IMG/VR virus record: IMGVR_UViG_3300050120_000105
Coordinates: 1-60,317 of that record
DNA from: a virus
DNA: 60,317 bases
Strand: one strand, 5' to 3'
Part shown: positions 1-60,317 of the stretch, piece by piece
Layout: every line of letters begins with the position of its first letter
How positions within the stretch are numbered: position 1 is the stretch's first letter
Notes under the pieces: generated by a model
Seen by the model: only the letters and a program-made list of their open reading frames with translations
Database searches by the model: none
What the model was told of the DNA's origin: nothing
Position numbers and translations under genes: made by a program

Positions 1-350
1 GGACATGCTCCGTTAATCGAATGCATAGCAATGACGATTGTGGTTACGAAGGTTGGCTCTGGGAATATAAGGGCGGTCTAAGCCTAATGCTTAGAGCCAG
101 ATTCCAAGCTTTGAAACATATTAGGTTTTGCTTTCCAGCCAAAGGCTGTCGAATTTGGCGCGTCTACAGCCTTTTAGGATTAAAAACGCGGGCTATTTTT
201 TGCGAATGCGGCGTGGCCTTCGACGGAAGCCCCATCTTTTGCCGCGCCTGCGGGACGCTTTCATATACCGGCCGTTGCGATTGCACGCGAGCCGGCATCA
301 GGACGCGCCCGGATGGCCCCTACACACACCCTCCGGCGGATCGAGAGTAA
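1..350 (+). CDS. Cys-rich small protein, 3' part of a gene crossing the contig join
   Basis: The reading frame is open from base 3 to the TAA at 350 and continues the gene that starts at 60051; joined across the 126-bp overlap the protein is 160 aa. It begins MKACKDCRWAQ and carries several Cys pairs (CKDC near the start, then FCECG, FCRAC and RCDC in this part), which suggests a small zinc-ribbon-like protein. Function is unknown. Its C-terminal tail PPADRE is one of the repeated tails found at gene ends in this region, and the gene ends 2 bp before the next start. Confidence 0.7.
   Translation, partial: TCSVNRMHSNDDCGYEGWLWEYKGGLSLMLRARFQALKHIRFCFPAKGCRIWRVYSLLGLKTRAIFCECGVAFDGSPIFCRACGTLSYTGRCDCTRAGIRTRPDGPYTHPPADRE
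9..134. repeat. Left copy of 126-bp terminal overlap
   Basis: Bases 9-134 are identical to 60192-60317. Bases 1-8 resemble 60184-60191 but differ at 3 of 8 positions (one Ser/Thr change and one silent change in the gene that crosses the join). This is the overlap expected from a circular or permuted genome assembled from a mixed population, rather than a proven physical terminal repeat. Confidence 0.85.
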
Positions 351-352
351 CC
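329..352 (+). repeat. Junction motif J1 (CCGGCGGATCGA type)
   Basis: Contains ACCCTCCGGCGGATCGAGAG just before the ATG at 353. It encodes the end of the upstream protein (PPADRE) and the ribosome binding site region of the next gene. Related motifs sit at five other junctions up to 2.46 kb. Confidence 0.6.
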
Positions 353-577
353 ATGAAAATCATCATTGGCACTGACGATGATATCGAAGAATTGAAGGGC
401 CGAATTGCTCGCGCAATATATGAAACGTCGAACAAGTGGATTGCCGAAAACTTTCCGGAAGATCATCTATTTTGTGACTTCTCACAAGTGAACGAGCGTA
501 CTTGCAACCTTCACTTTGACTATGCCGAGGCGGTCATAGCCGCGCTGTCTCCGGCAGATCGAAAGGGCACACCATGA
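353..577 (+). CDS. Small acidic phage protein, unknown
   Basis: A 74-aa protein starting MKIIIGTDDDIEELKGRIA. I do not recognise a domain. It ends in the repeated tail LSPADRKGTP, and its stop overlaps the next start (ATGA), so the two are translationally coupled. The start is chosen because it follows junction motif J1 directly and lies 2 bp after the upstream stop. It belongs to the string of tiny rightward early genes. Confidence 0.6.
   Translation: MKIIIGTDDDIEELKGRIARAIYETSNKWIAENFPEDHLFCDFSQVNERTCNLHFDYAEAVIAALSPADRKGTP
545..573 (+). repeat. Junction motif J2
   Basis: CTGTCTCCGGCAGATCGAAA followed by GGGCACACC and the ATG at 574. It encodes the tail LSPADRKGTP of the upstream gene and supplies the purine-rich stretch ahead of the next start. 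Confidence 0.6.
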
Positions 578-741
578 AGGTGATGATCTCAAAGGATATG
601 GCTGAGGAAGTCATAAAGGAGTTTGAGGCGGAAAATCCGGGAAAATCATTTTACGAAATGTCGTCGGCTGAATTTGTCGAACGGATGATGGAGAAGATCA
701 AGATAACAGCCCTCCCTCTGGCAGACCGGGGAACACCTTGA
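574..741 (+). CDS. Small phage protein, 55 aa, unknown
   Basis: Starts MKVMISKDMAEEVIKEFEAE and ends ALPLADRGTP, again the repeated tail. The ATG overlaps the upstream stop (ATGA), and its own TGA overlaps the TTG start of the methyltransferase (TTGA). Charged, helical-looking, no recognised domain. Too short for most gene callers but flanked on both sides by coupled genes. Confidence 0.5.
   Translation: MKVMISKDMAEEVIKEFEAENPGKSFYEMSSAEFVERMMEKIKITALPLADRGTP
712..741 (+). repeat. Junction motif J3
   Basis: CCCTCCCTCTGGCAGACCGG followed by GGAACACCTTGAATG. The GGGGA at about 728-732 sits 5 nt before TTG 738 and 9 nt before ATG 742, so it could serve two overlapping reading frames. Confidence 0.55.
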
Positions 742-1505
742 ATGTCCTCGACCTCTTCTCAGGAATTGGCGGCTTCAGCCTCGGGCTCGAAAGAGCCGGA
801 ATGCGAACCGTCGCGTTCTGCGAGATCGATCCCTTCTGTCGAAAAATCCTCGCAAAGCATTGGCCAACCGTACCCTGTTACGAGGATGTTAGAACCATTA
901 CCGCAGAACGTCTCGCCGCAAATGCAGCAACAGGAGATGTTCAAATCGATGTCATCTGCGGAGGATTCCCATGCCAGGACATCACAAGGGTCGGCCCGAA
1001 AATCGGCATTCGTGGCACGCGAAGCGGCCTCTGGGTCGAATACGCACGAATTATTCGCGAGATACGACCTAGATTCGTCATCGTGGAAAACTCCACAGGG
1101 CTGCTTAATCGCGGAATGGGAGACGTTCTCGGAGACTTGGCCGAGTGCGGGTTCGATGCGGAATGGTCGGTGCTATCTGCATGCGCCTTGGGTGCCTCAC
1201 ATTCACGAGAGCGGCTGTTTCTTGTGGCATACCCCCACGAGCACCGACCGAAAACCCGCCGGTCAAAAGGAGATGGATATGATGTTGCGGCACATGGCCG
1301 GTACTTCAATCCCGAATACGTACATTCGTCTGCGCTCGCAGTTAGCAGCGCGCACTGGAATACGCTTGCCGGCGAACCCACGCTGGATCGAGTGGCTGAT
1401 GGGGTTCCCAATCGGGTGGACGCTCTTAGCTCCCTCGGCAATGCCGTCGTCCCACAAATCCCCGAAATCATCGGCCGGGCAATCATGAGGACAATCAATG
1501 AATAA
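738..1505 (+). CDS. dcm: C5 cytosine-specific DNA methyltransferase (Dcm type)
   Basis: A 255-aa enzyme that methylates carbon 5 of cytosine in duplex DNA, typical of phage-borne Dcm proteins that protect the genome from restriction. Motif I DLFSGIGGFSLGLERAG (about residues 5-21), motif IV with the catalytic Cys GGFPCQDI (about 75), motif VI VEN (about 117), and the C-terminal GNAVVPQIPEIIGRAI block (motif X) are all present in the usual order. The target recognition part between motifs VIII and IX is short. The best start is TTG at 738, overlapping the upstream stop (TTGA). No restriction partner is seen nearby, so it is likely an orphan modification enzyme. Confidence 0.93.
   Translation: MNVLDLFSGIGGFSLGLERAGMRTVAFCEIDPFCRKILAKHWPTVPCYEDVRTITAERLAANAATGDVQIDVICGGFPCQDITRVGPKIGIRGTRSGLWVEYARIIREIRPRFVIVENSTGLLNRGMGDVLGDLAECGFDAEWSVLSACALGASHSRERLFLVAYPHEHRPKTRRSKGDGYDVAAHGRYFNPEYVHSSALAVSSAHWNTLAGEPTLDRVADGVPNRVDALSSLGNAVVPQIPEIIGRAIMRTINE
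742..1488 (+). CDS. Possible overprinted ORF inside dcm
   Basis: A 248-codon ORF lies entirely inside dcm in another frame, with an ATG start and better ribosome-binding-site spacing than dcm itself. Its translation has segments (FSETWPSAGSMRNG, the WxTPTxxD area, WIEWLMGFPIGWT, a Ser-rich end SSHKSPKSSAG) that resemble, from memory, a protein family often annotated beside phage cytosine methyltransferases. The last two segments are the alternate-frame reading of conserved Dcm C-terminal motifs. So either both frames are used or the similarity is a by-product of Dcm conservation. Function unknown. Confidence 0.35.
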   Translation: MSSTSSQELAASASGSKEPECEPSRSARSIPSVEKSSQSIGQPYPVTRMLEPLPQNVSPQMQQQEMFKSMSSAEDSHARTSQGSARKSAFVAREAASGSNTHELFARYDLDSSSWKTPQGCLIAEWETFSETWPSAGSMRNGRCYLHAPWVPHIHESGCFLWHTPTSTDRKPAGQKEMDMMLRHMAGTSIPNTYIRLRSQLAARTGIRLPANPRWIEWLMGFPIGWTLLAPSAMPSSHKSPKSSAGQS

Positions 1506-1710
1506 AGCAGCACAAATCGCGCGTGATATTCGTTTGGGAGTTTTCCCGAATAAGTCGAAGGAAACCGAGACCGAGGAATATATATCGGCGCTTCGAACCC
1601 ACGTTGCTGATGGAAATCAACTCTCGCACCAAAATGGACTCTTCCTTTTGGAAGAAGTTGAACGACTTCATGGCTTGGTCCCTATTTATTTGGGTGGGAC
1701 GCGCACATGA
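1498..1710 (+). CDS. Small phage protein, unknown
   Basis: A 70-aa protein (MNKAAQIARDIRLGVFPNKS...). The ATG overlaps the end of dcm by 8 bp. Helical and charged, no domain recognised. Its TGA overlaps a 13-codon mini-ORF at 1707 (ATGA). Confidence 0.55.
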   Translation: MNKAAQIARDIRLGVFPNKSKETETEEYISALRTHVADGNQLSHQNGLFLLEEVERLHGLVPIYLGGTRT

Positions 1711-1748
1711 CCCTATCAGCCCTCTCTCCGGCAGAGGACAAGCGATGA
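1707..1748 (+). other. Mini-ORF consisting only of a start codon and a junction tail
   Basis: ATG followed by 12 codons giving MTLSALSPAEDKR, with ATGA overlaps to the genes on both sides. The peptide is almost only the conserved tail (LSPAEDK) found at the end of neighbouring genes. It looks like the scar of a lost gene, start joined to tail, or a leader that passes translation to the next gene. Confidence 0.4.
1717..1744 (+). repeat. Junction motif J4
   Basis: CCCTCTCTCCGGCAGAGGAC followed by AAGCG and ATG 1745. CCTCT and AGAGG form a short inverted repeat, and GAGGA is the ribosome binding site. Nearly identical over about 27 bp to J5 at 2246. Confidence 0.65.
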
Positions 1749-2275
1749 CGCTACGGTTTTCTCTCTCCGATGCCGAACGCGCCAGCGACGAATGGGGCTG
1801 CAACTGCGGTCCTAGCGCGCTCGCGGCCATTGCGGGTTTGACGCTCGATGAAGTACGCCAGCTGATGGGCGACTTCGAACGCAAGCGCTACACCAATCCA
1901 ACGCTAATGCGGGAATGCCTTGAACGTACCGGCATCAAATTTCGATGGAATGCGCCAGAACTGCCAGCCTTTGGACTATGCCGTGTTCAATGGGAAGGCC
2001 CATGGACAAAGCCGGGCGTTCCGATGCGCGTCCGCTATCGCCATACGCACTGGATAGGTTTTCAAAACCGCCCCGATGGATCGACCTTTGGTAAGTCCGG
2101 AGTGTTTGACATCAACGCTATGAATGCCGGCGGCTGGATCGCTTATTCGGATTGGGCCACGACGCTTGTCCCGTGGATTTTGAGAGAATGCGTGCCGAAG
2201 GCTGATGGCGGCTGGCATTTCACGCACATGGTTCAAGTCGAGGCATCAGCACTCTCTCCGGCAGAGGACAAATGA
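1745..2275 (+). CDS. Putative papain-like/C39-like fold protein
   Basis: 176 aa. The N-terminal WGCNCGPSALAAIAGLTLDE resembles the catalytic-Cys helix of papain-fold and C39-type peptidases (CGPSALAA). Later HTHWIGF and FDINAMNAGGWI could supply the His and Asn/Asp. This suggests a cysteine-peptidase-like fold, but activity and substrate are unknown; no signal peptide is seen. The start is chosen at ATG 1745 because it overlaps the mini-ORF stop and follows motif J4. It ends in the tail ALSPAEDK. Confidence 0.55.
   Translation: MTLRFSLSDAERASDEWGCNCGPSALAAIAGLTLDEVRQLMGDFERKRYTNPTLMRECLERTGIKFRWNAPELPAFGLCRVQWEGPWTKPGVPMRVRYRHTHWIGFQNRPDGSTFGKSGVFDINAMNAGGWIAYSDWATTLVPWILRECVPKADGGWHFTHMVQVEASALSPAEDK
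2246..2271 (+). repeat. Junction motif J5
   Basis: GCACTCTCTCCGGCAGAGGA followed by CAA and ATG 2272. It encodes the tail ALSPAEDK and carries the ribosome binding site of the next gene. Confidence 0.65.
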
Positions 2276-2463
2276 CCATGGCTGATTACGACAAGGCTAT
2301 GATGCATGTCGAACTCGCGGCCTGGCGCACTGCCGCAGACCTCCGACGCGGAGGCGAGACCTGCATTGAGGATGCGCTCATCGCCTTTGCAGTGCATCTG
2401 ACTAAATTAGCAAAAGAGGCGCGCAAGGCATCCCAACACCCTCCGGCGGACCGTAACCCATGA
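2272..2463 (+). CDS. Small phage protein, unknown
   Basis: 63 aa, Ala-rich and helical, ending in the tail HPPADRNP. ATG 2272 overlaps the upstream stop (ATGA); ATG 2278 is an alternative. Its stop overlaps the start of the excisionase-like gene. No domain recognised. Confidence 0.55.
   Translation: MTMADYDKAMMHVELAAWRTAADLRRGGETCIEDALIAFAVHLTKLAKEARKASQHPPADRNP
2433..2459 (+). repeat. Junction motif J6
   Basis: CAACACCCTCCGGCGGACCG followed by TAACCC and ATG 2460. The closest relative is J1. Confidence 0.55.
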
Positions 2464-2729
2464 CGCAGACGATCGATCAGCCACTCTATGATCTGTCTGG
2501 CGCCGCCATGAAGCTGGGAAACGTTAGCCGCTCGACGCTTTATCGGTTGATCGACCAAGGCAAACTCGTTCGCGTGAACATAGGCACCAAGGCCGTGATA
2601 ACCGGCGAGTCCTTGGCCCGGTATGTTGAAGAACTAAAGGCGACCACTTCGGAAAATCTAGCCCATGACGCTACCCCTGATCCAGCGCTGGAACGGGAAA
2701 AAACGGCAAGACACAGCACGGGACACTAA
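2460..2729 (+). CDS. Excisionase/AlpA-like helix-turn-helix protein
   Basis: 89 aa. Residues about 12-58 (KLGNVSRSTLYRLIDQGKLV then IGTKAVITGESLARYVEELK) match the winged MerR/excisionase (HTH_17) pattern: helix-turn-helix, wing, and a C-terminal helix. Such proteins act as recombination directionality factors or as AlpA-type activators. No integrase is encoded anywhere in the window, so a transcriptional role is as likely as an excision role. It starts with an ATGA overlap to the upstream gene. Confidence 0.7.
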   Translation: MTQTIDQPLYDLSGAAMKLGNVSRSTLYRLIDQGKLVRVNIGTKAVITGESLARYVEELKATTSENLAHDATPDPALEREKTARHSTGH

Positions 2730-2730
2730 A

Positions 2731-2835
2731 TTGAAAACTATTCAAGAAACACAAAGAGAAGCGGCCTTACTTGAAACAGGAAGATACAGCGTGACACAAG
2801 GCGCGGCGGAGGTGCTTGAATTCGAACTCCATTGA
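2731..2835 (+). CDS. Possible 34-aa peptide gene
   Basis: A TTG-started frame directly after the previous stop encodes MKTIQETQREAALLETGRYS and 14 more residues. Spacing and composition fit the string of tiny genes, but nothing else supports it. Confidence 0.25.
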   Translation: MKTIQETQREAALLETGRYSVTQGAAEVLEFELH

Positions 2836-2905
2836 AATCATTGGCGTTTTTGCGATTTTTGAGTTTTACCCGTGAGATTACCCCTGACCCCGAGCCAAGA
2901 AGCGC

Positions 2906-2965
2906 ATGGAAGATGAAATCAGCAAGGCCGTCGCCGATCTGGCGCAAGATAAGGGATTCATCTGA
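2906..2965 (+). pseudogene. Probable remnant of a gene like 56153-56329
   Basis: A 19-codon frame encodes MEDEISKAVADLAQDKGFI. Its end (LAQDKGFI, stop, then ATGGC) matches, in DNA and protein, the end of the 58-aa gene at 56153-56329 and the start of its follower. It looks like the retained 3' end of a deleted relative, serving as a leader for the next gene. The 70 bp before it hold nothing I recognise. Confidence 0.4.
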
Positions 2966-3231
2966 TGGCGATAGATGAGGAATTATTGAAGCCGAGCCGC
3001 GAACATCTTGCGCATCTCAACGGTCTGATCGCCAAAGCTGAGCGCGAGATGGTGGAGGCTATTGAACGCTGGGGAAAGAACGACAAGGACTACGCACGGC
3101 ACCGAACCCGAGAATATTACCAAGCAATTGAGCCGCTACGGCGTGAAAGCGATGCGGTCATGAAAGCGATCGCCGATTATTACAACCTTCAACCAATGCC
3201 GCCGTCGCCGATCTGGCGAGGCTTGAGGTGA
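2965..3231 (+). CDS. Small helical phage protein, unknown
   Basis: 88 aa, strongly charged and predicted helical (EELLKPSREHLAHLNGLIAK...). Starts with a TGATG overlap to the remnant at 2906; its TGA overlaps the GTG of the next gene. Similar small proteins are common in alphaproteobacterial phages; role unknown. Confidence 0.6.
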   Translation: MAIDEELLKPSREHLAHLNGLIAKAEREMVEAIERWGKNDKDYARHRTREYYQAIEPLRRESDAVMKAIADYYNLQPMPPSPIWRGLR

Positions 3232-3371
3232 CCGCCTTGTCGAGTATAGCCAAAGCGGCCGGAGACCTGCCCACGTATTACGCCGCCAACCGAGCTTGGC
3301 GTGAGCTATTCAAGGCCCGCGAGGGCCGAAGCGCGCGCGCTTCGGCCCTCTCGAATGGGGATCTAAAGTGA
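3228..3371 (+). CDS. Small phage protein, 47 aa, unknown
   Basis: A GTG-started frame overlapping the upstream stop (GTGA), with a stop that overlaps the next GTG. Encodes MTALSSIAKAAGDLPTYYAA and 27 more residues. A 30-bp perfect palindrome (3321-3350) lies inside the coding sequence. Confidence 0.4.
   Translation: MTALSSIAKAAGDLPTYYAANRAWRELFKAREGRSARASALSNGDLK
3321..3350. repeat. 30-bp perfect palindrome
   Basis: GAGGGCCGAAGCGC joined through GC to its exact reverse complement. No U-tract follows, so it is not a classical terminator. It could be an RNA hairpin that attenuates the early operon or a protein site. Confidence 0.8.
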
Positions 3372-3574
3372 GCAGAACAATTGAGCTCTGCCTAGATGGC
3401 GGTAAATGTCACATGATGACAGAGAACCATCTCCCAGCTTGCAGAGGAAGCTGTTCTATCCAGCATTCCCTAAGCCACGGCGACGTTTGGAGAAATATAG
3501 TCCGCCTCGCCAATGAAGGATGGCAGCCGAGCATTAAGATCGTTGAGCGTGCCCGCGGATTCACTTGGCGATAA
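3368..3574 (+). CDS. Small Cys/His-containing protein, unknown
   Basis: 68 aa starting with GTG in a GTGA overlap. Contains LCLDGGKCHMMTENHLPACR, so Cys and His residues are spaced as in a small metal-binding motif. No family recognised. Confidence 0.5.
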   Translation: MSRTIELCLDGGKCHMMTENHLPACRGSCSIQHSLSHGDVWRNIVRLANEGWQPSIKIVERARGFTWR

Positions 3575-3717
3575 TGCTCATCCACATACGTGACCGAGGA
3601 ATGAGGATGGATCTTCATACGGCCTATGCTTTGGCCAGCTTTATCGAATGGACGCACGCCAAGGACCGGGCCGAGAGCATCAAGAACTCGGGGCGTGACG
3701 GCCGAAATGGAATATGA
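3574..3717 (+). CDS. Possible 47-aa protein
   Basis: ATG overlaps the preceding TAA (TAATG). Encodes MLIHIRDRGMRMDLHTAYAL and 27 more residues. Coupled spacing supports translation; function unknown. Confidence 0.4.
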   Translation: MLIHIRDRGMRMDLHTAYALASFIEWTHAKDRAESIKNSGRDGRNGI

Positions 3718-3796
3718 TGAACTCGCGGCCACCTGCCTGGGCGACCTGATCTATACCGTCGCGACGACGGGCAAGTTTTCCTCTAAACGTTCCTGA
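3707..3796 (+). CDS. Possible 29-aa peptide at the end of the rightward operon
   Basis: A short frame starting MEYDELAATCLGDLIYTVAT overlaps the preceding gene by 11 bp and ends just before a hairpin. Weakly supported. Confidence 0.25.
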   Translation: MEYDELAATCLGDLIYTVATTGKFSSKRS

Positions 3797-3811
3797 GCAG
3801 AGAGAGGTTTA

Positions 3812-3833
3812 CCCCGGCGGTGAGACGCCGGGG
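3812..3833. terminator. Hairpin between the convergent operons
   Basis: CCCCGGCG, loop GTGAGA, CGCCGGGG: a perfect 8-bp GC-rich stem. It lies between the last rightward early gene and the 3' end of the long leftward gene at 3991. There is no U-run, so termination would be weak or factor-assisted. The remaining bases to 3990 hold no convincing gene. Confidence 0.45.
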
Positions 3834-3990
3834 CTTAGTGAAATCTTCAAATGACAGAGGCCACCATCTTTCAAGCACATATTGCAGGTTCCTGCAAGCG
3901 CCATGGTCAGACACTTCTAAGCGACGACCTTTCTTTGCGCTTTTTGCAAAGAACCCATCCCCGCTCCTGGCCAATAAGCGCACGTTGATG

Positions 3991-6900
3991 CTACGCCGCC
4001 TTCTCCAACCCGACTGGATCGTTGTCGTTGGAGGATGGATCGATGTCGCGCTTGAGCAGGAAGTTGAGTTTGCTGAATCCGCTCGGGATCGTATAGGTGC
4101 AACTCGTCGCGCAGAAATTGAAGGTCGCACCCTCGCCGTTCTGATAGGCATAGTAAGACGGAAATAGCGGCTGCGGCAGCGAAGAGATATTCAACGCGCC
4201 CGTGGCGGGAACGTTCGCGCCATTGTTGTTCCAATTTCCGCCGTTGAGTCGAACGCCAAGATAGCTACCGGGAGCCCACGCAAAGCCCACCGTATCTCCC
4301 GCCGCAGGGGCGGTTGACGCAAAAGTCATAGTGGCGACTGTGCCTTGAACGGTGGATTGAATGCTTGCGAAATTGGACTGAACTGCGAATCCGGACAGGT
4401 ACCAATAGCCCGGAGGGGTCAGGGGATCGTTGAAGTTTCTTGCAAAAAGCAATGGCTGATTGCCTTGAGTAAATCCGCTGTCGTAATGAAGTTCGAAATA
4501 GAACGGACCTCCTCCGGACTTGCTCTTGGTGATACGAACCGTTTGAACGGCGCTCCCGGCGCCAGTGTGCAGGATGGTAAGATTGCCGTTTGACAGCGTG
4601 TAGATGCCCGATCCGATCGTAGTCGGGTCAATTGTCACGACGCTGTTGCAGATGATGTCCACGACGAAGGTGCCCGAAACGCCGTGCGAGTTCGTGACCT
4701 GAATTGAAATCGGATAGGTCGTCAGGTTCGCGAGCGTCCCGGCAAGAACAAGCTCGTTCGATCCGTTGATCGAAAATAGACTGCCGGGATTGGAAATCAG
4801 TGTGAACGTCGTCGTCCCGGACCCGTCGATGTTCGGCTCCTGCGCCGTCATCGGGCCAGTCAGCACCGTGCCTGACGATGTGGTGGCAGGAATCTGTCCG
4901 CCGTCCCATCCCGCCACCCAATTCATGTTGATGCCGGTAGGTGCCGCAGCAAAGAATGAAGATAAGCCTGCACTGATCAATGCAGGCATATTCGGTTCGT
5001 CTGTAACCACGCCACCTGGGGGCGGAAACTGGAACGGAGGGGTGTTCACTTGACTAGGCAACGTGACATAGGGCGCTGTCGTCCATGCCGTCCAGCCAAC
5101 CCAAACGTCGGGATTGGCGCTGATATAACCTAACTGTGCTTCAGTTTCGGTAATCATTGAGGTTACGCCGGATATTCCGAACTCCCCGAGGAAAAGCTTC
5201 AACCCATTGGCCCGCGCGTACTCGGTCGCGTCGATCAAGGAAACAGCGCCAACGCCGGTCGCGGATGGATATGGGCTACTACCGCTGCCTCCAGCGTCGA
5301 GATAGCTGTGAACTTCATAAACTATTTTATTGAGTGGATCGGTGAGGAGCGATCCAACGCTGTTGAGCGTGGTAGAAAACAGGCTTGCCTTTGAGTAGCT
5401 ACCACCAACTTCGGCAAATATATATCCAGTGAAAGACGTGTTAGTCCGGACGCTAGTGATTATCGCCTGAGTTGCCGTTGCCATCACGGACGCCGTGACG
5501 AAATTCGGCTCATTCATCACGTCAAGAATTATGTTCGGTGATAGAGGCGCGTATCGCGCCATCAATTTGGTTTCGAAGTCAGCAATAGCAGCGTTGCTAT
5601 ACCCCGCCGTTCCAACAAGAGCAGAAAATGTCCCCGTTGTCGCCCCGGACGACGGCGTCCCGTTTGGGACCGGGATCGTGAACGTCGTGCCGTTGATGAT
5701 GGTGATGGCCCCGGCATAGGTCGGCGTCGGATTGGTGGTCGCCGTGGCGCCAAGTGTGAGCGTGGCCCCGGCATTGAGGATCGTGGTGTCGGCGACGGTG
5801 CAGGTCGCCGTGGTGCCGGTGACCGACACCGAGGAAATATCAATCGTAACCAGCGTCCCGCCGTAATCGTGAACATCAAGAACGGCTACCATGCCGCTGT
5901 TGACGGCGTCATTGACGGCGCTATCGAGCGCATCAAGGCCCGACGCTCCACCGAACGAAAGAGTGTTGGAGAGCGCACCGAACAACCTTGGTTGAACTCG
6001 CTCACGCTTGAACGGAAGGCGCGCGATGTTCATGCCACGATTATGATAGTACGCCATGTAAGAGTCATTGTAGACGCCAGCGAGAGGGGCGCCCTGACTG
6101 ACCGGATAGATCGCTCCGGGATTGGTAGATTCCATTCCCGAGAGATTCGCTCCAGTCCATGGCGGCGGGATCGCGACACTGGGCGCTATGACTGCACCAG
6201 TCGTAATCTGAACTGCCGGAGGATTGATCCAACCGCCGTTGTTGGTCGCGGCTATATTGAGCAAGCCGGCTTCGGCAGGCGTATACGTGAAATAGCCAAT
6301 GGCGTTATTTCCGGCAGGCAGCGTCACGCTGGGCGGAGTGACGGTCCCTCCAGCGCTCGCTCCGTTGTCGGCTCTTGTCGCCCCTGGCGTGATCGTGACG
6401 CCGCCCGAAGGAATCGTCCCGTTGTAGCGAACGGCGAAATTATTGGTGACCTGGCTTCCGACCGTTCCGATATTGACGATCTGTAATTTGGGCGCGTCAG
6501 GATTGGCGGTCGTGGTGACGATGGTCGGAAGATCGACGCGATAGGCTAGCGGCTGCGGACCCGTGTAGCCGGAAAATTGCTCCAGCACCGTCATCAACGT
6601 TGATTGCAAACCCGCCGATGAGAAATTAGCTACGCCCGGACTGGCTACGGATGACGGCCCCAGATAGAAAGCCATTCCCGGATTGAAGTTGGGACCAGCG
6701 CCCCATGCAAACACAGGGACCTGGTTCGATTGCGCCAGAGCGATCGTGTTGTATGCAGCCGTGTTCCACGCCGCGTAATTGTCATTGCCGCCGTTAGCTA
6801 GCTGATCATTGCTCCACCCGATTTCACCGAGGATCGCATTGACGTTGTGCGACGCTTTCCACGGCAGGAAACCATTGAGCCGCGTTTCGCCAATCGTGGC

Positions 6901-8568
6901 ACTCGTCGGTGTGCCGGGAGGCGCTGCGCCAGGCTTTGCGATTTCATTGGCCCACGAAAAAAATTGCCCGCTGGAATTGTTGTCGAGGTAGTTGTGATTG
7001 TCGAATACTAGATTGTTGGCGGGATCGGTGAGCTGGTAAAGATTTGTGTTGTTGTAGGGCTGTCCTGTTCCCGACTCCCAATTCCAGCCGCCCGAATAGT
7101 TGACGCCATCGACGATGATGAGCGTGTTGTCGCCGTTGGCGCGGATGGCATTGATCGCGGCCTGGTAGGCGCCCATCAACTGGGTTGAATTGAAGCCATT
7201 GATCGGCTCGTTCATCAGGCCGTAGGCATAGACACCAGCATTGCCTTTGTAGCGCGCGGAAATCTGCTGCCAGAGATAGGCATAGGCGGAATTGGGAAGG
7301 CGCGTTGATCCAATTGTGGAAGTCTCTTGTCCTTGAAGAGAATTGCCGTAGGGCGCAACAGCGGGAGAGTTCGTGGGGGTCGAGTTTGCTGTGTATTGAA
7401 AGGTGGTCCCTGTAACGTTGGAGATTGTCCAAGAACCGTTATAAGCGTCACCTGCATAGTTAGTGAGCGAGAGACCACTACCAACAACCGAGACGGTGAT
7501 GCCGTTGATCAGCGCAGACGTTCCGGAATAGGTCGCAGTGACCAGCGAACCAACTGAAGTCAATGATGAGATCGAGAAACTTCCCGCCAGCCCAGGACCG
7601 CCGCCAAACGTGTGCAGGTCGATTATGGCCTTGCTGCCAACCGACGCCATATTGGCTAGAACACCATCTAGCGCGGCAACGTAACTGCCGCCATTGATAT
7701 ATGTTCCGGTAGTATCAAGAGGCCCATTGAGTGCATGCTGTATACCGACCGTACCGAACTGAGGATTATTCTGCGCCCAGCCGATTGGCAGGCGATTGAT
7801 TTTCAGGTTTCGGTTGGCATAGTAGGTGATTTCCGGAAGGCCAACGACAAGAGGATACTGGCTTTCCATCCCCGAAAAATTGACGCCAACGAAGAACTGG
7901 CTCGGGGGCGGCGGCGTTGTATTGATCGCAATCGCGATAGTGTTGCTTGCGGATGTCGCATCGCCACCCGAATCATAATAGACCGCGCCACCATGCCCGC
8001 TTTGTAGAACCTGAATGGAAGCGGTGCCAACCGTGTTGGTGGTCGGTGTAAAGACGGCAGTAAAATGCTCACTATCCTGCTGAAGCAGGTTCGATAACGC
8101 GCCGCCGGTTGAGATGTTGACAGCCGGGAGGTTAAAGCCAAGGACTGCGGTGTTCCATGTGAACTGGATAAGCGCGGTCTGTCCAGTCGTCAGGCTGTAG
8201 GAAGATGCTGCGATCAACGACGTAAGTGGCGGAGGTGGCGGAGGCGGGGGCGGAGGTGGAGGCGGCCCGCCAGCGTAATTGAGCGTGAACTGCTGGGTGA
8301 CCAAAAACCCCGGCAGAGTGGCCAAAACCCCCGGCGCAGTCACCCTGATTCCAATCGAATAGGTTCCAATCGGGGTATTAACCGCCTCGACCAACTGGTT
8401 GCCGTTTTGAATCGCAAAATAGCCGTTGGGATTATTGGTCAGCGTGTAGCTGGCACCCGGAGGTGCCCCCGTAATGGATAAGGTCGCGACCAGATCGCCC
8501 ACGGCTGCATGGGCGTAGCCTGAGAAGGCGACGGCGCAGAAGATCAGGAGAGCGCGAAGCAGCTTCAT
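3991..8568 (-). CDS. Secreted tandem GH5 glycanase, tail fibre/depolymerase candidate
   Basis: A 1525-aa protein. MKLLRALLIFCAVAFSGYAHA is a Sec signal peptide. Then come a cadherin-like domain, a run of 13 prolines (about 101-113), an Ig-like domain, and two GH5-type cellulase modules. Module 1 (about 225-690) has ENSW-like landmarks YGLMNEPIN (acid/base Glu) and ILGEIGW (nucleophile Glu); module 2 (about 795-1190) has VLDVHDYGG, ILDVMNEPNF and LFLGEFGIS. The C-terminus looks cadherin-like, then SPRY/lectin-like. Its job is probably to cleave host exopolysaccharide. It is the last gene of the leftward late region. Two complete GH5 catalytic sets and a signal peptide are unusual for a phage protein. 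Confidence 0.85.
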   Translation of the reverse strand: MKLLRALLIFCAVAFSGYAHAAVGDLVATLSITGAPPGASYTLTNNPNGYFAIQNGNQLVEAVNTPIGTYSIGIRVTAPGVLATLPGFLVTQQFTLNYAGGPPPPPPPPPPPPPLTSLIAASSYSLTTGQTALIQFTWNTAVLGFNLPAVNISTGGALSNLLQQDSEHFTAVFTPTTNTVGTASIQVLQSGHGGAVYYDSGGDATSASNTIAIAINTTPPPPSQFFVGVNFSGMESQYPLVVGLPEITYYANRNLKINRLPIGWAQNNPQFGTVGIQHALNGPLDTTGTYINGGSYVAALDGVLANMASVGSKAIIDLHTFGGGPGLAGSFSISSLTSVGSLVTATYSGTSALINGITVSVVGSGLSLTNYAGDAYNGSWTISNVTGTTFQYTANSTPTNSPAVAPYGNSLQGQETSTIGSTRLPNSAYAYLWQQISARYKGNAGVYAYGLMNEPINGFNSTQLMGAYQAAINAIRANGDNTLIIVDGVNYSGGWNWESGTGQPYNNTNLYQLTDPANNLVFDNHNYLDNNSSGQFFSWANEIAKPGAAPPGTPTSATIGETRLNGFLPWKASHNVNAILGEIGWSNDQLANGGNDNYAAWNTAAYNTIALAQSNQVPVFAWGAGPNFNPGMAFYLGPSSVASPGVANFSSAGLQSTLMTVLEQFSGYTGPQPLAYRVDLPTIVTTTANPDAPKLQIVNIGTVGSQVTNNFAVRYNGTIPSGGVTITPGATRADNGASAGGTVTPPSVTLPAGNNAIGYFTYTPAEAGLLNIAATNNGGWINPPAVQITTGAVIAPSVAIPPPWTGANLSGMESTNPGAIYPVSQGAPLAGVYNDSYMAYYHNRGMNIARLPFKRERVQPRLFGALSNTLSFGGASGLDALDSAVNDAVNSGMVAVLDVHDYGGTLVTIDISSVSVTGTTATCTVADTTILNAGATLTLGATATTNPTPTYAGAITIINGTTFTIPVPNGTPSSGATTGTFSALVGTAGYSNAAIADFETKLMARYAPLSPNIILDVMNEPNFVTASVMATATQAIITSVRTNTSFTGYIFAEVGGSYSKASLFSTTLNSVGSLLTDPLNKIVYEVHSYLDAGGSGSSPYPSATGVGAVSLIDATEYARANGLKLFLGEFGISGVTSMITETEAQLGYISANPDVWVGWTAWTTAPYVTLPSQVNTPPFQFPPPGGVVTDEPNMPALISAGLSSFFAAAPTGINMNWVAGWDGGQIPATTSSGTVLTGPMTAQEPNIDGSGTTTFTLISNPGSLFSINGSNELVLAGTLANLTTYPISIQVTNSHGVSGTFVVDIICNSVVTIDPTTIGSGIYTLSNGNLTILHTGAGSAVQTVRITKSKSGGGPFYFELHYDSGFTQGNQPLLFARNFNDPLTPPGYWYLSGFAVQSNFASIQSTVQGTVATMTFASTAPAAGDTVGFAWAPGSYLGVRLNGGNWNNNGANVPATGALNISSLPQPLFPSYYAYQNGEGATFNFCATSCTYTIPSGFSKLNFLLKRDIDPSSNDNDPVGLEKAA

Positions 8569-8628
8569 GCTATGATGTCACCGGTGGCCATTCAGTGTTC
8601 CATGGAAGCGGGTTAGCTGGAGCTTTTT
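8569..8628. other. Divergent intergenic region
   Basis: Sixty bases between the leftward GH5 gene and the rightward acyltransferase gene. It should hold promoters for the acyltransferase, but no clear -35/-10 pair stands out. AGCTGGAG about 8 nt before ATG 8629 is its likely ribosome binding site. Confidence 0.4.
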
Positions 8629-9708
8629 ATGTTGATGCGGACCAGCAACGATATTGACGGCATTTTTTCAGGGCAGACGATCGAGGGCCGCTGGCTGGAA
8701 GTCAAAGGCCGATCATCAGGATTTGATTATTTGCGGATCATACTGGCCTGTCTGATCGTCGGCTGGCATTCCTATCCCGTCGCTTATGGTCCAGAGGCGG
8801 CTCTGGACTTCTGGACGAGATGGCCCGGATTGTTTCTTCAACTCATACTGCCATGCTTCTTTGCGCTGAGTGGATTTCTGGTTTCCGCGAGCAAAACCCG
8901 CGTCACTCTCAGCGTTTTTTTATGGCTTCGGGTCATTCGTCTGTTCCCGGCACTCGCCGTTGAGATCATCTTGTCGGCGCTGATATTGGGCCCACTGCTG
9001 ACCCAGCTGCCGCTGTCGACTTATTTCACGACGAGGAACTTTTACAGCTATTTCGGGAACATGGTTGGCTGGGTGCATTTTGTGTTGCCCGGCGTTTTCC
9101 TGGACAACCAGATACCCAATGTCGTGAACGCCTCTCTCTGGACGCTGCCCTTTGAACTCGAATGCTATGTCCTGATCTCGGTTCTGGTGGTACTCGGGAT
9201 ATTCACCGGCGCCGGCAAACGGATGTTGGCGTGTCTTGTCGTCGTCACGGCGATCGCGGCACTCATCAACATCGCCATGGGCGTGAATGCAGCCCCGATG
9301 GGCACCGTCAACGGGCGGCTGCTCGTTCTCAATTTCCTCGCCGGCGCGGTGCTCTATTCCTACCGAGCCCGTATTCCCTACCATCCCGGCATTGCCGTCT
9401 TTGCAGCCGTTGCCGGAATGGTGCTGATGCGGTTCGACTACCTCGTCTATTTATCGCCGATATTAACGGCCTACCTGACGGTTTATCTCGGCCTTTTGAA
9501 TCCTGCCCGGACCATCGTTGTGAGCAGCGGCGACTATTCCTACGGAACCTATATCTATGCGTTTCCGATTCAGCAAACCATCGCGTCGCTGATGCACGGC
9601 AGGGCGACCTGGTTGTCGATCGTTTCGGCCTCGCTCCCCTTGACGATTGGCTTCTCCCTGATGTCCTGGCACTTCATCGAGAAACCGTTCCAGCGCTTTA
9701 AGAAGTGA
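8629..9708 (+). CDS. Membrane O-acetyltransferase (acyltransferase 3 family)
   Basis: 359 aa with about ten hydrophobic segments. Starts GFDYLRIILACLIVGWHSYP after a soluble lead: the FDYLR and the W-H of the first helix are hallmarks of acyltransferase-3 (OafA/WecH) enzymes, which move acetyl groups from the cytoplasmic side onto surface polysaccharide. FALSGFLVS and the end SWHFIEKPFQRF also fit. In phages such genes alter the host O-antigen or EPS to block superinfection or change adsorption. It is the only clear + strand gene in the late block, with its own start region and a tail-to-tail gap of 2 bp to the next gene, so it looks like a moron. Confidence 0.9.
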   Translation: MLMRTSNDIDGIFSGQTIEGRWLEVKGRSSGFDYLRIILACLIVGWHSYPVAYGPEAALDFWTRWPGLFLQLILPCFFALSGFLVSASKTRVTLSVFLWLRVIRLFPALAVEIILSALILGPLLTQLPLSTYFTTRNFYSYFGNMVGWVHFVLPGVFLDNQIPNVVNASLWTLPFELECYVLISVLVVLGIFTGAGKRMLACLVVVTAIAALINIAMGVNAAPMGTVNGRLLVLNFLAGAVLYSYRARIPYHPGIAVFAAVAGMVLMRFDYLVYLSPILTAYLTVYLGLLNPARTIVVSSGDYSYGTYIYAFPIQQTIASLMHGRATWLSIVSASLPLTIGFSLMSWHFIEKPFQRFKK

Positions 9709-9710
9709 CT

Positions 9711-10628
9711 TCACGGAGTGCCCCAGTAAGTCTGCTGGTTGTTTTCTATCGAGGTTCGAGACCCGGAAGGTATTCCTCCGGCGAGATCATAGGATATGTA
9801 CTCGCCGATTTCTCCGCTCCAGGAGGCATCACCATCCCCGTACCCGAGATAAAGATTTGCCGCCGTCAGCGTTTGAGCATTCGTGTTGGTTCCTGCCGTC
9901 GTTCGGTTGACCCAAAATGCGATAGCACCAGTTGATGAATTGTATTGAACTTCAACCACGGCTGCGACCGATGCCGTGAGGGGGTTTGATGTTAGTGAAG
10001 TGTCAATAGTGGCTGTCGCGGCCTTCAATAAGTGAAGAGTTTGCGGAGCGGTAGAGTCCACCCGCCACTCTAGTGCTGCGCTCACTGAGCCAGAAGCTAT
10101 TCCCTGGGCCGCGGATGTCGCTGTGTTTAGCACCACGGCGTTCTGGTACAAGGTGTTGACCGGATTAGCGGTTATGGTCGTCGTCAGGTAAGTCGGAGTG
10201 GCCGAAACAAACAGCGGAGCTGGTTGTCCGTTAAGCGTTGTGACGGCTCCAGACTGATAAATGATCGGAGCCCCGGCCGCTGCACTGGTCGCATTGTCTC
10301 CAGCGCCACATTGATCATACCAAGTTGTGACCTTGCATGTCGTACCGCTGCAAAATGTCGAGAGCGCCGACGTGTTCAAAACGTTGGACGAAAAACCGAT
10401 GTTTGAAGTCGTGCTGTCGCTGGACCGCGTGACCTGCATCGCGTTGCCAGCATAAGAGGTCAGCAATTGGCGCGTGCTGTAACAGACTTTAACGCCAGTC
10501 GATATTCCATCGAGTGGGAGCGTAACCGCGCTGATCCCCACCTGCTGAACCGACTGCCACCACGCCCATGCGCCGATCGAGGGAAAGCAAAGCGCAGCCG
10601 CAACGATGGAAGCAAAGAGCCGTTTCAC
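9711..10628 (-). CDS. Secreted GH54-like/lectin tail protein
   Basis: 305 aa. The start is set at GTG 10628, which overlaps the upstream stop (GTGA) and gives a clean signal peptide MKRLFASIVAAALC...GAWA. The segment VCYSTRQLLTSYAGNAMQVT, then SSDSTTSNIGF and VTTWYDQCGAGDNATS, matches the arabinofuranosidase-B catalytic-domain type repeat seen in phage tail proteins. The C-terminal half is jelly-roll, LamG-like (ISYDLAGGIPSGSR at the end). Probably binds or trims surface polysaccharide. It lies in the fibre cluster. Confidence 0.7.
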   Translation of the reverse strand: MKRLFASIVAAALCFPSIGAWAWWQSVQQVGISAVTLPLDGISTGVKVCYSTRQLLTSYAGNAMQVTRSSDSTTSNIGFSSNVLNTSALSTFCSGTTCKVTTWYDQCGAGDNATSAAAGAPIIYQSGAVTTLNGQPAPLFVSATPTYLTTTITANPVNTLYQNAVVLNTATSAAQGIASGSVSAALEWRVDSTAPQTLHLLKAATATIDTSLTSNPLTASVAAVVEVQYNSSTGAIAFWVNRTTAGTNTNAQTLTAANLYLGYGDGDASWSGEIGEYISYDLAGGIPSGSRTSIENNQQTYWGTP

Positions 10629-11260
10629 AGCGAATAGCCCCAAGCCTTGACAGATACGAGACCACCCGTTCCAGGGGCACCCGAGACGACGGCGATGCTG
10701 GTACTGACCGCACTTGCTGGAATGCAGGGGGAGAAGATTTGCTCATCGACTCCAAGTCCTGCCGTATTGGCCGGAACCCATAGAATAGAACTCATCGTTG
10801 CGGTGATAACTCCGGTCACGGTATCAGTGACATTGGTGTTGGCGGTGGCGTTGGCGCGGATCGAATAGCCACAAATGTAAGTAGTGTGGCCCGTAACATT
10901 CGTGAGTGTTGCCGTGGTCGCCGCCGTGGTGCCCGTAGCTGATGCCGTGATCGGAACAGCGCCGACCGGATACGGAAGCTGCCCGACCGTGCCAATGGTG
11001 TTGGTGCCTGTAGGCGTTGCCGCCGTATTCTGCACCGCGAACGTTCCGGCATTGGTGACCGCGCCGCCGCCCCCGCCCCCGCCAGAACCAGACGTGCAAA
11101 GATGTCCCGTTGAATCAATCGTTAGATAGCCCGAGTTATTAGGATAACTTGCGGTCCCGCATCCTCCCGGCAAGAGGGTGGGAGAAGATTGCGCGTTCGC
11201 CTGATGCCACGATAGCGCAACCAACAGCGCAAAGACCCACGTCGCAATAATTCTGCGCAT
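10625..11260 (-). CDS. Secreted low-complexity virion-type protein
   Basis: 211 aa from ATG 11260, which has GGAGAA upstream. MRRIIATWVFALLVALSWHQ plus ANAQ is a signal peptide. A Gly run follows, then a Thr/Ala/Val-rich beta-type domain (residues about 75-210), like head decoration or fibre-tip proteins. No enzyme motif seen. Translationally coupled to the downstream GH54-like gene. Confidence 0.6.
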   Translation of the reverse strand: MRRIIATWVFALLVALSWHQANAQSSPTLLPGGCGTASYPNNSGYLTIDSTGHLCTSGSGGGGGGGAVTNAGTFAVQNTAATPTGTNTIGTVGQLPYPVGAVPITASATGTTAATTATLTNVTGHTTYICGYSIRANATANTNVTDTVTGVITATMSSILWVPANTAGLGVDEQIFSPCIPASAVSTSIAVVSGAPGTGGLVSVKAWGYSL

Positions 11261-11303
11261 ATCGGTTTTCTCCGGTGATTTTAAGAGAGGAAGATGGCGC
11301 GGT

Positions 11304-11702
11304 CTAGATACCGCTTCCCTGGACGAAGCAGAAGACATACCGCCCGTATGCGCCACCACCCAGGAACACGAGCGTATGCCCAGTTGGATTCGACCTGTCC
11401 CATTTCAGCTTTATGTCAGGAATCTCGATTTCCGTTCCGATGTCGATATGCGGTCGCCCGAGCGGTTTGTCGGGTCGGTCGTCAGTGATGGTCGCAAACG
11501 TCTTGCCATTGCGGACGTGAACTTCGTCGGCGTAGTATCCGTCAGCCTCACCGCAGCACGGTTCTTTCGGATGATCTGGCCGCATCAGCGACCGGAACCA
11601 TTCCCTGATGACCGGGTCGGAATTCTCCCATTGGCCGAGATCGCGGGCATTTGCATTGCCGAGAAACGCCACCATGCCGAAGATGATCAGACTGATCTTC
11701 AT
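11304..11702 (-). CDS. Secreted protein with CC motif, unknown
   Basis: 132 aa from ATG 11702 (ATGA overlap with the upstream stop). MKISLIIFGMVAFLGNANA is a signal peptide. The mature part has WFRSLMRPDHPKEPCCGEAD and YVFCFVQGSGI, so three Cys likely form disulfides in the periplasm. I recall similar small exported proteins in rhizobial phages and prophages, of unknown function. It sits in a run of three coupled exported-protein genes. Confidence 0.65.
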   Translation of the reverse strand: MKISLIIFGMVAFLGNANARDLGQWENSDPVIREWFRSLMRPDHPKEPCCGEADGYYADEVHVRNGKTFATITDDRPDKPLGRPHIDIGTEIEIPDIKLKWDRSNPTGHTLVFLGGGAYGRYVFCFVQGSGI

Positions 11703-11914
11703 GGCTTTTTCAAACACTGCCGCGCTCGTTCAATCCGCGCCTCGGACGCATGGGCATCAAGCGCCATCTGTTCAGCCGCTGCTTCCCCGAGTATCGCCAC
11801 GGCTTCCCGCACCATGGCGCAAGTGATCTTGCCGGGTTTTTGATGGCCGATCGGCTTGCCGTCGCCGGCGCTGGCCGAGACCGTGAGCGCGAGCAGGATG
11901 AAGGCTGTTTTCAT
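11699..11914 (-). CDS. Small exported protein, unknown
   Basis: 71 aa. MKTAFILLALTVSASAGDGK is a signal peptide followed by a helical domain with two Cys (ITCAMVREAVAILGEAAAEQ, ...ARQCLKKP). Both ends overlap neighbours by ATGA. Probably periplasmic; a spanin-like or lysozyme-accessory role is possible but unproven. Confidence 0.6.
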   Translation of the reverse strand: MKTAFILLALTVSASAGDGKPIGHQKPGKITCAMVREAVAILGEAAAEQMALDAHASEARIERARQCLKKP

Positions 11915-12558
11915 CCCGGAACCCGATAATCAAGCACCCGGAGCCGGTACGGGATCTCCTGCCAGCCCCGGTTCCCACCGGTGGCGTTCCAGGCCATCAA
12001 CTGACCATTCACGACCCGTGACACGATCGCGACGTGTCCCCCGCCCCGGCGTGAGGATACGATCACGGCGCCGGGTACAGGTCCGCCGGCCGACCTTCCC
12101 CAGTGCAGATAGGAAAGGGCCGCCGCAGATCCGGTGCCCCGGATGCCCCGTTCTGCCAACGCCGAGCCTACATTTAGGGCGCAGGCCAGTCTTCCTGCGA
12201 TATAGCGAGCCGGCCGTCCGATGGCGGAATCGAACGACCCGTAGGATACCGTTTGCCGGGCCACGGTTGGCCGCGTAGCCGTCCAACTACGCGGCGCGAA
12301 GCCGCTACTGCGCGACGCGAAGCCGCTATGCGCAGCGCCGTGCGTAGCGCTGTGGCTTCTGCCGGTATATCTTGCGGGCTGCTGCTGGGACGCTCCGAAC
12401 AGGCAAAACAGGTCGGCGCAGGCCGGTTGCGCAACGCGCTGATAGTGACGGTGATGATGGTGGTGATACGTATAATGCTGGTGATGCCGGTGCCGGGCTT
12501 CTGCCGGCGAAAGCAGGCATAGCGATGCGCATACTGCCAAGAGCAGATATTTCAGCAT
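11911..12558 (-). CDS. Exported NlpC/CHAP-like cysteine peptidase (TIGR02594-like)
   Basis: 215 aa. MLKYLLLAVCASLCLLSPAEA is a signal peptide, followed by a His-rich stretch (about 22-40) and a linker. The C-terminal ~110 residues have a Cys in RLACALNVGSALAERGI, a His in GGGHVAIVSRV and an Asn in MAWNATGGN, the order found in TIGR02594-type papain-fold peptidoglycan amidases. It likely cuts peptide cross-links after export. The linker is built partly from the nested palindromic element at 12287-12355, inserted in frame. Confidence 0.7.
   Translation of the reverse strand: MLKYLLLAVCASLCLLSPAEARHRHHQHYTYHHHHHRHYQRVAQPACADLFCLFGASQQQPARYTGRSHSATHGAAHSGFASRSSGFAPRSWTATRPTVARQTVSYGSFDSAIGRPARYIAGRLACALNVGSALAERGIRGTGSAAALSYLHWGRSAGGPVPGAVIVSSRRGGGHVAIVSRVVNGQLMAWNATGGNRGWQEIPYRLRVLDYRVPG
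12287..12355. repeat. Nested palindromic elements: type A split by type B
   Basis: Bases 12287-12307 plus 12341-12355 rebuild exactly the 36-bp type A element found at 43879 and 47387. Between them lies a complete 33-bp type B element (12308-12340). The insertion point is the loop of A, with no target duplication, and 33 bp keeps the host reading frame open. Confidence 0.85.
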
Positions 12559-12608
12559 GTCGATTTCCTTAAAATGGTGCCGGGCGGTACAGCGCCCGGT
12601 CTTTGTCG

Positions 12609-12929
12609 TCAGGCGGCCGGCGGGGGAATCGGAACGCCAGTTGCTGCGGTGAACGCGGTATGCATCGCCGTAGTCGCGTCAGTGATTTGCTGGGTCAGCG
12701 CGACAATCGCTGGATTCTGGTTGGATTGAGCATTGATCTGCGCCACGAGCGCAGCGATGTCGGAAGTGCCTTCCTGTATAAACGCGGCAACAGACGTTTT
12801 CAGGTCATCGATGGCAGCCATGATATTTTTCTCCATGAGGGCGAGCTGATTTTCGATAGCATCAAGGCGGCGCACGACCTCGGAAACCGCATCGATGTAA
12901 GGATGATGATGGATGTGCAGAGTCACCAT
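12609..12929 (-). CDS. Coiled-coil phage protein, unknown
   Basis: 106 aa. After MVTLHIHHHPYIDA there is a long amphipathic helix with heptads (VVRRLDAIENQLALMEKNIM) and a Pro/Ala C-terminus. Probably a small virion- or lysis-associated oligomer. No SP or TM. Confidence 0.55.
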   Translation of the reverse strand: MVTLHIHHHPYIDAVSEVVRRLDAIENQLALMEKNIMAAIDDLKTSVAAFIQEGTSDIAALVAQINAQSNQNPAIVALTQQITDATTAMHTAFTAATGVPIPPPAA

Positions 12930-12935
12930 ATTCAG

Positions 12936-13028
12936 TTATTTTCCGTAGATGGTTCCAAAGATGATGCATAATGCGACTACGACCAGTGTGCCGATGAGAA
13001 TGACAACGCTCGCTTTGCGTTCATGCAT
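12936..13028 (-). CDS. 30-aa single-span membrane peptide
   Basis: MHERKASVVILIGTLVVVAL and ten more residues form one transmembrane helix with positive N-terminal side. AAGGA lies about 9 nt before the ATG. It belongs to the cluster of tiny membrane proteins near the lysis genes and could tune lysis. Confidence 0.45.
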   Translation of the reverse strand: MHERKASVVILIGTLVVVALCIIFGTIYGK

Positions 13029-13102
13029 GTCAGCAATCCTTGCAGATGCTCTCTGGCGCGGGAGGATAAGGCCGCAGCGGATCGATCTGAGACTGATGCG
13101 GC

Positions 13103-13351
13103 CTAACGCTGGTAGCCTGTGGGAAAGTAGAGCGGGCCACCCCCAATGCCCACGACTGAGAGAATCCATGCCACGATAGCGATGACGATCAGCAGGCCTA
13201 CGAAGATCTGCCCCCATTTGTAAACGTTGGCATCGATCGACCATCCAAGAAAGCTCGTGATCAGCCACACGATCGCATAGGCAACTATGCAAACGCCGGC
13301 GATATAGAGCAGCAGATATAGAAAACTGAGTAGAACGCCGCCGAGTGCCAT
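13103..13351 (-). CDS. Small membrane protein, Thivi_2564-like
   Basis: 82 aa with two hydrophobic helices (LLSFLYLLLYIAGVCIVAYA and IFVGLLIVIAIVAWILSVVG). It resembles the Thivi_2564 family of small bacterial membrane proteins as I remember it. In this setting it is a holin candidate, although 15935-16288 is another. Confidence 0.55.
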   Translation of the reverse strand: MALGGVLLSFLYLLLYIAGVCIVAYAIVWLITSFLGWSIDANVYKWGQIFVGLLIVIAIVAWILSVVGIGGGPLYFPTGYQR

Positions 13352-13362
13352 TGCATTTCTCC

Positions 13363-13488
13363 TTAGATCATCGCCTCAAACCAAAGATAAAACAGGTACA
13401 GCGTGACGCTCAGATACCCGAGCCAGAAGCATGAGCATGTGATGTATTCGTTTGCTGTCGTCGGTCGGTCAATGCGCATTTCGCTCAT
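13363..13488 (-). CDS. 41-aa single-span membrane protein
   Basis: Start at ATG 13488 overlapping the upstream stop (ATGA). Sequence MSEMRIDRPTTANEYITCSC then WLGYLSVTLYLFYLWF forms one membrane helix. Unknown function; part of the membrane-protein cluster. Confidence 0.5.
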   Translation of the reverse strand: MSEMRIDRPTTANEYITCSCFWLGYLSVTLYLFYLWFEAMI

Positions 13489-13685
13489 CCTTTGATGTGC
13501 GGGAATGCAGGCTCGATCGATATCCAGTAGTATTGGCCGTCTACCCAATCGAGGCGGTCCTTGAGCAGATTGAAAATCGCGGTCTCGTCCTGCGACGGCG
13601 GCCCGTTTTCCTTGGTCAGAAAAACCTGGACGATGCCATCGAGCCCGCGAACGCGGTCGCAGCGAAATTTCAGGAGGGGATGCAT
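13485..13685 (-). CDS. Small soluble protein, unknown
   Basis: 66 aa (MHPLLKFRCDRVRGLDGIVQ...), mixed alpha/beta composition with several aromatic residues near the end (VDGQYYWISIEP). Its start nearly abuts the upstream stop. No domain recognised. Confidence 0.5.
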   Translation of the reverse strand: MHPLLKFRCDRVRGLDGIVQVFLTKENGPPSQDETAIFNLLKDRLDWVDGQYYWISIEPAFPHIKG

Positions 13686-13687
13686 GG

Positions 13688-14296
13688 TCAGTGATGCGTA
13701 AATGTTATGATCAACGCAGCGACCGCAACTAACATAGAAATGATAAAAGAAGCTCCAACAGCCAACGCACCGATCGAACTGACGCCTGCGGTCTTGCCCC
13801 TGTTCTGTCCTTCTCCGGTATCAAATCGCGTCTTCAAGTCAGCGATCTTGTCGTCAAGGTTCTTCTGGACTGACTGCAACAGCGATTCACCCTTGTTGAT
13901 CAGAGTGGTGAAGTTGTTTTCCATCTTGTTGATGGCAATGCTGTTGCTTTCGTTGGTCGCTCCAGCCGCTTCCTTCTGTGCCTGCAACGCCGCCGCGATG
14001 GCGGTTTTGTCTGCAATGGAAAGCTGCTCGGTTCGCTTGTCCCGCTCCACGAACTGTTTCTCGACGCCATCAAACTTGACTTCAAACAGAGTGGTGATGT
14101 GAACGATCGCGGCATCTATCTGTTCTTGACGCCCATCGATATTATGCTGAATCGCCGCAATTGTTCTATCTTGAGCGCCCTGCTGACTTTCCAGCAGTTC
14201 TTTGAGATTATCGATTTCCCGACGAAGATTCTCAGTTGTAAGAATAGACGGGTCAGGATTGGGCTTGCCCCCATTTATCGACTCCTGCTCAGTCAT
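13688..14296 (-). CDS. Coiled-coil protein with C-terminal membrane anchor
   Basis: 202 aa. Residues about 20-165 form long coiled coils (NLRREIDNLKELLESQQ, ALQAQKEAAGATNESNS), and a single C-terminal membrane helix follows (ALAVGASFIISMLVAVAALI). This architecture is common in phages beside lysis genes. A membrane-tethered structural or holin/spanin-like role is possible. Confidence 0.6.
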   Translation of the reverse strand: MTEQESINGGKPNPDPSILTTENLRREIDNLKELLESQQGAQDRTIAAIQHNIDGRQEQIDAAIVHITTLFEVKFDGVEKQFVERDKRTEQLSIADKTAIAAALQAQKEAAGATNESNSIAINKMENNFTTLINKGESLLQSVQKNLDDKIADLKTRFDTGEGQNRGKTAGVSSIGALAVGASFIISMLVAVAALIITFTHH

Positions 14297-14345
14297 TTTC
14301 CATTCTCATGACACGAGCCTCCTTATCTACGGAATGACCAGCATG

Positions 14346-14768
14346 TTAGTGCCAGCCAGCCACAATCACGCCAGTCGAGGTTGTTCCAATCAGGACCGGA
14401 GTAGTGGTGGCCATCAGGGTTCGCAGATGCCCCGAGATCGGCCGGGATGCCATCGCAAACCGATGGGCTGCTGCCGGCGGCGTAATAACACCAACCACCG
14501 CAGTTAAAGCTGCAACAATCTGATTGAACAGCACCGATCCCACAGTGACCGCCGCTGCGTAACCTGGACCCGCAATTGACGCCGCCGCCGCCATAATGCT
14601 TTCGATAGTCGGAACGTATTTTCCCAAGTTTGCAACTGCTGACTGGATCGATCCAGCGACAGTCGCCCATTGGGTCTGGAAAGCGGAAATCTGGGCTGTC
14701 GTGCAGCCGGCCATAACGCCCGCACCGATGAACGCGGTCGAAATCAAGAAAGAGCGACGGTTGATCAT
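14346..14768 (-). CDS. Phage-encoded lipoprotein, unknown
   Basis: 140 aa. MINRRSFLISTAFIGAGVMA then GC: a twin-arginine-like start and a lipobox (VMAGC), so the mature protein should begin with a lipidated Cys. The body is Ala/Val-rich. Phage lipoproteins often act in superinfection exclusion or as outer-membrane spanins; which applies here is unclear. Start chosen over the longer overlapping frame 14323-14799 because only this one has a signal sequence. Confidence 0.6.
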   Translation of the reverse strand: MINRRSFLISTAFIGAGVMAGCTTAQISAFQTQWATVAGSIQSAVANLGKYVPTIESIMAAAASIAGPGYAAAVTVGSVLFNQIVAALTAVVGVITPPAAAHRFAMASRPISGHLRTLMATTTPVLIGTTSTGVIVAGWH

Positions 14769-14953
14769 GTGGAAGGTCCTTTCGGGGGTTGTGCAGCATT
14801 GAGATAAGCTGTGATGACCTTTTTCATGTCCGCCATCAGGTCAGAATCGGAAATCACGCTGTTGTAGTTGATCCATCCGGTAGACATGGCAGCCAGATCG
14901 GAACGGATTTCCTTGAAGGCGGCTGCGAGGCCTGTTTGCGATAGTATGATCAT
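14765..14953 (-). CDS. Small phage protein, unknown
   Basis: 62 aa (MIILSQTGLAAAFKEIRSDL...), helical. Overlaps both neighbours by 4 bp (ATGA), so it is coupled to the lipoprotein gene downstream. No domain recognised. Confidence 0.5.
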   Translation of the reverse strand: MIILSQTGLAAAFKEIRSDLAAMSTGWINYNSVISDSDLMADMKKVITAYLNAAQPPKGPST

Positions 14954-15177
14954 GTGCGTGCTCCGACAGATGAGGAATTTCCAAGACCGGGTGTTATTTC
15001 GACCATGAAGCTAGCGCCCTCATCAGCGTTCACAATAAAACGACAAGCACTTGGCAACTTTCGGTCAGTAGCATTGGCGCTGGTGATGCGGCCAAAACTC
15101 TGCTTTGGCCATTGCTCTTGAAGCCCCTGCACCAGCATTGTCTTCAGCGAGTCTGCATCTAGCGTTGGTTTATTCAT
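14950..15177 (-). CDS. Small phage protein, unknown
   Basis: 75 aa (MNKPTLDADSLKTMLVQGLQ...), with a likely beta-rich C-terminal half (CRFIVNADEGASFMVEITPG). Coupled by ATGA overlaps on both sides. Function unknown. Confidence 0.55.
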   Translation of the reverse strand: MNKPTLDADSLKTMLVQGLQEQWPKQSFGRITSANATDRKLPSACRFIVNADEGASFMVEITPGLGNSSSVGART

Positions 15178-15938
15178 GTGTGAACTCCGAATTTTGCAAG
15201 GAAGGATTCAAGCGCCGCCAGATCGAACTGCTGTGGCGAAAGATGCGTGGAGTTGTTCAGGAACTCCTGCGAGACGTGGCCTGCGCCCTCATCGAAATAC
15301 GCATTATAGAACGGCTTTTTGACTCTCTGGGTCCGCGACCAGGTAATAACAACATCGTCACCGTCCGGCGTTTGGCCAACAAACGGGACGTAGTGCAAGC
15401 CCTGAAGCGGATCACCCGGAATGAACGTCCAGGGTTGCCCAGCCGTGAACTGGTCCTGCGCGCTGCTCGGAACGTTGAAGCCCCATCCTGCCGCACCGAG
15501 TGTGTACGCTGCGAGCGGCAAGTCGTCCGCATTCACTGCGAGATAAGCCGCGATCTTGTGACGTTTTCCCGTCGAATCCCGGTAGCCGATCTTCTGGCGA
15601 TACGCGGCAGCAGCCTGAACGTCAGTGCCTTGATCGGTGGCGGGATCGTTCGGGTTAAAGCCCGTGATAGCCGTGTATTCATCTTGTGCGTCGAGCTGTG
15701 TAAACCTCGGAACGGGATTCCCGGCCTGTGCGTTGAGCACGATGCTTTCATGCATACCACCGGCAATGACGCAATCGCCCCATTGATCGTTTCCGAGCAT
15801 TCCGTAATTTTTGGAGGATGGCTGCACGCCCCATCCCGTAGTCGGCAGGGACGGCAGCTTCGTGACATCGAAGACATCACGAAAATCGATCTTGATCGCG
15901 CCGGGACGCCGAGGAAGTTTTCCGAATTTGTATTTCAT
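15174..15938 (-). CDS. Papain-like fold protein near lysis genes
   Basis: 254 aa. YGMLGNDQWGDCVIAGGMHE resembles the active-site Cys helix (GNDxxGDC) of a phage/bacterial papain-like family; DDVVITWSRTQRVKKPFYNAY may be part of the His/Asn side. No signal peptide. Could be a cell-wall peptidase or a virion protein. It lies directly downstream of the holin candidate in the same coupled run. Confidence 0.6.
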   Translation of the reverse strand: MKYKFGKLPRRPGAIKIDFRDVFDVTKLPSLPTTGWGVQPSSKNYGMLGNDQWGDCVIAGGMHESIVLNAQAGNPVPRFTQLDAQDEYTAITGFNPNDPATDQGTDVQAAAAYRQKIGYRDSTGKRHKIAAYLAVNADDLPLAAYTLGAAGWGFNVPSSAQDQFTAGQPWTFIPGDPLQGLHYVPFVGQTPDGDDVVITWSRTQRVKKPFYNAYFDEGAGHVSQEFLNNSTHLSPQQFDLAALESFLAKFGVHT

Positions 15939-16288
15939 GATGCGGCCGATGCTGTAGCCGTCACGGCCGCCTTGGCCTCGGGAGTGGGTCCAATCTTCTG
16001 CTCGGCAGGATCGACAGCCAGCGTTGCTTGTGTCGCATTGGCATCCTCATTGACCAGGACCTTTTGAATTCCAGGCATCCTTGCCACTTGCTGCATCGTG
16101 GCACCTTGTCCCGTGGTAGCCATCAGGAACACGCCAGCGACACCCGATATCAGGGCACATGCGGACGCCGTGATACTTGCACCCAGAGTCCCAAACAAGA
16201 CAGTAAGTTGGGCAGTTGCACCGCCGATAAAACTAGCTGCGCCAATGACGAAAGCCACCCACTGAGTCTCAGTAATGTTTTTGAGCAC
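15935..16288 (-). CDS. Putative holin
   Basis: 117 aa with two membrane helices in the N-terminal 60 residues (VAFVIGAASFIGGATAQLTV and ACALISGVAGVFLMATTGQG) and a soluble charged/Ala-rich C-terminal tail. Size, topology and position between papain-fold and muramidase genes fit a class II holin that opens the inner membrane for the endolysin. Confidence 0.6.
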   Translation of the reverse strand: MLKNITETQWVAFVIGAASFIGGATAQLTVLFGTLGASITASACALISGVAGVFLMATTGQGATMQQVARMPGIQKVLVNEDANATQATLAVDPAEQKIGPTPEAKAAVTATASAAS

Positions 16289-16306
16289 GTCAAATATTCC
16301 CTTCCC

Positions 16307-16504
16307 CTAGTGAAACTGCCAAACCATAAAAACAATGCCAGCCACAACCATCATCGCTAGGGTGCAGCCAACACGCGTCCTATGTTTGTCACGCGCAAAT
16401 TGCTCGATCTCGCATGGCGGCGTTCCGCCCTTCATCCACATGCATTGAGTTCTGTGGAATTCCTTGATCGGATTTCCGCAGTGCTCGCATTGTAATTGTT
16501 TCAT
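16307..16504 (-). CDS. Small zinc-finger membrane protein
   Basis: 65 aa from ATG 16504. LQCEHCGNPIKEFHRTQCMW gives a C-x2-C...H...C zinc-binding pattern followed by another Cys, and a C-terminal membrane helix (GCTLAMMVVAGIVFMVWQF). Unknown function. Start overlaps the upstream stop (TGATG). Confidence 0.55.
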   Translation of the reverse strand: MKQLQCEHCGNPIKEFHRTQCMWMKGGTPPCEIEQFARDKHRTRVGCTLAMMVVAGIVFMVWQFH

Positions 16505-17031
16505 CACATTGCAAATTCGAGAATGTTATCTGCAAGCATGAACCCGTTGATCATGAGCAGCACATCAGCCGGCGTTATTCGATTCTTCGCCACCACCAGC
16601 CCGTAAGGAAATAGGGCGCCCTGTTCCAGCGCAAACACGATCAGCTCGGAACAAAACCATTGCTTCGTGTCGCGCCAGTCTCGTTCCTTGCCGACGCTTT
16701 CATTGACAGCCTGATCATCGAAGAAAGACCACAATGCAGAATTGTCGAAAGGTTTTCCGATCTGCGATCGTGCGATTTTGATCACAGCGGCAGCTACTTC
16801 ATCGGTACATTGCAGGCGTGCCACCTTTGGTACGGTCAAATACGGCCATGCCTGCATCGAACGCACCATCACCCCACCGAGGTCATGGATGGAATCGTCC
16901 TTGCCCGATACGCCAAGCAAACCTTCAGGTACGATCAGGTCCACATGGCTGAACGGAGAATGCGTAAGGCGTCGAATAACATCTGAAGAAAATGCCTTCG
17001 ATGTCGAGAATTGAATTTTTATCTCAGCCAT
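16504..17031 (-). CDS. YiiX/YebB-like permuted NlpC/P60 cysteine hydrolase
   Basis: 175 aa from ATG 17031. HSPFSHVDLIVPEG (His near residue 30) precedes KQWFCSELIVFALEQ (Cys near 130): the His-before-Cys order is typical of circularly permuted papain-fold YiiX/YebB-type hydrolases that cleave peptidoglycan peptides or other amides. No signal peptide, so export would need the holin. It is coupled (TGATG) to the muramidase gene. Confidence 0.65.
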   Translation of the reverse strand: MAEIKIQFSTSKAFSSDVIRRLTHSPFSHVDLIVPEGLLGVSGKDDSIHDLGGVMVRSMQAWPYLTVPKVARLQCTDEVAAAVIKIARSQIGKPFDNSALWSFFDDQAVNESVGKERDWRDTKQWFCSELIVFALEQGALFPYGLVVAKNRITPADVLLMINGFMLADNILEFAM

Positions 17032-17705
17032 CACGCATCTTTAATGATCGACGCAGGCGGATGGTTGGTGAAATCGTCCAGCGCCGCATCGAGGCTATCG
17101 ACAAACTTGATGCTAGGATCGATTTTCATCATCGCCAGCAGCATACCGGCACAGCCGGGCTGGCTATCGACGGTGTGAGCGCTGAACACGCCGTCGCTGA
17201 TATACTTTCCGGAATGATATTGGTCTGTGTGAGCCCAGTTGTACGGTGACGGAATGCCGCGTTCGAAATATCCGATCCCGTTATATTGCTCCGTCGTTGC
17301 CAGAAACCCGCCAGCGGTCCAGTCCTTGTTGCCGGAAGCCATCGGTTTCAGGGCCGCGACGGCGCTATCTTCCCAGCTCTTGTACGGGCCTTCGCCACGC
17401 GGTTCGTGAACCGATTTACGGTTGAGCGGATCGCCCTGCGCGAGCTGGGTATTCCAGTCCTGCGAGGCTTCCCGCTCATGCACCACCGCAATGAAGAACC
17501 AGGGCACCCCGGTTTCTTTTTCGACGGTCTGATATCTGGCCTTGGCATCGCACAGCTTCTTGGCCACGGCCGAGAAGTCCCAGGTCGGTTTGACGACCGC
17601 CCAGCGCTTGGCATTAGCGGCTTTGAGCGCGCCTATGTTGAGCGGAGCCAGAGCGGCATAGTGTTGATGACGCGTGGCATAGTGGAAGTGATGGCGTCTG
17701 GTCAT
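17031..17705 (-). CDS. Endolysin, muramidase-like
   Basis: 224 aa. GVPWFFIAVVHEREASQDWN carries the presumed catalytic Glu (HERE), followed by LAQGDPLN, SVHEPRGEGPY, EQYNGIGYFERG, SPYNWAHTDQY and DSQPGCAGMLL. This set matches a family of phage lysozyme-like proteins as I recall it. It should hydrolyse peptidoglycan glycan strands at lysis. GGAGAG lies upstream of the ATG. It heads the coupled group with the YiiX-like hydrolase and holin. Confidence 0.75.
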   Translation of the reverse strand: MTRRHHFHYATRHQHYAALAPLNIGALKAANAKRWAVVKPTWDFSAVAKKLCDAKARYQTVEKETGVPWFFIAVVHEREASQDWNTQLAQGDPLNRKSVHEPRGEGPYKSWEDSAVAALKPMASGNKDWTAGGFLATTEQYNGIGYFERGIPSPYNWAHTDQYHSGKYISDGVFSAHTVDSQPGCAGMLLAMMKIDPSIKFVDSLDAALDDFTNHPPASIIKDA

Positions 17706-17729
17706 GAATGGACTCTCCGGTGCATGTGG

Positions 17730-17993
17730 CTACTTCAATCTTACGGCCACGTCCTGCACGGTTTTTTGGTGCGAAGTATCGAGCACCGCAGCCATGGATT
17801 TCTGCACCGCATCACAGCCTTCATAACCAGATTGCCACGCACCCTTGTAACGATGAGATTGACAAATACTGTAGGCATTCTTGATCTCATCTTCCGTGGG
17901 AATTCCGGTCGTCGGTTGGACCGCTGGCGAGGTTGTCACTTGGGAGAATGCCGGAGTCGTCAGCAACACGAAACATAGAGCTAGTCTTTTCAT
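17730..17993 (-). CDS. Small exported protein, unknown
   Basis: 87 aa. MKRLALCFVLLTTPAFSQVT is a signal peptide. The mature domain has two Cys (AYSICQSHRYKG and YEGCDAVQKSM) that could form a disulfide. Position right before the endolysin suggests an envelope role such as a lysis accessory. Confidence 0.55.
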   Translation of the reverse strand: MKRLALCFVLLTTPAFSQVTTSPAVQPTTGIPTEDEIKNAYSICQSHRYKGAWQSGYEGCDAVQKSMAAVLDTSHQKTVQDVAVRLK

Positions 17994-18012
17994 GAAGTTC
18001 TCCTATTTCTGA

Positions 18013-20151
18013 TCAACATCCGTTCCCCCAGGTCGAAGATGGCGCTATGCCGCCGACATGCGGCGTGCCTGAAACGAAAATGTTATTTCCGCAAATGAAA
18101 GTAGCGCTTGCATTGGACACGGGGGTGTATGGCGCCGGAGCGTCAATGAAATTTCCAGATAGAAATGTGTCGATAGTATTAGATGAAACGCGAACCAACG
18201 TCGGATTGCCAATCCCGGCGTTCGACTGAACTTGATTTTCAGTGATTGTTGTTCCCTGAACTGTGCAAACGGTAGCAGTTAAGTCTATAATCGCGTTGTT
18301 TGCTTCAAGGCTGGTAACTTGTTGTTCAAATACGTTGTGGGATATCCTTGGCGCAAAGGCGCAGGACAGAACCGCCCCACCGGCAGCCGATGAAATGTTG
18401 TTGTTTTCTATTATGAGGGTTCCAGCACCTATAATTTGTGATCCGCCAATACCGGCATTTGGACCAGTGATGATGTTGTTTTGGAAGCGCTGGCTATCGC
18501 CAGCATCGATAAGAAACGCACCTCCGTTGATAATGCCATTCTTGAAGGTGAAGTTGAAAGGAACGCCGTTCGGGTTTGCCAGTCCATTATTAAGTAAGAT
18601 TGCATAATTGCTGGCATTGGTCGAAGCAGAATATACCTCAACTCTATCGAACACGACTTCGGCAATGTTCACCGTAGCTGATGCAGTCGCGTTAATATGA
18701 AATGCAGTACGCCCTGAAGTGTAGGGGTTTAGGAACGCCATATCGGTAAATGAATAGCCACGAGTTACCGTGCCCGCGGCCGGAAATATTTGGAAGGTAT
18801 CGCTTGTTGCAGATGCTCCCGAGAGCAGCGTGAATCCTGAGGTGTACATCCCAGCACCGACGATATTGATCGGCGTGGTGCGAATGATGGTGGAACTTAC
18901 TGCACAAAAGCTATTGGGCAGGTAGATCGTCCCACCATAGGGAATATTACTTAGGGCAGTATTGATAGCGCTGATGTCGTCGGTAGTGCCATCGCATTTC
19001 GCGCCGTAGTCCGTGACGTATGGCCGCTCCGCATTTCGGGTTGCCTGAGTGCGCGATGTCCCGCCCGAGGCCGTATAAGTGACGCCGGTCGCTGAAACGT
19101 CCGAGATTTGCGAGAAAGGATTGAAATCAACCGCTGTGGTGCCAACTGTCGTCGTCGTCGCGCCGAGTGTCCAGGCCGAGTTGTATTGCGTCGCTCCGTT
19201 GGTGACGAAAATATAGGAGCCATTCAACATGGTTGCAGAAGTGTCGAAAAACGTGACGCGAGTCAGTACCCATGCCGCCGATCCAGAGCCCGCGGTGGTG
19301 ACGGAATAAATGCCGTTCTGGGCTGGTGCGGCTTGGTTATTGACGAGGACGATCGCATTCAGCGGTGCTACCGTAGCGTCGACCGTCAGCGTAGAATTCG
19401 AACCCGCCGTGAGTGTCGCGCCAGCGCCTAACGTTCCATTGGAATAAGTCGGCGTATTGGGCAGCACGGCGGCGGTCGCGAGGTAGGCAAAGGACGGCAG
19501 CGGCGTGATGCCCGTGGTGACCGCGGCGTCGACATAGGCTTTGTTCGCCGCATCGGTTGGATTAGTTGGCGTCGGCAATCCGGTGAGCAAAGTGACGCCA
19601 GTAACGTCTATCGCACTAGCGTTCTGCACCGCCATGGTGCCGAATGCAGATCCCCCGGACGCTCCGCTCCATACCTGATAATTGACGCCATCCGAGACTA
19701 CCCAGATGCTTTGCGATGCGGCTAATATAAAACTGGCCGCGCCGTTGATGGTCGAAGTCGTCGGCGTAAGGGTAACGGCCCCAGTCCCGGCATTGGTAAA
19801 ATAAACGTTGAAGGTCGCAAATGATCCCGTGGCCTGCGGCATCGAAATCGCCACGGGCAGCGAATTCGTAGTGCGGATCAGTTGCCCGTAATCGGACGCC
19901 TGTACCGCATAATTAGTGCCCTGCTGCAAATTGACGCCGGCATATTGCTGCCACGAATTGAGCATGTCGGTCACGCAGCCGCGGACAATCGCAGGCGTGA
20001 TGAAGAACGACATCTGGTCGGGAAAGCAGACTCCGATCTCCGTTAGCAGAGTCGCCTTCGACTTCTGCGCTTGAGCGGGCGTCAGCAGGCAAAGGGCAAT
20101 AAAAAAGCCGCCCAGAAGTCGGCTGAAATATCCTGGCTTCATTGGCTTCAT
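18013..20151 (-). CDS. Tail spike with right-handed beta-helix (pectate-lyase-like), secreted
   Basis: 712 aa from ATG 20151 (ATGA overlap). MKPMKPGYFSRLLGGFFIAL continues to CLLTPAQAQ, a signal peptide. The N-terminal part is a beta-rich head-binding or stem region (DAANKAYVDAAV near 205). VTDYGAKCDGTTDDISAINT (about 385) is the classic entry of pectate-lyase/GH28-type beta-helix spikes, and the rest is a ladder of beta-helix coils (FQNNIITG, IENNNISS, ISHNVFEQ). It probably binds and cleaves host polysaccharide. The signal peptide is unexpected for a virion spike. Confidence 0.8.
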   Translation of the reverse strand: MKPMKPGYFSRLLGGFFIALCLLTPAQAQKSKATLLTEIGVCFPDQMSFFITPAIVRGCVTDMLNSWQQYAGVNLQQGTNYAVQASDYGQLIRTTNSLPVAISMPQATGSFATFNVYFTNAGTGAVTLTPTTSTINGAASFILAASQSIWVVSDGVNYQVWSGASGGSAFGTMAVQNASAIDVTGVTLLTGLPTPTNPTDAANKAYVDAAVTTGITPLPSFAYLATAAVLPNTPTYSNGTLGAGATLTAGSNSTLTVDATVAPLNAIVLVNNQAAPAQNGIYSVTTAGSGSAAWVLTRVTFFDTSATMLNGSYIFVTNGATQYNSAWTLGATTTTVGTTAVDFNPFSQISDVSATGVTYTASGGTSRTQATRNAERPYVTDYGAKCDGTTDDISAINTALSNIPYGGTIYLPNSFCAVSSTIIRTTPINIVGAGMYTSGFTLLSGASATSDTFQIFPAAGTVTRGYSFTDMAFLNPYTSGRTAFHINATASATVNIAEVVFDRVEVYSASTNASNYAILLNNGLANPNGVPFNFTFKNGIINGGAFLIDAGDSQRFQNNIITGPNAGIGGSQIIGAGTLIIENNNISSAAGGAVLSCAFAPRISHNVFEQQVTSLEANNAIIDLTATVCTVQGTTITENQVQSNAGIGNPTLVRVSSNTIDTFLSGNFIDAPAPYTPVSNASATFICGNNIFVSGTPHVGGIAPSSTWGNGC

Positions 20152-22028
20152 CCTCGCCAACTTGCCGTTAAGAGCATTTGCGGCTGTGTGCCGAAGAATG
20201 TCTGGCCATCCCCTAGAGTACCAAGGGTCGCTTCAAGCGAAGTCACGACATTGATTCCGATCGTTGGGGGCGCAACATAATTGGCCGATGAATTCAGGAA
20301 CAGTTCGAACAACGAGCTTGCGCCGCCAAAAACAAAGGTGTTTGAACTCTGAAGACCAGAGGCTGCCGTGGTCGAGTTCCAGCCGATTCCTGTGAAAATT
20401 CCCGCATTCAAGGTCGTCGAAATCGCGTTCACTACTGTCTGGCGTTGGGTAAAAGAAGTGGTCACCATCTCTTCCGGAAGGCCGGCGAAGACCGTCACGT
20501 TGTTGGCGATATTGCCGTTCGAGGGTCTGACGGTCGCCGAGGCATAGGTCCAGTTTGCCGTTGGATCACCAGCCTGCAAAATTATTTTCTGCCGATTATA
20601 AGCGTTCCACACCCCGAACTTTCGCGACTGTCCGTAGCTCCGATAGGCTGAAACCTGACCCGCCGTGGCATCGATCGAGAGCGAGCCGACATAGGTGCAT
20701 TGATTGGCGGGGATCGTATAGGACGAAAGCCCGTTATATCCGATGATGGGTATCGCATTGACCCAGATGCCCTGCAGCCGAGTGAGCTGAGCGCTCCCTG
20801 CGCCAGTTCCCCTATTACCGGCTCCTGCGGTGGGACTTGTCCACGTCGGGCCTGTCACCAGCGTCGGAACGCCGTTATTGGAGAATACGCAGGAATCCTG
20901 GATCGCGGCAGATGCGCTTCCCGCGGTCGTCAGCGTCGCCGTCAATTCCGAGAATGTCACGCTCTTGAAGGTCGAACCGTTCCAGATCGGGATCGTGTTG
21001 CCGACGAACGGCGAATAATAGACCGTCGCCGTTCCGACCACGTCGCCGGTCTGCACCACATCACCGGTCGCCTGTCCCACGAGATTGAGATAACCTTGCG
21101 GCGGGGTCAGGCTTGCCGAACTGCCGCCGCCGCTCGAGGTCGAAGCAGCCGGATTAACCAGATGGAATTCGATATTGGTCGCGTCATAGGACACGATCGG
21201 CATGTTTGACGCATCGATTTCCGAGCCGGATAACGCTGCCGGTCCCGAGGCGGTATCGACCACGATGGCGATCGGCGCGCCGCCGGAAACCGAGATCGTG
21301 GCGGGCCCAGCATTGGAGGCGATTGCCCGAAACTGGATGCTGGCGCCGTCCTGCAGCGCAAACGACGTATCGGTGATGGTGATGGCGTTGCCGGTGCCCC
21401 CGGCGGTGCCCGCAAAATAGATGCCTTGTGGCGAGGTCGAGGCGGTGAGCTGCGAATAGACCGTGTTGCCGAGCGAATCCTGCACCACCATGAGGTAGAT
21501 GCCGGCTCCATAAATGACCGCGCAGCCGTTCTGGTCGAGCGGAACCGGATTCTGGTTGAGTGTGACTTCGCCGGCGTCCTGCCATGTCTGCTTGAAAGTC
21601 TGGGTATTCGGGATGTAGAACCCGACCGAGCCGCCGGCCAGCGACGAATTGATCGAAGTGCTTGAAACTGGTACCGAAAATCCGGTTCCGGTACCTCCGA
21701 TATTGACCGCTGCCGCGCTCAGAACATCCCCGGTGACATATTGTATCCCCGGATTTAAGACGGTCACCGTCGTGACAATTCCGCCGGAAACGGTTATATT
21801 TGCGGTTGCGCCGCTGCCCGAACCCCCGGTGAGCGGGATGCCGCCGTAACTGCCGTTGGTATAGAGAGAACCGCCCGTGATGGTGCCGAGCACGCCGACC
21901 ATGCCGTTGATGCCGGCCTGGGCCTGGAAACAAGTCTCGCCCGGCGGCAAAATCGTGGCTTGTGCGAAGACCTGCCCGCACGACAAGGCCAGCGCAAAGA
22001 GCGCCGCGAAGATGGATTTGAATTTCAT
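20148..22028 (-). CDS. Tail fibre protein, secreted
   Basis: 626 aa. MKFKSIFAALFALALSCGQV then FA is a signal peptide. The segment QTFKQTWQDAGEVTLNQNPV, LDQNGCAVIYGAGIYLMVVQ and GNTVYSQLTA resembles the N-terminal virion-attachment domain of podovirus tail fibres. A Gly/Ser-rich stem and a Thr/Asn-rich C-terminal receptor domain follow. Directly upstream of, and coupled to, the spike gene. Confidence 0.7.
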   Translation of the reverse strand: MKFKSIFAALFALALSCGQVFAQATILPPGETCFQAQAGINGMVGVLGTITGGSLYTNGSYGGIPLTGGSGSGATANITVSGGIVTTVTVLNPGIQYVTGDVLSAAAVNIGGTGTGFSVPVSSTSINSSLAGGSVGFYIPNTQTFKQTWQDAGEVTLNQNPVPLDQNGCAVIYGAGIYLMVVQDSLGNTVYSQLTASTSPQGIYFAGTAGGTGNAITITDTSFALQDGASIQFRAIASNAGPATISVSGGAPIAIVVDTASGPAALSGSEIDASNMPIVSYDATNIEFHLVNPAASTSSGGGSSASLTPPQGYLNLVGQATGDVVQTGDVVGTATVYYSPFVGNTIPIWNGSTFKSVTFSELTATLTTAGSASAAIQDSCVFSNNGVPTLVTGPTWTSPTAGAGNRGTGAGSAQLTRLQGIWVNAIPIIGYNGLSSYTIPANQCTYVGSLSIDATAGQVSAYRSYGQSRKFGVWNAYNRQKIILQAGDPTANWTYASATVRPSNGNIANNVTVFAGLPEEMVTTSFTQRQTVVNAISTTLNAGIFTGIGWNSTTAASGLQSSNTFVFGGASSLFELFLNSSANYVAPPTIGINVVTSLEATLGTLGDGQTFFGTQPQMLLTASWRG

Positions 22029-22214
22029 GGAAGGATGTAGCCTTTGAATGCAGAAATCGAGGTTCTGCCGCGTATTCTGTTGGCTGTTTTTCTATTGAGT
22101 TGCTGGACCGGTGCGATGTGGCTGATCTGTCACCGAACCACCTACCGCGATATCCCGAGCGGAATGCCTATTCTGCTGATGCCTTTTGCCTTGCTGATCA
22201 GAGGGCTGCATCGC
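22029..22214. other. 186-bp gap before the fibre genes
   Basis: Separates the ejection-protein gene (ends 22215) from the fibre gene (starts 22028). On the + strand it holds the first half of a hydrophobic 93-codon frame (22044-22325, TTG start) that then runs antisense into the ejection gene; I do not trust it as a gene. A leftward promoter may lie here but no consensus is clear. Confidence 0.35.
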
Positions 22215-24473
22215 CTATGGCGCAGCCAGCGCATTCGAGCTTTTCTTCGACTGCTGGATTCGCACGACAGTCGGATGCGAAAGAAGCGCGTTGATGGTTT
22301 CCTGCCGCGCCCGCCCGCTCGCTAAAGCGCTTTTCGCCATTTGCATATTGGTGGCGATATCGTGCATCTGGCCCAGCTTCTGCGCGCCCATGTGAACGCC
22401 CTTCGCCAAAATAGAGGCGGTAAGACCAGCGCCGGGAAGTCCTGCGCTCTGCCCTAGAAGTTCTGCCGCCACAGGCGCTATATATTGCAGGGGATTGCCG
22501 CCCCCTACTTCTCTCACCTTAATTCGATCAGCCGCAGATTTAGTTTCGGCAGTCTTAGACCCGGAAACGATCGCGGCATTCGTATCGGCCTCGCGTTTTG
22601 CATCCTGCATCACGCGAACAAGACGGCTTGCTTCTTTATCCCCGAAAAGATGAGCAAGCTTTTCCTGGTTGTAAGGGATGGCTGTGATGTTCTGGCCAGC
22701 GAGAGCGCCATTCTTCACGCTGTTGATCTTCTGATCGATATCAAGCCGCACTCCGAGCCGCTTGGCTACTACCTCTTCGGGCGTCGCGCCTTGCATCCAC
22801 TGCTTCAGAAATTCCGGGCGATCTTCCAAACCATTGGCGCCGCCCCTGTTCTTTAGAACATCAAAGCCCTCGTTAAAGGCTTTGCCTACAGGATCTTCCA
22901 AATGGAAATTGAGTTGCCGAGTCAGATTGTCCGCATTTTCTTTTCCGAACAGAGTTGCGAACTTTCCCTGATTTACATCCTTATTAAGCAAGGAGGCTGC
23001 TTTTGATGCTGGATCTCCAACCGTTTTCATCTGATGGTTCAGCGCCGCTCTCGCTCCTATTTTAACGGCGTCCTGCTCGGCCTTCGATGCGCCGTTGAAC
23101 CATGACGCCAGTGCTTGAGGCGTAGATTTTACGCCAGACGACCCCGCCTGATTTTGGAAAATATTCAATCCGCGATTATATGCATCCATCGCTTGCGATG
23201 GACCTGCCCATGCCTGACGCGCTGCCTTGTAATCGGGATTGATGTCATCGAGCTTTTGGAGAAAGGCAGATCGAACCTTATCAATTGCCCGACCCTGCTC
23301 CGAAAGACGACCGGTCATTGAGTCTTTCGACTCATCCACCATCGCATCAAGGCCTTTTTTCACGACATTCAATGTACGCATATTGGGGGTTTGACCTAAT
23401 ATCGGATCTCCCGCCTCATCAAACCCCTTGATTGCAAAATCGTTAGGATTAAACGGCTTATTTTCTGCGAGCGATTCCAAACGCTGAATGGATACGCCCT
23501 TAGCAATGCCGCTTTTCACGATCGGGTCATCGATGAATTGCTGAAGACGCTCATCCCATGCTACAGGATGCGATAGCGCTTTTTCATAAAGAGGTGCGGC
23601 CTCTTCAGACCTCCGCTTCATCGTATCTTGTAAAACCGTATAGGGGTCAGTTGACGGACCCATTACCTTATCGAGAGCGGCATCGGTGCTTTTTGCGTGG
23701 TCTGCCACCGCTTGTGAAGCACGCTGCTTCAAACCGGCGACCATTTGGGTAATATCTGGCGTTGGCCCCATCGCCTCCGTATATGCCGTATTTGCAGCAT
23801 CTAACCTTGAAGCGGCGCGGTCGCGAACACTGCTCGATATAAAATTCTGCACATCGGGCGTACCGCCTGCCATCAACCCTTGAGTCGTTAACCGCACCGG
23901 ATCGGAAACGTCCGCCAGTGTCAGCCTAGGATTTGATTGCAATCGATTGACGGCCTCGGAAACGTTCTCCGGGCCTACGGCTTTGACCAAAGCGTTCGTC
24001 GCCCGCCTCGATGGTCCCAGCTTTTCGGCGACCGCACCAACAGCAGCCTTGGGAAATTCTTTGCCCGTGATCAAGCCCGCAATCCCAAAAGCATCGGGGA
24101 TCAGGCTCTCACTGGTCGAAGGCGTCGGCGACGCAAGCACGTTGCCGGGGGCCGCTATCGTCTCTGCGAGAGCGTGAGGAATATTAGCTACATAATCTTT
24201 TGTGGCTTGCCACATCCCGCGACCTGGACCAGCAGGCGGCACTTGTGCCGGCGCCACGCCGCCCTGCGCCGCTAAATTTTCCAGCGCTTCATGATCCTGC
24301 CACGATGGCGCGGCTGGCGTCGCAGCGGCCGATCTGCCGGGCAATTCAAACCCGGCAGACTCGAATATCGACGGCGACGCTTTGACCGCGGTTGTTGCGA
24401 CCGGTTTTACATCAGACGCTTTCGGCACCTCAAAGCCAGCCTTAGCGAAAATACTATCGCTATCGTCGGCCAT
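22215..24473 (-). CDS. Large internal virion/ejection protein
   Basis: 752 aa. Starts with two copies of a short motif, SIFAKAGFEVP and SIFESAGFELP, as in several podovirus ejection proteins. The rest is long, Ala/Lys-rich and alpha-helical, with Gly/Pro-rich hydrophobic patches (APVAAELLGQSAGLPGAGLT). Size and position match the largest P22-like DNA ejection protein (gp16 analogue), which leaves the head with the DNA and helps form a channel through the envelope. Confidence 0.7.
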   Translation of the reverse strand: MADDSDSIFAKAGFEVPKASDVKPVATTAVKASPSIFESAGFELPGRSAAATPAAPSWQDHEALENLAAQGGVAPAQVPPAGPGRGMWQATKDYVANIPHALAETIAAPGNVLASPTPSTSESLIPDAFGIAGLITGKEFPKAAVGAVAEKLGPSRRATNALVKAVGPENVSEAVNRLQSNPRLTLADVSDPVRLTTQGLMAGGTPDVQNFISSSVRDRAASRLDAANTAYTEAMGPTPDITQMVAGLKQRASQAVADHAKSTDAALDKVMGPSTDPYTVLQDTMKRRSEEAAPLYEKALSHPVAWDERLQQFIDDPIVKSGIAKGVSIQRLESLAENKPFNPNDFAIKGFDEAGDPILGQTPNMRTLNVVKKGLDAMVDESKDSMTGRLSEQGRAIDKVRSAFLQKLDDINPDYKAARQAWAGPSQAMDAYNRGLNIFQNQAGSSGVKSTPQALASWFNGASKAEQDAVKIGARAALNHQMKTVGDPASKAASLLNKDVNQGKFATLFGKENADNLTRQLNFHLEDPVGKAFNEGFDVLKNRGGANGLEDRPEFLKQWMQGATPEEVVAKRLGVRLDIDQKINSVKNGALAGQNITAIPYNQEKLAHLFGDKEASRLVRVMQDAKREADTNAAIVSGSKTAETKSAADRIKVREVGGGNPLQYIAPVAAELLGQSAGLPGAGLTASILAKGVHMGAQKLGQMHDIATNMQMAKSALASGRARQETINALLSHPTVVRIQQSKKSSNALAAP

Positions 24474-24475
24474 TG

Positions 24476-24958
24476 TCAGTTGCTCTCGATCGCGCGGTTA
24501 ATCGCGTCCAGCGGATCGACGCCGACGCCCGCAACCGGACCCTGCGGCGCGTAGAACGTATGTCCGCCGATCTGGGCGACCGGCGCTTGCGCCCAATTCG
24601 GCAGCGATCCGCCGCGCCGCGCGCGCACGATCTGCGGATTGAGAAAATGGGTCGCACCGTTAGTCGGATCCGGGATATCGCCGTTCGTCACCATGTCGAC
24701 AATATCCGAGGTTTCGCGATAGGCCGGACTCGACGGCTTGATCGCTGCCAATTCCTTTGCTCGCGTCGACCATGGCTCGAATTGGTGAGGCGCCAGCATC
24801 ACGTCGGTCGGTGTCTTGCCATACGAGCCCGCCGCCGTCCTGTTAAGGATGACATGCGCGACCGCCGCCTGCCCCCGCGGGCCTTCCTGCGCCGCTTCGC
24901 CCAGGATGGTTCGCACCATCAGGTCTTTGTCCCTGGCCGAGAGATCATTTACCGGCAT
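24476..24958 (-). CDS. SleB-like cell wall hydrolase, virion-associated
   Basis: 160 aa. RDKDLMVRTILGEAAQEGPR, GQAAVAHVILNRT, and later TNGATHFLNPQIV match the Hydrolase_2 (SleB) transglycosylase family; the first Glu (LGEA) is the likely catalytic acid. No signal peptide. Lying between two ejection proteins it is probably packed in the virion to breach peptidoglycan at entry. Confidence 0.8.
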   Translation of the reverse strand: MPVNDLSARDKDLMVRTILGEAAQEGPRGQAAVAHVILNRTAAGSYGKTPTDVMLAPHQFEPWSTRAKELAAIKPSSPAYRETSDIVDMVTNGDIPDPTNGATHFLNPQIVRARRGGSLPNWAQAPVAQIGGHTFYAPQGPVAGVGVDPLDAINRAIESN

Positions 24959-26141
24959 CGGTCGTTGTCTTCTCTGGTGCCTTCAGCGGTTTGACCCACT
25001 TATGTGAGAGCGCGTTCTTAAATTTGCCCTCGAATTCCTTCATGTCGCCGGGGTCCATTTGCGAGAGAAACTTCTGCTGGTTCTCACGGTTTAGGCGATT
25101 GAACTGGAACACCCGCGGGTCGATTTCCTGACCCATCCGTTCGGCGAACAGATCGTAATCTCCAGGCTTGGCACCATTGGCCCGCGCCGCCAGCCATGCC
25201 TTGCGGGTGGCGTCGATCGCGTCCTGGTTGCCGTGCAGCATGTCGATGACGCCTTCGCGTCCGAACTTCGACATCGATGTCGAAGGATTGGCGCCGACGA
25301 CCGTATGCAGTCCGGCATCGGAGCCATGAAAGAGTTGCGACTGATTGAGGCTGATCTGGTTGGCGATTTTGTCGAAGGACTCGCCGGCTTTCAGTTGCTC
25401 CGGAGTCATGGTGATGCCGAAACCACCCAGCCGGCCCGAAAGCTGGTTGAGTTTCTTTTCGACCTCGAAGGTCGGTCCCCCGAGATTATCTAGAATCTTC
25501 GAATCCGCCTTTAGATTTTCGAGGTCCGCATGATATTGCGGCGACGTCGATGCGCTGGACTGCAGCTTTGCGGCGCGGCCCGCGGCAGACTCGGAAAGCC
25601 CAGCTTCGCCCGGCGCCAGCCCAGTTTCGAACCCGCCGCCGCGAATGGCAGTCGTGTGGCGGATAACGGTCGGCGCTCCGGACGCACTCGGGGGTCCGGT
25701 TTCTGGCGACACCATCGATTCAGGCGACGTTCCCATGGTCCGCAGCGTGGCGATCCCCTGCTTGATTCCTCTCGGCTCGCGCAGCGCGATATCGGCGACC
25801 GTATTGATTGTCGACGCCGGAATATTCGGATGAATCGCCCGGATCGCGGCCTTCATGCGAAAGAAATCGTCGCGGGAGGCATTATCCGGCAACGTGCCGA
25901 GATGATGCGCCACGATTTGCGCGGCAGCTTCGTTTTGGCTGTTCTGCGAGGTGGTATTGGCGATATTCTGGCCTTGCAATGCCGCTTCCGGCTGTTGCGA
26001 AACGGCTGGAAACGTCGCATTGAAAAGCTTTTGCTGGTTGAGCGCACCCATCAATCCAACGACCTTTGCGGGATCGCTCGCCAGCGCATTGTTTTGCGTC
26101 GGCTGATAGGTCGGATAGGTTGGCGCAGCAATATCTGGCAT
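24945..26141 (-). CDS. Internal virion/ejection protein
   Basis: 398 aa. Gln/Asn-rich N-terminus (NTTSQNSQNEAAAQIVAHHL) followed by a helical body. No enzymatic motif. Overlaps the SleB-like gene by 14 bp. Position equals that of the middle P22 ejection protein (gp20/gp16 region). Confidence 0.6.
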   Translation of the reverse strand: MPDIAAPTYPTYQPTQNNALASDPAKVVGLMGALNQQKLFNATFPAVSQQPEAALQGQNIANTTSQNSQNEAAAQIVAHHLGTLPDNASRDDFFRMKAAIRAIHPNIPASTINTVADIALREPRGIKQGIATLRTMGTSPESMVSPETGPPSASGAPTVIRHTTAIRGGGFETGLAPGEAGLSESAAGRAAKLQSSASTSPQYHADLENLKADSKILDNLGGPTFEVEKKLNQLSGRLGGFGITMTPEQLKAGESFDKIANQISLNQSQLFHGSDAGLHTVVGANPSTSMSKFGREGVIDMLHGNQDAIDATRKAWLAARANGAKPGDYDLFAERMGQEIDPRVFQFNRLNRENQQKFLSQMDPGDMKEFEGKFKNALSHKWVKPLKAPEKTTTDAGK

Positions 26142-26674
26142 CAGTGCACCATTCCAGAATAATTCGCGTGAAGCGCCTTGATATGCTCCATATGATCGTC
26201 ACGCTTGCCGCCGGCATTGCCCGCAAAATGCCCCGCGACATCGCCCAGCGACGGATTGCCCTGCCCGTAGTGATCGAGCAGACCGTTTTCCGCCTGCACC
26301 GTCTGCGCCAGCATGGTCTGCATCCATTTCCGCTGCTGCAACGGGTCAGACGGCACCTGGTCCAGTTGCTGCACGGCCTGTGGAGCGGTGAGCATCCGTT
26401 CCGAGACGAGCTTTGTCACACCGTCGATGATCTTGGATTTCAGATCGGAGCGGCCCGCGGCGGGATCCTTCAGCAGCATCGTCAACTCGCCCTTGATCGC
26501 ATCGAAATGCCGCAGGGCGGCGACCGTCTGCTCGTGCGTCGGAGGCGGCGGCGGGGCTGCAGGAGGTGCGGCACCATTCGCCGGCGGACCGGATTGCTGC
26601 TGCAGCGCATTGCCTGGCGCGCCTTCCTGCGCAGCTGCGGGCGGCGGCATGCCGCTGTCGAGGGCGTTCGGCAT
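26141..26674 (-). CDS. Pro-rich internal virion protein
   Basis: 177 aa. N-terminal Pro/Ala/Gln-rich segment with a Pro run (APPPPPTHEQ), then a helical domain (ALRHFDAIKGELTMLLKDPA). Coupled to both neighbours. Probably a small ejection or scaffolding partner. Confidence 0.5.
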   Translation of the reverse strand: MPNALDSGMPPPAAAQEGAPGNALQQQSGPPANGAAPPAAPPPPPTHEQTVAALRHFDAIKGELTMLLKDPAAGRSDLKSKIIDGVTKLVSERMLTAPQAVQQLDQVPSDPLQQRKWMQTMLAQTVQAENGLLDHYGQGNPSLGDVAGHFAGNAGGKRDDHMEHIKALHANYSGMVH

Positions 26675-27420
26675 CAGGTGAAGCCCATCGCCTTGCCATA
26701 GGCAGCAGACTGTGCATCCGACACTGAGGCCGCATTCATGTTGCCAATATTACCGATCGCGCTTGGCGTGTAGAGCCCGCCGCCAGCGCCGCCATTGCCG
26801 AACAACTGGCTATAGAGCAGCGCATTCTGCGCCGAACCGCTCGCCCCCGTAACCCCGCCTGATAGCGCGCTGGCGCTGCCGAGCGTGCCGGATGCCAGTG
26901 CGTTTCCGGTATTGGTCAGCGTGCCGGCCATGGCGTTGCCGCTGCCGATCGCATCGCCCGCCAGCGCGCCGCCGGCACTGGCGCCCATCCCGGCATAGCC
27001 CTGCAGCGCGTTGACCGTATTGCCCCAGGTATTTTGCGCGAGCCCGTTATTGTACTGCGAGATCGCCGCCGCCAGCGGGCCTGCCGACGCGCCGCTCTTG
27101 GCTGACAAGGCATTGGTCGCAGCCATCGTTCCGTATTGCGACGCGAACTGAAATCCCGGTGTCTGCGATAATAGCGCGTTCTGGTTTGATCCCGGCGTAA
27201 TCAGGCCCTGCAAGGTCGGCAGGACGCTTTGACCGGCTGTCGCATAGGGCTGCAACGCTCCTTGCGCGACGCCGAACATCTGCTTCTGCTGCGCCAGCGC
27301 CTGCTGCTGCAATGCCACCTGCTGCTGCGAAGCCGTTTTCGACGCATTGGCACCGATCAGCGCCGAGCCGACCGATCCCGCCGCCCCTATGCCTCCGGCG
27401 ATCAGCGCGGTGAACGGCAT
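26674..27420 (-). CDS. DNA transfer/ejection protein, P22 gp7/gp20-like
   Basis: 248 aa. Hydrophobic Gly/Ala start (MPFTALIAGGIGAAGSVGSA), then KTASQQQVALQQQALAQQKQ and a Gly/Ala/Ser/Asn-rich low-complexity C-terminal half. This layout is typical of a widespread podovirus DNA transfer protein that inserts in the inner membrane during ejection. Confidence 0.65.
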   Translation of the reverse strand: MPFTALIAGGIGAAGSVGSALIGANASKTASQQQVALQQQALAQQKQMFGVAQGALQPYATAGQSVLPTLQGLITPGSNQNALLSQTPGFQFASQYGTMAATNALSAKSGASAGPLAAAISQYNNGLAQNTWGNTVNALQGYAGMGASAGGALAGDAIGSGNAMAGTLTNTGNALASGTLGSASALSGGVTGASGSAQNALLYSQLFGNGGAGGGLYTPSAIGNIGNMNAASVSDAQSAAYGKAMGFT

Positions 27421-28193
27421 TGGATCACCCTATAGTTGTCGTTCTCGATCATCAGCAGCGCCGATCCGATGTCGATCAAAAGCGGCGAGCGCGATACCAT
27501 TGCAATCGTTCCGTAGCCGGCAAATCGGGCCCATCGATTATAGAGCACGACCGCTTTTTCCGGCTGGCCGCCGTAGATCATTTCGGCACAGGCCCCGACA
27601 TAGCGGTCATGACATTCCTCGTCGGGATGGTTGTCGTGCAGCGCCTTGTGGCGGGCGAATTCTTCGTCGAGATGGGTATGAAACGCGCGACCGCTCGCGA
27701 TCAGGCACGACGCATTCCTGACCCAGTCTTCGTATTTCAGCGACCAGTATGACATGTCCGCCGGCGGCTCCGTCGGCCAAGCATTCTTGCGCGTGAATTC
27801 CAGCGTAGCTCCCACCATCCGACAGAATGTTGCTGCGGCCTTGTTGAAGGAAGGCACGCGGGTCTGCAAAATCATGCAATCGGTATGCGTGAACATCCAG
27901 CGATAGGCCTCGCGTGAGGCGCGGATGGCGTGGCTGCCTCTATGATTTTCTAGAAACGAGGTATGGACATCATAGATTCCGCCGGAGGGTTCGTTATTTC
28001 CCACCTTCGGCTGCACGAAGATAATGCCGCCGCCTTCCGCCATCAGCAGCACGTTGAGCGGATTCGAGACGAACTCCGTGACATCCATGTCGCCTGCCGC
28101 GATGCCAGGCAATTTGATGGACTCGAATACCGAAGAATCGTTCAGTATTGGGTTGATCTCGGATGCATCGAAGGAGCGGCGGATCAGCATCAT
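27402..28193 (-). CDS. GNAT-fold acyltransferase-like virion-region protein
   Basis: 263 aa from ATG 28193, which overlaps the gp10-like stop. MMLIRRSFDASEINPILNDS, PLNVLLMAEGGGIIFVQP, HTSFLENHRGSHAIRASREA and TRVPSFNKAAATFCRMVG reproduce the beta-strand/R-G-x-A pattern of GNAT N-acetyltransferases. Such proteins are often encoded between tail accessory and ejection genes in podoviruses; substrate unknown. A 110-residue C-terminal extension has several Cys and His. Confidence 0.65.
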   Translation of the reverse strand: MMLIRRSFDASEINPILNDSSVFESIKLPGIAAGDMDVTEFVSNPLNVLLMAEGGGIIFVQPKVGNNEPSGGIYDVHTSFLENHRGSHAIRASREAYRWMFTHTDCMILQTRVPSFNKAAATFCRMVGATLEFTRKNAWPTEPPADMSYWSLKYEDWVRNASCLIASGRAFHTHLDEEFARHKALHDNHPDEECHDRYVGACAEMIYGGQPEKAVVLYNRWARFAGYGTIAMVSRSPLLIDIGSALLMIENDNYRVIQCRSPR

Positions 28194-29785
28194 GCCCCGT
28201 GCACGATCGGCGTATCGAGGAACGCCTGGTTGAGACCCGTCGTCATGCCTGCAACCCACGATAATTCGAAGACCCAATCACGTCCTTGGCCCAAGCCCCG
28301 CCAGCGCAGCATCGATCGATAATGCCCGGCGCTCGCCAGTTCCTTGAATCGATAATTACCGAAGGTCTCGCCGCCATTCTTGGATACGCGGAGTGCGATC
28401 TGAGGCGGACCCATTTTGACCTGCGGACCCCAAGAAAGATTACGACCTATTCCAGTTTCCTGTCCCGGCGTGACGGTCCATCCAGGAGCCGGCGTTAAAA
28501 CGATAGGTGGCAGTGCCGTTCCGAACCCCGAACTCCATGGCGACGATATCTGCGGCAGCTCGGACGAACCCGGCAATATGCCAGTCGCCATGTCCGCCGT
28601 GAAGCACGGCACCGTGATTTGATGCATCTCGTTGACGACATGCGGGAACGAGCGGATGCAGGAAATCGGCTGGCCGTTGTCGAACATGTAATTCGGATCG
28701 AGCGCGTAGATCTGCCCCGTTGCCCAATCCATTCCCACGTTGGTATCATAGGCAAAGGCATGGAACGCTACGCGCTCGCGATTGAGCTTGCCGTTCTGGT
28801 CGGTATAGGCGCGCTCATGCCACTGGCCGGTCGCGCGATCATAACCCCATGATTTATTGGCGCTTGGAAAATGAATCACCACGAAACTGTGGCCGCCCTG
28901 CTGGTAGGTGTAGCAGATTGCATCCGACCGCGTCGGATAGGTCAGCCATTCGTCTTCCAGCGCGTAGGTCGAGATGCGCTTGGCACCATAGCCCTCGATC
29001 ATGATCATGATCGCGCGCCCGTCCTTGTTCTGATCCAACCAACCTGCGTTTACGTCCTGTGTCCAAACTGAGAAGGGCGCAATAGTGCCATGGGGCACGA
29101 TCTGGCCGAATACTTCCTCAAGCGGAAAAATCGGATCGCCGGCGTTGAACCACGGTTCAGCGGTCATGGTGCCAACTGGCCATAGCGTGCGCTGGCAAGC
29201 GATGATGGCCTGGATTGGATCGCCGAACGTTCCTTTCGAGGCTTGGTCGAGCGCATTGAAAGCGACTTGTTCGGAAAGCGAGCAGTAGAAATTATTGGTG
29301 CCTATTTCATTGAAGAAGAAGAACGTGTCGAAGAAAGTTACCCGCGTCGATCCTGAAAACAATCCCGTAGTATCGACGATCTGCGTCATCTGGCGCGACG
29401 TCATGTTGATCTGGTAGCCGAGCGGCGAATTGTCGACGAGGACAATCTCGTTGCCGTTCGACTGGCCATTGTCGTCCATCGATACCGGCGTGAACTGGTT
29501 CTGGATCACGCCGATCTGGTTGAAATTCCAGTTCTTGTCGATGTAGTAGACGTTCGGCCCTGCCACGCCATAGAGGTCGCCGTTGGATACCCGGAAAACA
29601 CCGCGGCCCCGTCCCGGCACTGGGGGCGCCCCGAGCGGCCTGTTGCCCGGCCGGACGTAGTGAGTGAACGGCGATTCCGGATCGGATTCTTCCGGGTTGT
29701 TTTCGCAATAGGTATTGACCGAGCGCTGCGCGTTGGCGATCAGCGAGCGGTTCTGGTAGGCACCGGAATTGAGCGGAATCTTCAC
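28190..29785 (-). CDS. Tail accessory factor/packaged DNA stabilisation protein, P22 gp10-like
   Basis: 531 aa. The N-terminus KIPLNSGAYQNRSLIANAQR SVN and following blade-like repeats (DLYGVAGPNVYYIDKNW, FDTFFFFNEIGTNNFYCSLS, AKRISTYALEDEWLTYP, WHERAYTDQNG) match the P22 gp10 tail hub, which plugs the portal/gp4 stack and keeps DNA inside the head. The length is close to the P22 protein (472 aa) plus a small extension. Confidence 0.85.
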   Translation of the reverse strand: MKIPLNSGAYQNRSLIANAQRSVNTYCENNPEESDPESPFTHYVRPGNRPLGAPPVPGRGRGVFRVSNGDLYGVAGPNVYYIDKNWNFNQIGVIQNQFTPVSMDDNGQSNGNEIVLVDNSPLGYQINMTSRQMTQIVDTTGLFSGSTRVTFFDTFFFFNEIGTNNFYCSLSEQVAFNALDQASKGTFGDPIQAIIACQRTLWPVGTMTAEPWFNAGDPIFPLEEVFGQIVPHGTIAPFSVWTQDVNAGWLDQNKDGRAIMIMIEGYGAKRISTYALEDEWLTYPTRSDAICYTYQQGGHSFVVIHFPSANKSWGYDRATGQWHERAYTDQNGKLNRERVAFHAFAYDTNVGMDWATGQIYALDPNYMFDNGQPISCIRSFPHVVNEMHQITVPCFTADMATGILPGSSELPQISSPWSSGFGTALPPIVLTPAPGWTVTPGQETGIGRNLSWGPQVKMGPPQIALRVSKNGGETFGNYRFKELASAGHYRSMLRWRGLGQGRDWVFELSWVAGMTTGLNQAFLDTPIVHGA

Positions 29786-30240
29786 GTTTTGATTTCGGTC
29801 GCGGTGGTGAAGTAGAACGTCGTCTTGGCATTGAACGGAACTGAAAACGCATCGTTCTCATTCAATCGGTTGATGGTGCCCCCGGGCGGCGGATAGACCA
29901 GAAGCGCCTGCGCTGGATCGTCATTGAAGACGAGTTGGATCTGTCCTGGTTGCAAAGCGGAAAGCAACGCTCCGCTGCCCGCAGGAACATGATCGAATTC
30001 ATTCCAGTCCGCATTGAGCTGCAGCGCAGTCGCCTGGTTATTCCCCGTCGCGGAGAGACTTTTATCGACGACACCTGCGGCCAACGAGGACGTCGCATGG
30101 TTGAGCAGATTGAGCAGGAATTGGTAGCCCGTATCACTGAGGGCATAGTCGACGCCAGAATTCTTCGGATCCGGCGGATTGACGAACGGGACCTGCGGCG
30201 GTGGCAGGTTGCGGCCGGAGACATTGACGACCGATCCCAT
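29782..30240 (-). CDS. Virion-region protein, unknown
   Basis: 152 aa. Begins MGSVVNVSGRNLPPPQVPFV; the rest is beta-rich (PGQIQLVFNDDPAQALLVYP, VPFNAKTTFYFTTATEI), suggesting a jelly-roll structural protein. Between the gp10-like and gp4-like tail genes, so probably a tail or head-tail component. Confidence 0.5.
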   Translation of the reverse strand: MGSVVNVSGRNLPPPQVPFVNPPDPKNSGVDYALSDTGYQFLLNLLNHATSSLAAGVVDKSLSATGNNQATALQLNADWNEFDHVPAGSGALLSALQPGQIQLVFNDDPAQALLVYPPPGGTINRLNENDAFSVPFNAKTTFYFTTATEIKT

Positions 30241-30437
30241 CAGACGGAATCCCTTTCCCAGACCAGCGACAGATTCCGCTTCGAGGCTTCCGCCAACGCT
30301 TCAAGCGCGGTGGCATGTTCGTTGCGCGGCGCATTTTCCGGTCGCGACTTCAGCGACGTATAGAACTTGCCGTCGACCTTCCAGCCGTAGATCGCCTTCC
30401 GCACCTTTCTCAAATGCGAATTAGCGTTGATCGACAT
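30240..30437 (-). CDS. Small phage protein, unknown
   Basis: 65 aa, basic at the N-terminus (SHLRKVRKAIYGWKVDGKFY). Overlaps both neighbours. No domain recognised; the GWKVDGKFYTSL part may form a beta hairpin. Confidence 0.45.
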   Translation of the reverse strand: MSINANSHLRKVRKAIYGWKVDGKFYTSLKSRPENAPRNEHATALEALAEASKRNLSLVWERDSV

Positions 30438-30633
30438 GGCTCAACAGGCCTTTCGGCAATGGCGGTATCCACAGCACGCTCGCCAGACGCCGCGAGCGCT
30501 TGACGGCGGCGACCGCTTCGTCCGCGCTGTCGTAAGCGACGGCAGGGCGCACCGGCGCATCCGGCGGATAGCGGCTGATCAGGAAACCGCGGCGCGGATC
30601 ATGCCAGCCATAGAAATGATGTTCTGTCCGCAA
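30421..30633 (-). CDS. Small phage protein, unknown
   Basis: 70 aa (MRTEHHFYGWHDPRRGFLIS...). Aromatic-rich with a repeated theme GWHDPRRGF. Overlaps the next gene by 17 bp. Unknown. Confidence 0.45.
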   Translation of the reverse strand: MRTEHHFYGWHDPRRGFLISRYPPDAPVRPAVAYDSADEAVAAVKRSRRLASVLWIPPLPKGLLSHVDQR

Positions 30634-30636
30634 GGG

Positions 30637-31101
30637 CTACTTCGACGCCCAGACGCCGGCCTTGGCACAGGAAAAATATTGCAGGACGTGCGTGGCGATT
30701 CCGCTGGTAAGCGACGTGCCGTTATTGATGGTGTCCTGTGCCGCGGTCACCGGGTTGTTCGCAACGGCGGGATAGACCGTCAGCGTCTGCGCACCGTTGT
30801 TATAAAGACTGAGTTCCGTGCCTGGCAAACAAGGAGGAAGATTGACCCCGGTGCTCGAGGCGACCGTATCGGCTTCGATCAGCGCAATGCCGCTCGGCAA
30901 TTGCGTTGCGGTCGCCTGTGTCGTGCCGGCAGCGGTAATACCCGACTGATAGCTGTTGTTTTGACCCCCGGCGAGGCCGAGCAGCCATACACCGTCCGGC
31001 ACTGCGTAACCATTGACGGGCGGGTTTCCTACCGCGAATGCCGCGCCCACGGCTGCGACGATCATCGCGCCGGCCAACATATTGAGGATGGTCTTGAACA
31101 T
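30637..31101 (-). CDS. Exported beta-type virion-region protein
   Basis: 154 aa. MFKTILNMLAGAMIVAAVGA then AFA is a signal peptide. The mature part (ELSLYNNGAQTLTVYPAVAN, ATHVLQYFSCAKAGVWASK) reads like the phage structural domains in which values, an unset placeholder and a Cys near a Trp end the fold. The gene at 40859 ends in a related way. A decoration or fibre-base protein is a guess. Confidence 0.55.
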   Translation of the reverse strand: MFKTILNMLAGAMIVAAVGAAFAVGNPPVNGYAVPDGVWLLGLAGGQNNSYQSGITAAGTTQATATQLPSGIALIEADTVASSTGVNLPPCLPGTELSLYNNGAQTLTVYPAVANNPVTAAQDTINNGTSLTSGIATHVLQYFSCAKAGVWASK

Positions 31102-31121
31102 ATCGGTTCTCCGCGGGAGGG

Positions 31122-31346
31122 TCAGGGGATTTCGATGAACTCGGGCTCATAACCAAACTTGCGGTAAATCACTTCGGCCATTTCGCGCGTGGCACCAATC
31201 GTCGCGCTAAGCATGATGATCGCTCCATCAGGATTTACTTTTCCGTTACGTATCGGAACCTTGATCTTCTTTGGGCGCTTATCCGGCGGTCCCTGAATAG
31301 GGATCAAAATGCCGCGGTCCGATTTGACGTAATCGAGCGTCGTCAT
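31122..31346 (-). CDS. Small phage protein, unknown
   Basis: 74 aa (MTTLDYVKSDRGILIPIQGP...). Contains PDKRPKKIKVPIRNGK and a C-terminal helix. Coupled to the gp4-like gene by ATGA overlap at 31343-31346. Confidence 0.5.
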   Translation of the reverse strand: MTTLDYVKSDRGILIPIQGPPDKRPKKIKVPIRNGKVNPDGAIIMLSATIGATREMAEVIYRKFGYEPEFIEIP

Positions 31347-32122
31347 GGCGTATCGCTGCGATAGTTGTATGACGACCCGCTATTGCGGATCAGTTCGCGC
31401 GGATAGCGCAGCGTCGGAATCTGCGCGTTGGCTTTGCGGATGATGTTCTTGCCCTGCGCGGCGAGGATGTTCAAATCCGGATCGCGCTGCATCTGGAATG
31501 CGACGCGAAACCGGCGCGCGAGGCACCATTTCAGCGCGGCGCCGTATTCCGGCGGAAAGGCTACAGTCTCCTGCAATGCGGGGAAGCGCTGCAGCGTCTG
31601 CTTGCAGAGAATATGAAGCTCATAGATGCCGGCCTGCGGCACCGGCCATGGCCTCAACTTCCCGATCGGCCAGCCCGGATCGTAGAATACCGCGGACGAA
31701 AACGTGCCCAGCGTCTTCAGGCGAATCGCTGCATAGTCCTCATGCGCGTCGATGACTTCCAGCGGCCAATCGAATGGCTGTGTTCCGGCATTCGGCGCCG
31801 GGGAGCCATTGTTGACGACCTGGCGTAGAAACGCGAATTCCAGACGATCGGGCCGCGGATTGATATCGTAGTTCTGGCCCGCGCCGACCGTGTAGCTTTG
31901 CGCTCCGGTCGACGTAAACCCGTAATCCACCAGCTGATAGACCATATAGCGCTCATGCTGCCATTGCGCGATCAGGTCGTTGGCGATGTTGAGCGAGAGG
32001 TTGATGACCGGCTGCTCGATACTCTCGTCGATCCCGACGATGCCACCGATCATCAAGGCTTCCGCCAGCAGCGCCGAGACAACATACGGCGCCGGCAGCT
32101 GCTGAGCGGGAGCGTTGGGCAT
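31343..32122 (-). CDS. Head-tail adaptor, P22 gp4-like
   Basis: 259 aa. Helical N-terminus (VSALLAEALMIGGIVGIDES, LSLNIANDLIAQWQHERYMV) then SYTVGAGQNYDINPRPDRLE and PGWPIGKLRPWPVP, ILCKQTLQRFPALQETVAFP, and an Arg-rich C-terminal helix. This is the typical P22 gp4-like tail accessory factor, the ring below the portal that stabilises packaged DNA. Confidence 0.8.
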   Translation of the reverse strand: MPNAPAQQLPAPYVVSALLAEALMIGGIVGIDESIEQPVINLSLNIANDLIAQWQHERYMVYQLVDYGFTSTGAQSYTVGAGQNYDINPRPDRLEFAFLRQVVNNGSPAPNAGTQPFDWPLEVIDAHEDYAAIRLKTLGTFSSAVFYDPGWPIGKLRPWPVPQAGIYELHILCKQTLQRFPALQETVAFPPEYGAALKWCLARRFRVAFQMQRDPDLNILAAQGKNIIRKANAQIPTLRYPRELIRNSGSSYNYRSDTP

Positions 32123-32776
32123 TTACAGGCCGAGTTCTTTCTTGATGCGGTCGTTACTCCAGCGCTTGTCGACCTTGACGTTGTTGGTCTCGGCCAATTC
32201 GATCAGGGCGTCACGTTCGATGTCTTTGAAAGCCGAAAAAACTTCCTCTGGGGATCCTACTTCGTCCAACGCAACTATCGCAGCGGCCTTCTGTGCCGGT
32301 GTCGGGTTGTTCTGCGGAAACGAAGCCATAACTGCCGCGACTATAGCGGCAATCGTGGCAGGATCGACAGCGCCCGAGCCCTGCTGTTTGGAGGCCATCG
32401 TTCGAGCAATGACCTCGCCGAGAACCTGCGTTTCGGTTTTCACCGGCAGCGACTTGCCGGTCATGTCGATGCGCGGCTTGTTCGGCGTCGGCGACCATTC
32501 GGGGCCCAGCGCCAGCACTTCTTCCTTGCTGTTGACGATCTTTGGCTCAAGGGTCTTGTGATAGACCCAGGCCGGGAACGCCTGATAGCGGTGGGCACGG
32601 AAGTATTGACCGTAATGTTTGTGCTTCTTGAAGGCCGCATAATCGTTGATGCGCGGCGGATCGATATCGGGCTGCCACTCATCATCGGCATAATTAGGCG
32701 TAGTCGCCCAGTCACCAGGCGACCACTTGTCGACGTGAATCCCCTCGGTCAGGGCTTCGTTGAGTTCTTCAGACAT
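32123..32776 (-). CDS. Virion-region protein with C-terminal HeH/SAP-like motif
   Basis: 217 aa. The last ~35 residues (LIELAETNNVKVDKRWSNDR IKKELGL) look like the HeH/LEM-type DNA or protein-binding hairpin found at the ends of some phage head proteins. The middle is an Ala-rich helical segment. Between coat and gp4-like genes; possibly head-tail joining. Confidence 0.5.
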   Translation of the reverse strand: MSEELNEALTEGIHVDKWSPGDWATTPNYADDEWQPDIDPPRINDYAAFKKHKHYGQYFRAHRYQAFPAWVYHKTLEPKIVNSKEEVLALGPEWSPTPNKPRIDMTGKSLPVKTETQVLGEVIARTMASKQQGSGAVDPATIAAIVAAVMASFPQNNPTPAQKAAAIVALDEVGSPEEVFSAFKDIERDALIELAETNNVKVDKRWSNDRIKKELGL

Positions 32777-32794
32777 TTGTTTTCCTCCAGAAAA

Positions 32795-33802
32795 TTATTT
32801 CGGGGTGATCGTCGATCCAAGCGTCGAGGTGCCTTGACCCTGGTTGCCGACAGACTTGTCCGGATGCACATCGACCGGGCCTTGCCTGGTGGTCCAGTCT
32901 TCCGGGCCGATTTTTGCATCCGCTTCTTGAGCGGCGACGGGATGCTCAACCGACGCCTGATACTTGGTGGCCGCCTGAACCTCGAACATCTCCGACCGAT
33001 GCGGTTCAGTACCGGATGTCTTCCCGGACTTTACCGCATCGAGGGATTTACGCTCGTCCTCAAGCTCTTTTTCCCGCTGCTTGATTTTCGCCTCGCGGCG
33101 CTCGACGACGATTTCCGCGATGCGCTTGTCGCTGGTTTCGCGATGCTTCGCTTGGAGTTCTTCATGGTAAGCGCTCTCTGCTTCCCATCGCTCGGACGCA
33201 GAAACGCTATCGGCCGCCTTGGTGTCCGCGTGCTCGCCCATCGCCCGCTTTTCTTCGGCCTCGTCATGAACCAGGACCATGAGCGCACCGTCATGACGCC
33301 GCACATGATGGGTGAAACCTGGAACGCCGACGACGGCACCTCTCGGAACGGTCAAATTGTCACCGTCCTTTTTCAGTTCGGATTTGCCGGGATTTTTCTC
33401 GGCCGAGCTACGCTGCTCGATGTCTTTTTCGGTTTCCCAATCGCCGGTTTCACGAACCTCACCGAGATTCCGGTTGATGCTGACATGCGATTCATCATGC
33501 GGCACAATCCATTTGGGATATTCCGCGCCAACGTCCGGATGAGCAGCGAAGGGCTGCTGCTCAATGCCGATCAGATGGCCGGTTGAGCCGTCTTTCAACA
33601 GCCCATCATGGGCCCCGGGCGGGTTTTTAACGCCCTCGATGATTTCCTTGTTGTAATCGGAAACCACGTCGGGATGTACGAACCCGGTTGGATTCAAGTC
33701 CGGCCGCCGCGCCCCGCCCGGCGTTCGGCCATCGGGCTTTACCAACGGAGGCGGCGGTGCGGTCGGCGTTTCGATATCGGTTTCCGGAAAATTGGTGGTC
33801 AT
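32795..33802 (-). CDS. Coiled-coil virion-region protein, unknown
   Basis: 335 aa. Pro-rich N-terminus with HPDVVSDYNKEIIEGVKNPP, a beta patch (LTVPRGAVVGVPGFTHHVRR), and a long charged coiled coil (about 205-260: KIKQREKELEDERKSLDAV). Between capsid and gp4-like genes. Could be a head fibre or minor capsid component. Confidence 0.5.
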   Translation of the reverse strand: MTTNFPETDIETPTAPPPPLVKPDGRTPGGARRPDLNPTGFVHPDVVSDYNKEIIEGVKNPPGAHDGLLKDGSTGHLIGIEQQPFAAHPDVGAEYPKWIVPHDESHVSINRNLGEVRETGDWETEKDIEQRSSAEKNPGKSELKKDGDNLTVPRGAVVGVPGFTHHVRRHDGALMVLVHDEAEEKRAMGEHADTKAADSVSASERWEAESAYHEELQAKHRETSDKRIAEIVVERREAKIKQREKELEDERKSLDAVKSGKTSGTEPHRSEMFEVQAATKYQASVEHPVAAQEADAKIGPEDWTTRQGPVDVHPDKSVGNQGQGTSTLGSTITPK

Positions 33803-33840
33803 TTGGTGTTCTCCTTAAGCTAGATGACGTTTGAAGGACC

Positions 33841-35100
33841 CTACAAGCTGTCCAGCGTGGCGACGGCCCATTCGCCTCTTGGCCAAAAATACCCGAAAAG
33901 TACGTCGACACGGTCGACGGCCTGGTCGGTCCCCGACTCATAGACCACCAACGACCGCAGCGAACATCGATCGAACTCATGGCGTGCCGCTTCGACCACG
34001 CCCCTGCCATTGGAGGGCATCCACAACGGGGCAATCACCAGCGACACCGCCTCGCGCTGGAACGCGATCGATTGCCGATAGGTCACGCTGGCATTGGCGA
34101 ATGGTGTGATAACCGCGTTATTCGCAGGCGATGCCGTCACCGTCATGTAGGCCTGCGCGGTATAGGGCAGTCCCGCGTAGGGAACGCTGGATGCCGGCGG
34201 AATCAGCGCCGGATAGATCGGGATCGAGGTCGCCCCGCTAAGCACGTTCGCCGTGACGGTGAACTGGCGTGCGAGACCGGTTGACGCAAACGTGGTGCGG
34301 TTGACGGCGAGAACGCCGGCCACGGTGATGATGTCACCCTGGTTCAGCGTGCCAGACAACGCCGAGGTCGTGATCGCGGTGCCGGTCTGGTTGGCGCCGC
34401 TGACGGTCGCGGTGGTAGCCGATCCCGTCGTATGCTTGATCACCGTCTGGTCCCGGAACATGTCGAAACCGAGCGCGTTTTTCATCGTTCCGGTCATGTA
34501 CTGGCTGGAAATGCGCGTTGCCGGGTTGAACTGCCCAGCGAGTGAAGACACCAACTTGGCATCGGTATGCGGATCATTGGCGAGCTTGCGCGCATCCATC
34601 GTTCCGAGATCGGGCGCCGAGTTGTCGTCGAGCAGCGCACCGGCATTCAGAACCGGGGCCTGGTTGATGGCGAGGATGTTGTTGTTGGCATCGACATTGG
34701 CGGTCGCGTTGCAGATGGCACCCTGAGATGAGAACATCAGGGTCTGGGCGACGTTGCCGGCGAGCTTGTTCATGCGCGGCATGATGAAGCGTTCGCTGTA
34801 GTCCTCGATCGAAAGCGTGCGCTCAGCCGTGGTAAAGGCAATGTCGATGTGGCGCTGGGTTGCGACTGTCAGCACCACCTGTTGCTCGATGGTATCCTGC
34901 AGCGACAATGCCGGGCCGTCGCTCGGCGCATAGTCGTTCGGAATACGAACGCGCAGCTGGGCGCCAATCTTGGCGCCTTCCTGGCCGAAGCGGTCATCGT
35001 AATCGCGATTGACCGACATCATGAACATGTTGGAGTTGAGAAAAAGCGGGACGGAATACCGAGTGATCATGCTCGGCGTAAGCAGGTTATTGCCGGCCAT
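33841..35100 (-). CDS. Major capsid (coat) protein, P22 gp5-like
   Basis: 419 aa. NNLLTPSMITRYSVPLFLNS, then RDYDDRFGQEGAKIGAQLRV, VATQRHIDIAFTTAERTLSI and SVTYRQSIAFQREAVSLVIA follow the P22 coat pattern. An Ig-like insertion (DIITVAGVLAVNRTTFASTG, about 240-330) matches the position of the P22 telokin/I-domain region. Scaffold and portal genes lie just upstream in transcription, the usual order. No export signal. Confidence 0.88.
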   Translation of the reverse strand: MAGNNLLTPSMITRYSVPLFLNSNMFMMSVNRDYDDRFGQEGAKIGAQLRVRIPNDYAPSDGPALSLQDTIEQQVVLTVATQRHIDIAFTTAERTLSIEDYSERFIMPRMNKLAGNVAQTLMFSSQGAICNATANVDANNNILAINQAPVLNAGALLDDNSAPDLGTMDARKLANDPHTDAKLVSSLAGQFNPATRISSQYMTGTMKNALGFDMFRDQTVIKHTTGSATTATVSGANQTGTAITTSALSGTLNQGDIITVAGVLAVNRTTFASTGLARQFTVTANVLSGATSIPIYPALIPPASSVPYAGLPYTAQAYMTVTASPANNAVITPFANASVTYRQSIAFQREAVSLVIAPLWMPSNGRGVVEAARHEFDRCSLRSLVVYESGTDQAVDRVDVLFGYFWPRGEWAVATLDSL

Positions 35101-35452
35101 CGGGTTGGCTCCAAAGATTAGGCGGCGCCACCTCTAAGGGCGCACGGATGAAGGGGGATGCGACACGAACGGTCGCGGTGTCTCTCGCAAGCCCGATTGC
35201 GAGAAAAACGGAAGTGGCGGGACGGAAAACCCGGTTCTCGATATCCGGTTCGGATCGGTGATCATCGTAGCGGCGCGCAGTCACCGCATTATCAGACCTG
35301 CGAAGCTCGCAATAACGCTTGCGAGAAAGAGCGGGTTTCTTGAACCTTGCACCGCGTCGCTGTAGTCGCGGAATTTACCAGCGCGTGCCTCCGTTGACTG
35401 CGCGACGCGAAGCCGCTTTGCGCAGCGCCGTCGACGGAGTTTATAGACTTTT
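35101..35452. promoter_or_regulatory. 352-bp non-coding region before the coat gene, with paired hairpins
   Basis: No convincing gene. Two hairpins share arms CTCGCAA and TTGCGAG with 6-nt loops (35185-35206 with 8-bp arms; 35306-35325 with 7-bp arms). A third inverted repeat, CTCCGTTGA with TCGACGGAG, is split by a type B palindromic element at 35398-35430. This is the longest gap in the structural region and likely controls coat expression, by promoter or RNA structure. Confidence 0.5.
35398..35430. repeat. Palindromic element type B inside another inverted repeat
   Basis: 33 bp beginning CTGCGCGACGCGAAGCCGCT and ending GCGCAGCGCCG. It sits exactly between the two arms of a 9-bp inverted repeat (35389-35397 and 35431-35439), with no target duplication. 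Confidence 0.8.
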
Positions 35453-35677
35453 CTAGAGTTGCTTCTTGATCGCGATCTCAACGCAGCGCATATGGCGGCC
35501 GAACGAATCCGGCATGATCGCCCATGTGACCTCGTAACCCTCGATGCGCGCCTTCGACATTATGACGCAAATTTGGTCGAGCAGCGGACCTATCTCGGCA
35601 CGTAATTCAGCGGCGATCACTGCATCGGTACGGATCGGCTGGACGTTTCCAGTGTCGTCATCGACGGCTTTCAGCAT
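35453..35677 (-). CDS. Small virion-region protein, unknown
   Basis: 74 aa (MLKAVDDDTGNVQPIRTDAV...). Helical centre with GPLLDQICVIMSKARIEGYE. Directly after the scaffold gene. Unknown. Confidence 0.5.
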   Translation of the reverse strand: MLKAVDDDTGNVQPIRTDAVIAAELRAEIGPLLDQICVIMSKARIEGYEVTWAIMPDSFGRHMRCVEIAIKKQL

Positions 35678-36550
35678 TTATCCGGTCCGTTTCATATACT
35701 TCGATTTGTACCAGGCCTCCCATGCCTTATCGTCCATTTTCGCATCACCGTCCGGCGTGGTCGGATCGACCTCCGGTGCGGAAGCGAGCGGCGCAAGGCG
35801 AGGCGCGGGCGCGGGTGCTTTGCTGATCGCAGCAGGCTTCGGCGCTTCAGGTTTGATTTCGGTCTTTGGCGCATCGGCCATTCGGGTCAGCTCCGCAATG
35901 CGGCGGCGGGAATCCATACCGACCAGGGATGCCGCCTTTTCAGGATCCTTGGCGAGCTTGTCGACGAGAATATGAGCGCCGGCCTTGTCGACCGCGAGCA
36001 GATCGGCCACGAAATCGTCGTTGGTGGTGGCGCCGACCGCGGCGAGAATGTCGAGCGACTGCGCAAAGTCGGGAAATGCCGACATGCCGGCATTGCGCAC
36101 GCCGACGGTATCTTCGACGAAGCGATCGTGCGCCGCCTGCGCCTTGACGGCGGCCTGGAATTCGGTTGGTACGGGCGCGGCGGGAGCGGCTGGTTTAGGT
36201 GCCGCTGCTGGGACCGCCGGATCCGCCTGCATGCGCTCGATGATGGCCTGCAGATCGGCGGCCTTCTGTTCGGCGGCCTCGCGGGCGGCGCGCTCCTGGC
36301 GTTTTTCCTCGCGCACTTCCCCGACAACCTTCTGAAAGGTTTTCATCGGCATCATGAGTGGGGCGGGTGCGGACGGCGCTGGATCGGCAACAGCGGCGGG
36401 ATCGGCCGCCGGGTCCGCGACAGGATCGACAACGGGATCGGCTGCGACAGGATCGGCGGCGAGAACCGGATCGATGGGGTCGATGATGGCTGCGGGTTCA
36501 TCCGGCGCTCGAAGCGCAGACGACAAATACAAATGGCGAAGGATATCCAT
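35678..36550 (-). CDS. Scaffolding protein
   Basis: 290 aa. Residues about 20-60 are Asp-Pro-Ala-Val repeats (ADPVVDPVADPAADPAAVAD), followed by a coiled coil (REEKRQERAAREAAEQKAAD) and a C-terminal basic tail (WEAWYKSKYMKRTG) of the kind that binds coat protein. Location between portal and coat genes and this composition fit a P22 gp8-like scaffold. Confidence 0.75.
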   Translation of the reverse strand: MDILRHLYLSSALRAPDEPAAIIDPIDPVLAADPVAADPVVDPVADPAADPAAVADPAPSAPAPLMMPMKTFQKVVGEVREEKRQERAAREAAEQKAADLQAIIERMQADPAVPAAAPKPAAPAAPVPTEFQAAVKAQAAHDRFVEDTVGVRNAGMSAFPDFAQSLDILAAVGATTNDDFVADLLAVDKAGAHILVDKLAKDPEKAASLVGMDSRRRIAELTRMADAPKTEIKPEAPKPAAISKAPAPAPRLAPLASAPEVDPTTPDGDAKMDDKAWEAWYKSKYMKRTG

Positions 36551-36558
36551 GGACGACC

Positions 36559-37050
36559 TCAGTGTCTGGTTGCGGTTGTGCTCAAAAGCTTCTGGACCAG
36601 CGACGGCTCGGCATGATTGCCGTAGGTGGTCGCGATCTCTTTGACCTCGAAGGCGTCGCCGGCGAATTGCTGGCTGTCCTTGTTCAATTGAACCGGCGTG
36701 TGTTGCGAATTGATGCCGATGATTTGCTGGACGCAGAGCGCCTTATGGATGCGCTCCTTATCGGTTTCACGGACATCTGCCCGCGCCAGCAGACCCGCGA
36801 GTTCGCACCGGACATCCTCGGCAAAATTCTGGTAATGCGACTCGACGTAGCATGCTTGCGGATCTGCGCCGCAGCGGAAACCGATCTCGGACCAGAACGC
36901 GCGGAATTTCTCCGACCGACCAGCATCGCCCAACAGCCCCTTGCGGCATTGCTCGAAGAAGGCGCCAGCCATCTCCTTGCATTCATGATCAAAGAACTTG
37001 ATCAGCTTGCGGACTTCAGAGTTGGTCAGGCGTTCGCCGTCGACGATCAT
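36559..37050 (-). CDS. Virion-region helical protein, unknown
   Basis: 163 aa from ATG 37050, overlapping the upstream stop (ATGA). Four Cys in the middle (HECKEM, EQCRKG, FRCGADPQACYV) and mostly helical. Between portal and scaffold genes; unknown. Confidence 0.55.
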   Translation of the reverse strand: MIVDGERLTNSEVRKLIKFFDHECKEMAGAFFEQCRKGLLGDAGRSEKFRAFWSEIGFRCGADPQACYVESHYQNFAEDVRCELAGLLARADVRETDKERIHKALCVQQIIGINSQHTPVQLNKDSQQFAGDAFEVKEIATTYGNHAEPSLVQKLLSTTATRH

Positions 37051-37310
37051 GCTAACCAGTCTCCCAACACTGCCGTTTGTCGGGACCTCTCTATCGGAGC
37101 AATGCGGCTTCCGGGAAATGTCAATTCCGTATAATGAAAGGCATCTCTGCGAATTTCTCCGACTTCCGTAAACCAAACGGTCTCGATGATTCCATCTCCC
37201 GAGCCGCTGATTGCCGTGATCGTCATTGTCGGGCCACCACTGTTCAAGCGCGCCGGCCGGCCCTTTCCAATCGCACTTTTGATCTCGTCGAATCTGGGAT
37301 CTGGGCTCAT
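37047..37310 (-). CDS. YodC/DUF2158-like small protein
   Basis: 87 aa. PARLNSGGPTMTITAISG with VWFTEVGEIRRDAFHYTELT resembles the DUF2158 (YodC) pattern, in which a v-x-LxSGGP-xM turn precedes a W-F strand. Biological role unknown. Coupled at both ends by ATGA. Confidence 0.6.
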   Translation of the reverse strand: MSPDPRFDEIKSAIGKGRPARLNSGGPTMTITAISGSGDGIIETVWFTEVGEIRRDAFHYTELTFPGSRIAPIERSRQTAVLGDWLA

Positions 37311-39478
37311 TGCACGCTCTCATCCTGCGAAATATCCGCAGCGTTCGCCTGCTCGATCACATTGAAAATGTGCTGATTGGCCTGCGTACGCACTTCATGC
37401 TCGGCGCGCTGCTGGCTCAGCACATGTTCGACCGCGGCTTCGATGATCACCTTCATGCGACCCGTTTCGGCATCGAATGACTTGACGTCGTTGCGCTCGT
37501 CGCGACCGCGGACCTTCAGCTTTTCCTCGGCCAGCTTCATCATCAGTTCCGAATTCAGCTGCTGGCCTTCGACGATCTGCTGCTGAAGCGCCGCCAGGTT
37601 CGGATCTTGCCCGTCATCAAACAGCCATGGGCTGGTGTGCTTAATCCATTTCTGGACCCGTTCGGCCATCTCCTGGGCGCCGGCGAAGTCGCCGTTCTTG
37701 AGCGCCAGATCGCCCATGATCGCGGTCAGTTCCTTATTCTGGGCGATGATCTGCGTCATCGCGTCCCACGCCTGCTGGCGTTGGGTCGCGTAGTTCGGGC
37801 CGGGATCGGAGAGCACTTCGTATTCGCCTACGAGCGGGTTGAAGATGATCTCTTCGGCGGTATCTTCTTCCTTCTTGATGCGCTGGAAGGCTTCCTTGGC
37901 ATCTGGATCGATGGTGATGATTTTCTTCGAAAGGTCTTCGCCCTCGACGTGCAGGATGCGCTTGGTGTCATAGAGCTTGGGATAGATTCCGATCAGTTGC
38001 TTGGCGAGATACCGGTACATGTCGTACTGGTGCTCGGTGAAATGATAGGTCGCGATGTTGCCGGTGCGCTGGCGGGCGTTGATGGTCTTGTCCGATTCCA
38101 CCCCACGCGGATTCTCCTGCCCTTGGCTGGCCTGCCACTGGCCCGTGACCATCATGGCCCAGCGCTCGGCGTCCTGCATGCCCTGCATGAAGACGGGCGC
38201 GATCTGGGGTGGTTCTACGCGGGTCGGTGCCGTGACCGGCCGGCCCTCTTCGCCTTCCTCCTGGGCCCAATCTTCGAACGCCAGATAGGCATAATCCTCG
38301 ACGTTGGCGTTCGCCCATTCCTTCTCGTTGGTCTCGAAAGCGCGCAACGGACCGACCCATGGCGTCTTGGTCTGCAGCGCACCGAACTGCGCCGAGCCGG
38401 AGGCGTTGTAGTTGAGCAATTGCTGCGGCGACAGCTGGGCGCGCGTATGGCCCTTGCAGTCCATCTGGCCGTTGATGACGGTTTTCAGCCCATAGCAGGG
38501 AACGATCGGGATATACTCGCCGATCCAGCGCGTTTCCGGCTTGTCGCCACGCTTCAGGATGCAATCGCCGCCGATCAGATACCAGTTGACGCTTTGGGTG
38601 ATGACGTCGCGGTATTTGCCCTCGATCTCGCCGCTGTCGATCTTATCGATCGTCATGTCGACGAGTTCTGTGCCCGAATCGGCCTCCATCTCCGAGCGAT
38701 GGCCGCGAAACTCGCTACCGTCCGGCATTTTGAACCAAATCAGTTCGTCGTTCTTGTCCTCGCGCTCGTAATACATCGCCACCAGCACATGCTTATCACC
38801 AAGCCAGAGCGCATCCATGCCGAGCGTCGAGGTGCCGATCTTATTCCTATATTTGCGATGCTCGCGGTTGAAACGGTCGCGCGCCATCTTGTCGAAAACG
38901 AAGCCGAATTGCGCATCACTTGGATCCCCATCCATGAAGACCTCGGGATCGAGGTATACGGTGCGGGGGTCTTTTGCGCCTTTGATATAGACGTCCTGAT
39001 CGAACGACTTGTCATTTACGAAAGCTGTTTCCAGAATCAGGTAGCCGAAACCTCCATCGACCTGATTGGTGATCGCGTTTCGGTAACAGACCGTCGCAGT
39101 CGAAATATATTCGGTGCGCTCGACCAGCATTTGCATGCCTTCGGCCGCATCCGCTGTTGCCTTGCCGCCGGTCGCCCGAACTCGCGGCGACGCCTTGTTC
39201 ATCATCGATTCGTTGATGACCAGGCGATTGTGCGGCTCGATAATATTGATGGTCAGGCACGGTTTGCGCTTGTTGGTGCGGTCTGCGAAGATCTTGTCGT
39301 CCCAGCCATATTGATTGCGGTCGTCCTGGTAGGCGCATTTGGTGTCTTCGAGACTATATCCATACGCTTTGTCGTAAAACTCCTTGCAGCGCAGGAAGCG
39401 TTGCCGGGCGCGGTGAACGATCCGCGCATCGCCGGTCAGTGTCGGATCGTCATCGCCGCCATCGGCCGGATAGGCCAT
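37307..39478 (-). CDS. Portal protein, P22 gp1-like
   Basis: 723 aa, the same size as P22 gp1 (725 aa). RFLRCKEFYDKAYGYSLEDT, CLTINIIEPHNRLVINESMM NK, GGFGYLILETAFVNDKSFDQ DV, and the helical C-terminal barrel (LAEEKLKVRGRDERNDVK) are characteristic. Forms the 12-mer DNA gate at the capsid vertex and the docking site for terminase. Confidence 0.9.
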   Translation of the reverse strand: MAYPADGGDDDPTLTGDARIVHRARQRFLRCKEFYDKAYGYSLEDTKCAYQDDRNQYGWDDKIFADRTNKRKPCLTINIIEPHNRLVINESMMNKASPRVRATGGKATADAAEGMQMLVERTEYISTATVCYRNAITNQVDGGFGYLILETAFVNDKSFDQDVYIKGAKDPRTVYLDPEVFMDGDPSDAQFGFVFDKMARDRFNREHRKYRNKIGTSTLGMDALWLGDKHVLVAMYYEREDKNDELIWFKMPDGSEFRGHRSEMEADSGTELVDMTIDKIDSGEIEGKYRDVITQSVNWYLIGGDCILKRGDKPETRWIGEYIPIVPCYGLKTVINGQMDCKGHTRAQLSPQQLLNYNASGSAQFGALQTKTPWVGPLRAFETNEKEWANANVEDYAYLAFEDWAQEEGEEGRPVTAPTRVEPPQIAPVFMQGMQDAERWAMMVTGQWQASQGQENPRGVESDKTINARQRTGNIATYHFTEHQYDMYRYLAKQLIGIYPKLYDTKRILHVEGEDLSKKIITIDPDAKEAFQRIKKEEDTAEEIIFNPLVGEYEVLSDPGPNYATQRQQAWDAMTQIIAQNKELTAIMGDLALKNGDFAGAQEMAERVQKWIKHTSPWLFDDGQDPNLAALQQQIVEGQQLNSELMMKLAEEKLKVRGRDERNDVKSFDAETGRMKVIIEAAVEHVLSQQRAEHEVRTQANQHIFNVIEQANAADISQDESVQ

Positions 39479-40857
39479 TAGCTCGCCATCCAGCCGTGGC
39501 CGTTGCGATCATCCAGCGTCGGCAGTTGCGTGCGCGGCAGCGGCTTCTTTTCCACGATTTTCTTTGTAATCATCGGAAATAGTTCCGTCAGAGCCCAAAC
39601 CAGCGCATCGACGCGATCCGGCGACATTTCCCCGACCATGCCGTTGGGGCCGAAATTGACCATCTCGTCCTCCAGCGCGGCAAAGGTTCCGACGTGACTG
39701 ATGCGACCCTGCGTATAGAGCGCTGCGATCGGTTCGGCCCGGGTCCATTTTCCTTTGGATGCGTGAACCTCCTTGAATGGAACGGTCGGTCGCACCGCCC
39801 GCACCGTGGCCGCGACCATATCACCGCCATTGTTAACTTCGCCGACGATGCAATTGCCGTCGTAACGATCGAAACAGGCCACCGCCATACGAGCCCAGCC
39901 ATTGGGGCTTTCCCGACAGGTTGCATCATCAAGGATGTAGCCGCGGTTATCCTCGCCAACGCCTGCCACGATGATGCCTGTCGCCGCGCCGTCTTCCGGC
40001 ATGTCGTTCTTTTTGGCCGCCGGATCGATCGCAACCACTACGCGCTTCATGATCGGAAGAGGTTTCGGATGTTTGTGACGATCGCGATCTAGATCCGCCC
40101 GTGTCCAGAGCGCATCCGGCACATCGTCGAGGATTTCGGCGGATAGCTCCTGACGGCCGAGCCTTGTTCCTGCATATTTATCAGTGATCGATTTGATGAA
40201 CGACGCCGCGAGATTGGCTTCGTTGTCCGTTGTGACACCGCGCGAAACCAGCGTGGTCGACGCCGCCAGTATCTCCTTCAGGATTGGGATCGGCCGCGGC
40301 GTGGTGGTGACGATCTGCCGCGGATGCTGTCCCAGGCGAAGGCCGAACTGCAACTGGTCCCATGTCTCGCGAGCATACCTGAATTTCGCTAATTCATCAC
40401 ACCAGGCTGCATCGAACTGCGGCCCGCGTAGCTGATCCGGTTCTGTCGCATTGTAGCCGGTGGCGATGGCTCCGGTATGAAACTCAATCCGGATCGGCTT
40501 CTTGGTGATCCTGGGCTTCTGATGCGGCGGAAAGACCGAGAGCAAACCACTCTGGCCGAACACCATAACCTCTTCCAGATCCTTTTGTGTCTCGGCAATC
40601 AGCGCAATACGTGTCGCGCGTTTCGCCGTGACTTCAGCCCGTACCCACTCCGCTCCGCATCGGGTCTTGCCGAAACCACGTCCCGCCAATACCAGCCAGG
40701 TCAGCCAATCGCCTTCGGGTGGCAACTGGTTCGGGCGAGCCCATGCGCGCCAGTTCCAATCGAGACCTTTCAGGTCTTCCGCCAGAATCTCATCAAGTTC
40801 TTTGCGCGCATGCTGTCCCAGCGAGGCGATGAAGGCTTCCACCTCGCCGAGATTCAT
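39478..40857 (-). CDS. Terminase large subunit
   Basis: 459 aa from ATG 40857. Walker A WLVLAGRGFGKTRCGAEWVR (GRGFGKT), Walker B FDAAWCDELAKF, and the RNase-H-fold nuclease signatures VVVAIDPAAKK and IVGEVNNGGDMV with SPDRVDALVWALTELF near the end. It powers DNA translocation and cuts concatemers. The longer frame to 41004 reads into the upstream gene and is not preferred. Confidence 0.93.
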   Translation of the reverse strand: MNLGEVEAFIASLGQHARKELDEILAEDLKGLDWNWRAWARPNQLPPEGDWLTWLVLAGRGFGKTRCGAEWVRAEVTAKRATRIALIAETQKDLEEVMVFGQSGLLSVFPPHQKPRITKKPIRIEFHTGAIATGYNATEPDQLRGPQFDAAWCDELAKFRYARETWDQLQFGLRLGQHPRQIVTTTPRPIPILKEILAASTTLVSRGVTTDNEANLAASFIKSITDKYAGTRLGRQELSAEILDDVPDALWTRADLDRDRHKHPKPLPIMKRVVVAIDPAAKKNDMPEDGAATGIIVAGVGEDNRGYILDDATCRESPNGWARMAVACFDRYDGNCIVGEVNNGGDMVAATVRAVRPTVPFKEVHASKGKWTRAEPIAALYTQGRISHVGTFAALEDEMVNFGPNGMVGEMSPDRVDALVWALTELFPMITKKIVEKKPLPRTQLPTLDDRNGHGWMAS

Positions 40858-40858
40858 A

Positions 40859-41527
40859 TCAGAGCACGCGATACCACACTTTACTGGCTGTGGTGTAGAG
40901 CCAGCAATTCGATGACAGTGTGACAGTGCTCGCCGTACCCGCCGCAGTCGCAACAGGTAGCGAGGTGACCGCAGTGCCGACGATGGTCTGCCCGGTGGTT
41001 CCAACCACGATCGAAGTTGTGGTCAGGACGCCAGTTCCCGCATCGGTCAGACAGAACTTCTGATTCTGCATCGGATTTGGCGGCAACGTGAGGCTGGAAT
41101 AGGTTGCCGTGCCAGCACCAGCATAGATAAAGTTGGAGATACCATCAGCAACCACAACCGCAGCAGTCGTGCCCGTGGTGGTGGCAACGGTCGTTCCGCC
41201 GTAGCCCGTCCCAAGTAAGGTAGAGGGAAGAGTAACCGTCTGCGGATTGACGCCGCTGCCCGGCACCGTATCCATCGGGATCAGTTCGTTGCCGGTCAGC
41301 GTTGGAGGGCCGGCCGGAACGGTCTGGGCGCAAACCCCACTGGCACCGGTGCCCTGACCCTGGCCGGTGGCGCCGCCAAGCGGCGTGCCTGCACCGGTGA
41401 CCGTCGATGCGCAGAACGATGCACCACCGACGATCGGGTAGGTCGAATAATTGCCGGCGCCGTATGCGATCGCCGAACTTACCAAAAGAGCAGCCAAGGC
41501 TACGGCTGCGCGAGTGCGCGTCAACAT
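40859..41527 (-). CDS. Exported beta-type protein next to terminase
   Basis: About 222 aa from ATG 41527 (41533 is possible). MLTRTRAAVALAALLVSSAI continues to AYG, a signal peptide. The mature part is Thr/Gly-rich (LTDAGTGVLTTTSIVVGTTG, STVTLSSNCWLYTTASKVWY), like phage decoration or fibre domains. An exported protein between terminase subunit genes is unusual. It ends 1 bp before the terminase start. Confidence 0.6.
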   Translation of the reverse strand: MLTRTRAAVALAALLVSSAIAYGAGNYSTYPIVGGASFCASTVTGAGTPLGGATGQGQGTGASGVCAQTVPAGPPTLTGNELIPMDTVPGSGVNPQTVTLPSTLLGTGYGGTTVATTTGTTAAVVVADGISNFIYAGAGTATYSSLTLPPNPMQNQKFCLTDAGTGVLTTTSIVVGTTGQTIVGTAVTSLPVATAAGTASTVTLSSNCWLYTTASKVWYRVL

Positions 41528-41748
41528 GTTCAATGCTCCTGTTGATTGCCGGGTGCCGGCGTCTTTGCCATCAGTTCCGGGATGGGCAGCCGGTCGTTAA
41601 AAGGATTGGGACCAGCGCTTTTCAGCGCCTCTTGAGGCCTGACCTCTAGGATCGATCCGTGATCTACCTCGGTTGTCCCATGGTCGGTTTAAGGAGCTTC
41701 ATGCTTTCGCATATCTCCCGGAACTTTCACCGACTCGACCGACCTCCG
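41528..41748. other. 221-bp gap upstream of the exported protein gene
   Basis: On the - strand a frame without a standard start reads LEVRPQEALKSAGPNPFNDR and then LPIPELMAKTPAPGNQQEH, ending 4 bp before ATG 41527. It reads like real protein, so a small gene with a damaged or unusual start may lie here. AACAGGAGC is the ribosome binding site for 41527. Confidence 0.3.
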
Positions 41749-42312
41749 TTATTCGTTCGAAACCTGCCCGATCGACGCATTAAGGTCATCGGCTTCCGCC
41801 TGAATCGCACTGGCGACCGTGACCGCACGCGCCGCGGCGCCGTCGAGATTATCGAGGGAGGCACCGACCTGTGCTTTCGCGGCATCGAGCTTTGATTTGG
41901 CCGCTGCAATCCGCGTCTTGAAGTCGGCACCGAGCGCGCTGGCACCGGTGATGGTTTTCTTGATCGGATAGGCGGCGGGGGCTGCTTTCGCTATCGGCGC
42001 AGGCGCGATTTGGTTCTGAGGCAGAACGGTCGTCAGTGAGCCGGCGGCGCTTTGCTGTCCGCCTCCGAAATTAGCGTCCGCTGCCGCCCCGTCAGCCATT
42101 GCAGATGGTTCCTCGATGACTTCGAATTGCGCGATGCGCTTCATACCGCCGGCGCCGACGACATGGCGATAGGGGCCGACCAGGCCTTCCATCACCTCGC
42201 CGACCTTGCGTTCCTGGTGCTGGAAGAACGTGTCCTCGGTAATGCGAAATTTCATGATGGATTCCGCAAGGTCCTGCGCATAGAGACTGAAGCGGAGCGG
42301 ATCGAATTTCAC
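41749..42312 (-). CDS. Virion-region protein, unknown
   Basis: 187 aa from GTG 42312 (GTGA overlap). N-terminal ~75 residues (MKFRITEDTFFQHQERKVGE, VGPYRHVVGAGGMKRIAQFE) look like a small beta domain; the C-terminal half is an Ala-rich coiled coil. A later ATG at residue 20 is an alternative start. Unknown. Confidence 0.5.
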   Translation of the reverse strand: MKFDPLRFSLYAQDLAESIMKFRITEDTFFQHQERKVGEVMEGLVGPYRHVVGAGGMKRIAQFEVIEEPSAMADGAAADANFGGGQQSAAGSLTTVLPQNQIAPAPIAKAAPAAYPIKKTITGASALGADFKTRIAAAKSKLDAAKAQVGASLDNLDGAAARAVTVASAIQAEADDLNASIGQVSNE

Positions 42313-42500
42313 ACCAGCGTTACGTGGCCGCCCAGCGATGATTTAGCCGCTAACATGTCCGCGTAGTCGCCGCGCAAGGTCATGAACTCGCTTTCGAGAA
42401 TACCTTCGCCGTTCGCCATCCGTCGCAGCGTATATTTGACGGGCTCCATCTCAAAGTGTCCCGTCAGATAGGTGATTGTCAGATGATCGCCTTCATCCAT
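42309..42500 (-). CDS. Small protein between terminase genes, unknown
   Basis: 63 aa (MDEGDHLTITYLTGHFEMEP...). Probably beta-rich. Coupled to the downstream gene by the GTGA overlap. Unknown. Confidence 0.5.
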   Translation of the reverse strand: MDEGDHLTITYLTGHFEMEPVKYTLRRMANGEGILESEFMTLRGDYADMLAAKSSLGGHVTLV

Positions 42501-42511
42501 TTTTCGCGCCC

Positions 42512-42949
42512 TTATGCCGCCTGATGCCGCGCTAGCAATGCGACCAGCGCCCGGGCGCGATCGGCGTCGCTCGCTACTTCGATCGGACCGCCAGCGGGGC
42601 CTGATATTTCCGCCTTATCGCGCCATAGGCCGGATAGCTTCGCGATCGTCTGAATCAATTGATTGGCCGCCGAAGGTTCTTCCAGCGACATCGCCATCAG
42701 CCGAGCCTCTTCGGCGTTATCGACCAGGCGCTCGATCGTCACGACGGTGTGCCGCGCCGCAATCTCCCTCAGTTCTACAACCCGCGCCCTGACCGAGGGC
42801 AGCTGCGCGCGACGCTTGGCATTCGAGATCAGCGATGAGCCGCCATAGCCCGATAGACGCGCGGCTTCCGTCGCACTGCGCCCCTTGGCGAGTTCCGCAG
42901 CAAACGCCTCCAATTTGGCGTCGTTCTTGCGTGTACGCGCGGCTGGCAC
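42512..42949 (-). CDS. Terminase small subunit
   Basis: 145 aa. N-terminal FAAELAKGRSATEAARLSGY then SSLISNAKRRAQLPSVRARV is the helix-turn-helix DNA-recognition part seen in phage small terminases, followed by an oligomerisation helix pair and a C-terminal tail. It recognises the packaging start and recruits the ATPase. First gene of the leftward late block after a long structured gap. Confidence 0.8.
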   Translation of the reverse strand: MPAARTRKNDAKLEAFAAELAKGRSATEAARLSGYGGSSLISNAKRRAQLPSVRARVVELREIAARHTVVTIERLVDNAEEARLMAMSLEEPSAANQLIQTIAKLSGLWRDKAEISGPAGGPIEVASDADRARALVALLARHQAA

Positions 42950-42992
42950 GAAAAGGGATTCCTATGGGATTCTATCGTTGTTCCCCAAAAAC

Positions 42993-43029
42993 GGGCCGCT
43001 CGCGGGAGGGGGCATGTAACGAGCGGCCC
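42993..43029. repeat. Long perfect hairpin upstream of terminase small subunit
   Basis: GGGCCGCTCG and CGAGCGGCCC, 10 of 10 paired, loop 17 nt rich in G. It could be a pac/cos-type recognition site or an RNA structure in the late leader. Confidence 0.6.
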
Positions 43030-43105
43030 TAAGTCTTGGGAGGAAACGCCCCTGAAGGGAGGCGAGCGACCACGATGGGGACCATGAGCGCCTATCTATA
43101 GACAG

Positions 43106-43127
43106 CAAAAACCCCGCGCGGGCGGGG
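43106..43127 (-). terminator. Intrinsic terminator after the NusG-like gene
   Basis: Read leftward: CCCCGC, short loop, GCGGGG followed by TTTTTG. The rightward strand also carries GGGGG followed by TTTTTT a few bases on, so the site may act in both directions. It would stop early leftward transcription before the late genes unless read-through is licensed. Confidence 0.75.
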
Positions 43128-43291
43128 CTTTCGGGGGTTTTTTGTGCAGCCTGCCGTGATGGCGCGCGCCCGCTCAACTACTGCGGCCCTACTCCCCTTC
43201 GGTTGGAATCCCTCTCGGTAGCAAATCTCTCGATTTGCCTGCGCAGGAGCCTCTTTGCCCCTCGCCGAACCGTTGTTACACCGTGACGGTG

Positions 43292-43864
43292 CTATACCGC
43301 TTCGACCTGATCCTCGGATAAATCCAACGGGACCATGCGCCCTAAGAGGTTCACAAGAGCGGTGAGTCGCCGCTTGTTGTCAAGCGAGGCGATGTGAGCC
43401 GTCCACATATCGAACGAGTGGCCCTTGATCCGGACCTCCTGGCCGACATAGAACGCCCGCTTGCGCTGGCCCGGCGGGACGTCGAGCAGCATCTCGAATT
43501 TACGGATTTCGCCCAGCATTTTGGGCCGAACGATGACCGGGGCGCTTTCCTGCCTGACATAGCCGATGATGTCGTCGCTGATCTTCTTCAGGCGCGTCAG
43601 ATCGGCTTCGAAATCCGGGATCAGGATCAGGCCAGAAAAGATCGCCACGGTGCGTTCGCGATAGCGGTTCCAGCCCGTTTTGCGGCTGATCTTCTCCTTC
43701 GGCAGGTAGTTGTCGACGCCGCGCTCGGTCAATTTGGCCTCGACAGCCAGTTCCCGGTTCGGACGCACGCGAAGCAGGTAGTGGTGCTTTGGGACAGGGC
43801 GAACGATGCAGGATGGCGGTTCCATGAATTCGATGAAATCCCCGATATGGTAGAGCGCTGTCAT
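43292..43864 (-). CDS. NusG/RfaH-like transcription antitermination protein
   Basis: 190 aa from ATG 43864; the longer frame upstream runs through a palindromic repeat and is not preferred. KHHYLLRVRPNRELAVEAKL, NYLPKEKISRKTG and a-x-FSGLILIPDF form an NGN domain (about 25-110). RAFYVGQEVRIKGHSFDMWT and LVNLLGRMVPLDLSEDQVEA form the KOW domain (about 130-185). Such proteins ride on RNA polymerase and suppress pausing or termination. Placed just before a strong terminator and the late genes, it is the likely functional equivalent of lambda Q. Confidence 0.85.
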   Translation of the reverse strand: MTALYHIGDFIEFMEPPSCIVRPVPKHHYLLRVRPNRELAVEAKLTERGVDNYLPKEKISRKTGWNRYRERTVAIFSGLILIPDFEADLTRLKKISDDIIGYVRQESAPVIVRPKMLGEIRKFEMLLDVPPGQRKRAFYVGQEVRIKGHSFDMWTAHIASLDNKRRLTALVNLLGRMVPLDLSEDQVEAV

Positions 43865-43878
43865 GTTCGGTTGCCCTT

Positions 43879-43914
43879 CTACGCGGCGCGAAGCCGCTAT
43901 GCGTAGCGCTGTGG
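43879..43914. repeat. Palindromic element type A
   Basis: 36 bp, CTACGCGGCGCGAAGCCGCT then ATGCGTAGCGCTGTGG, identical to 47387-47422. It lies between the replication gene stop and the NusG-like start, in the leader of the latter. Confidence 0.85.
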
Positions 43915-43919
43915 GTGAT

Positions 43920-45089
43920 CTACTTGAAGTCGGCCATGTCCTGTTCGGTCGGTTCGGGTTGTGGCGGGCCGGTGGTGTAGATTTTGCCCTCGACCGACGG
44001 GGGCCACGGCCAGGGGGCGCGAAAGCCAACAGCTAGGGCCGGGCGGGCCCCGAAGACGCTCGCGTTCAAAAGTTCGGTCCAAGCAGCCACCTGCCGATAA
44101 TCCTCAATCGCGACCCATTTCGAGCTGTCGGCGGCGCCCGCAAAGGCTAGGATTTGAGGGGTGATCTCGCCAGGGTAGGTAATTCTGCCCTTGTGTTCGA
44201 AGGGGCGCGCGCGGGTGACGGCGTACAGCGTCGAGATCGCTTTGCCCTCGGGGCTATCGGCCAAAATTCCAGTCACGCCGCCATGCCGCTGCGTTGGATC
44301 CCGCTTGGCAAATTCAGCCCAGGCCGCGGTTTCCTTCAGGAACAGATGCGCGCCGAGCACATTGGGCGGTTTGCGCTGCGCCTTGCGATAGGCGACGTAG
44401 CCGCGGGCGGCCGACCGGGCGAGGTTTTGTTCCTCGGGCTTGAGCGCCGACCAGACTTGCTGCGCCAACGATTGTCGCAGTATCGGCTCTTGCCAGTCTT
44501 TTTCGAAATCCTTCCAACTTTCATCGATCTCGACCGACCCCCCGGAGGGGGGCTGGGGGGATTCTTCAGGTTCAGGTTCAGAAGTTAGGCCACGTACGCA
44601 GTTAGGTGGCTGCTGGGGGGCTAAGTGGGGGGCTAACTGTTCTTCATCCTCAGAATTTGCAACTTTCCTAGGAGAGGGGCTAATTTCAACGCTTTCGGAA
44701 TTAGAATTTCCTTCTACGGCTTCGACTTTGCCTTCTGCGGCGGCCTCGATCACCTCGGGATCGGCGTCGATCATCAGCCGGATTTCGTCGGTCGTGCGAC
44801 GCCCGCGGCCATCTGCATTGCGGCGCCCGTTTTCATCCAGCCATTGAGGCATCCGGACAACGGCCCCGATGCTTTCCAGCCATATCAGCCGGCGCCGGAC
44901 GGTCTCTGGCGCGAATTCGGTATCCTCGGCGAGCTGCGCGAGACTGACGAAACACATACCTTCGCCGTTGACGTAGAGCGTCAGCGTTGAAAGCACGAGC
45001 TTGGCGTAGGGATTGCGCAGCCGAAGGTTACGAGCCCAGGCATGGGCCTCGTCTGCGGCGATACGGCGTTTGCGGCGGGGATTGGTCAA
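43920..45089 (-). CDS. Replication initiator, lambda O-like
   Basis: 389 aa. Residues about 12-95 form a winged helix (LRLRNPYAKLVLSTLTLYVN, SLAQLAEDTEFAPETVRRRL, RRRTTDEIRLMIDADPE), the HTH_36 type found in phage replication O proteins. A disordered acidic, Pro/Ser-rich middle (about 125-195) is followed by a helical C-terminal part. It should bind origin repeats and load the host helicase. The middle segment's DNA carries G-rich direct repeats at 44615-44684 that could be the origin itself, as in lambda. Confidence 0.75.
   Translation of the reverse strand: MTNPRRKRRIAADEAHAWARNLRLRNPYAKLVLSTLTLYVNGEGMCFVSLAQLAEDTEFAPETVRRRLIWLESIGAVVRMPQWLDENGRRNADGRGRRTTDEIRLMIDADPEVIEAAAEGKVEAVEGNSNSESVEISPSPRKVANSEDEEQLAPHLAPQQPPNCVRGLTSEPEPEESPQPPSGGSVEIDESWKDFEKDWQEPILRQSLAQQVWSALKPEEQNLARSAARGYVAYRKAQRKPPNVLGAHLFLKETAAWAEFAKRDPTQRHGGVTGILADSPEGKAISTLYAVTRARPFEHKGRITYPGEITPQILAFAGAADSSKWVAIEDYRQVAAWTELLNASVFGARPALAVGFRAPWPWPPSVEGKIYTTGPPQPEPTEQDMADFK
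44584..44715. other. Candidate replication origin inside the initiator gene
   Basis: Three related 12-mers on the + strand: GGGGGGCTAAGT (44615-44626), GGGGGGCTAACT (44627-44638), GAGGGGCTAATT (44673-44684), plus two GTTAGG sites 17 bp apart (44584, 44601). An AT-richer stretch lies around 44645-44715. Iterons beside an AT-rich segment within the initiator gene is the lambda ori layout; function here is inferred. Confidence 0.4.
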
Positions 45090-45322
45090 AGCGGATAGTT
45101 CCTCGCGTTATAAGCTACCGCTCGCGCCTGGCCGCTGATACACGGCGGCGTCCCCTCGCCCTCGATCCGGTCCAGGTCGCGCCAGAACTCGACCCAATGC
45201 ACATCGCGCGGTCCGTCCGCTTCATGCCGCGTCACCTTGACGACGCCGCAGCCGTTCTGGCATTCGCGCTCGGTCTTGTGGGGCGAGATGACGTTGCCGT
45301 CTTTGGGCCAGCGGTGTTTCAT
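45086..45322 (-). CDS. Zinc-finger-like small protein (paralogue pair, member 1)
   Basis: 78 aa from ATG 45322 (ATGA overlap). TERECQNGCGVVKVTRHEAD and TPPCISGQARA give C-x3-C ... C spacing. The upstream neighbour has the same plan (TERTCKVCGAVKVTLHP ... PAC), so the two are tandem paralogues. Similar small Cys proteins occur in other alphaproteobacterial phages; role unknown. Confidence 0.6.
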   Translation of the reverse strand: MKHRWPKDGNVISPHKTERECQNGCGVVKVTRHEADGPRDVHWVEFWRDLDRIEGEGTPPCISGQARAVAYNARNYPL

Positions 45323-45588
45323 GTCTTGCTTCCCGCCCCGACCGGCACGCACGCCGGCGCATCGAACGTCTCGACCTGCACCGCATCCGCCGATCGCCGC
45401 CAGGCCCTTCCGCCGCCGCCTTTCGGATGCAGCGTGACCTTGACCGCGCCGCAGACCTTGCAGGTGCGCTCGGTTTGCGGATAGCCGGAGGCGGACCTTG
45501 CCGCCGGCACCCATACCGGAGACTCGAAGGTGTGCTTCAAGGCCGGCATGTGGAGGACGTAGCCTTCGGGGATGGTGTTCATGTTCAT
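45319..45588 (-). CDS. Zinc-finger-like small protein (paralogue pair, member 2)
   Basis: 89 aa. YPQTERTCKVCGAVKVTLHP has a C-x2-C pair, followed by W and DAPACVPVG, the same order as the downstream paralogue. The ATG follows the type R flanking element C1 directly. Unknown function; DNA or RNA binding is plausible. Confidence 0.55.
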   Translation of the reverse strand: MNMNTIPEGYVLHMPALKHTFESPVWVPAARSASGYPQTERTCKVCGAVKVTLHPKGGGGRAWRRSADAVQVETFDAPACVPVGAGSKT

Positions 45589-45597
45589 TTGGTTTCG

Positions 45598-45651
45598 GGA
45601 TAGTTCAACTTTGATTCCTCGTTATTAGCATCGGCGGTGTCGGCTAAGTTC
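45598..45651. repeat. Cassette-flanking element C1 (downstream end of cassette 1)
   Basis: 54 bp. On the + strand it starts GGATAGTTCAACTTTGATTC and ends GTCGGCTAAGTTC. It is inverted relative to C2, so the two face each other across the GapR-like gene. The CTA within GGCTAAG is the gene's TAG stop on the - strand. Differs from C3 at only 3 positions. Confidence 0.85.
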
Positions 45652-46267
45652 CGGATGTTTCGGCTTCGACCTTCGCTTTCGGCTCGGACCGCATGCGTTT
45701 CGCCGCCGCCGCCTCTTCAGCGCGATCGGCTGCGCTCTTGACATGCGACTTGCGGATGCCGTCGATGTCTTCAGTCGGGAAGCGTCCAGTATCGTCGAAG
45801 TCTTCACGCTTGATCGGCTTGATCGTTGGGGCGGGCTCGTCGACTTCCTCCGCAACCGGATTGCCGTCAGTGTCGCGATAGACGCGAACCGGCAAGCCTC
45901 CGAGTTTGAGCACGATCTCGCCATGCGGCGGAACGATGCTTTTGAGAAATTCGACAGCCTCTTCGCGCGCGGCGAGATCGACGGCGAACTTGCCGAGCGC
46001 CATGAACAGCGGCGGTTCTTCGGCCATGCCGATCGCGTGCATATAGGTATCGAGCAGCGCTTCGGCCTGTTGGCGCTTGGCGGGATCTTCCGCACGAAGC
46101 GCGATCAGTTTTCGAATTGTCTTGGTATCGAAGCCGAGGGCCTTGCCGCGCTGGAAGATTTCCTTTTGTTGTTCGCTCAGTTGCTTCTTGCGGTCGATGA
46201 CGCCCTCGATCTCTTCGATCAGGCCGCGCAATTCCTTGCCGCTCTTGGTGCCCTTGCCGATGCTCAT
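45644..46267 (-). CDS. GapR-like (DUF2312) DNA-binding protein, cargo of cassette 1
   Basis: 207 aa. Residues about 10-80 (LRGLIEEIEGVIDRKKQLSE, then EIFQRGKALGFDTKTIRKLI ALRAEDP) match the GapR/DUF2312 coiled-coil fold, which grips overtwisted DNA in alphaproteobacteria. The ~125-residue C-terminal extension is not part of that family; its MALGKFAVDLAAREEAVEFL and PVRVYRDTDGNPVAEEV parts are unassigned. It may act on phage replication or chromosome structure. Bounded by inverted elements C2 and C1; the stop codon lies inside C1. Confidence 0.75.
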   Translation of the reverse strand: MSIGKGTKSGKELRGLIEEIEGVIDRKKQLSEQQKEIFQRGKALGFDTKTIRKLIALRAEDPAKRQQAEALLDTYMHAIGMAEEPPLFMALGKFAVDLAAREEAVEFLKSIVPPHGEIVLKLGGLPVRVYRDTDGNPVAEEVDEPAPTIKPIKREDFDDTGRFPTEDIDGIRKSHVKSAADRAEEAAAAKRMRSEPKAKVEAETSGT

Positions 46268-46281
46268 AACTTCATCCTTCA

Positions 46282-46333
46282 GAACTTAGCCGCTGCATTA
46301 CCGTTTCGTCGTGACGCTAAAGTTGTACTGTCC
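46282..46333. repeat. Cassette-flanking element C2 (upstream end of cassette 1)
   Basis: 52 bp. On the - strand: GGACAGTACAACTTTAGCGT...GCAGCGGCTAAGTTC, then TGAAGGATGAAGTT and the ATG at 46267. Differs from C4 at 2 positions. Confidence 0.85.
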
Positions 46334-46344
46334 ATATCTGTCTC

Positions 46345-46563
46345 CTACCGCGGCACGATCTTGTATCCAGCCTGATGCAGCCCATCCAACACAGCCCGCA
46401 CTGGAATGCTGCTTTCGCTTAGCAATCGTCCCGACCAACGATAAGGCACCATCGACAGCGCACACGCGATCACTTCATCCGGATCAAGCAACGGCCCGGC
46501 GCGAGGCTTGCGGGCTTCGAGCGGCATGCGGTCGATGCTGACGGGGAGCGTGGAGGGTTTCAT
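46345..46563 (-). CDS. Small phage protein, unknown
   Basis: 72 aa (MKPSTLPVSIDRMPLEARKP...). Has ACALSMVPYRWSGRLLSESS and VRAVLDGLHQAGYKIVPR, a helical, basic protein that could bind DNA. Coupled to the HNH gene upstream. Confidence 0.5.
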   Translation of the reverse strand: MKPSTLPVSIDRMPLEARKPRAGPLLDPDEVIACALSMVPYRWSGRLLSESSIPVRAVLDGLHQAGYKIVPR

Positions 46564-46871
46564 TCGGCGGGCTCCAGCAGATCAGCCATCCCTAGCGATT
46601 CCCGCTTCCGCTGCTTGATGCCACGCCGTCGTATCGGCGCGTCGTATTGATTGTGGCAGCGCTGGCACCACGCACGCAGGTTTTCATCCGAACAATTCTC
46701 GGGGACGTGATCGAGATGCGCGACCGTCAGCACAATCTTTGAACCGTCGCGGATGCTGTAATTCTGGGCTCCGCAATCCTCGCATTTGTTGCCCGCGCGC
46801 GCCCGAATTCGCAGACTGATTTGCTTCCAGTCTTTCGGGTATCGATCCTTATTTTCGGGGCGAATGGGCAT
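46560..46871 (-). CDS. HNH endonuclease-like protein
   Basis: 103 aa. NKCEDCGAQNYSIRDGSKIV then TVAHLDHVPENCSDENLRAW and CQRCHNQYDA: two CxxC zinc pairs around a beta-beta-alpha metal HNH core (A-H-x-D-H...N...H). Likely cleaves DNA in recombination, packaging or as a free-standing nuclease. Coupled at both ends. Confidence 0.8.
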   Translation of the reverse strand: MPIRPENKDRYPKDWKQISLRIRARAGNKCEDCGAQNYSIRDGSKIVLTVAHLDHVPENCSDENLRAWCQRCHNQYDAPIRRRGIKQRKRESLGMADLLEPAE

Positions 46872-47332
46872 TATACAGCCACTCCCGCGCGCATCTTGTC
46901 GAGCGCAGATCGCCCCGGCATAGGATCGCCGAAAAATCCTCCAGTCAGCCCGCGCTCACGGATGCGGTCGCGAAGCTCCTGGTCGAACACCAGCTTCGAT
47001 TTTGGCGTGAGCGCGATATGGCCGGCATAGTCGATCGTGACCGGACACGGCTTTCCCGGCAGCGGCGCCGGTTTCGGCTTTCGCCTGGGGAGATCCTCGA
47101 ATTCGATCATCAGCGCCACTTCGGCCTTGATGGCGAGCCGTCGCGCCTTGCGTTCGTCGACCCGGCGCTGGGTGCGGACTTCCGACATCATCGACTGGCA
47201 GGTCGAGCGCGGATGGCCGACCTTGCTCACGATATCGTCCCACGGGACGCGGCGACCTTCCAGCGAACAGGTGTCCACGGTGTCGGTCATGTATTTGAGC
47301 TGTTCCGCCGTCCATCGGTTTTCGTAACGCAT
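46871..47332 (-). CDS. SANT/Myb-like DNA-binding protein
   Basis: 153 aa. NRWTAEQLKYMTDTVDTCSL, VPWDDIVSKVGHPRSTCQSM has the W...W...helix spacing of a Myb/SANT repeat. The C-terminal half carries a basic Pro-rich linker (RRKPKPAPLPGKP). Role unknown; a regulator of the leftward operon is possible. Confidence 0.6.
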   Translation of the reverse strand: MRYENRWTAEQLKYMTDTVDTCSLEGRRVPWDDIVSKVGHPRSTCQSMMSEVRTQRRVDERKARRLAIKAEVALMIEFEDLPRRKPKPAPLPGKPCPVTIDYAGHIALTPKSKLVFDQELRDRIRERGLTGGFFGDPMPGRSALDKMRAGVAV

Positions 47333-47386
47333 TTACTTTTCCTTCCCTGTTATTTCGTTACGATCACCGTGCCCGGCGAAGCCTCT

Positions 47387-47422
47387 CTACGCGGCGCGAA
47401 GCCGCTATGCGTAGCGCTGTGG
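47387..47422. repeat. Palindromic element type A
   Basis: 36 bp identical to 43879-43914. It covers the last codons and the TAG stop of the 47405-47704 gene (PQRYA then stop), so the element has supplied that gene's end. Confidence 0.85.
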
Positions 47423-47704
47423 CGAAGACGGGTCGCGCAGCGCCATCGCGGCGCCATCGACCAGAAAATTCGCCAGTTGGTCTTTTGTGATTTCGAATTC
47501 GAAAAACACGCCGCCAGCCGATTGAACCTTGACCACGAAGGTATTGCGCAGCGGCTCGGTCAGGTAGAACAGCTTTGCCTTCGGGTAGGCGTAAGGCTCA
47601 CGCGGCGCGTGGGCGTTGGTGAGGATGGTCTTATTTGGACAGTTCAACTTTGATTCCTCGTTATGAGCAGCGGCGGTGTCGGCTAAGTTCTTCGTGCCGG
47701 TCAC
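47405..47704 (-). CDS. Small protein built over two repeats, unknown
   Basis: 99 aa from GTG 47704, which overlaps the methyltransferase stop (GTGA). Residues about 5-25 (NLADTAAAHNEESKLNCPNK) are the translation of flanking element C3 and the last residues come from the type A palindrome. The unique core is NTFVVKVQSAGGVFFEFEIT plus DQLANFLVDGAAMALRD. A TTG at about residue 20, preceded by GAGGA, is an alternative start that would skip the repeat. Confidence 0.5.
   Translation of the reverse strand: MTGTKNLADTAAAHNEESKLNCPNKTILTNAHAPREPYAYPKAKLFYLTEPLRNTFVVKVQSAGGVFFEFEITKDQLANFLVDGAAMALRDPSSPQRYA
47637..47690. repeat. Cassette-flanking element C3 (downstream end of cassette 2)
   Basis: 54 bp. 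+ strand: GGACAGTTCAACTTTGATTC...GTCGGCTAAGTTC. Inverted relative to C4, facing it across the methyltransferase gene. 51 of 54 positions equal C1. Confidence 0.85.
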
Positions 47705-48444
47705 AGTTCAAGTGCCTCTTGCTTTGCGGGCTTCGGCGGTTCGATGAACAAGTCAGGTCGCGCCAGCGCGTCGGTGATGCGGCGGCAGGCGATGTCGAAA
47801 TACTTGGGCTCAATCTCGATGCCGATGAACTTTCGGCCGAGCTTGACGGCGGCAACGCCGGTTGTGCCGGATCCCATGAAGGGGTCGAGGATGGTTTCGC
47901 CGGCATCGGAAAAAAGTTCTATCCACTCTCCGATAAGTTCGACCGGCTTTTGTGTGGGATGTTCGCCACGCGGTGACGGATAGGACCAGACAGCGCGCGA
48001 TCCTCCACCGTTCCAGCGTTTTGTTTCGTCTGCTCTATGGAAAATCGCAACGGCTTCCCATCCCGTCGCAGGCCTGTCGCCAGTAAACTGCGGCGCTCCG
48101 TTCGGCTTAACCCAAATTCCAAATCTCACCAGGGGAAGCCCGCTCGCCTCAGCGACTCCGATATGCCGCCAGTCGCATGTTAGGATGACCCACCTCCGCG
48201 CGATCGAAATCATCAACTCACACAATGTCAGAAAGTCTTCGCGGCTTAAGGATTCGAAATGGATACTGGCGACATTGTCCGCACCGCCGTTTTTTCCGAT
48301 ACGAGTTCGCGCGCCCGCATGAGTAACGGCGTCATAAGGCGGATCAGTCACCACGGCATCGACCTTGCCCAGTGTCGGCAGAATCTCCCGGCAGTCGCCG
48401 AGATAAAGCGTCACGCCTTCCGCCAGATGTTCGACACGATTCAT
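47701..48444 (-). CDS. DNA N4/N6 methyltransferase, cargo of cassette 2
   Basis: 247 aa. Catalytic motif IV DAVVTDPPYDAVTHAG (DPPY) comes near the N-terminus and the AdoMet motif ILDPFMGSGTTGVAAVKLGR near the C-terminus, the beta-class order used by CcrM-type and many phage enzymes. EHPTQKPVELIGEWIELFSD links the two. It should methylate adenine N6 or cytosine N4 and may protect phage DNA. Bounded by inverted elements C4 (5') and C3 (3'). Confidence 0.9.
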   Translation of the reverse strand: MNRVEHLAEGVTLYLGDCREILPTLGKVDAVVTDPPYDAVTHAGARTRIGKNGGADNVASIHFESLSREDFLTLCELMISIARRWVILTCDWRHIGVAEASGLPLVRFGIWVKPNGAPQFTGDRPATGWEAVAIFHRADETKRWNGGGSRAVWSYPSPRGEHPTQKPVELIGEWIELFSDAGETILDPFMGSGTTGVAAVKLGRKFIGIEIEPKYFDIACRRITDALARPDLFIEPPKPAKQEALEL

Positions 48445-48456
48445 TTTCTGCCTTCA

Positions 48457-48508
48457 GAACTTAGCCGCTGCCTTACCGTTTCGTCGTGACGCTAAAGTTG
48501 TACTATCC
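48457..48508. repeat. Cassette-flanking element C4 (upstream end of cassette 2)
   Basis: 52 bp. On the - strand GGATAGTACAACTTTAGCGT...GCAGCGGCTAAGTTC, then TGAAGGCAGAAA and ATG 48444. The element ends at the ribosome binding site. Confidence 0.85.
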
Positions 48509-48530
48509 ATATCCAACCTAACGGCGAGCA

Positions 48531-48755
48531 TCATTGCGGCCTCCGCATCTTGCAATCGCATAGCCATTCCATGTGGACGACGTACTGATCATGATGCGGC
48601 ATCTGGACTCGCGGCCGAAGGATGATCCAGCCGAGGCGCAGCCAATCCAGGGCCTGCCAGCGCGGCACGTAATGGATGATGCGGTCCTTCACCGAACGAA
48701 CTCTGCTGATGGCGAAATCTCTCGCGCATGTGCGTAGCTTTTTGCGGGAAGCCAT
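48531..48755 (-). CDS. Small phage protein, unknown
   Basis: 74 aa, basic and Trp-rich (MASRKKLRTCARDFAISRVR, VPRWQALDWLRLGWIILRPR). Overlaps the upstream frame by 67 bp, so one of the two starts may be later than drawn. No domain recognised. Confidence 0.4.
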   Translation of the reverse strand: MASRKKLRTCARDFAISRVRSVKDRIIHYVPRWQALDWLRLGWIILRPRVQMPHHDQYVVHMEWLCDCKMRRPQ

Positions 48756-48886
48756 TTATTGGACCGATTGAGCGGAATATGCCGCGAAGGTGCGCGCGGT
48801 CGCGATTTGGCGAATGTCGCTTCCGGCCAGCCCTTGATCCGATCGGCGTTGCGTCGCGCTCCGCGATATTCTGATGCGTGTTTCAT
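48689..48886 (-). CDS. Small basic protein, unknown
   Basis: 65 aa (MKHASEYRGARRNADRIKGW...). The ATG overlaps the methyltransferase-fusion stop (ATGA), which favours translation. Rich in Arg/Ser/Ala. Unknown. Confidence 0.45.
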   Translation of the reverse strand: MKHASEYRGARRNADRIKGWPEATFAKSRPRAPSRHIPLNRSNKWLPAKSYAHAREISPSAEFVR

Positions 48887-50010
48887 GCCGCTTCGTCCTC
48901 TGCGTTTGGCTGTGCCTTGCGCACGGGACTCGCCGTGAACCGGATCGCGTCGTCAGGCTTGGAAAGGGCTTCGCGGCAGCCAGGCGGTATCCAGAACGGC
49001 GCCAGTGGCTGGGCTCCCTTCAACCAGACCAGCCACATGTACGCGGTTGCGGTAGATCCCTCCGGGTCCCATCGCCCCTTGCAGAGATTGACGCGCTCGG
49101 CAAAGAACGCGATCAGCGTCGGCGGTGTGTCCTTGAAGATGCGTTCATAGCGACCGATCGAATCGAGCCATTGCACGCGCATGAACATCGCAATGCCGGT
49201 GCCGACCAGATCGAGCGCTTTCAGCACAAAGGCCTCGCCGAGATCGCCGAAGGGCGGGTTGGTGATGATCCAGTCCGCGCCTCGGAGTATTTCGGGACCG
49301 AGGAAGTCGACAACGCGGTCGCCATAACCATAATCGTGAATGTCGGAGGCGATCACCGAGCGGAAATATTCCCGCAACACTTCGGCCATGTGGCCATCGC
49401 CGCATGCCGGTTCCCACGCGTGCTGCCATTTGCAATGGCCGCGACGTTCGAGGTGCGGGAAAACATGTTCGATCAGCGCGCGCGTAGCCCAGGGCGGCGT
49501 CGGGAAGTGGTCTAGGCTGTCGTCGGGTTCCTGCCGTGAGCCCATGACGGCGCGGGCACTGTTGATGGCGGCCTCGCCGATCCGCATCAGATCCATGGTG
49601 ACGCGGGTCTGGCCGGCTTCCATTTCGTCGCGCCACGCGCCGACGCGCGCCTCAAACTCTGCCGGGGGCACCGCAGCCATCTTTTGGGCATGAGCCGAAA
49701 ACTTATGAGAGACGCCGATATCCTCCAGTTTGATCGGAGAAACCCCTTCCGGTTCGGCAGTGGTTTTGGCTGGAGGGCGGCCGCCCTTATGGAGCCCAAT
49801 GGTCTCTTTTTGCGCGGCAATCATCTGGCCGAATCGGCGCTCGGCGTGAAAACGAATCTCGGCGGCGTCGATTTCGAGGCTACGATCACCGGCGCGCCGA
49901 GCGTATTCCTTCATCGCCACGGCCTTGTCGAGGATCGACTTGACGTCGTCGACGGCCTTGGCCTCGGCGAGCATGATGCGGGCTTGATCGTAGGGGACGA
50001 GATCCGTCAT
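48883..50010 (-). CDS. DNA adenine methyltransferase with N-terminal ParB-like helical domain
   Basis: 375 aa. The first ~170 residues (QARIMLAEAKAVDDVKSILD, DAAEIRFHAERRFGQMIAAQ, LEDIGVSHKFSAHAQKMAAV) resemble a helical domain found in phage ParB-like proteins. The rest is a methyltransferase: motif I HAWEPACGDGHMAEVLREYF then ASDIHDYG, and motif IV ADWIITNPPFGDLGEAF (NPPF). Probably an N6-adenine enzyme with motif I before IV. It may modify phage DNA. It is the third methyltransferase of this genome. Confidence 0.8.
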   Translation of the reverse strand: MTDLVPYDQARIMLAEAKAVDDVKSILDKAVAMKEYARRAGDRSLEIDAAEIRFHAERRFGQMIAAQKETIGLHKGGRPPAKTTAEPEGVSPIKLEDIGVSHKFSAHAQKMAAVPPAEFEARVGAWRDEMEAGQTRVTMDLMRIGEAAINSARAVMGSRQEPDDSLDHFPTPPWATRALIEHVFPHLERRGHCKWQHAWEPACGDGHMAEVLREYFRSVIASDIHDYGYGDRVVDFLGPEILRGADWIITNPPFGDLGEAFVLKALDLVGTGIAMFMRVQWLDSIGRYERIFKDTPPTLIAFFAERVNLCKGRWDPEGSTATAYMWLVWLKGAQPLAPFWIPPGCREALSKPDDAIRFTASPVRKAQPNAEDEAA

Positions 50011-50036
50011 CTAGCGAACCTCGCGACAGGTCATTT

Positions 50037-50420
50037 TCAGCCGGGAGGCAGCGCCTCCCGATAGATTTCCTTGCCGGGCACCAAATCCCAGATGTTCCGG
50101 CAGAATGGTTCGCCGTGCGTCATGTCCATCAACCACTTCATGGTGACGCCACGATCCCAAAACCACTCGCCGCGCAGATGGCCTTCGCGCAATTGCTGAT
50201 GCACCAGCGGTTCGACATCCGGCGGAGCCGCGACGACCCCAATAAGTTCGAGTTTCCGCGCGCTGCCAACTTGGAGATCGGAAAGCCGGTGCCAATGGTC
50301 GCGTGAGTATCCGACCTTGATCGCGTCGGCCTCCGCATCGCGGATGAAGTAAACTGAGCCGAGTTCGGTTTCCGCGATCCAGAATTCTCGCAGAGAGACC
50401 AATCGAGTACGCAGGAACAT
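50037..50420 (-). CDS. GIY-YIG-like (T5orf172/Mug113) protein
   Basis: 127 aa. GSVYFIRDAEADAIKVGYSR DHWHRLSDLQVGSARKLELI GVV then LVHQQLREGHLRGEWFWDRG is the T5orf172 variant of the GIY-YIG nuclease fold (VYF ... IKVGYS ... R-L-x-x-LQ ... E ... GEWF). May nick or bind DNA. GAGGGTG lies upstream of the ATG. Confidence 0.8.
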   Translation of the reverse strand: MFLRTRLVSLREFWIAETELGSVYFIRDAEADAIKVGYSRDHWHRLSDLQVGSARKLELIGVVAAPPDVEPLVHQQLREGHLRGEWFWDRGVTMKWLMDMTHGEPFCRNIWDLVPGKEIYREALPPG

Positions 50421-50599
50421 AACACCCTCGCTGGCTGGCGATACAATCTAAGCGTTTAGCACAGAATGCGGCGATCTTCATGATTAAGGTTGCACTCATA
50501 GGTTTGCACTCGCTCGGGATAAGAACCGTTCGACGACGCACGCAAAACTCATTTACCGGGGACGCAACACAACGCGCAGAAACCGCTCAAAAAAAGCAG
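50421..50599. other. 179-bp gap in the leftward operon
   Basis: No gene seen. On the - strand a T7 run (50590-50596) follows no strong stem. TTGCAC/TTGCGT hexamers occur but without matching -10 boxes. A leftward promoter for the GIY-YIG and methyltransferase genes could lie here. Confidence 0.3.
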
Positions 50600-50746
50600 T
50601 CAGAAAGGACGTGAGGACCTTCGAAACCGGACGACGTTGGTCGCTTCGGACCGGCGATCGGCCCTGGTGCGCAGCACGTAGCGCAGCGCAAAGTAGGCGA
50701 TGGCGAGGATGGTGAAGGCGGCATAGCCGTAAAGGATCGTGGTCAT
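50600..50746 (-). CDS. 48-aa single-span membrane protein
   Basis: ATG overlaps the upstream stop (ATGA). MTTILYGYAAFTILAIAYFA then LRYVLRTRADRRSEATNV: one N-terminal membrane helix and a basic cytoplasmic tail. Small proteins of this shape in early operons can act on host membranes or block superinfection; function unproven. Confidence 0.5.
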   Translation of the reverse strand: MTTILYGYAAFTILAIAYFALRYVLRTRADRRSEATNVVRFRRSSRPF

Positions 50747-51045
50747 GCGGCCTCCGCGAAACGCTCTGAGGCTTCAAGAATCGACTGGATCAAGCGCCAG
50801 CCGCTTTCAGATGGTCTAAAGAACGGCCCGCGCGGAGATTCTCCGGGCACTTTCCTGTTCCAGATTTCGATCAGTTCACGCCGCCACAGCGGCACCACTG
50901 CGCGGCGCGAAGCCGCTATGCGCAGCGCCGTTGCCTCTCGCTGATCGCGAGTCAGGGTAATCTGACCGCCATTGGAGCAGCAGATCGCGAGATGTTTCAA
51001 TGTCGCGATCTGCCGGTTTGAGAGACGTTCGCCTTTCACAGGCAT
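50743..51045 (-). CDS. Small phage protein carrying a type B palindrome
   Basis: 100 aa. LSNRQIATLKHLAICCSNGG QITLTRDQ, then ATALRIAASRRAVV (encoded by the palindromic element), then PLWRRELIEIWNRKVPGESP and PFFRPSESGWRLIQSILEAS. The flanking parts read like a winged-helix-type protein that was interrupted in frame by the 33-bp element. Unknown function. Confidence 0.55.
   Translation of the reverse strand: MPVKGERLSNRQIATLKHLAICCSNGGQITLTRDQREATALRIAASRRAVVPLWRRELIEIWNRKVPGESPRGPFFRPSESGWRLIQSILEASERFAEAA
50898..50930. repeat. Palindromic element type B inside a coding region
   Basis: CTGCGCGGCGCGAAGCCGCT then ATGCGCAGCGCCG, 33 bp, read in frame by the 50743-51045 gene as part of ATALRIAASRRA. 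Flanked by a small GGCA/TGCC inverted repeat. Confidence 0.8.
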
Positions 51046-51602
51046 TCTCCGATAATTTCACGCTTGAGGGCGGCAACCTTGTCTTCGTCCGTTTGAACCT
51101 CGCCGATCAATGCAACCAGCCACCAGCGTTCGCCTTTCCATTTCGGCGGAATGAACGTCGCGTGCAGACCTTGCGCGGTGCAGATCCGCAGCGGTCCCTT
51201 GATGGTTTCGATGGTGCCCGGGCCAACGGGATCGTTCTTTCCACCATTCGCCGCGCGACCATTCTTGTCGGAACGCCAGAAGGCAATCATCGCGCCTTCT
51301 TGCTGCAGCTCCGCAAAACGCTTTTGCTGTTGCTCTGGCATCTTCCTTGCAAAATTCGGAATCGTGGCCAACCAATATTCCTTGGAGCCGGAGCCGTAGC
51401 CGTAGCCGGAGCCGTCGCCGGAGCCGGAGCCGGAGCCGGAGCCGTCGCCGGAGCCGTAGCCGTCGCCGGAGCCGTAGCCGTAGCCGTAGCCGGAGCCGGA
51501 GCCGTAGCCGTAGCCGGAGCCGTCGCCGGAGCCGGAGCCGTCGCCGGAGCCGTTCAAAAATGAGTGCGGGACTTCGCCCCGCACGAGTCTCGCTTCGCTC
51601 AT
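51036..51602 (-). CDS. Gly-Ser/Tyr/Asp repeat protein with DUF7666-like C-terminus
   Basis: 188 aa from ATG 51602, which overlaps the upstream stop (ATGA). After MSEARLVRGEVPHSFLNG comes a tract of about 26 Gly-X dipeptides with X = Ser, Tyr or Asp (residues 18-69), then a folded domain KEYWLATIPNFARKMPEQQQ ... RICTAQGLHATFIPPKW ... ALIGEVQTDEDKVAALKREI. The last part recalls the DUF7666 pattern. The repeat may be a flexible or phase-separating linker, or a length-variable tract. Function unknown. Confidence 0.65.
   Translation of the reverse strand: MSEARLVRGEVPHSFLNGSGDGSGSGDGSGYGYGSGSGYGYGYGSGDGYGSGDGSGSGSGSGDGSGYGYGSGSKEYWLATIPNFARKMPEQQQKRFAELQQEGAMIAFWRSDKNGRAANGGKNDPVGPGTIETIKGPLRICTAQGLHATFIPPKWKGERWWLVALIGEVQTDEDKVAALKREIIGECL
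51395..51551. repeat. Hexanucleotide tandem array (GGC-NNC codon pairs)
   Basis: About 26 units of 6 bp; on the coding strand GGC alternates with TCC, TAC or GAC, so only the two middle bases vary (Ser, Tyr, Asp). Unit number can change without frameshift. The array is open in several frames, which creates long Arg/Ser and Arg/Leu shadow frames. Confidence 0.9.
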
Positions 51603-51925
51603 TTCCATGGTGCGCTTTCCCATGCTGCGACAGCGGCAGTCGTGACCTCGGCAACCGAGGTAATGTCGCGAAGCTCGATATCGGCGGCCGGCCCGACGCG
51701 CGCGCCTTTGACCGGCCCCATGTTGGCGAGGCCCATGAAGCCCTTGTTTTCTGCCGGCCAATAGATGCAGTTACGCGCCGCGCGAAGCTTGATGGTCTCA
51801 CCGTCGGTATCGAGGGCGTAACCAAAGAACACGCCTCTGTGACTTGTTGTAACTAGAACTGCCCTCTCTTCTTTCTTCAAATGTGCCGCCAAGTGTTCCT
51901 CCCGTTTGATTAAAGATGAGCCCAT
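51599..51925 (-). CDS. DUF6948-like phage protein
   Basis: 108 aa. RAVLVTTSHRGVFFGYALDT, AARNCIYWPAENKGFMGLAN and DIELRDITSVAEVTTAAVAA W match a small phage family (DUF6948 as I recall it) of unknown function. GGAGAGC precedes the ATG. Overlaps the HNH gene by 16 bp. Confidence 0.65.
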   Translation of the reverse strand: MGSSLIKREEHLAAHLKKEERAVLVTTSHRGVFFGYALDTDGETIKLRAARNCIYWPAENKGFMGLANMGPVKGARVGPAADIELRDITSVAEVTTAAVAAWESAPWK

Positions 51926-52539
51926 GCTCTCCGTGCCCGGATCGCAGAGACGGTTTCCATGCTGATCAAGTATTGTGAAGCGATTTCGCGACGCGTCCGC
52001 TTGTCAGACCTGATGGCCACGACCTGTTCAGGCTGCAGTTTTGCGGTATGAACGCGCTCACCTCTGTTGTGACGATCCTTCGCAATGCAATCGCGATTGT
52101 TGTCGACCCTGGTACCGGCAAAGAGATGGCTTGGCCGACAACAGGCTGGGTTATCGCAGGAGTGACAGGCGCAGAGACCTGCGGCCAACTTCCCTCTTGT
52201 GATTAGATATGCGGCCTGATGCGCTTGCCGTGGAAATCCTTTCTCAGAATAGCGTGCGTAGCCATCCTTTGAGCGAGCCGAAGGATATTCCCAACAACCG
52301 GCCTTGCCAGCTTGATCAAGTAAAAACGCAGCCATTCTCGGATGGCGACGACCATAACAGCCGCAGGATTTGGTGTGCCCGCTCCGTAGACCGGACGTAA
52401 GGGCAATCACCACTACCGCGCCGCAGTCGCATAGACATTTCCAGCGCTGCTGTGCGTGGACGTTTGAATCTAGCCGCTCAATTACGAGCAATCGTGCAAA
52501 ACGCTGCCCTACAAGATCAAACCGCTGCCCGCTGGTCAT
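51910..52539 (-). CDS. HNH homing-type endonuclease
   Basis: 209 aa. N-terminal zinc-finger-like module (RWKCLCDCGAVVVIALTSGL, HTKSCGC), then an HNH_3-type core: LAAGLCACHSCDNPACCRPS HLFAGTRVDNNRDCIAKDR, and a C-terminal helix-turn-helix (REIASQYLISMETVSAIRAR). This three-part layout is typical of free-standing phage HNH endonucleases that cut specific sites and spread by repair. AGGAG lies 7 nt before the ATG. Confidence 0.85.
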   Translation of the reverse strand: MTSGQRFDLVGQRFARLLVIERLDSNVHAQQRWKCLCDCGAVVVIALTSGLRSGHTKSCGCYGRRHPRMAAFLLDQAGKAGCWEYPSARSKDGYARYSEKGFPRQAHQAAYLITRGKLAAGLCACHSCDNPACCRPSHLFAGTRVDNNRDCIAKDRHNRGERVHTAKLQPEQVVAIRSDKRTRREIASQYLISMETVSAIRARRAWAHL

Positions 52540-52548
52540 GCGGCGCTC

Positions 52549-52806
52549 CTATCGTCGGTCAGGCAGCCAAAGATTGATGACGGCTTGGATAGTGCGCGCG
52601 GTAGGCTCCTGCTCGCCTGAAATCTGATAAGCGGCGGCGCGTACCGAGCAACCGACAAGGGCCGCGAGTTCTTCTGCGGTTTTGTTCGGCCACATCCCTT
52701 TGCAAGCTTTACCGAACCACGAACTGCAAATTCTTGCATCGCCCTGCAGGATGTTTCGCTCGATTTTCGCGGCGCCCGCGATCTCGCGCTCGTAAACCGT
52801 ACGCAT
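52549..52806 (-). CDS. HTH regulator, CII-like position
   Basis: 85 aa from ATG 52806, which has AGGGG 8 nt upstream. MWPNKTAEELAALVGCSVRA AAYQISGEQEPTARTIQAVI shows a helix-turn-helix. Second gene of the leftward operon after the Cro-like gene, the position of early regulators. The 150 bp between it and the Cro-like stop contain no clear leftward gene. Confidence 0.6.
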   Translation of the reverse strand: MRTVYEREIAGAAKIERNILQGDARICSSWFGKACKGMWPNKTAEELAALVGCSVRAAAYQISGEQEPTARTIQAVINLWLPDRR

Positions 52807-52928
52807 GAACAAACCCCTGATACGCAATGCAACAAATCAACTGCCGTTAACCCAACTGAGAGAAAAATTTTCCGTGACACGAAACCGCCATACGGACCAT
52901 GCTGCGGCAAAACGCGCAGGGGGCGGAA

Positions 52929-53231
52929 ATGGGGAAGATTATTCGATTTCCGGGGCATCAGGCGCGCACCTCGGTTTCCAGGGGATACAAATCGGGGCGC
53001 AGTTCATGCCTGGAGACGCCGGAGACGCGCTCGACCACCAGCACGCGAAGCGGAGGAACCTCATTCCATTGTGAAACGGCCTGCGCAGTCACACCGACGG
53101 CCCGCGCAAACTTGGCCTGGCCGCCGACATTTTCGACCGCTCGTTTGAGGGCTTCTTTCTTGTCATCCATAGTCGTCACCTCAAGCATGGCTTTTACCTC
53201 AAAGTCAAGTTTTGCTTCATTGTTTGCCTAA
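52929..53231 (+). CDS. Antisense ORF across the Cro-like gene (doubtful)
   Basis: ATG preceded by AGGGGGCGG. Encodes MGKIIRFPGHQARTSVSRGY and about 80 more residues, fully overlapping the Cro-like gene on the other strand and ending 22 bp before the repressor. I recall similar MGKxxRFP-starting antisense frames in other alphaproteobacterial prophages. It may be a real small protein, an N-terminal leader only, or an artefact of conservation of the opposite strand. Confidence 0.2.
   Translation: MGKIIRFPGHQARTSVSRGYKSGRSSCLETPETRSTTSTRSGGTSFHCETACAVTPTARANLAWPPTFSTARLRASFLSSIVVTSSMAFTSKSSFASLFA
52958..53170 (-). CDS. Cro/YdaS-like repressor
   Basis: 70 aa from ATG 53170 (GAGGTG 7 nt upstream decides the start over 53188). 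KEALKRAVENVGGQAKFARA VGVTAQAVSQWNEVPPLRVL VVERVSGVSRHELRPDLYP is the YdaS/Cro fold: a helix-turn-helix with Q-x-x-V-S-x-W in the recognition helix. First gene of the leftward operon and divergent from the CI-like gene, so it should antagonise it. Confidence 0.85.
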   Translation of the reverse strand: MDDKKEALKRAVENVGGQAKFARAVGVTAQAVSQWNEVPPLRVLVVERVSGVSRHELRPDLYPLETEVRA

Positions 53232-53247
53232 AGCCGGGCTTTATAAT
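53220..53247 (+). promoter_or_regulatory. Repressor promoter, leaderless transcript predicted
   Basis: -35 TTGTTT (53220-53225), 16-bp spacer, perfect -10 TATAAT (53242-53247). The expected transcript start, about 7 nt after the -10, is the A of ATG 53254, and no good ribosome binding site is present. This mirrors the leaderless lambda cI message from PRM. Confidence 0.6.
53229..53243. promoter_or_regulatory. Operator candidate, 15-bp palindrome
   Basis: TAAAGCCGGGCTTTA is a perfect dyad around a central G. It spans the -35/-10 spacer and touches the -10 box, so a dimeric repressor bound there would shut the rightward promoter. CCTAAAG (53227) and CTTTAGG (53258) form an outer inverted pair. 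Confidence 0.55.
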
Positions 53248-53253
53248 GCGGAA

Positions 53254-53574
53254 ATGACTTTAGGAAATCGCATCAAGGCGGCCCGCGAGCGCCTTCGGCC
53301 AAAGCCGACTCAGGCCGAGATAGGTGCCCACTTCGGCGTCACCGACAAAGCTGTCTCCGGGTGGGAACGAGACGAGGCAATCCCGGAACTGGATAAGATC
53401 GCTAAGTTGTCGAGATTACTCAGGATTCCAGTTATTTGGCTGCTCGAAGGGACGGACGATCCACCTCCCCCCGATTCGCTGGAAAAGGACATCGAACAGC
53501 TCCAGCCCCATGAACGCGCCGTGGTGCGCACCATGGTCGACGCTTTCAGCAAAAACCGGGATACCGTCGCCTAA
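53254..53574 (+). CDS. CI-like XRE repressor, short form
   Basis: 106 aa. MTLGNRIKAARERLRPKPTQ AEIGAHFGVTDKAVSGWERD is an XRE helix-turn-helix (VTDKAVSGWE in the recognition helix). There is no LexA-type autocleavage domain; only a short acidic tail (LEKDIEQLQPHERAVVRTMV) follows, so SOS induction by self-cleavage is not expected. Divergent from the Cro-like gene over an 83-bp control region. Confidence 0.85.
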   Translation: MTLGNRIKAARERLRPKPTQAEIGAHFGVTDKAVSGWERDEAIPELDKIAKLSRLLRIPVIWLLEGTDDPPPPDSLEKDIEQLQPHERAVVRTMVDAFSKNRDTVA

Positions 53575-53605
53575 TCCACAGCTTTCGTGGCCGGCCAGAT
53601 ATTTT

Positions 53606-53636
53606 TTGATATTTGACTAAAGCAACAAGCTATGCT
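53606..53636 (+). promoter_or_regulatory. Weak promoter candidate for the rightward early genes
   Basis: TTGATA (53606-53611), 19-bp spacer, TATGCT (53631-53636). Lies between the repressor stop and ATG 53672. Spacer is long, so this is tentative. Confidence 0.3.
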
Positions 53637-53671
53637 TGAGTGCTCCCACACCAACAGGGAGCCGCCACCCC

Positions 53672-53998
53672 ATGACAACCACCTTCCAGACAGAACCCCG
53701 CCCTTCCCCGCTCTACCTCGTCCTCTGTGGCCAGCACATCGACGAATACGCAGCCGAGCGCGACGTCAACGACATGGATCGCGAGACAACGATCCGCGAT
53801 ATCGCAGCCGGCGAATTCGAAACGCTCTCGCGCGTGATCGAGATCGGCACCGGCGCCGATGTCACCAAGGACTTCGCCAGACAGGTCATGACGATCTGGG
53901 CTGGGCGAGGCGAGACGCTTTCTTACCGTCAATATGAATTCGTCGAGATCCACGTCGGTACGCGCGCGGCGCGGTCGTTTCTGCGGAGGGCTGCGTGA
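53672..53998 (+). CDS. Early protein, unknown
   Basis: 108 aa from ATG 53672. LYLVLCGQHIDEYAAERDVN DMDRETTIRDIAAGEFETLS, AGRGETLSYRQYEFVEIHVG. Small alpha/beta protein of a kind common in rhizobial phages; no function assigned. Its stop overlaps the next start (TGATG). Confidence 0.6.
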   Translation: MTTTFQTEPRPSPLYLVLCGQHIDEYAAERDVNDMDRETTIRDIAAGEFETLSRVIEIGTGADVTKDFARQVMTIWAGRGETLSYRQYEFVEIHVGTRAARSFLRRAA

Positions 53999-54255
53999 TG
54001 GTCGCGATCGGCGGAAAGCCTCGCAAGGCAAAGCTTCCCTCGCAGCCGCAAGTCGTCGTGCAGCGCGCCGCTTTCACCAACGAATTCGCGCTGTTCAGTG
54101 CCGACGACAAAGGCATGACGATCATCACATGGATCGGCGACCCGAACGCCGCGACCAAATTCAATTCGAAATATGAAGCCAAATCCCGCGTGCGCGACAT
54201 GCATGACGTTCCGGACTCGCGCGTGTTCAAGGTTTTGCAGAAGGAGACTGTGTGA
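53998..54255 (+). CDS. Early protein, unknown
   Basis: 85 aa (MVAIGGKPRKAKLPSQPQVV...). Basic N-terminus then a beta-rich part (FALFSADDKGMTIITWIGDP). Overlaps both neighbours by TGATG-type junctions. Unknown. Confidence 0.55.
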   Translation: MVAIGGKPRKAKLPSQPQVVVQRAAFTNEFALFSADDKGMTIITWIGDPNAATKFNSKYEAKSRVRDMHDVPDSRVFKVLQKETV

Positions 54256-55034
54256 TGATGATGTTAGACCGCGCTGAAATCCCCGCAACCGACCGCCTTG
54301 TCAGCACTGCCGACAACCAGCCCTCGCGCATCGACTTCGCCGTCGAAGCCTATGACGAACTGCGCACGTACCTGAAATCGCATCCCGTTGTTATGAGCCA
54401 GGACGATGCCCAGGCCGGCGCCGCCGTAAACGAGCGCACGCTTGTCGCTTTGAACGAAGCCCGCGCCGAACGCGAGACCAAAACCCGCCCGTTCCGCGAC
54501 CGGCTGAATGCGATCTTCGATGCCTACGCGCTGGTCAAGGACAAGGGCACGCTGGAAACCGCCCGCGGCGAGCTGCGCAAGCGGCTGACAAAATACGCCA
54601 ACGATATCGAGGCCAAGCGCATCGCCGAGGTCGAGCGGTTGCGCAAGGAAGCCGAAGAAGCCGAACGGATTGCCCGCGAAGCCGAAGCCGCCGAACGCGA
54701 GGCGATCGACGATGCCGAACAGGGCGTCGAGAGCGACGTCGGCGAGGCAATCCAGCAGGCGGATCAGGCGTTCACGGACTTCCGGCGCGCGGACAAGACG
54801 GCTGCGATCGCCGCCAAGAACGTGCCGGTGCGGTTCAAGAGCGTGCTGGGAGGCAATTCGCGCGGCATGCGGACGGTCGAGGTTTTGGTGATCGAGGATG
54901 TCGCCAAGGTGATCAGGATTTTAGGGATGACCGACAAGATCAGGGACGCGATTTTGTCCAGCGCCCGCGACTACCGCCGCGAATACGACGAGCTTCCCGC
55001 CGGCATCACCGCAACCTTTGAGAGGACTTTGTAA
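54255..55034 (+). CDS. Coiled-coil early protein, possibly replication/recombination-linked
   Basis: 259 aa from ATG 54255. A long charged coiled coil (RLTKYANDIEAKRIAEVERL, KEAEEAERIAREAEAAEREA) sits between an N-terminal alpha domain and a C-terminal part (VRFKSVLGGNSRGMRTVEVL, VAKVIRILGMTDKIRDAILS). The layout recalls Gp157/siphovirus early proteins of unknown function. It precedes an OB-fold-like gene by 0 bp, so the two may work together on DNA. Confidence 0.5.
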   Translation: MMMLDRAEIPATDRLVSTADNQPSRIDFAVEAYDELRTYLKSHPVVMSQDDAQAGAAVNERTLVALNEARAERETKTRPFRDRLNAIFDAYALVKDKGTLETARGELRKRLTKYANDIEAKRIAEVERLRKEAEEAERIAREAEAAEREAIDDAEQGVESDVGEAIQQADQAFTDFRRADKTAAIAAKNVPVRFKSVLGGNSRGMRTVEVLVIEDVAKVIRILGMTDKIRDAILSSARDYRREYDELPAGITATFERTL

Positions 55035-55529
55035 ATGAACACGTCAGCAGCACTTCAACAGCCGCGCTTTGAGCAAGGCACCATCACCGTCCAGAACATC
55101 TATCCCTCGAAAGGCCAAGGCAAGTCGGCCCACATCAAGGATTCGGACGGTATGTTGTTCGGTATCTGGCCGGACAAGCTTGGCCTCGTCCAGGTCGGAG
55201 GAACTTACGAGATCGAGTTTTCCGCCAGCACCAAGAACGGCACCACGTACCGCGATATCAAGCAACTGCACATGGTGGAAAAGCCGCAGCCGCAGCCGGC
55301 GCGTTCATTGTCGTCGGCCGCGGCGCCGGCGCCGCAGACAGAGAAGCCGCAGAACGGCGGATACTACCGGCCGACAGCGCCGCAGGATTCCGAGCGCATG
55401 TTCTGCTGCAGTACGCTCAACGCCTTCATCCAGACCGGCCGCGTTGAATGTCATCGCGAGCATCTGACGATAGCGATCAACGAGCTGCGCGCGGCCTATG
55501 CGGCGACGTTCGGCGCCGACGACCACTGA
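55035..55529 (+). CDS. OB-fold-like protein, ssDNA-binding candidate
   Basis: 164 aa. FEQGTITVQNIYPSKGQGKS, LFGIWPDKLGLVQVGGTYEI EFSASTKNGTTYRDIKQLHM reads as a five-stranded OB barrel. A Pro/Ala linker and a C-terminal helical domain (SERMFCCSTLNAFIQTGRVE) follow. An SSB role fits the neighbourhood but aromatic DNA-binding residues are few, so this is tentative. Confidence 0.5.
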   Translation: MNTSAALQQPRFEQGTITVQNIYPSKGQGKSAHIKDSDGMLFGIWPDKLGLVQVGGTYEIEFSASTKNGTTYRDIKQLHMVEKPQPQPARSLSSAAAPAPQTEKPQNGGYYRPTAPQDSERMFCCSTLNAFIQTGRVECHREHLTIAINELRAAYAATFGADDH

Positions 55530-55538
55530 CACCCGTTA

Positions 55539-55591
55539 CCTCGCCAAAGGCGTAGCGGCTCCATGGCGAGGGAGGCGGCGGCGGGTTTTTA
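55539..55591 (+). terminator. Hairpin plus T-run after the OB-fold gene
   Basis: CCTCGCC and GGCGAGG (7 bp, 19-nt loop, 55539-55571) are followed by a G-rich stretch and TTTTT (55587-55591). The distance to the T-run is long for a classical terminator, so partial attenuation is more likely. Confidence 0.35.
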
Positions 55592-55639
55592 AGCATCCTC
55601 GTCGCCGCCAACTAATTCAAAGGCATCACAGGGGACACC

Positions 55640-55834
55640 ATGAACATCCAACTCAAACCGGAAACCCGCCGTTTCATCGAGGATTTTGTCGCGCACGAAA
55701 TCACCACGCTGACCGCACTCGATCCGTTCGGCATCGACGATCCCTGCCCGGGAAGCCCGGACGGCCATTACCAGTTGTGGGACGGGCCGCGCACGCTGGT
55801 ATGCGCGCATTGCGCGAAGGTGCTGTGGTCATGA
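55640..55834 (+). CDS. Small protein with C-terminal CxxC, unknown
   Basis: 64 aa (MNIQLKPETRRFIEDFVAHE...). Ends with LVCAHCAKVLW, a CxxC knuckle, and has DPCPGSPDGHYQLWDG in the middle. Stop overlaps the next start (ATGA). Confidence 0.5.
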   Translation: MNIQLKPETRRFIEDFVAHEITTLTALDPFGIDDPCPGSPDGHYQLWDGPRTLVCAHCAKVLWS

Positions 55835-56064
55835 ACTCCTTCCTGATCGACGGCCCGCTGATGTCCACCTTCGATCGCCGCAAGGCGATGATCGAGCGCA
55901 TGGCGAAAGACCTGGTCAAATTCGACGCCGCGCAGAACGAAGCCGACGCGATCCGATCGCTGATGGCGCGGGGCTACTCGCCGTTCGCCGTGCTGCGCTA
56001 TGTCGACGATGCGCGGCAGGTGGCGTTCCAGAGCATTGTTGCGAGGGAGATGGCGAAGTCGTGA
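55831..56064 (+). CDS. Small helical protein, unknown
   Basis: 77 aa from ATG 55831. FDRRKAMIERMAKDLVKFDA, MARGYSPFAVLRYVDDARQV. The end IVAREMAKS resembles VIVAREMMKAG in the composite protein at 57937, so they share a module. Ends 12 bp before cassette element C5. Confidence 0.5.
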   Translation: MNSFLIDGPLMSTFDRRKAMIERMAKDLVKFDAAQNEADAIRSLMARGYSPFAVLRYVDDARQVAFQSIVAREMAKS

Positions 56065-56076
56065 GGCCAGAGGGAT

Positions 56077-56129
56077 GGATAGTACAACTTGAGCGTCACG
56101 GTTTAAACACCAGCGCAGCGGCTAAGTTC
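56077..56129. repeat. Cassette-flanking element C5 (upstream end of cassette 3)
   Basis: 53 bp on the + strand: GGATAGTACAACTTGAGCGT...GCAGCGGCTAAGTTC, followed by a ribosome binding site (AGGAG) and ATG 56153. Confidence 0.85.
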
Positions 56130-56152
56130 GATCCGCAGCTAGGAGCTACAAG

Positions 56153-56329
56153 ATGGGAAAGCGCGCGTTGATCGACATCGCCGGCGAACTCAAAGGCGAG
56201 ACCGACAAAGCTTTTCGAATTTTCGACGGCAAAACGACTGAATGGGTGCCGAAGTCGCAAGTCGAGCAGAACCCTGACGGCACTTTCACAATGCCAGAAT
56301 GGCTGGCACAGGATAAAGGATTCATCTGA
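56153..56329 (+). CDS. Small phage protein, cargo of cassette 3
   Basis: 58 aa. MGKRALIDIAGELKGETDKA, TEWVPKSQVEQNPDGTFTMP EWLAQDKGFI: a family of small phage proteins whose members share a W-(V/L)-P-x-SQ-(V/I)-E ... T-x-P-E-WLA-x-x-KG end. Function unknown. AGGAG 8 nt upstream. Overlaps the Acb2-like start (TGATG); its 3' end recurs at 2906-2965. Confidence 0.6.
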   Translation: MGKRALIDIAGELKGETDKAFRIFDGKTTEWVPKSQVEQNPDGTFTMPEWLAQDKGFI

Positions 56330-56574
56330 TGGCACACGTTTACGAAGGACAACCGGATGGCCGGCAGGCCGACACGGCGATTGAAGTCAGCCGCTTTCGC
56401 CCGAAGTATCGAGCGTTGAGCAACGAAGAAAAGTCGCTGCACGACGCAATCAAGGACGAAGCCGCCGTGCTCGAAACCTTGTTCGCCAAGGTCAAGCCAG
56501 GTCGCTACAACTCGCTAGCAATCACGTCGCTCGAACAGTCAATTATGTGGATCGTCAAGGAATTGACGTCGTAA
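56329..56574 (+). CDS. acb2: Acb2/Tad1-like cyclic-nucleotide sponge, anti-CBASS/Thoeris candidate, cargo of cassette 3
   Basis: 81 aa. FRPKYRALSNEEKSLHDAIK DEAAVLETLFAKVKPGRYNS LAITSLEQSIMWIVKELTS follows the Acb2/Tad1 pattern: Y-R-x-LS-x-xE ... IK ... L ... R ... A-x-T-x-LE ... MW-x-VK-x-LT. Known members form oligomers that trap cyclic oligonucleotide or ADPR-type signals and so block CBASS or Thoeris defence. The preceding 15 residues are variable. It sits with the 58-aa gene inside inverted elements C5 and C6. Confidence 0.75.
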   Translation: MAHVYEGQPDGRQADTAIEVSRFRPKYRALSNEEKSLHDAIKDEAAVLETLFAKVKPGRYNSLAITSLEQSIMWIVKELTS

Positions 56575-56590
56575 CCAAACGCGGCGCTTA

Positions 56591-56642
56591 GAACTTAGCC
56601 GCTGAGTCGGTGAAGCGTCGTCGCGTTTGAGTTGTACTATCC
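56591..56642. repeat. Cassette-flanking element C6 (downstream end of cassette 3)
   Basis: 52 bp. On the + strand it reads GAACTTAGCCGCTGAGTCGG...GAGTTGTACTATCC, the inverted orientation of C5. It begins 17 bp after the Acb2-like stop. Confidence 0.85.
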
Positions 56643-56656
56643 AAATCGGACTTCCA

Positions 56657-57094
56657 ATGATCAGACCGCAACGCATCGTTCACGATTCGAAACCCGGCGA
56701 TTTACTCAAACGCGCGACCGCGCCGACCGCGACAGCGCGAACCTCCGACCATGGAGATGCCGATTATTTGGCCCTTATCAGGCAAATGCCCTGCCTTTCC
56801 TGCGGCATGGAACTGTCTGAGGCCGCTCACCTACGTCTTTCAAGTGCAGCGTATGGCAAGGCGAGCGGCCTCGGGAAGAAGCCTCATGACAAGTGGGCGC
56901 TTTCATTATGCAGCCAATGCCATCGCCTGGCGAAAACAGCCCAACATAACCGCAACGAAGCCGAGTTTTGGGCAAGCCTGGGCATCAATCCCCTCAGTTG
57001 CGCCGTTGAACTTTATGCGGCGCGCGGCGATCCGGTCTCGATGCGGATGATCGTCGTGCTGACGATTGCGACGCGTTGGAAACGGGATGGATAG
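56657..57094 (+). CDS. DUF968/Ref-like HNH protein
   Basis: 145 aa from ATG 56657. ALIRQMPCLSCGMELSEAAH LRLS, GLGKKPHDKWALSLCSQCHR LAKTAQHNRNEAEFW: Cys pairs and A-H...H-R...H-N residues of the Ref/DUF968 HNH-type nucleases used in phage recombination. The stop (TAG) lies inside the GGATAG of element C7. It starts 15 bp after element C6, so it is a gene between two cassettes. Confidence 0.75.
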   Translation: MIRPQRIVHDSKPGDLLKRATAPTATARTSDHGDADYLALIRQMPCLSCGMELSEAAHLRLSSAAYGKASGLGKKPHDKWALSLCSQCHRLAKTAQHNRNEAEFWASLGINPLSCAVELYAARGDPVSMRMIVVLTIATRWKRDG

Positions 57095-57142
57095 TACAAC
57101 TTGAGCGTGAGTGACTGAGTATCGGCGATAGAGGCTAAGTTC
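57089..57142. repeat. Cassette-flanking element C7 (upstream end of cassette 4)
   Basis: 54 bp on the + strand: GGATAGTACAACTTGAGCGT...GAGGCTAAGTTC. The first 20 bp equal C5; the middle differs. AAAAAGGAAACG gives the ribosome binding site before ATG 57170. Confidence 0.85.
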
Positions 57143-57169
57143 GGAAGACAGCAAAAAGGAAACGACACG

Positions 57170-57412
57170 ATGAAAATGACGTTACAGAGCACGACCAAGA
57201 TCGTCGAATTGAGATCACGCAGTGGTGGGGTGATGCAGGCCAGGATATGGGAGGGCACAACCGAGAATGGTGTGCCGGTCCACGCCTTCATCACACGGGT
57301 CGCGTGCCACAAGGATGAGGATAACAGCGAGCTTGAGCGCGACCTTCGCGAGCACGTCGCGCCATCCGATAATATTGGCAAAGCCTATGATTTACGCTTC
57401 TTCATCGACTAG
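57170..57412 (+). CDS. Small phage protein, cargo of cassette 4
   Basis: 80 aa. MKMTLQSTTKIVELRSRSGG, ARIWEGTTENGVPVHAFITR, ELERDLREHVAPSDNIGKAY: a small beta protein of a family I recall in alphaproteobacterial phages. Function unknown. It is the only gene inside inverted elements C7 and C8, so a counter-defence role is possible by analogy with cassette 3. Confidence 0.6.
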   Translation: MKMTLQSTTKIVELRSRSGGVMQARIWEGTTENGVPVHAFITRVACHKDEDNSELERDLREHVAPSDNIGKAYDLRFFID

Positions 57413-57421
57413 CCGGAGGAC

Positions 57422-57473
57422 GAACTTAGCCGCTCAGTCAGTGCAGCGTCGTGTCGGTAAAGTTGAACTATCC
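57422..57473. repeat. Cassette-flanking element C8 (downstream end of cassette 4)
   Basis: 52 bp. + strand GAACTTAGCCGCTCAGTCAG...AAGTTGAACTATCC, inverted relative to C7. It begins 9 bp after the stop of the cargo gene. Confidence 0.85.
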
Positions 57474-57475
57474 AA

Positions 57476-57571
57476 ATGAACGCATGTGGATTGTTTAGTT
57501 TGTGCGCAGGGAAAAACTGGAATCGACGTAAAATGATGGATGTACTTTTGAACACGCGCCCGGAGCGCTGA
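57476..57571 (+). CDS. Possible 31-aa peptide
   Basis: A frame starting in the outer edge of C8 encodes MNACGLFSLCAGKNWNRRKM and 11 more residues. Only the open frame supports it. Confidence 0.2.
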   Translation: MNACGLFSLCAGKNWNRRKMMDVLLNTRPER

Positions 57572-57579
57572 ACCGCTAG

Positions 57580-57636
57580 ATGTCGGCTTACTACAACGAG
57601 ATCGATCCCACGGGAGAGAAACGCCATGAGCACTAG
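57580..57636 (+). pseudogene. Remnant of a DNA methyltransferase N-terminus
   Basis: An 18-codon frame starts MSAYYNEIDP, which matches the conserved N-terminus of many rhizobial-phage cytosine methyltransferases (YYNEIDP is followed in them by a W-L-R-N-L-I block). Here it breaks off at once into unrelated codons. It looks like a deletion scar in front of gene 57626. Confidence 0.45.
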
Positions 57637-57940
57637 CACGCCAACACCTTGGAGAGTTTTCACGACAACGGATGGCCGCAAGCTGGTCGGGATCGGCGCC
57701 GATGACGGTCAGGGAATCCTCGATTGCGGTTTCGGCGTTTGGGCATGGAATGATGCTGAAGGCATCGCCAACGCAGATCTGGTCGTCAAGGCCGTGAATA
57801 ATCACGACGCGCTGGTCAGGTGTCTTGAAGGTATCCGCGACCAACGATGGAATGAAGACGCTGATTTGGATGACATCTGCAACACGGCTGAGCAAGCGCT
57901 ACGCGCTCTTGTGGCAGGACCGAAGGCAGGAAAGCCATGA
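57626..57940 (+). CDS. Small phage protein, unknown
   Basis: 104 aa. STPTPWRVFTTTDGRKLVGI, IANADLVVKAVNNHDALVRC: the T-P-W-R-V start and the A-x-x-VVKAVN-x-H end are shared by many small phage proteins of unknown role. Stop overlaps the next ATG. Confidence 0.65.
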   Translation: MSTSTPTPWRVFTTTDGRKLVGIGADDGQGILDCGFGVWAWNDAEGIANADLVVKAVNNHDALVRCLEGIRDQRWNEDADLDDICNTAEQALRALVAGPKAGKP

Positions 57941-58860
57941 CAGACCACGCAAGCGAGCGAGAGACGAACTTTAGGGAATGTGAATACCCGAACTGCACTT
58001 GCCCGCGCCACGGTCGTTGCATGGTCGCTAAGCTGGCAGACGAATATGAAGCCGGTCTCCGAAAAATGGAAGCGGCTGGATACGAGGAATTCGCGCAGAC
58101 GATCATCAAACACAGAATGGTCATCGCCGCTCTCCGCGCACCCGCTCCAGTCGCAGTGAGGGGACGTGTAATGAACCAAAAACAATACCCCTCTGACGGC
58201 TACCCAGAGGATGATTCGGCCAACGCCGCCATCCCGCGTGAGCAGGATGCGAAGCCGGTCGCGTGGATGAACTCTGTTCATATCGAAGCCTATCAATCCG
58301 GCCAGAGGGGTGGCGTGGCGTGGACCTCCCCTATGGAGAGTGAATTTTATAATGTAGCGGTCTACGCCGCCCCGCCCTCGGATTCGCCGGGGAGCGCCCA
58401 CCAACCTCAAGGCGGCGACGCGCGGGAGGACAAATTGCGATCGTTCTTATCGATCCTTGCAGCAGCCGGTGGCCAGACCAGCGGTAACGATGACAAGTGG
58501 AACTGGATCAACTATTTCTGTGACGACGCCGAACCCTTGGACACGTTTAACCAAGCCAGCAAGCGCAAATTGACGCGCGTCACGCATGATTCAGATACGG
58601 ACAATTCCGTCGTCTATCTAACCGATGCTGGCCGCGCATTTATCGCCACCCCACCCGCCCCGGTGCGGCCTCAAGGCGGCGACGCGCGGGAGCATGAAAT
58701 CGTCGCCCTGCCGGAGAATTGGCCCTACGCGCGTAAAAAAGCATCTATTCAGGTCATCGTCGCAAGAGAGATGATGAAGGCCGGCGCCCCGCCCCCGGTG
58801 CGGGCCGCTGCCGAGCCGGGAGAGATGCCACTGCCCCACATACAGGAGAAACAAAAATGA
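57937..58860 (+). CDS. Composite early protein made of fused small modules
   Basis: 307 aa. Four blocks: a Cys-rich N-terminus (CEYPNCTCPRHGRC), an AKPVAWM ... FYNVAVYAAPP block common in phages, a block ending in LTDAGRAFIATPPAP, and a C-terminal IQVIVAREMMKAG block. Blocks 2 and 3 each end in PQGGDARE, encoded by a repeated stretch (GGCGGCGACGCGCGGGAG at about 58411 and 58675). An ATG in frame at 58171 could start a shorter product. Probably grew by in-frame fusion of neighbouring small genes. Confidence 0.6.
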   Translation: MTDHASERETNFRECEYPNCTCPRHGRCMVAKLADEYEAGLRKMEAAGYEEFAQTIIKHRMVIAALRAPAPVAVRGRVMNQKQYPSDGYPEDDSANAAIPREQDAKPVAWMNSVHIEAYQSGQRGGVAWTSPMESEFYNVAVYAAPPSDSPGSAHQPQGGDAREDKLRSFLSILAAAGGQTSGNDDKWNWINYFCDDAEPLDTFNQASKRKLTRVTHDSDTDNSVVYLTDAGRAFIATPPAPVRPQGGDAREHEIVALPENWPYARKKASIQVIVAREMMKAGAPPPVRAAAEPGEMPLPHIQEKQK

Positions 58861-59069
58861 ATTTACCCGATATCGAAGTTGTCAGCGCTAAGGTTCACGA
58901 GTCTTGGATGGATTCAAAACGCAAGGCTGGCGTGACTTCTCGCAAACTGGAAACCGGCGAAGAACTAATGGTGCCGTATGACGATCTTTCAGAGGAAGCT
59001 AAGGAATTGGATCGCGTAGCTGTCCGCACCATCTATTCCGCAATTTACTCGACGGTCATGGCGATATGA
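58857..59069 (+). CDS. RyR-domain protein
   Basis: 70 aa that form almost exactly one RyR domain: VHESWMDSKRKAGVTSRKLE, LMVPYDDLSEEAKELDRVAV RTIYSAI. In ryanodine receptors and some phage and bacterial proteins this domain binds ligands or partners; its phage role is not established. Coupled to both neighbours by ATGA. Confidence 0.75.
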   Translation: MNLPDIEVVSAKVHESWMDSKRKAGVTSRKLETGEELMVPYDDLSEEAKELDRVAVRTIYSAIYSTVMAI

Positions 59070-59413
59070 GCGCACTTGACGACATCGCCAAAGAGCGCCA
59101 GCGCCAGATCAGCAAAGAAGGCTGGACGTTGGCACACGATGACGAGCATGACCGGGGCGAACTCGCTGATGCTGCGGCTTGCTATGCTGCCACTACGCGC
59201 GCTTTTAAGGCCGAAGAGTTCGCGGGCGTCGGCTATAAGCCCTACACGTCCTATTCCGATCTGTGGCCGCAATCCTGGTCCGACCATTGGTTCAAGCCTA
59301 AGAAAAGTCGGCGCCGCAAACTCATTATTGCGGCCGCGCTGATCGTCGCTGAGATTGAGCGCCTTGATCGCGCCGCCCTCTCCCCGGCCAGCGCCAATGA
59401 GGGGGAGACATGA
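59066..59413 (+). CDS. Conserved phage early protein, unknown
   Basis: 115 aa. IAKERQRQISKEGWTLAHDD EHDRGELADAAACYAA and KLIIAAALIVAEIERLDRA are the marks of a family present in very many tailed phages. Function unknown. Ends in ALSPASANEGET, a tail shared with the next gene (PPSANEGSAA). Confidence 0.75.
   Translation: MSALDDIAKERQRQISKEGWTLAHDDEHDRGELADAAACYAATTRAFKAEEFAGVGYKPYTSYSDLWPQSWSDHWFKPKKSRRRKLIIAAALIVAEIERLDRAALSPASANEGET
59392..59412 (+). repeat. Junction motif, second family (copy 1)
   Basis: AGCGCCAATGAGGGGGAGAC then ATGAGCG. The same AGCGCCAATGAGGGG precedes the next gene at 59628-59642, so two consecutive genes share a tail/ribosome-binding-site block. Confidence 0.55.
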
Positions 59414-59652
59414 GCGAACCAAGAAAGAAATTTGTCGGACAGCCGAAGCCCGTCGCATTCAACGTCGATGACACCGCTGAGGTCTATCGGCTGCTGAGCG
59501 AGTGCTGGGGCTATCTCAGGATGTGCCACCACAAACACGGTACGGATTGGGAAGGTCGCCAGTTTGCTATGAATGCTCTTGAAGAATTGCAGAAGCGTGA
59601 CTGGAAACTTGTTCCATCCCCGCCCAGCGCCAATGAGGGGAGCGCAGCATGA
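59410..59652 (+). CDS. Small phage protein, unknown
   Basis: 80 aa (MSEPRKKFVGQPKPVAFNVD...). Contains LLSECWGYLRMCHHKHGTDW, Cys/His rich. Ends PPSANEGSAA. Coupled on both sides. Confidence 0.55.
   Translation: MSEPRKKFVGQPKPVAFNVDDTAEVYRLLSECWGYLRMCHHKHGTDWEGRQFAMNALEELQKRDWKLVPSPPSANEGSAA
59628..59651 (+). repeat. Junction motif, second family (copy 2)
   Basis: AGCGCCAATGAGGGG followed by AGCGCAGC and ATGAGCG, matching copy 1 over the first 15 bp. Confidence 0.55.
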
Positions 59653-60047
59653 GCGAGAGGGAAGCCACGACGCTTTATCTTGAACGGTCGAAGGTCCGTG
59701 AAGTCCTGATCGGTCAACCGGACGAAACTCTCCAAGTCACGGAATCGATCTTGTGCGAAATCGACGCGCTACCCGCCTTCACGGCGGCGGACATCGGCGG
59801 TCGTGCCAAAGGGGCCGTGAAGCTTGATCCGCTTCCTACAGATAAATATGTGGTTGACGATCCATGGTATCGACCTGCCCAAGGAACGCCAGACCCGGAA
59901 GTGGTCGCGGCAGTTCAAGAAGCCATCATGAAGCACCCTTTTTGGAAGCCTGGGCTCGGCTCGTCAGGCTTTGCGTTTGGTTTGGCCAATACCGCCATCG
60001 AGGCTTACGTGTCGGCACTTTCGACCCCATCGACGGAGGGAAAGTAG
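59649..60047 (+). CDS. Small phage protein, unknown
   Basis: 132 aa (MSEREATTLYLERSKVREVL...). The C-terminal part EAIMKHPFWKPGLGSSGFAF is recognisable in other phage small proteins but not assigned. Starts with an ATGA overlap. Confidence 0.55.
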   Translation: MSEREATTLYLERSKVREVLIGQPDETLQVTESILCEIDALPAFTAADIGGRAKGAVKLDPLPTDKYVVDDPWYRPAQGTPDPEVVAAVQEAIMKHPFWKPGLGSSGFAFGLANTAIEAYVSALSTPSTEGK

Positions 60048-60050
60048 CAA

Positions 60051-60317
60051 ATGAAGGCTTGCAAAGATTGTCGATGGGCGCAGCGCAGATGGTTTGGTGC
60101 CTTAGAATGCCACCATCCCGTTATAGGAAAACGAGAGGAAGATCGCGATCCCGTGACCGGAAAAGTTGAAAGTGCCGGCTACCGGTCGTGTTCCGTTAAT
60201 CGAATGCATAGCAATGACGATTGTGGTTACGAAGGTTGGCTCTGGGAATATAAGGGCGGTCTAAGCCTAATGCTTAGAGCCAGATTCCAAGCTTTGAAAC
60301 ATATTAGGTTTTGCTTT
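60051..60317 (+). CDS. Cys-rich small protein, 5' part (continues at 135-350)
   Basis: MKACKDCRWAQRRWFGALEC then HHPVIGKREEDRD: a CxxC followed by C-H-H, a zinc-binding look. The frame is open to the last base and joins base 135 of this window, giving 160 aa. Its existence across the join supports a circular map. Confidence 0.75.
   Translation, partial: MKACKDCRWAQRRWFGALECHHPVIGKREEDRDPVTGKVESAGYRSCSVNRMHSNDDCGYEGWLWEYKGGLSLMLRARFQALKHIRFCF
60192..60317. repeat. Right copy of 126-bp terminal overlap
   Basis: Identical to bases 9-134; see left copy. Similarity continues imperfectly for another 8 bp upstream. Confidence 0.85.

Follow-up and report, generated by a model that had tools for sequence, protein, structure and literature searches.

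Near-identical DNA ends are occupied by different genes in the phages described here, whose cargo evidently changes between conserved ends. Our explanation, held tentatively and with a little less than even confidence, is that these are mobile single-gene phage cassettes whose paired ends would be recognised in trans by a presumed sequence-specific recombining factor.

Paired inverted ends around small genes

The window, by which we mean the whole 60,317-bp IMG/VR virus record analysed, belongs to a soil phage and has a 134-bp terminal repeat (98% identity); a second record, G006, is 99.998% identical to it over 42 kb and spans its ends. It carries eight elements of 52-54 bp in four inverted pairs, each around a cargo of ribosome binding site (RBS) and open reading frame (ORF), the copy 5' of the cargo being termed U and that 3' of it D. 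An earlier, sequence-only reading had placed eight copies at these positions in four inverted pairs, all of which were confirmed, and its GapR, methyltransferase and Acb2/Tad1 annotations were upheld by matches to PF10073, PF01555 and PF24729. The cassettes and their neighbours are as follows.

46282..46333, minus strand: U of cassette 1, on the 5' side of the GapR-like gene; profile score 46.7 bits
45644..46267, minus strand: cargo 1, GapR-like protein, 207 aa; PF10073, 72.8 bits (cut-off 22.6)
45598..45651, plus strand: D of cassette 1; profile score 41.3 bits
45319..45588, minus strand: neighbouring gene, beginning 10 bp past D of cassette 1
48457..48508, minus strand: U of cassette 2; 50/52 identical to U of cassette 1
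47701..48444, minus strand: cargo 2, DNA methyltransferase, 247 aa; N6_N4_Mtase, PF01555, 101.9 bits; phrog_67
47637..47690, plus strand: D of cassette 2; 51/54 identical to D of cassette 1
47405..47632, minus strand: neighbour downstream of cassette 2, its own start missing
56077..56129, plus strand: U of cassette 3; profile score 54.7 bits
56153..56329, plus strand: cargo 3a, 58-aa protein; phrog_8389
56329..56574, plus strand: cargo 3b, 81 aa; Acb2_Tad1_hairpin, PF24729, 49 bits (cut-off 27)
56591..56642, minus strand: D of cassette 3; profile score 42.3 bits
56657..57094, plus strand: HNH/DUF968 gene between cassettes 3 and 4, a neighbour and not cargo
57089..57142, plus strand: U of cassette 4; profile score 39.0 bits
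57170..57412, plus strand: cargo 4, 80-aa protein; no family match
57422..57473, minus strand: D of cassette 4; profile score 45.3 bits

The domain family of cargo 3b is that of the phage anti-CBASS/anti-Thoeris sponges. The TAG stop of the GapR-like gene sits in D of cassette 1, as had been read from the letters; the stop of the HNH/DUF968 gene is the TAG of GGATAG in U of cassette 4; and the gene at 47405..47632 must begin inside cassette 2.

Each element has two conserved blocks in the same orientation, an outer GGATAGTWCAACTT and an inner GGCTAAGTWC often preceded by GCAGC, with a variable middle; the 15 invariant columns all fall within these blocks. The outer block comes close to dyad symmetry (AGTTCAACT). 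By our own reading of the alignment, GGATA-GTWC and GGCTAAGTWC are alike, a direct repeat within each end. The pattern GGCTAAGTTC occurs exactly eight times in the window, four times per strand, and its reversed-read counterpart not at all; a search of the window allowing a single mismatch gave just one additional match, and the count of the outer motif was reached by no shuffle. Across phages, 22 of the 23 elements have as nearest neighbour one of their own type, U or D (p=0.0002); with the middle region alone compared, 20 of the 23 do (p=0.0016). U and D are two distinct, non-interchangeable end types. The two lie 256-766 bp apart with only an RBS and ORF(s) between them. The ATG stands 11-27 nt from U; the final stop codon falls inside D (cassette 1, G003c and G007) or, in the cases scored, 2-15 nt ahead of it. 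The preceding gene's stop codon lies in U in cassette 4, G002, G004 and G009, and in the truncated U of G003b and G007, and in G005 the D end carries the stop of a convergent gene.

The search for further cassettes covered IMG/VR, GTDB, the phage collection INPHARED and the plasmid collection PLSDB. Among 2.9 million viral contigs scanned for the pattern, seven besides the window have the element, G006 being one of them; a scan of 84,980 GTDB species genomes found it in one only, Bradyrhizobium sp. URHD0069, in a prophage here called G004, whose cassette is 361 bp long (NZ_JNIJ01000008.1 region, L017 5255-5615). With relaxed scans one more real phage, G009, was recovered by way of L035; their matches L036-L038 and L142-L164 were rejected as chance similarity. 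Together these scans, a search of the kind that the sequence-only reading had proposed, gave 13 cassettes in eight phages (four in the window, three in G003, and one each in G001, G002, G004, G005, G007 and G009), with a link to a Bradyrhizobium host for at least one of the seven besides the window. The profile (model R1), built from 23 elements, recovers exactly these 23 on element-bearing contigs, with E-values to 4e-15, and missed three partners, the truncated U of G003b and of G007 and a degenerate D in G009; no solo element was found by it on those contigs. That reading had held that pairs not inverted, or elements unconnected with gain or exchange of genes, would speak against it; all 13 pairs are inverted, their cargo always reads from U to D, and they go with both gain and exchange, as set out below. 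No known phage or plasmid relatives turned up in INPHARED or PLSDB, and no element in host DNA outside the one prophage in the 84,980 GTDB genomes. A host repeat, for example of REP-like kind, was rejected, the pattern being present in only one of 272 Bradyrhizobium genomes, to which the profile added nothing real; a known RNA family was likewise rejected, with no Rfam match at any element. No description of such an arrangement was found in the open-licence literature.

Exchanged cargo and loci without a cassette

Cassettes 1 and 2 of the window share near-identical U and D ends, the identities counted in the sequence-only reading being reproduced, around a GapR-like gene in the one and a methyltransferase gene in the other; identity continues 5 and 6 bp past U and 0 bp past D. 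The same is seen between two mostly unrelated phages. G003b and G007 have a D of 51 bp identical at 48/51 positions and a truncated U of 32 bp identical at 32/32, with unrelated cargo and flanks, and identity continues just 0-1 bp past the ends; the truncated U encodes ELHH* (four codons plus stop), which ends the upstream gene in both. Cargo homologues also occur without elements: phage G009 has one of the 58-aa cargo 3a (79% identical in DNA across 160 bp), and G005 has a GapR-like gene with no element nearby.

Several relatives lack a cassette at the corresponding locus. In G004 a gene is broken off by the cassette at about codon 16, and past D comes a second start, this one complete, belonging to the same family. 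Members of the family occur in 89 other Bradyrhizobium genomes, and in the 19 inspected the start is uninterrupted. Cassette 1 is absent from the Bradyrhizobium prophages L178 and L179, where the counterparts of window genes 46871-47332 and 45319-45588 share an ATGA overlap; in the window the cassette stands between these two genes, along with an HNH gene and a gene of 72 aa. The gene at 46871-47332 has no close relatives in IMG/VR. Cassette 3 is absent from L186 and L187: L186 has the same upstream gene and HNH gene (72% identity), with 1.3 kb of other ORFs and not a single element between them, and DNA homology with the window ends at 56064, the upstream gene's stop codon, and resumes at 56695, cassette 3 occupying the slot in the window. 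Neither L186 nor L187 has cassette 4 after the HNH gene. The homologue in L045 of the gene that follows cassette 2 has its own ATG and no element.

Since near-identical ends hold unrelated cargo, relatives lack the cassettes and cargo homologues exist free of them, phages evidently gain cassettes, in gene-gene junctions, and their cargo changes. The suggestion that related genomes would lack or swap cargo exactly at the ends fared well in part: relatives do lack cassettes 1, 3 and 4 and that of G004, but the empty loci of cassettes 1 and 3 differ by more than the cassette (two more genes and 1.3 kb of ORFs, respectively). Cargo exchange between fixed ends, as the earlier reading had it, is supported by cassettes 1 and 2 and by G003b and G007, but neither an excised junction nor a pair of elements without cargo came to light, no two sister phages were seen to differ in cargo at one locus, and no recombinase was found.

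Tests of mechanism and comparison with known systems

None of the 13 cassettes has a target-site duplication adjoining both ends. Direct repeats above those in shuffles were found in two only, both displaced from D: a 17-bp exact repeat in G004, one copy 2 bp ahead of U and the other 35 bp past D, and a 13-bp repeat in G003c whose right copy lies 17 bp from D. No cassette has a recombinase inside it, and none common to all eight phages was found by family searches covering tyrosine integrases, ERF and RecT. The sequence-only reading had proposed to look for a recombinase or transposase acting on GGATAG ends; among tyrosine integrases, the window has no match to PF00589, and five other phages carry an integrase. 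Among the eight phages ERF is encoded in G002 only and RecT in G004 only, the window having neither.

On either strand the folding z-scores of the elements centre near 0, with the D of G001 alone clearly exceeding shuffles, and a hairpin or attC-like element was rejected on these scores. A consensus scan, confined to sigma-70-like promoters, found none at the elements; terminator-like sites fall below the shuffle mean, and the one match, inside D of cassette 3, does not exceed what shuffling produces. RNA pairing between U and D, as an mRNA handle or circular RNA, was rejected on the grounds that mismatches at the element ends within a cassette (2.2) match those between cassettes (2.1) and that most differences between ends are uncompensated. 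DNA inversion for phase variation was rejected because not one of the 13 cargos is turned round with respect to its U and D. A role for the HNH gene was discarded as well: homologues lie near cassettes in the window, G002, G003 and G009, whereas G004, G005 and G007 yielded none.

Arbiol in 2010 and Comeau in 2014 reportedly described PeSL as mobile regulatory cassettes of T4-type phages. PeSL cassettes (PMC4503421) have conserved intergenic sequences around interchangeable small genes, as here, but consist of an early promoter and a stem-loop in one orientation, whereas the present ends form an inverted U/D pair with no stable stem and, by consensus scan, no sigma-70-like promoter; folding and the terminator scan gave no sign of the stem-loop/terminator. 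MICs and MITEs share with our cassettes inverted ends around passenger genes with no transposase inside, and inverted ends are present in 13/13, but they have a target-site duplication and a parent insertion sequence, neither of which was found for these phage-confined elements. Integron cassettes resemble them in having an RBS and ORF tight against the recombination site, in which the stop may fall; they have one attC and IntI, however, as against two inverted ends with no folding signal and no tandem array, in a window with no PF00589 match to an integrase (found in five other phages).

The SAS of cluster K mycobacteriophages is a 13-bp sequence, GGGATAGGAGCCC, found at gene starts only, and the associated ESAS inverted repeats, of 17 bp with spacers usually of 4-13 bp, lie upstream of the start (PMC3203893). 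Both stand beside small non-structural phage genes (PMC3203893), as do our elements, but they differ in sequence and none surrounds a gene, whereas here D follows stops and the ends are 256-766 bp apart. Morons are extra genes between conserved neighbours and missing in relatives, as here; neighbours are adjacent in relatives for cassette 1 (with two extra genes) and cassette 4, but a moron by definition has a promoter and a terminator to itself, for which a consensus scan gave no candidates here. PeSL, MIC/MITE, integron and SAS/ESAS each fail at least one of the defining features tested, and no family tested fits. In effect the cassettes behave most like those of PeSL or integrons, but we assign them to none of these families.

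Competing explanations and significance

In the explanation we tentatively prefer, the carriers would be phages of Bradyrhizobium and, presumably, of its relatives, and each unit runs from U at its left, through an RBS and one or two ORFs, to D at its right. The outer GGATAGTWCAACTT and inner GGCTAAGTWC would act as recognition blocks in each of the mutually inverted ends, the pair being recognised by a factor that recombines DNA sequence-specifically and comes from another phage gene or from the host, and cargo would be exchanged by recombination at or within the ends. The outer ends are compact, and because U often supplies the preceding stop and D can abut the next start codon, insertion would be tolerable.

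The main rival, which we rate as rather unlikely, makes of the ends regulatory frames: a phage or host protein would bind U and D as operators of each moron, for instance silencing or insulating it in the prophage, and movement would be due to mosaicism. Two-block conservation around a variable middle suits protein binding, as does the near-dyad outer block; the cargos are single small accessory genes, and the window, G001 and G009 encode NusG-like proteins. NusG is nevertheless confined to these three of the eight phages, among which no common regulator was found, and no U has a promoter- or terminator-like site, the match in D of cassette 3 being no better than shuffles. Sites are moreover never solo, the inverted partner always coming after the stop codon, and homology of the ends halts at the element limits while cargo varies; this strict inverted pairing, with homology stopping at the ends, favours recombination sites over operators. 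Homology arms are also a serious rival, and in our judgement an unlikely one, in which ends of about 50 bp would serve annealases or RecA as shared homology, much as boundary or PeSL sequences do, and no recombinase of their own would be needed. Phage mosaicism is driven mainly by homology, for which about 30 bp is the minimum for Red beta (PMC3945230), a length exceeded by the 50/52 and 51/54 identities; the right junction in G004 falls in a homologous gene start, and G002 encodes ERF and G004 RecT. The window, however, has neither, and such arms leave unexplained both the strict pairing and arrival at element-free loci. Nor do they account for two conserved blocks with a middle that drifts in distant phages, a pattern that calls for sequence-specific recognition, of which plain homology arms have no need.

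Passenger transposons of MIC/MITE type, cut and pasted by the DDE transposase of a parent element, we hold to be very improbable. Inverted ends with tandem recognition blocks and no transposase inside would suit them, and the ends of Tn7 and Mu carry tandem recognition blocks; but target-site duplications are absent in 13/13, no parent element with the same ends occurs in the 84,980 GTDB genomes, PLSDB or INPHARED, and the ends were not found outside phages. That there is no unit at all, only chance similarity and ordinary phage mosaicism, is scarcely credible: G003 and G007 do share other short patches at 92-94% identity, but element counts far exceed shuffles, E-values reach 4e-15 and 13/13 pairs are inverted in unrelated phages, so that the catalogue already contradicts a chance reading.

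The cassettes might represent a new phage-confined class of mobile unit with polar bipartite inverted ends, moved or given new cargo by a presumed site-specific recombinase acting in trans, with no target-site duplication and no single-strand folding, a possibility that we regard as somewhat doubtful. The question addressed is how phages acquire single accessory genes such as methyltransferases, anti-defence proteins and small ORFs. Mosaicism accounts for the exchange of modules but not for a standardised frame repeated around one gene, and what we describe looks like a previously undescribed route by which phages collect and swap single genes. The ends provide a searchable handle on such accessory genes, and because those of the window frame an Acb2/Tad1-type protein and a methyltransferase, the frames may help to find more counter-defence genes.

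Cassette junctions in other element-bearing phages

One element 5' of the cargo is truncated in each of two element-bearing phages, G003 and G007, and in both it lacks its outer block:

26814-26845 of G003 (6814-6845 of extracted locus L019), truncated 5' element
40959-40990 of G007 (959-990 of extracted locus L027), truncated 5' element

These truncated copies are fused at the identical base to different upstream genes, and consequently both upstream genes terminate in ELHH*.

Phage G009 carries a 38-bp exact direct repeat (TCAAGGACTCCACCCATGGCC...; reverse-complement coordinates ~5614 and ~5856 of its locus, L121), borne at the 5' end of each of two consecutive genes; one of these genes seems to have inserted, the start region being duplicated in the process. 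The repeats sit just past a degenerate copy of the element 3' of the cargo.

A second repeat family

A G+C-rich palindromic repeat occurs six times in the window (12291, 12312, 35402, 43883, 47391 and 50902), with GCGGCGCGAAGCCGC lying in a 42-nt unit (CTACGC...GCGTAG) and some copies at gene ends. It was not found in the remaining element-bearing phages except G006, a near-identical record, and is a second repeat family, unrelated to the cassette end elements.

Other features of the window

738-1505 (+), DNA methyltransferase gene outside the cassettes (phrog_363)
42979-43067 (-), Rfam match to suhB/mmgR small RNA (43.1 bits; gathering threshold 41)
43292-44029 (-), NusG-like protein (PF02357, 31 bits)
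48883-50010 (-), DNA methyltransferase gene outside the cassettes (phrog_799)
51036-51761, repeat-bearing ORF

DNA methyltransferase genes number at least three in the window. The ORF encodes a Gly-Ser/Gly-Tyr repeat protein through a GCCGGA/GCCGTA/GCCGTC run at 51363-51584, with a terminator-like hairpin 3' of the run. The suhB/mmgR match, to an alphaproteobacterial family, adjoins the small terminase region. The NusG-like gene, adjoined by a replication-initiation-like gene, has NusG-like counterparts in phages G001 and G009; its product is possibly a phage antiterminator.
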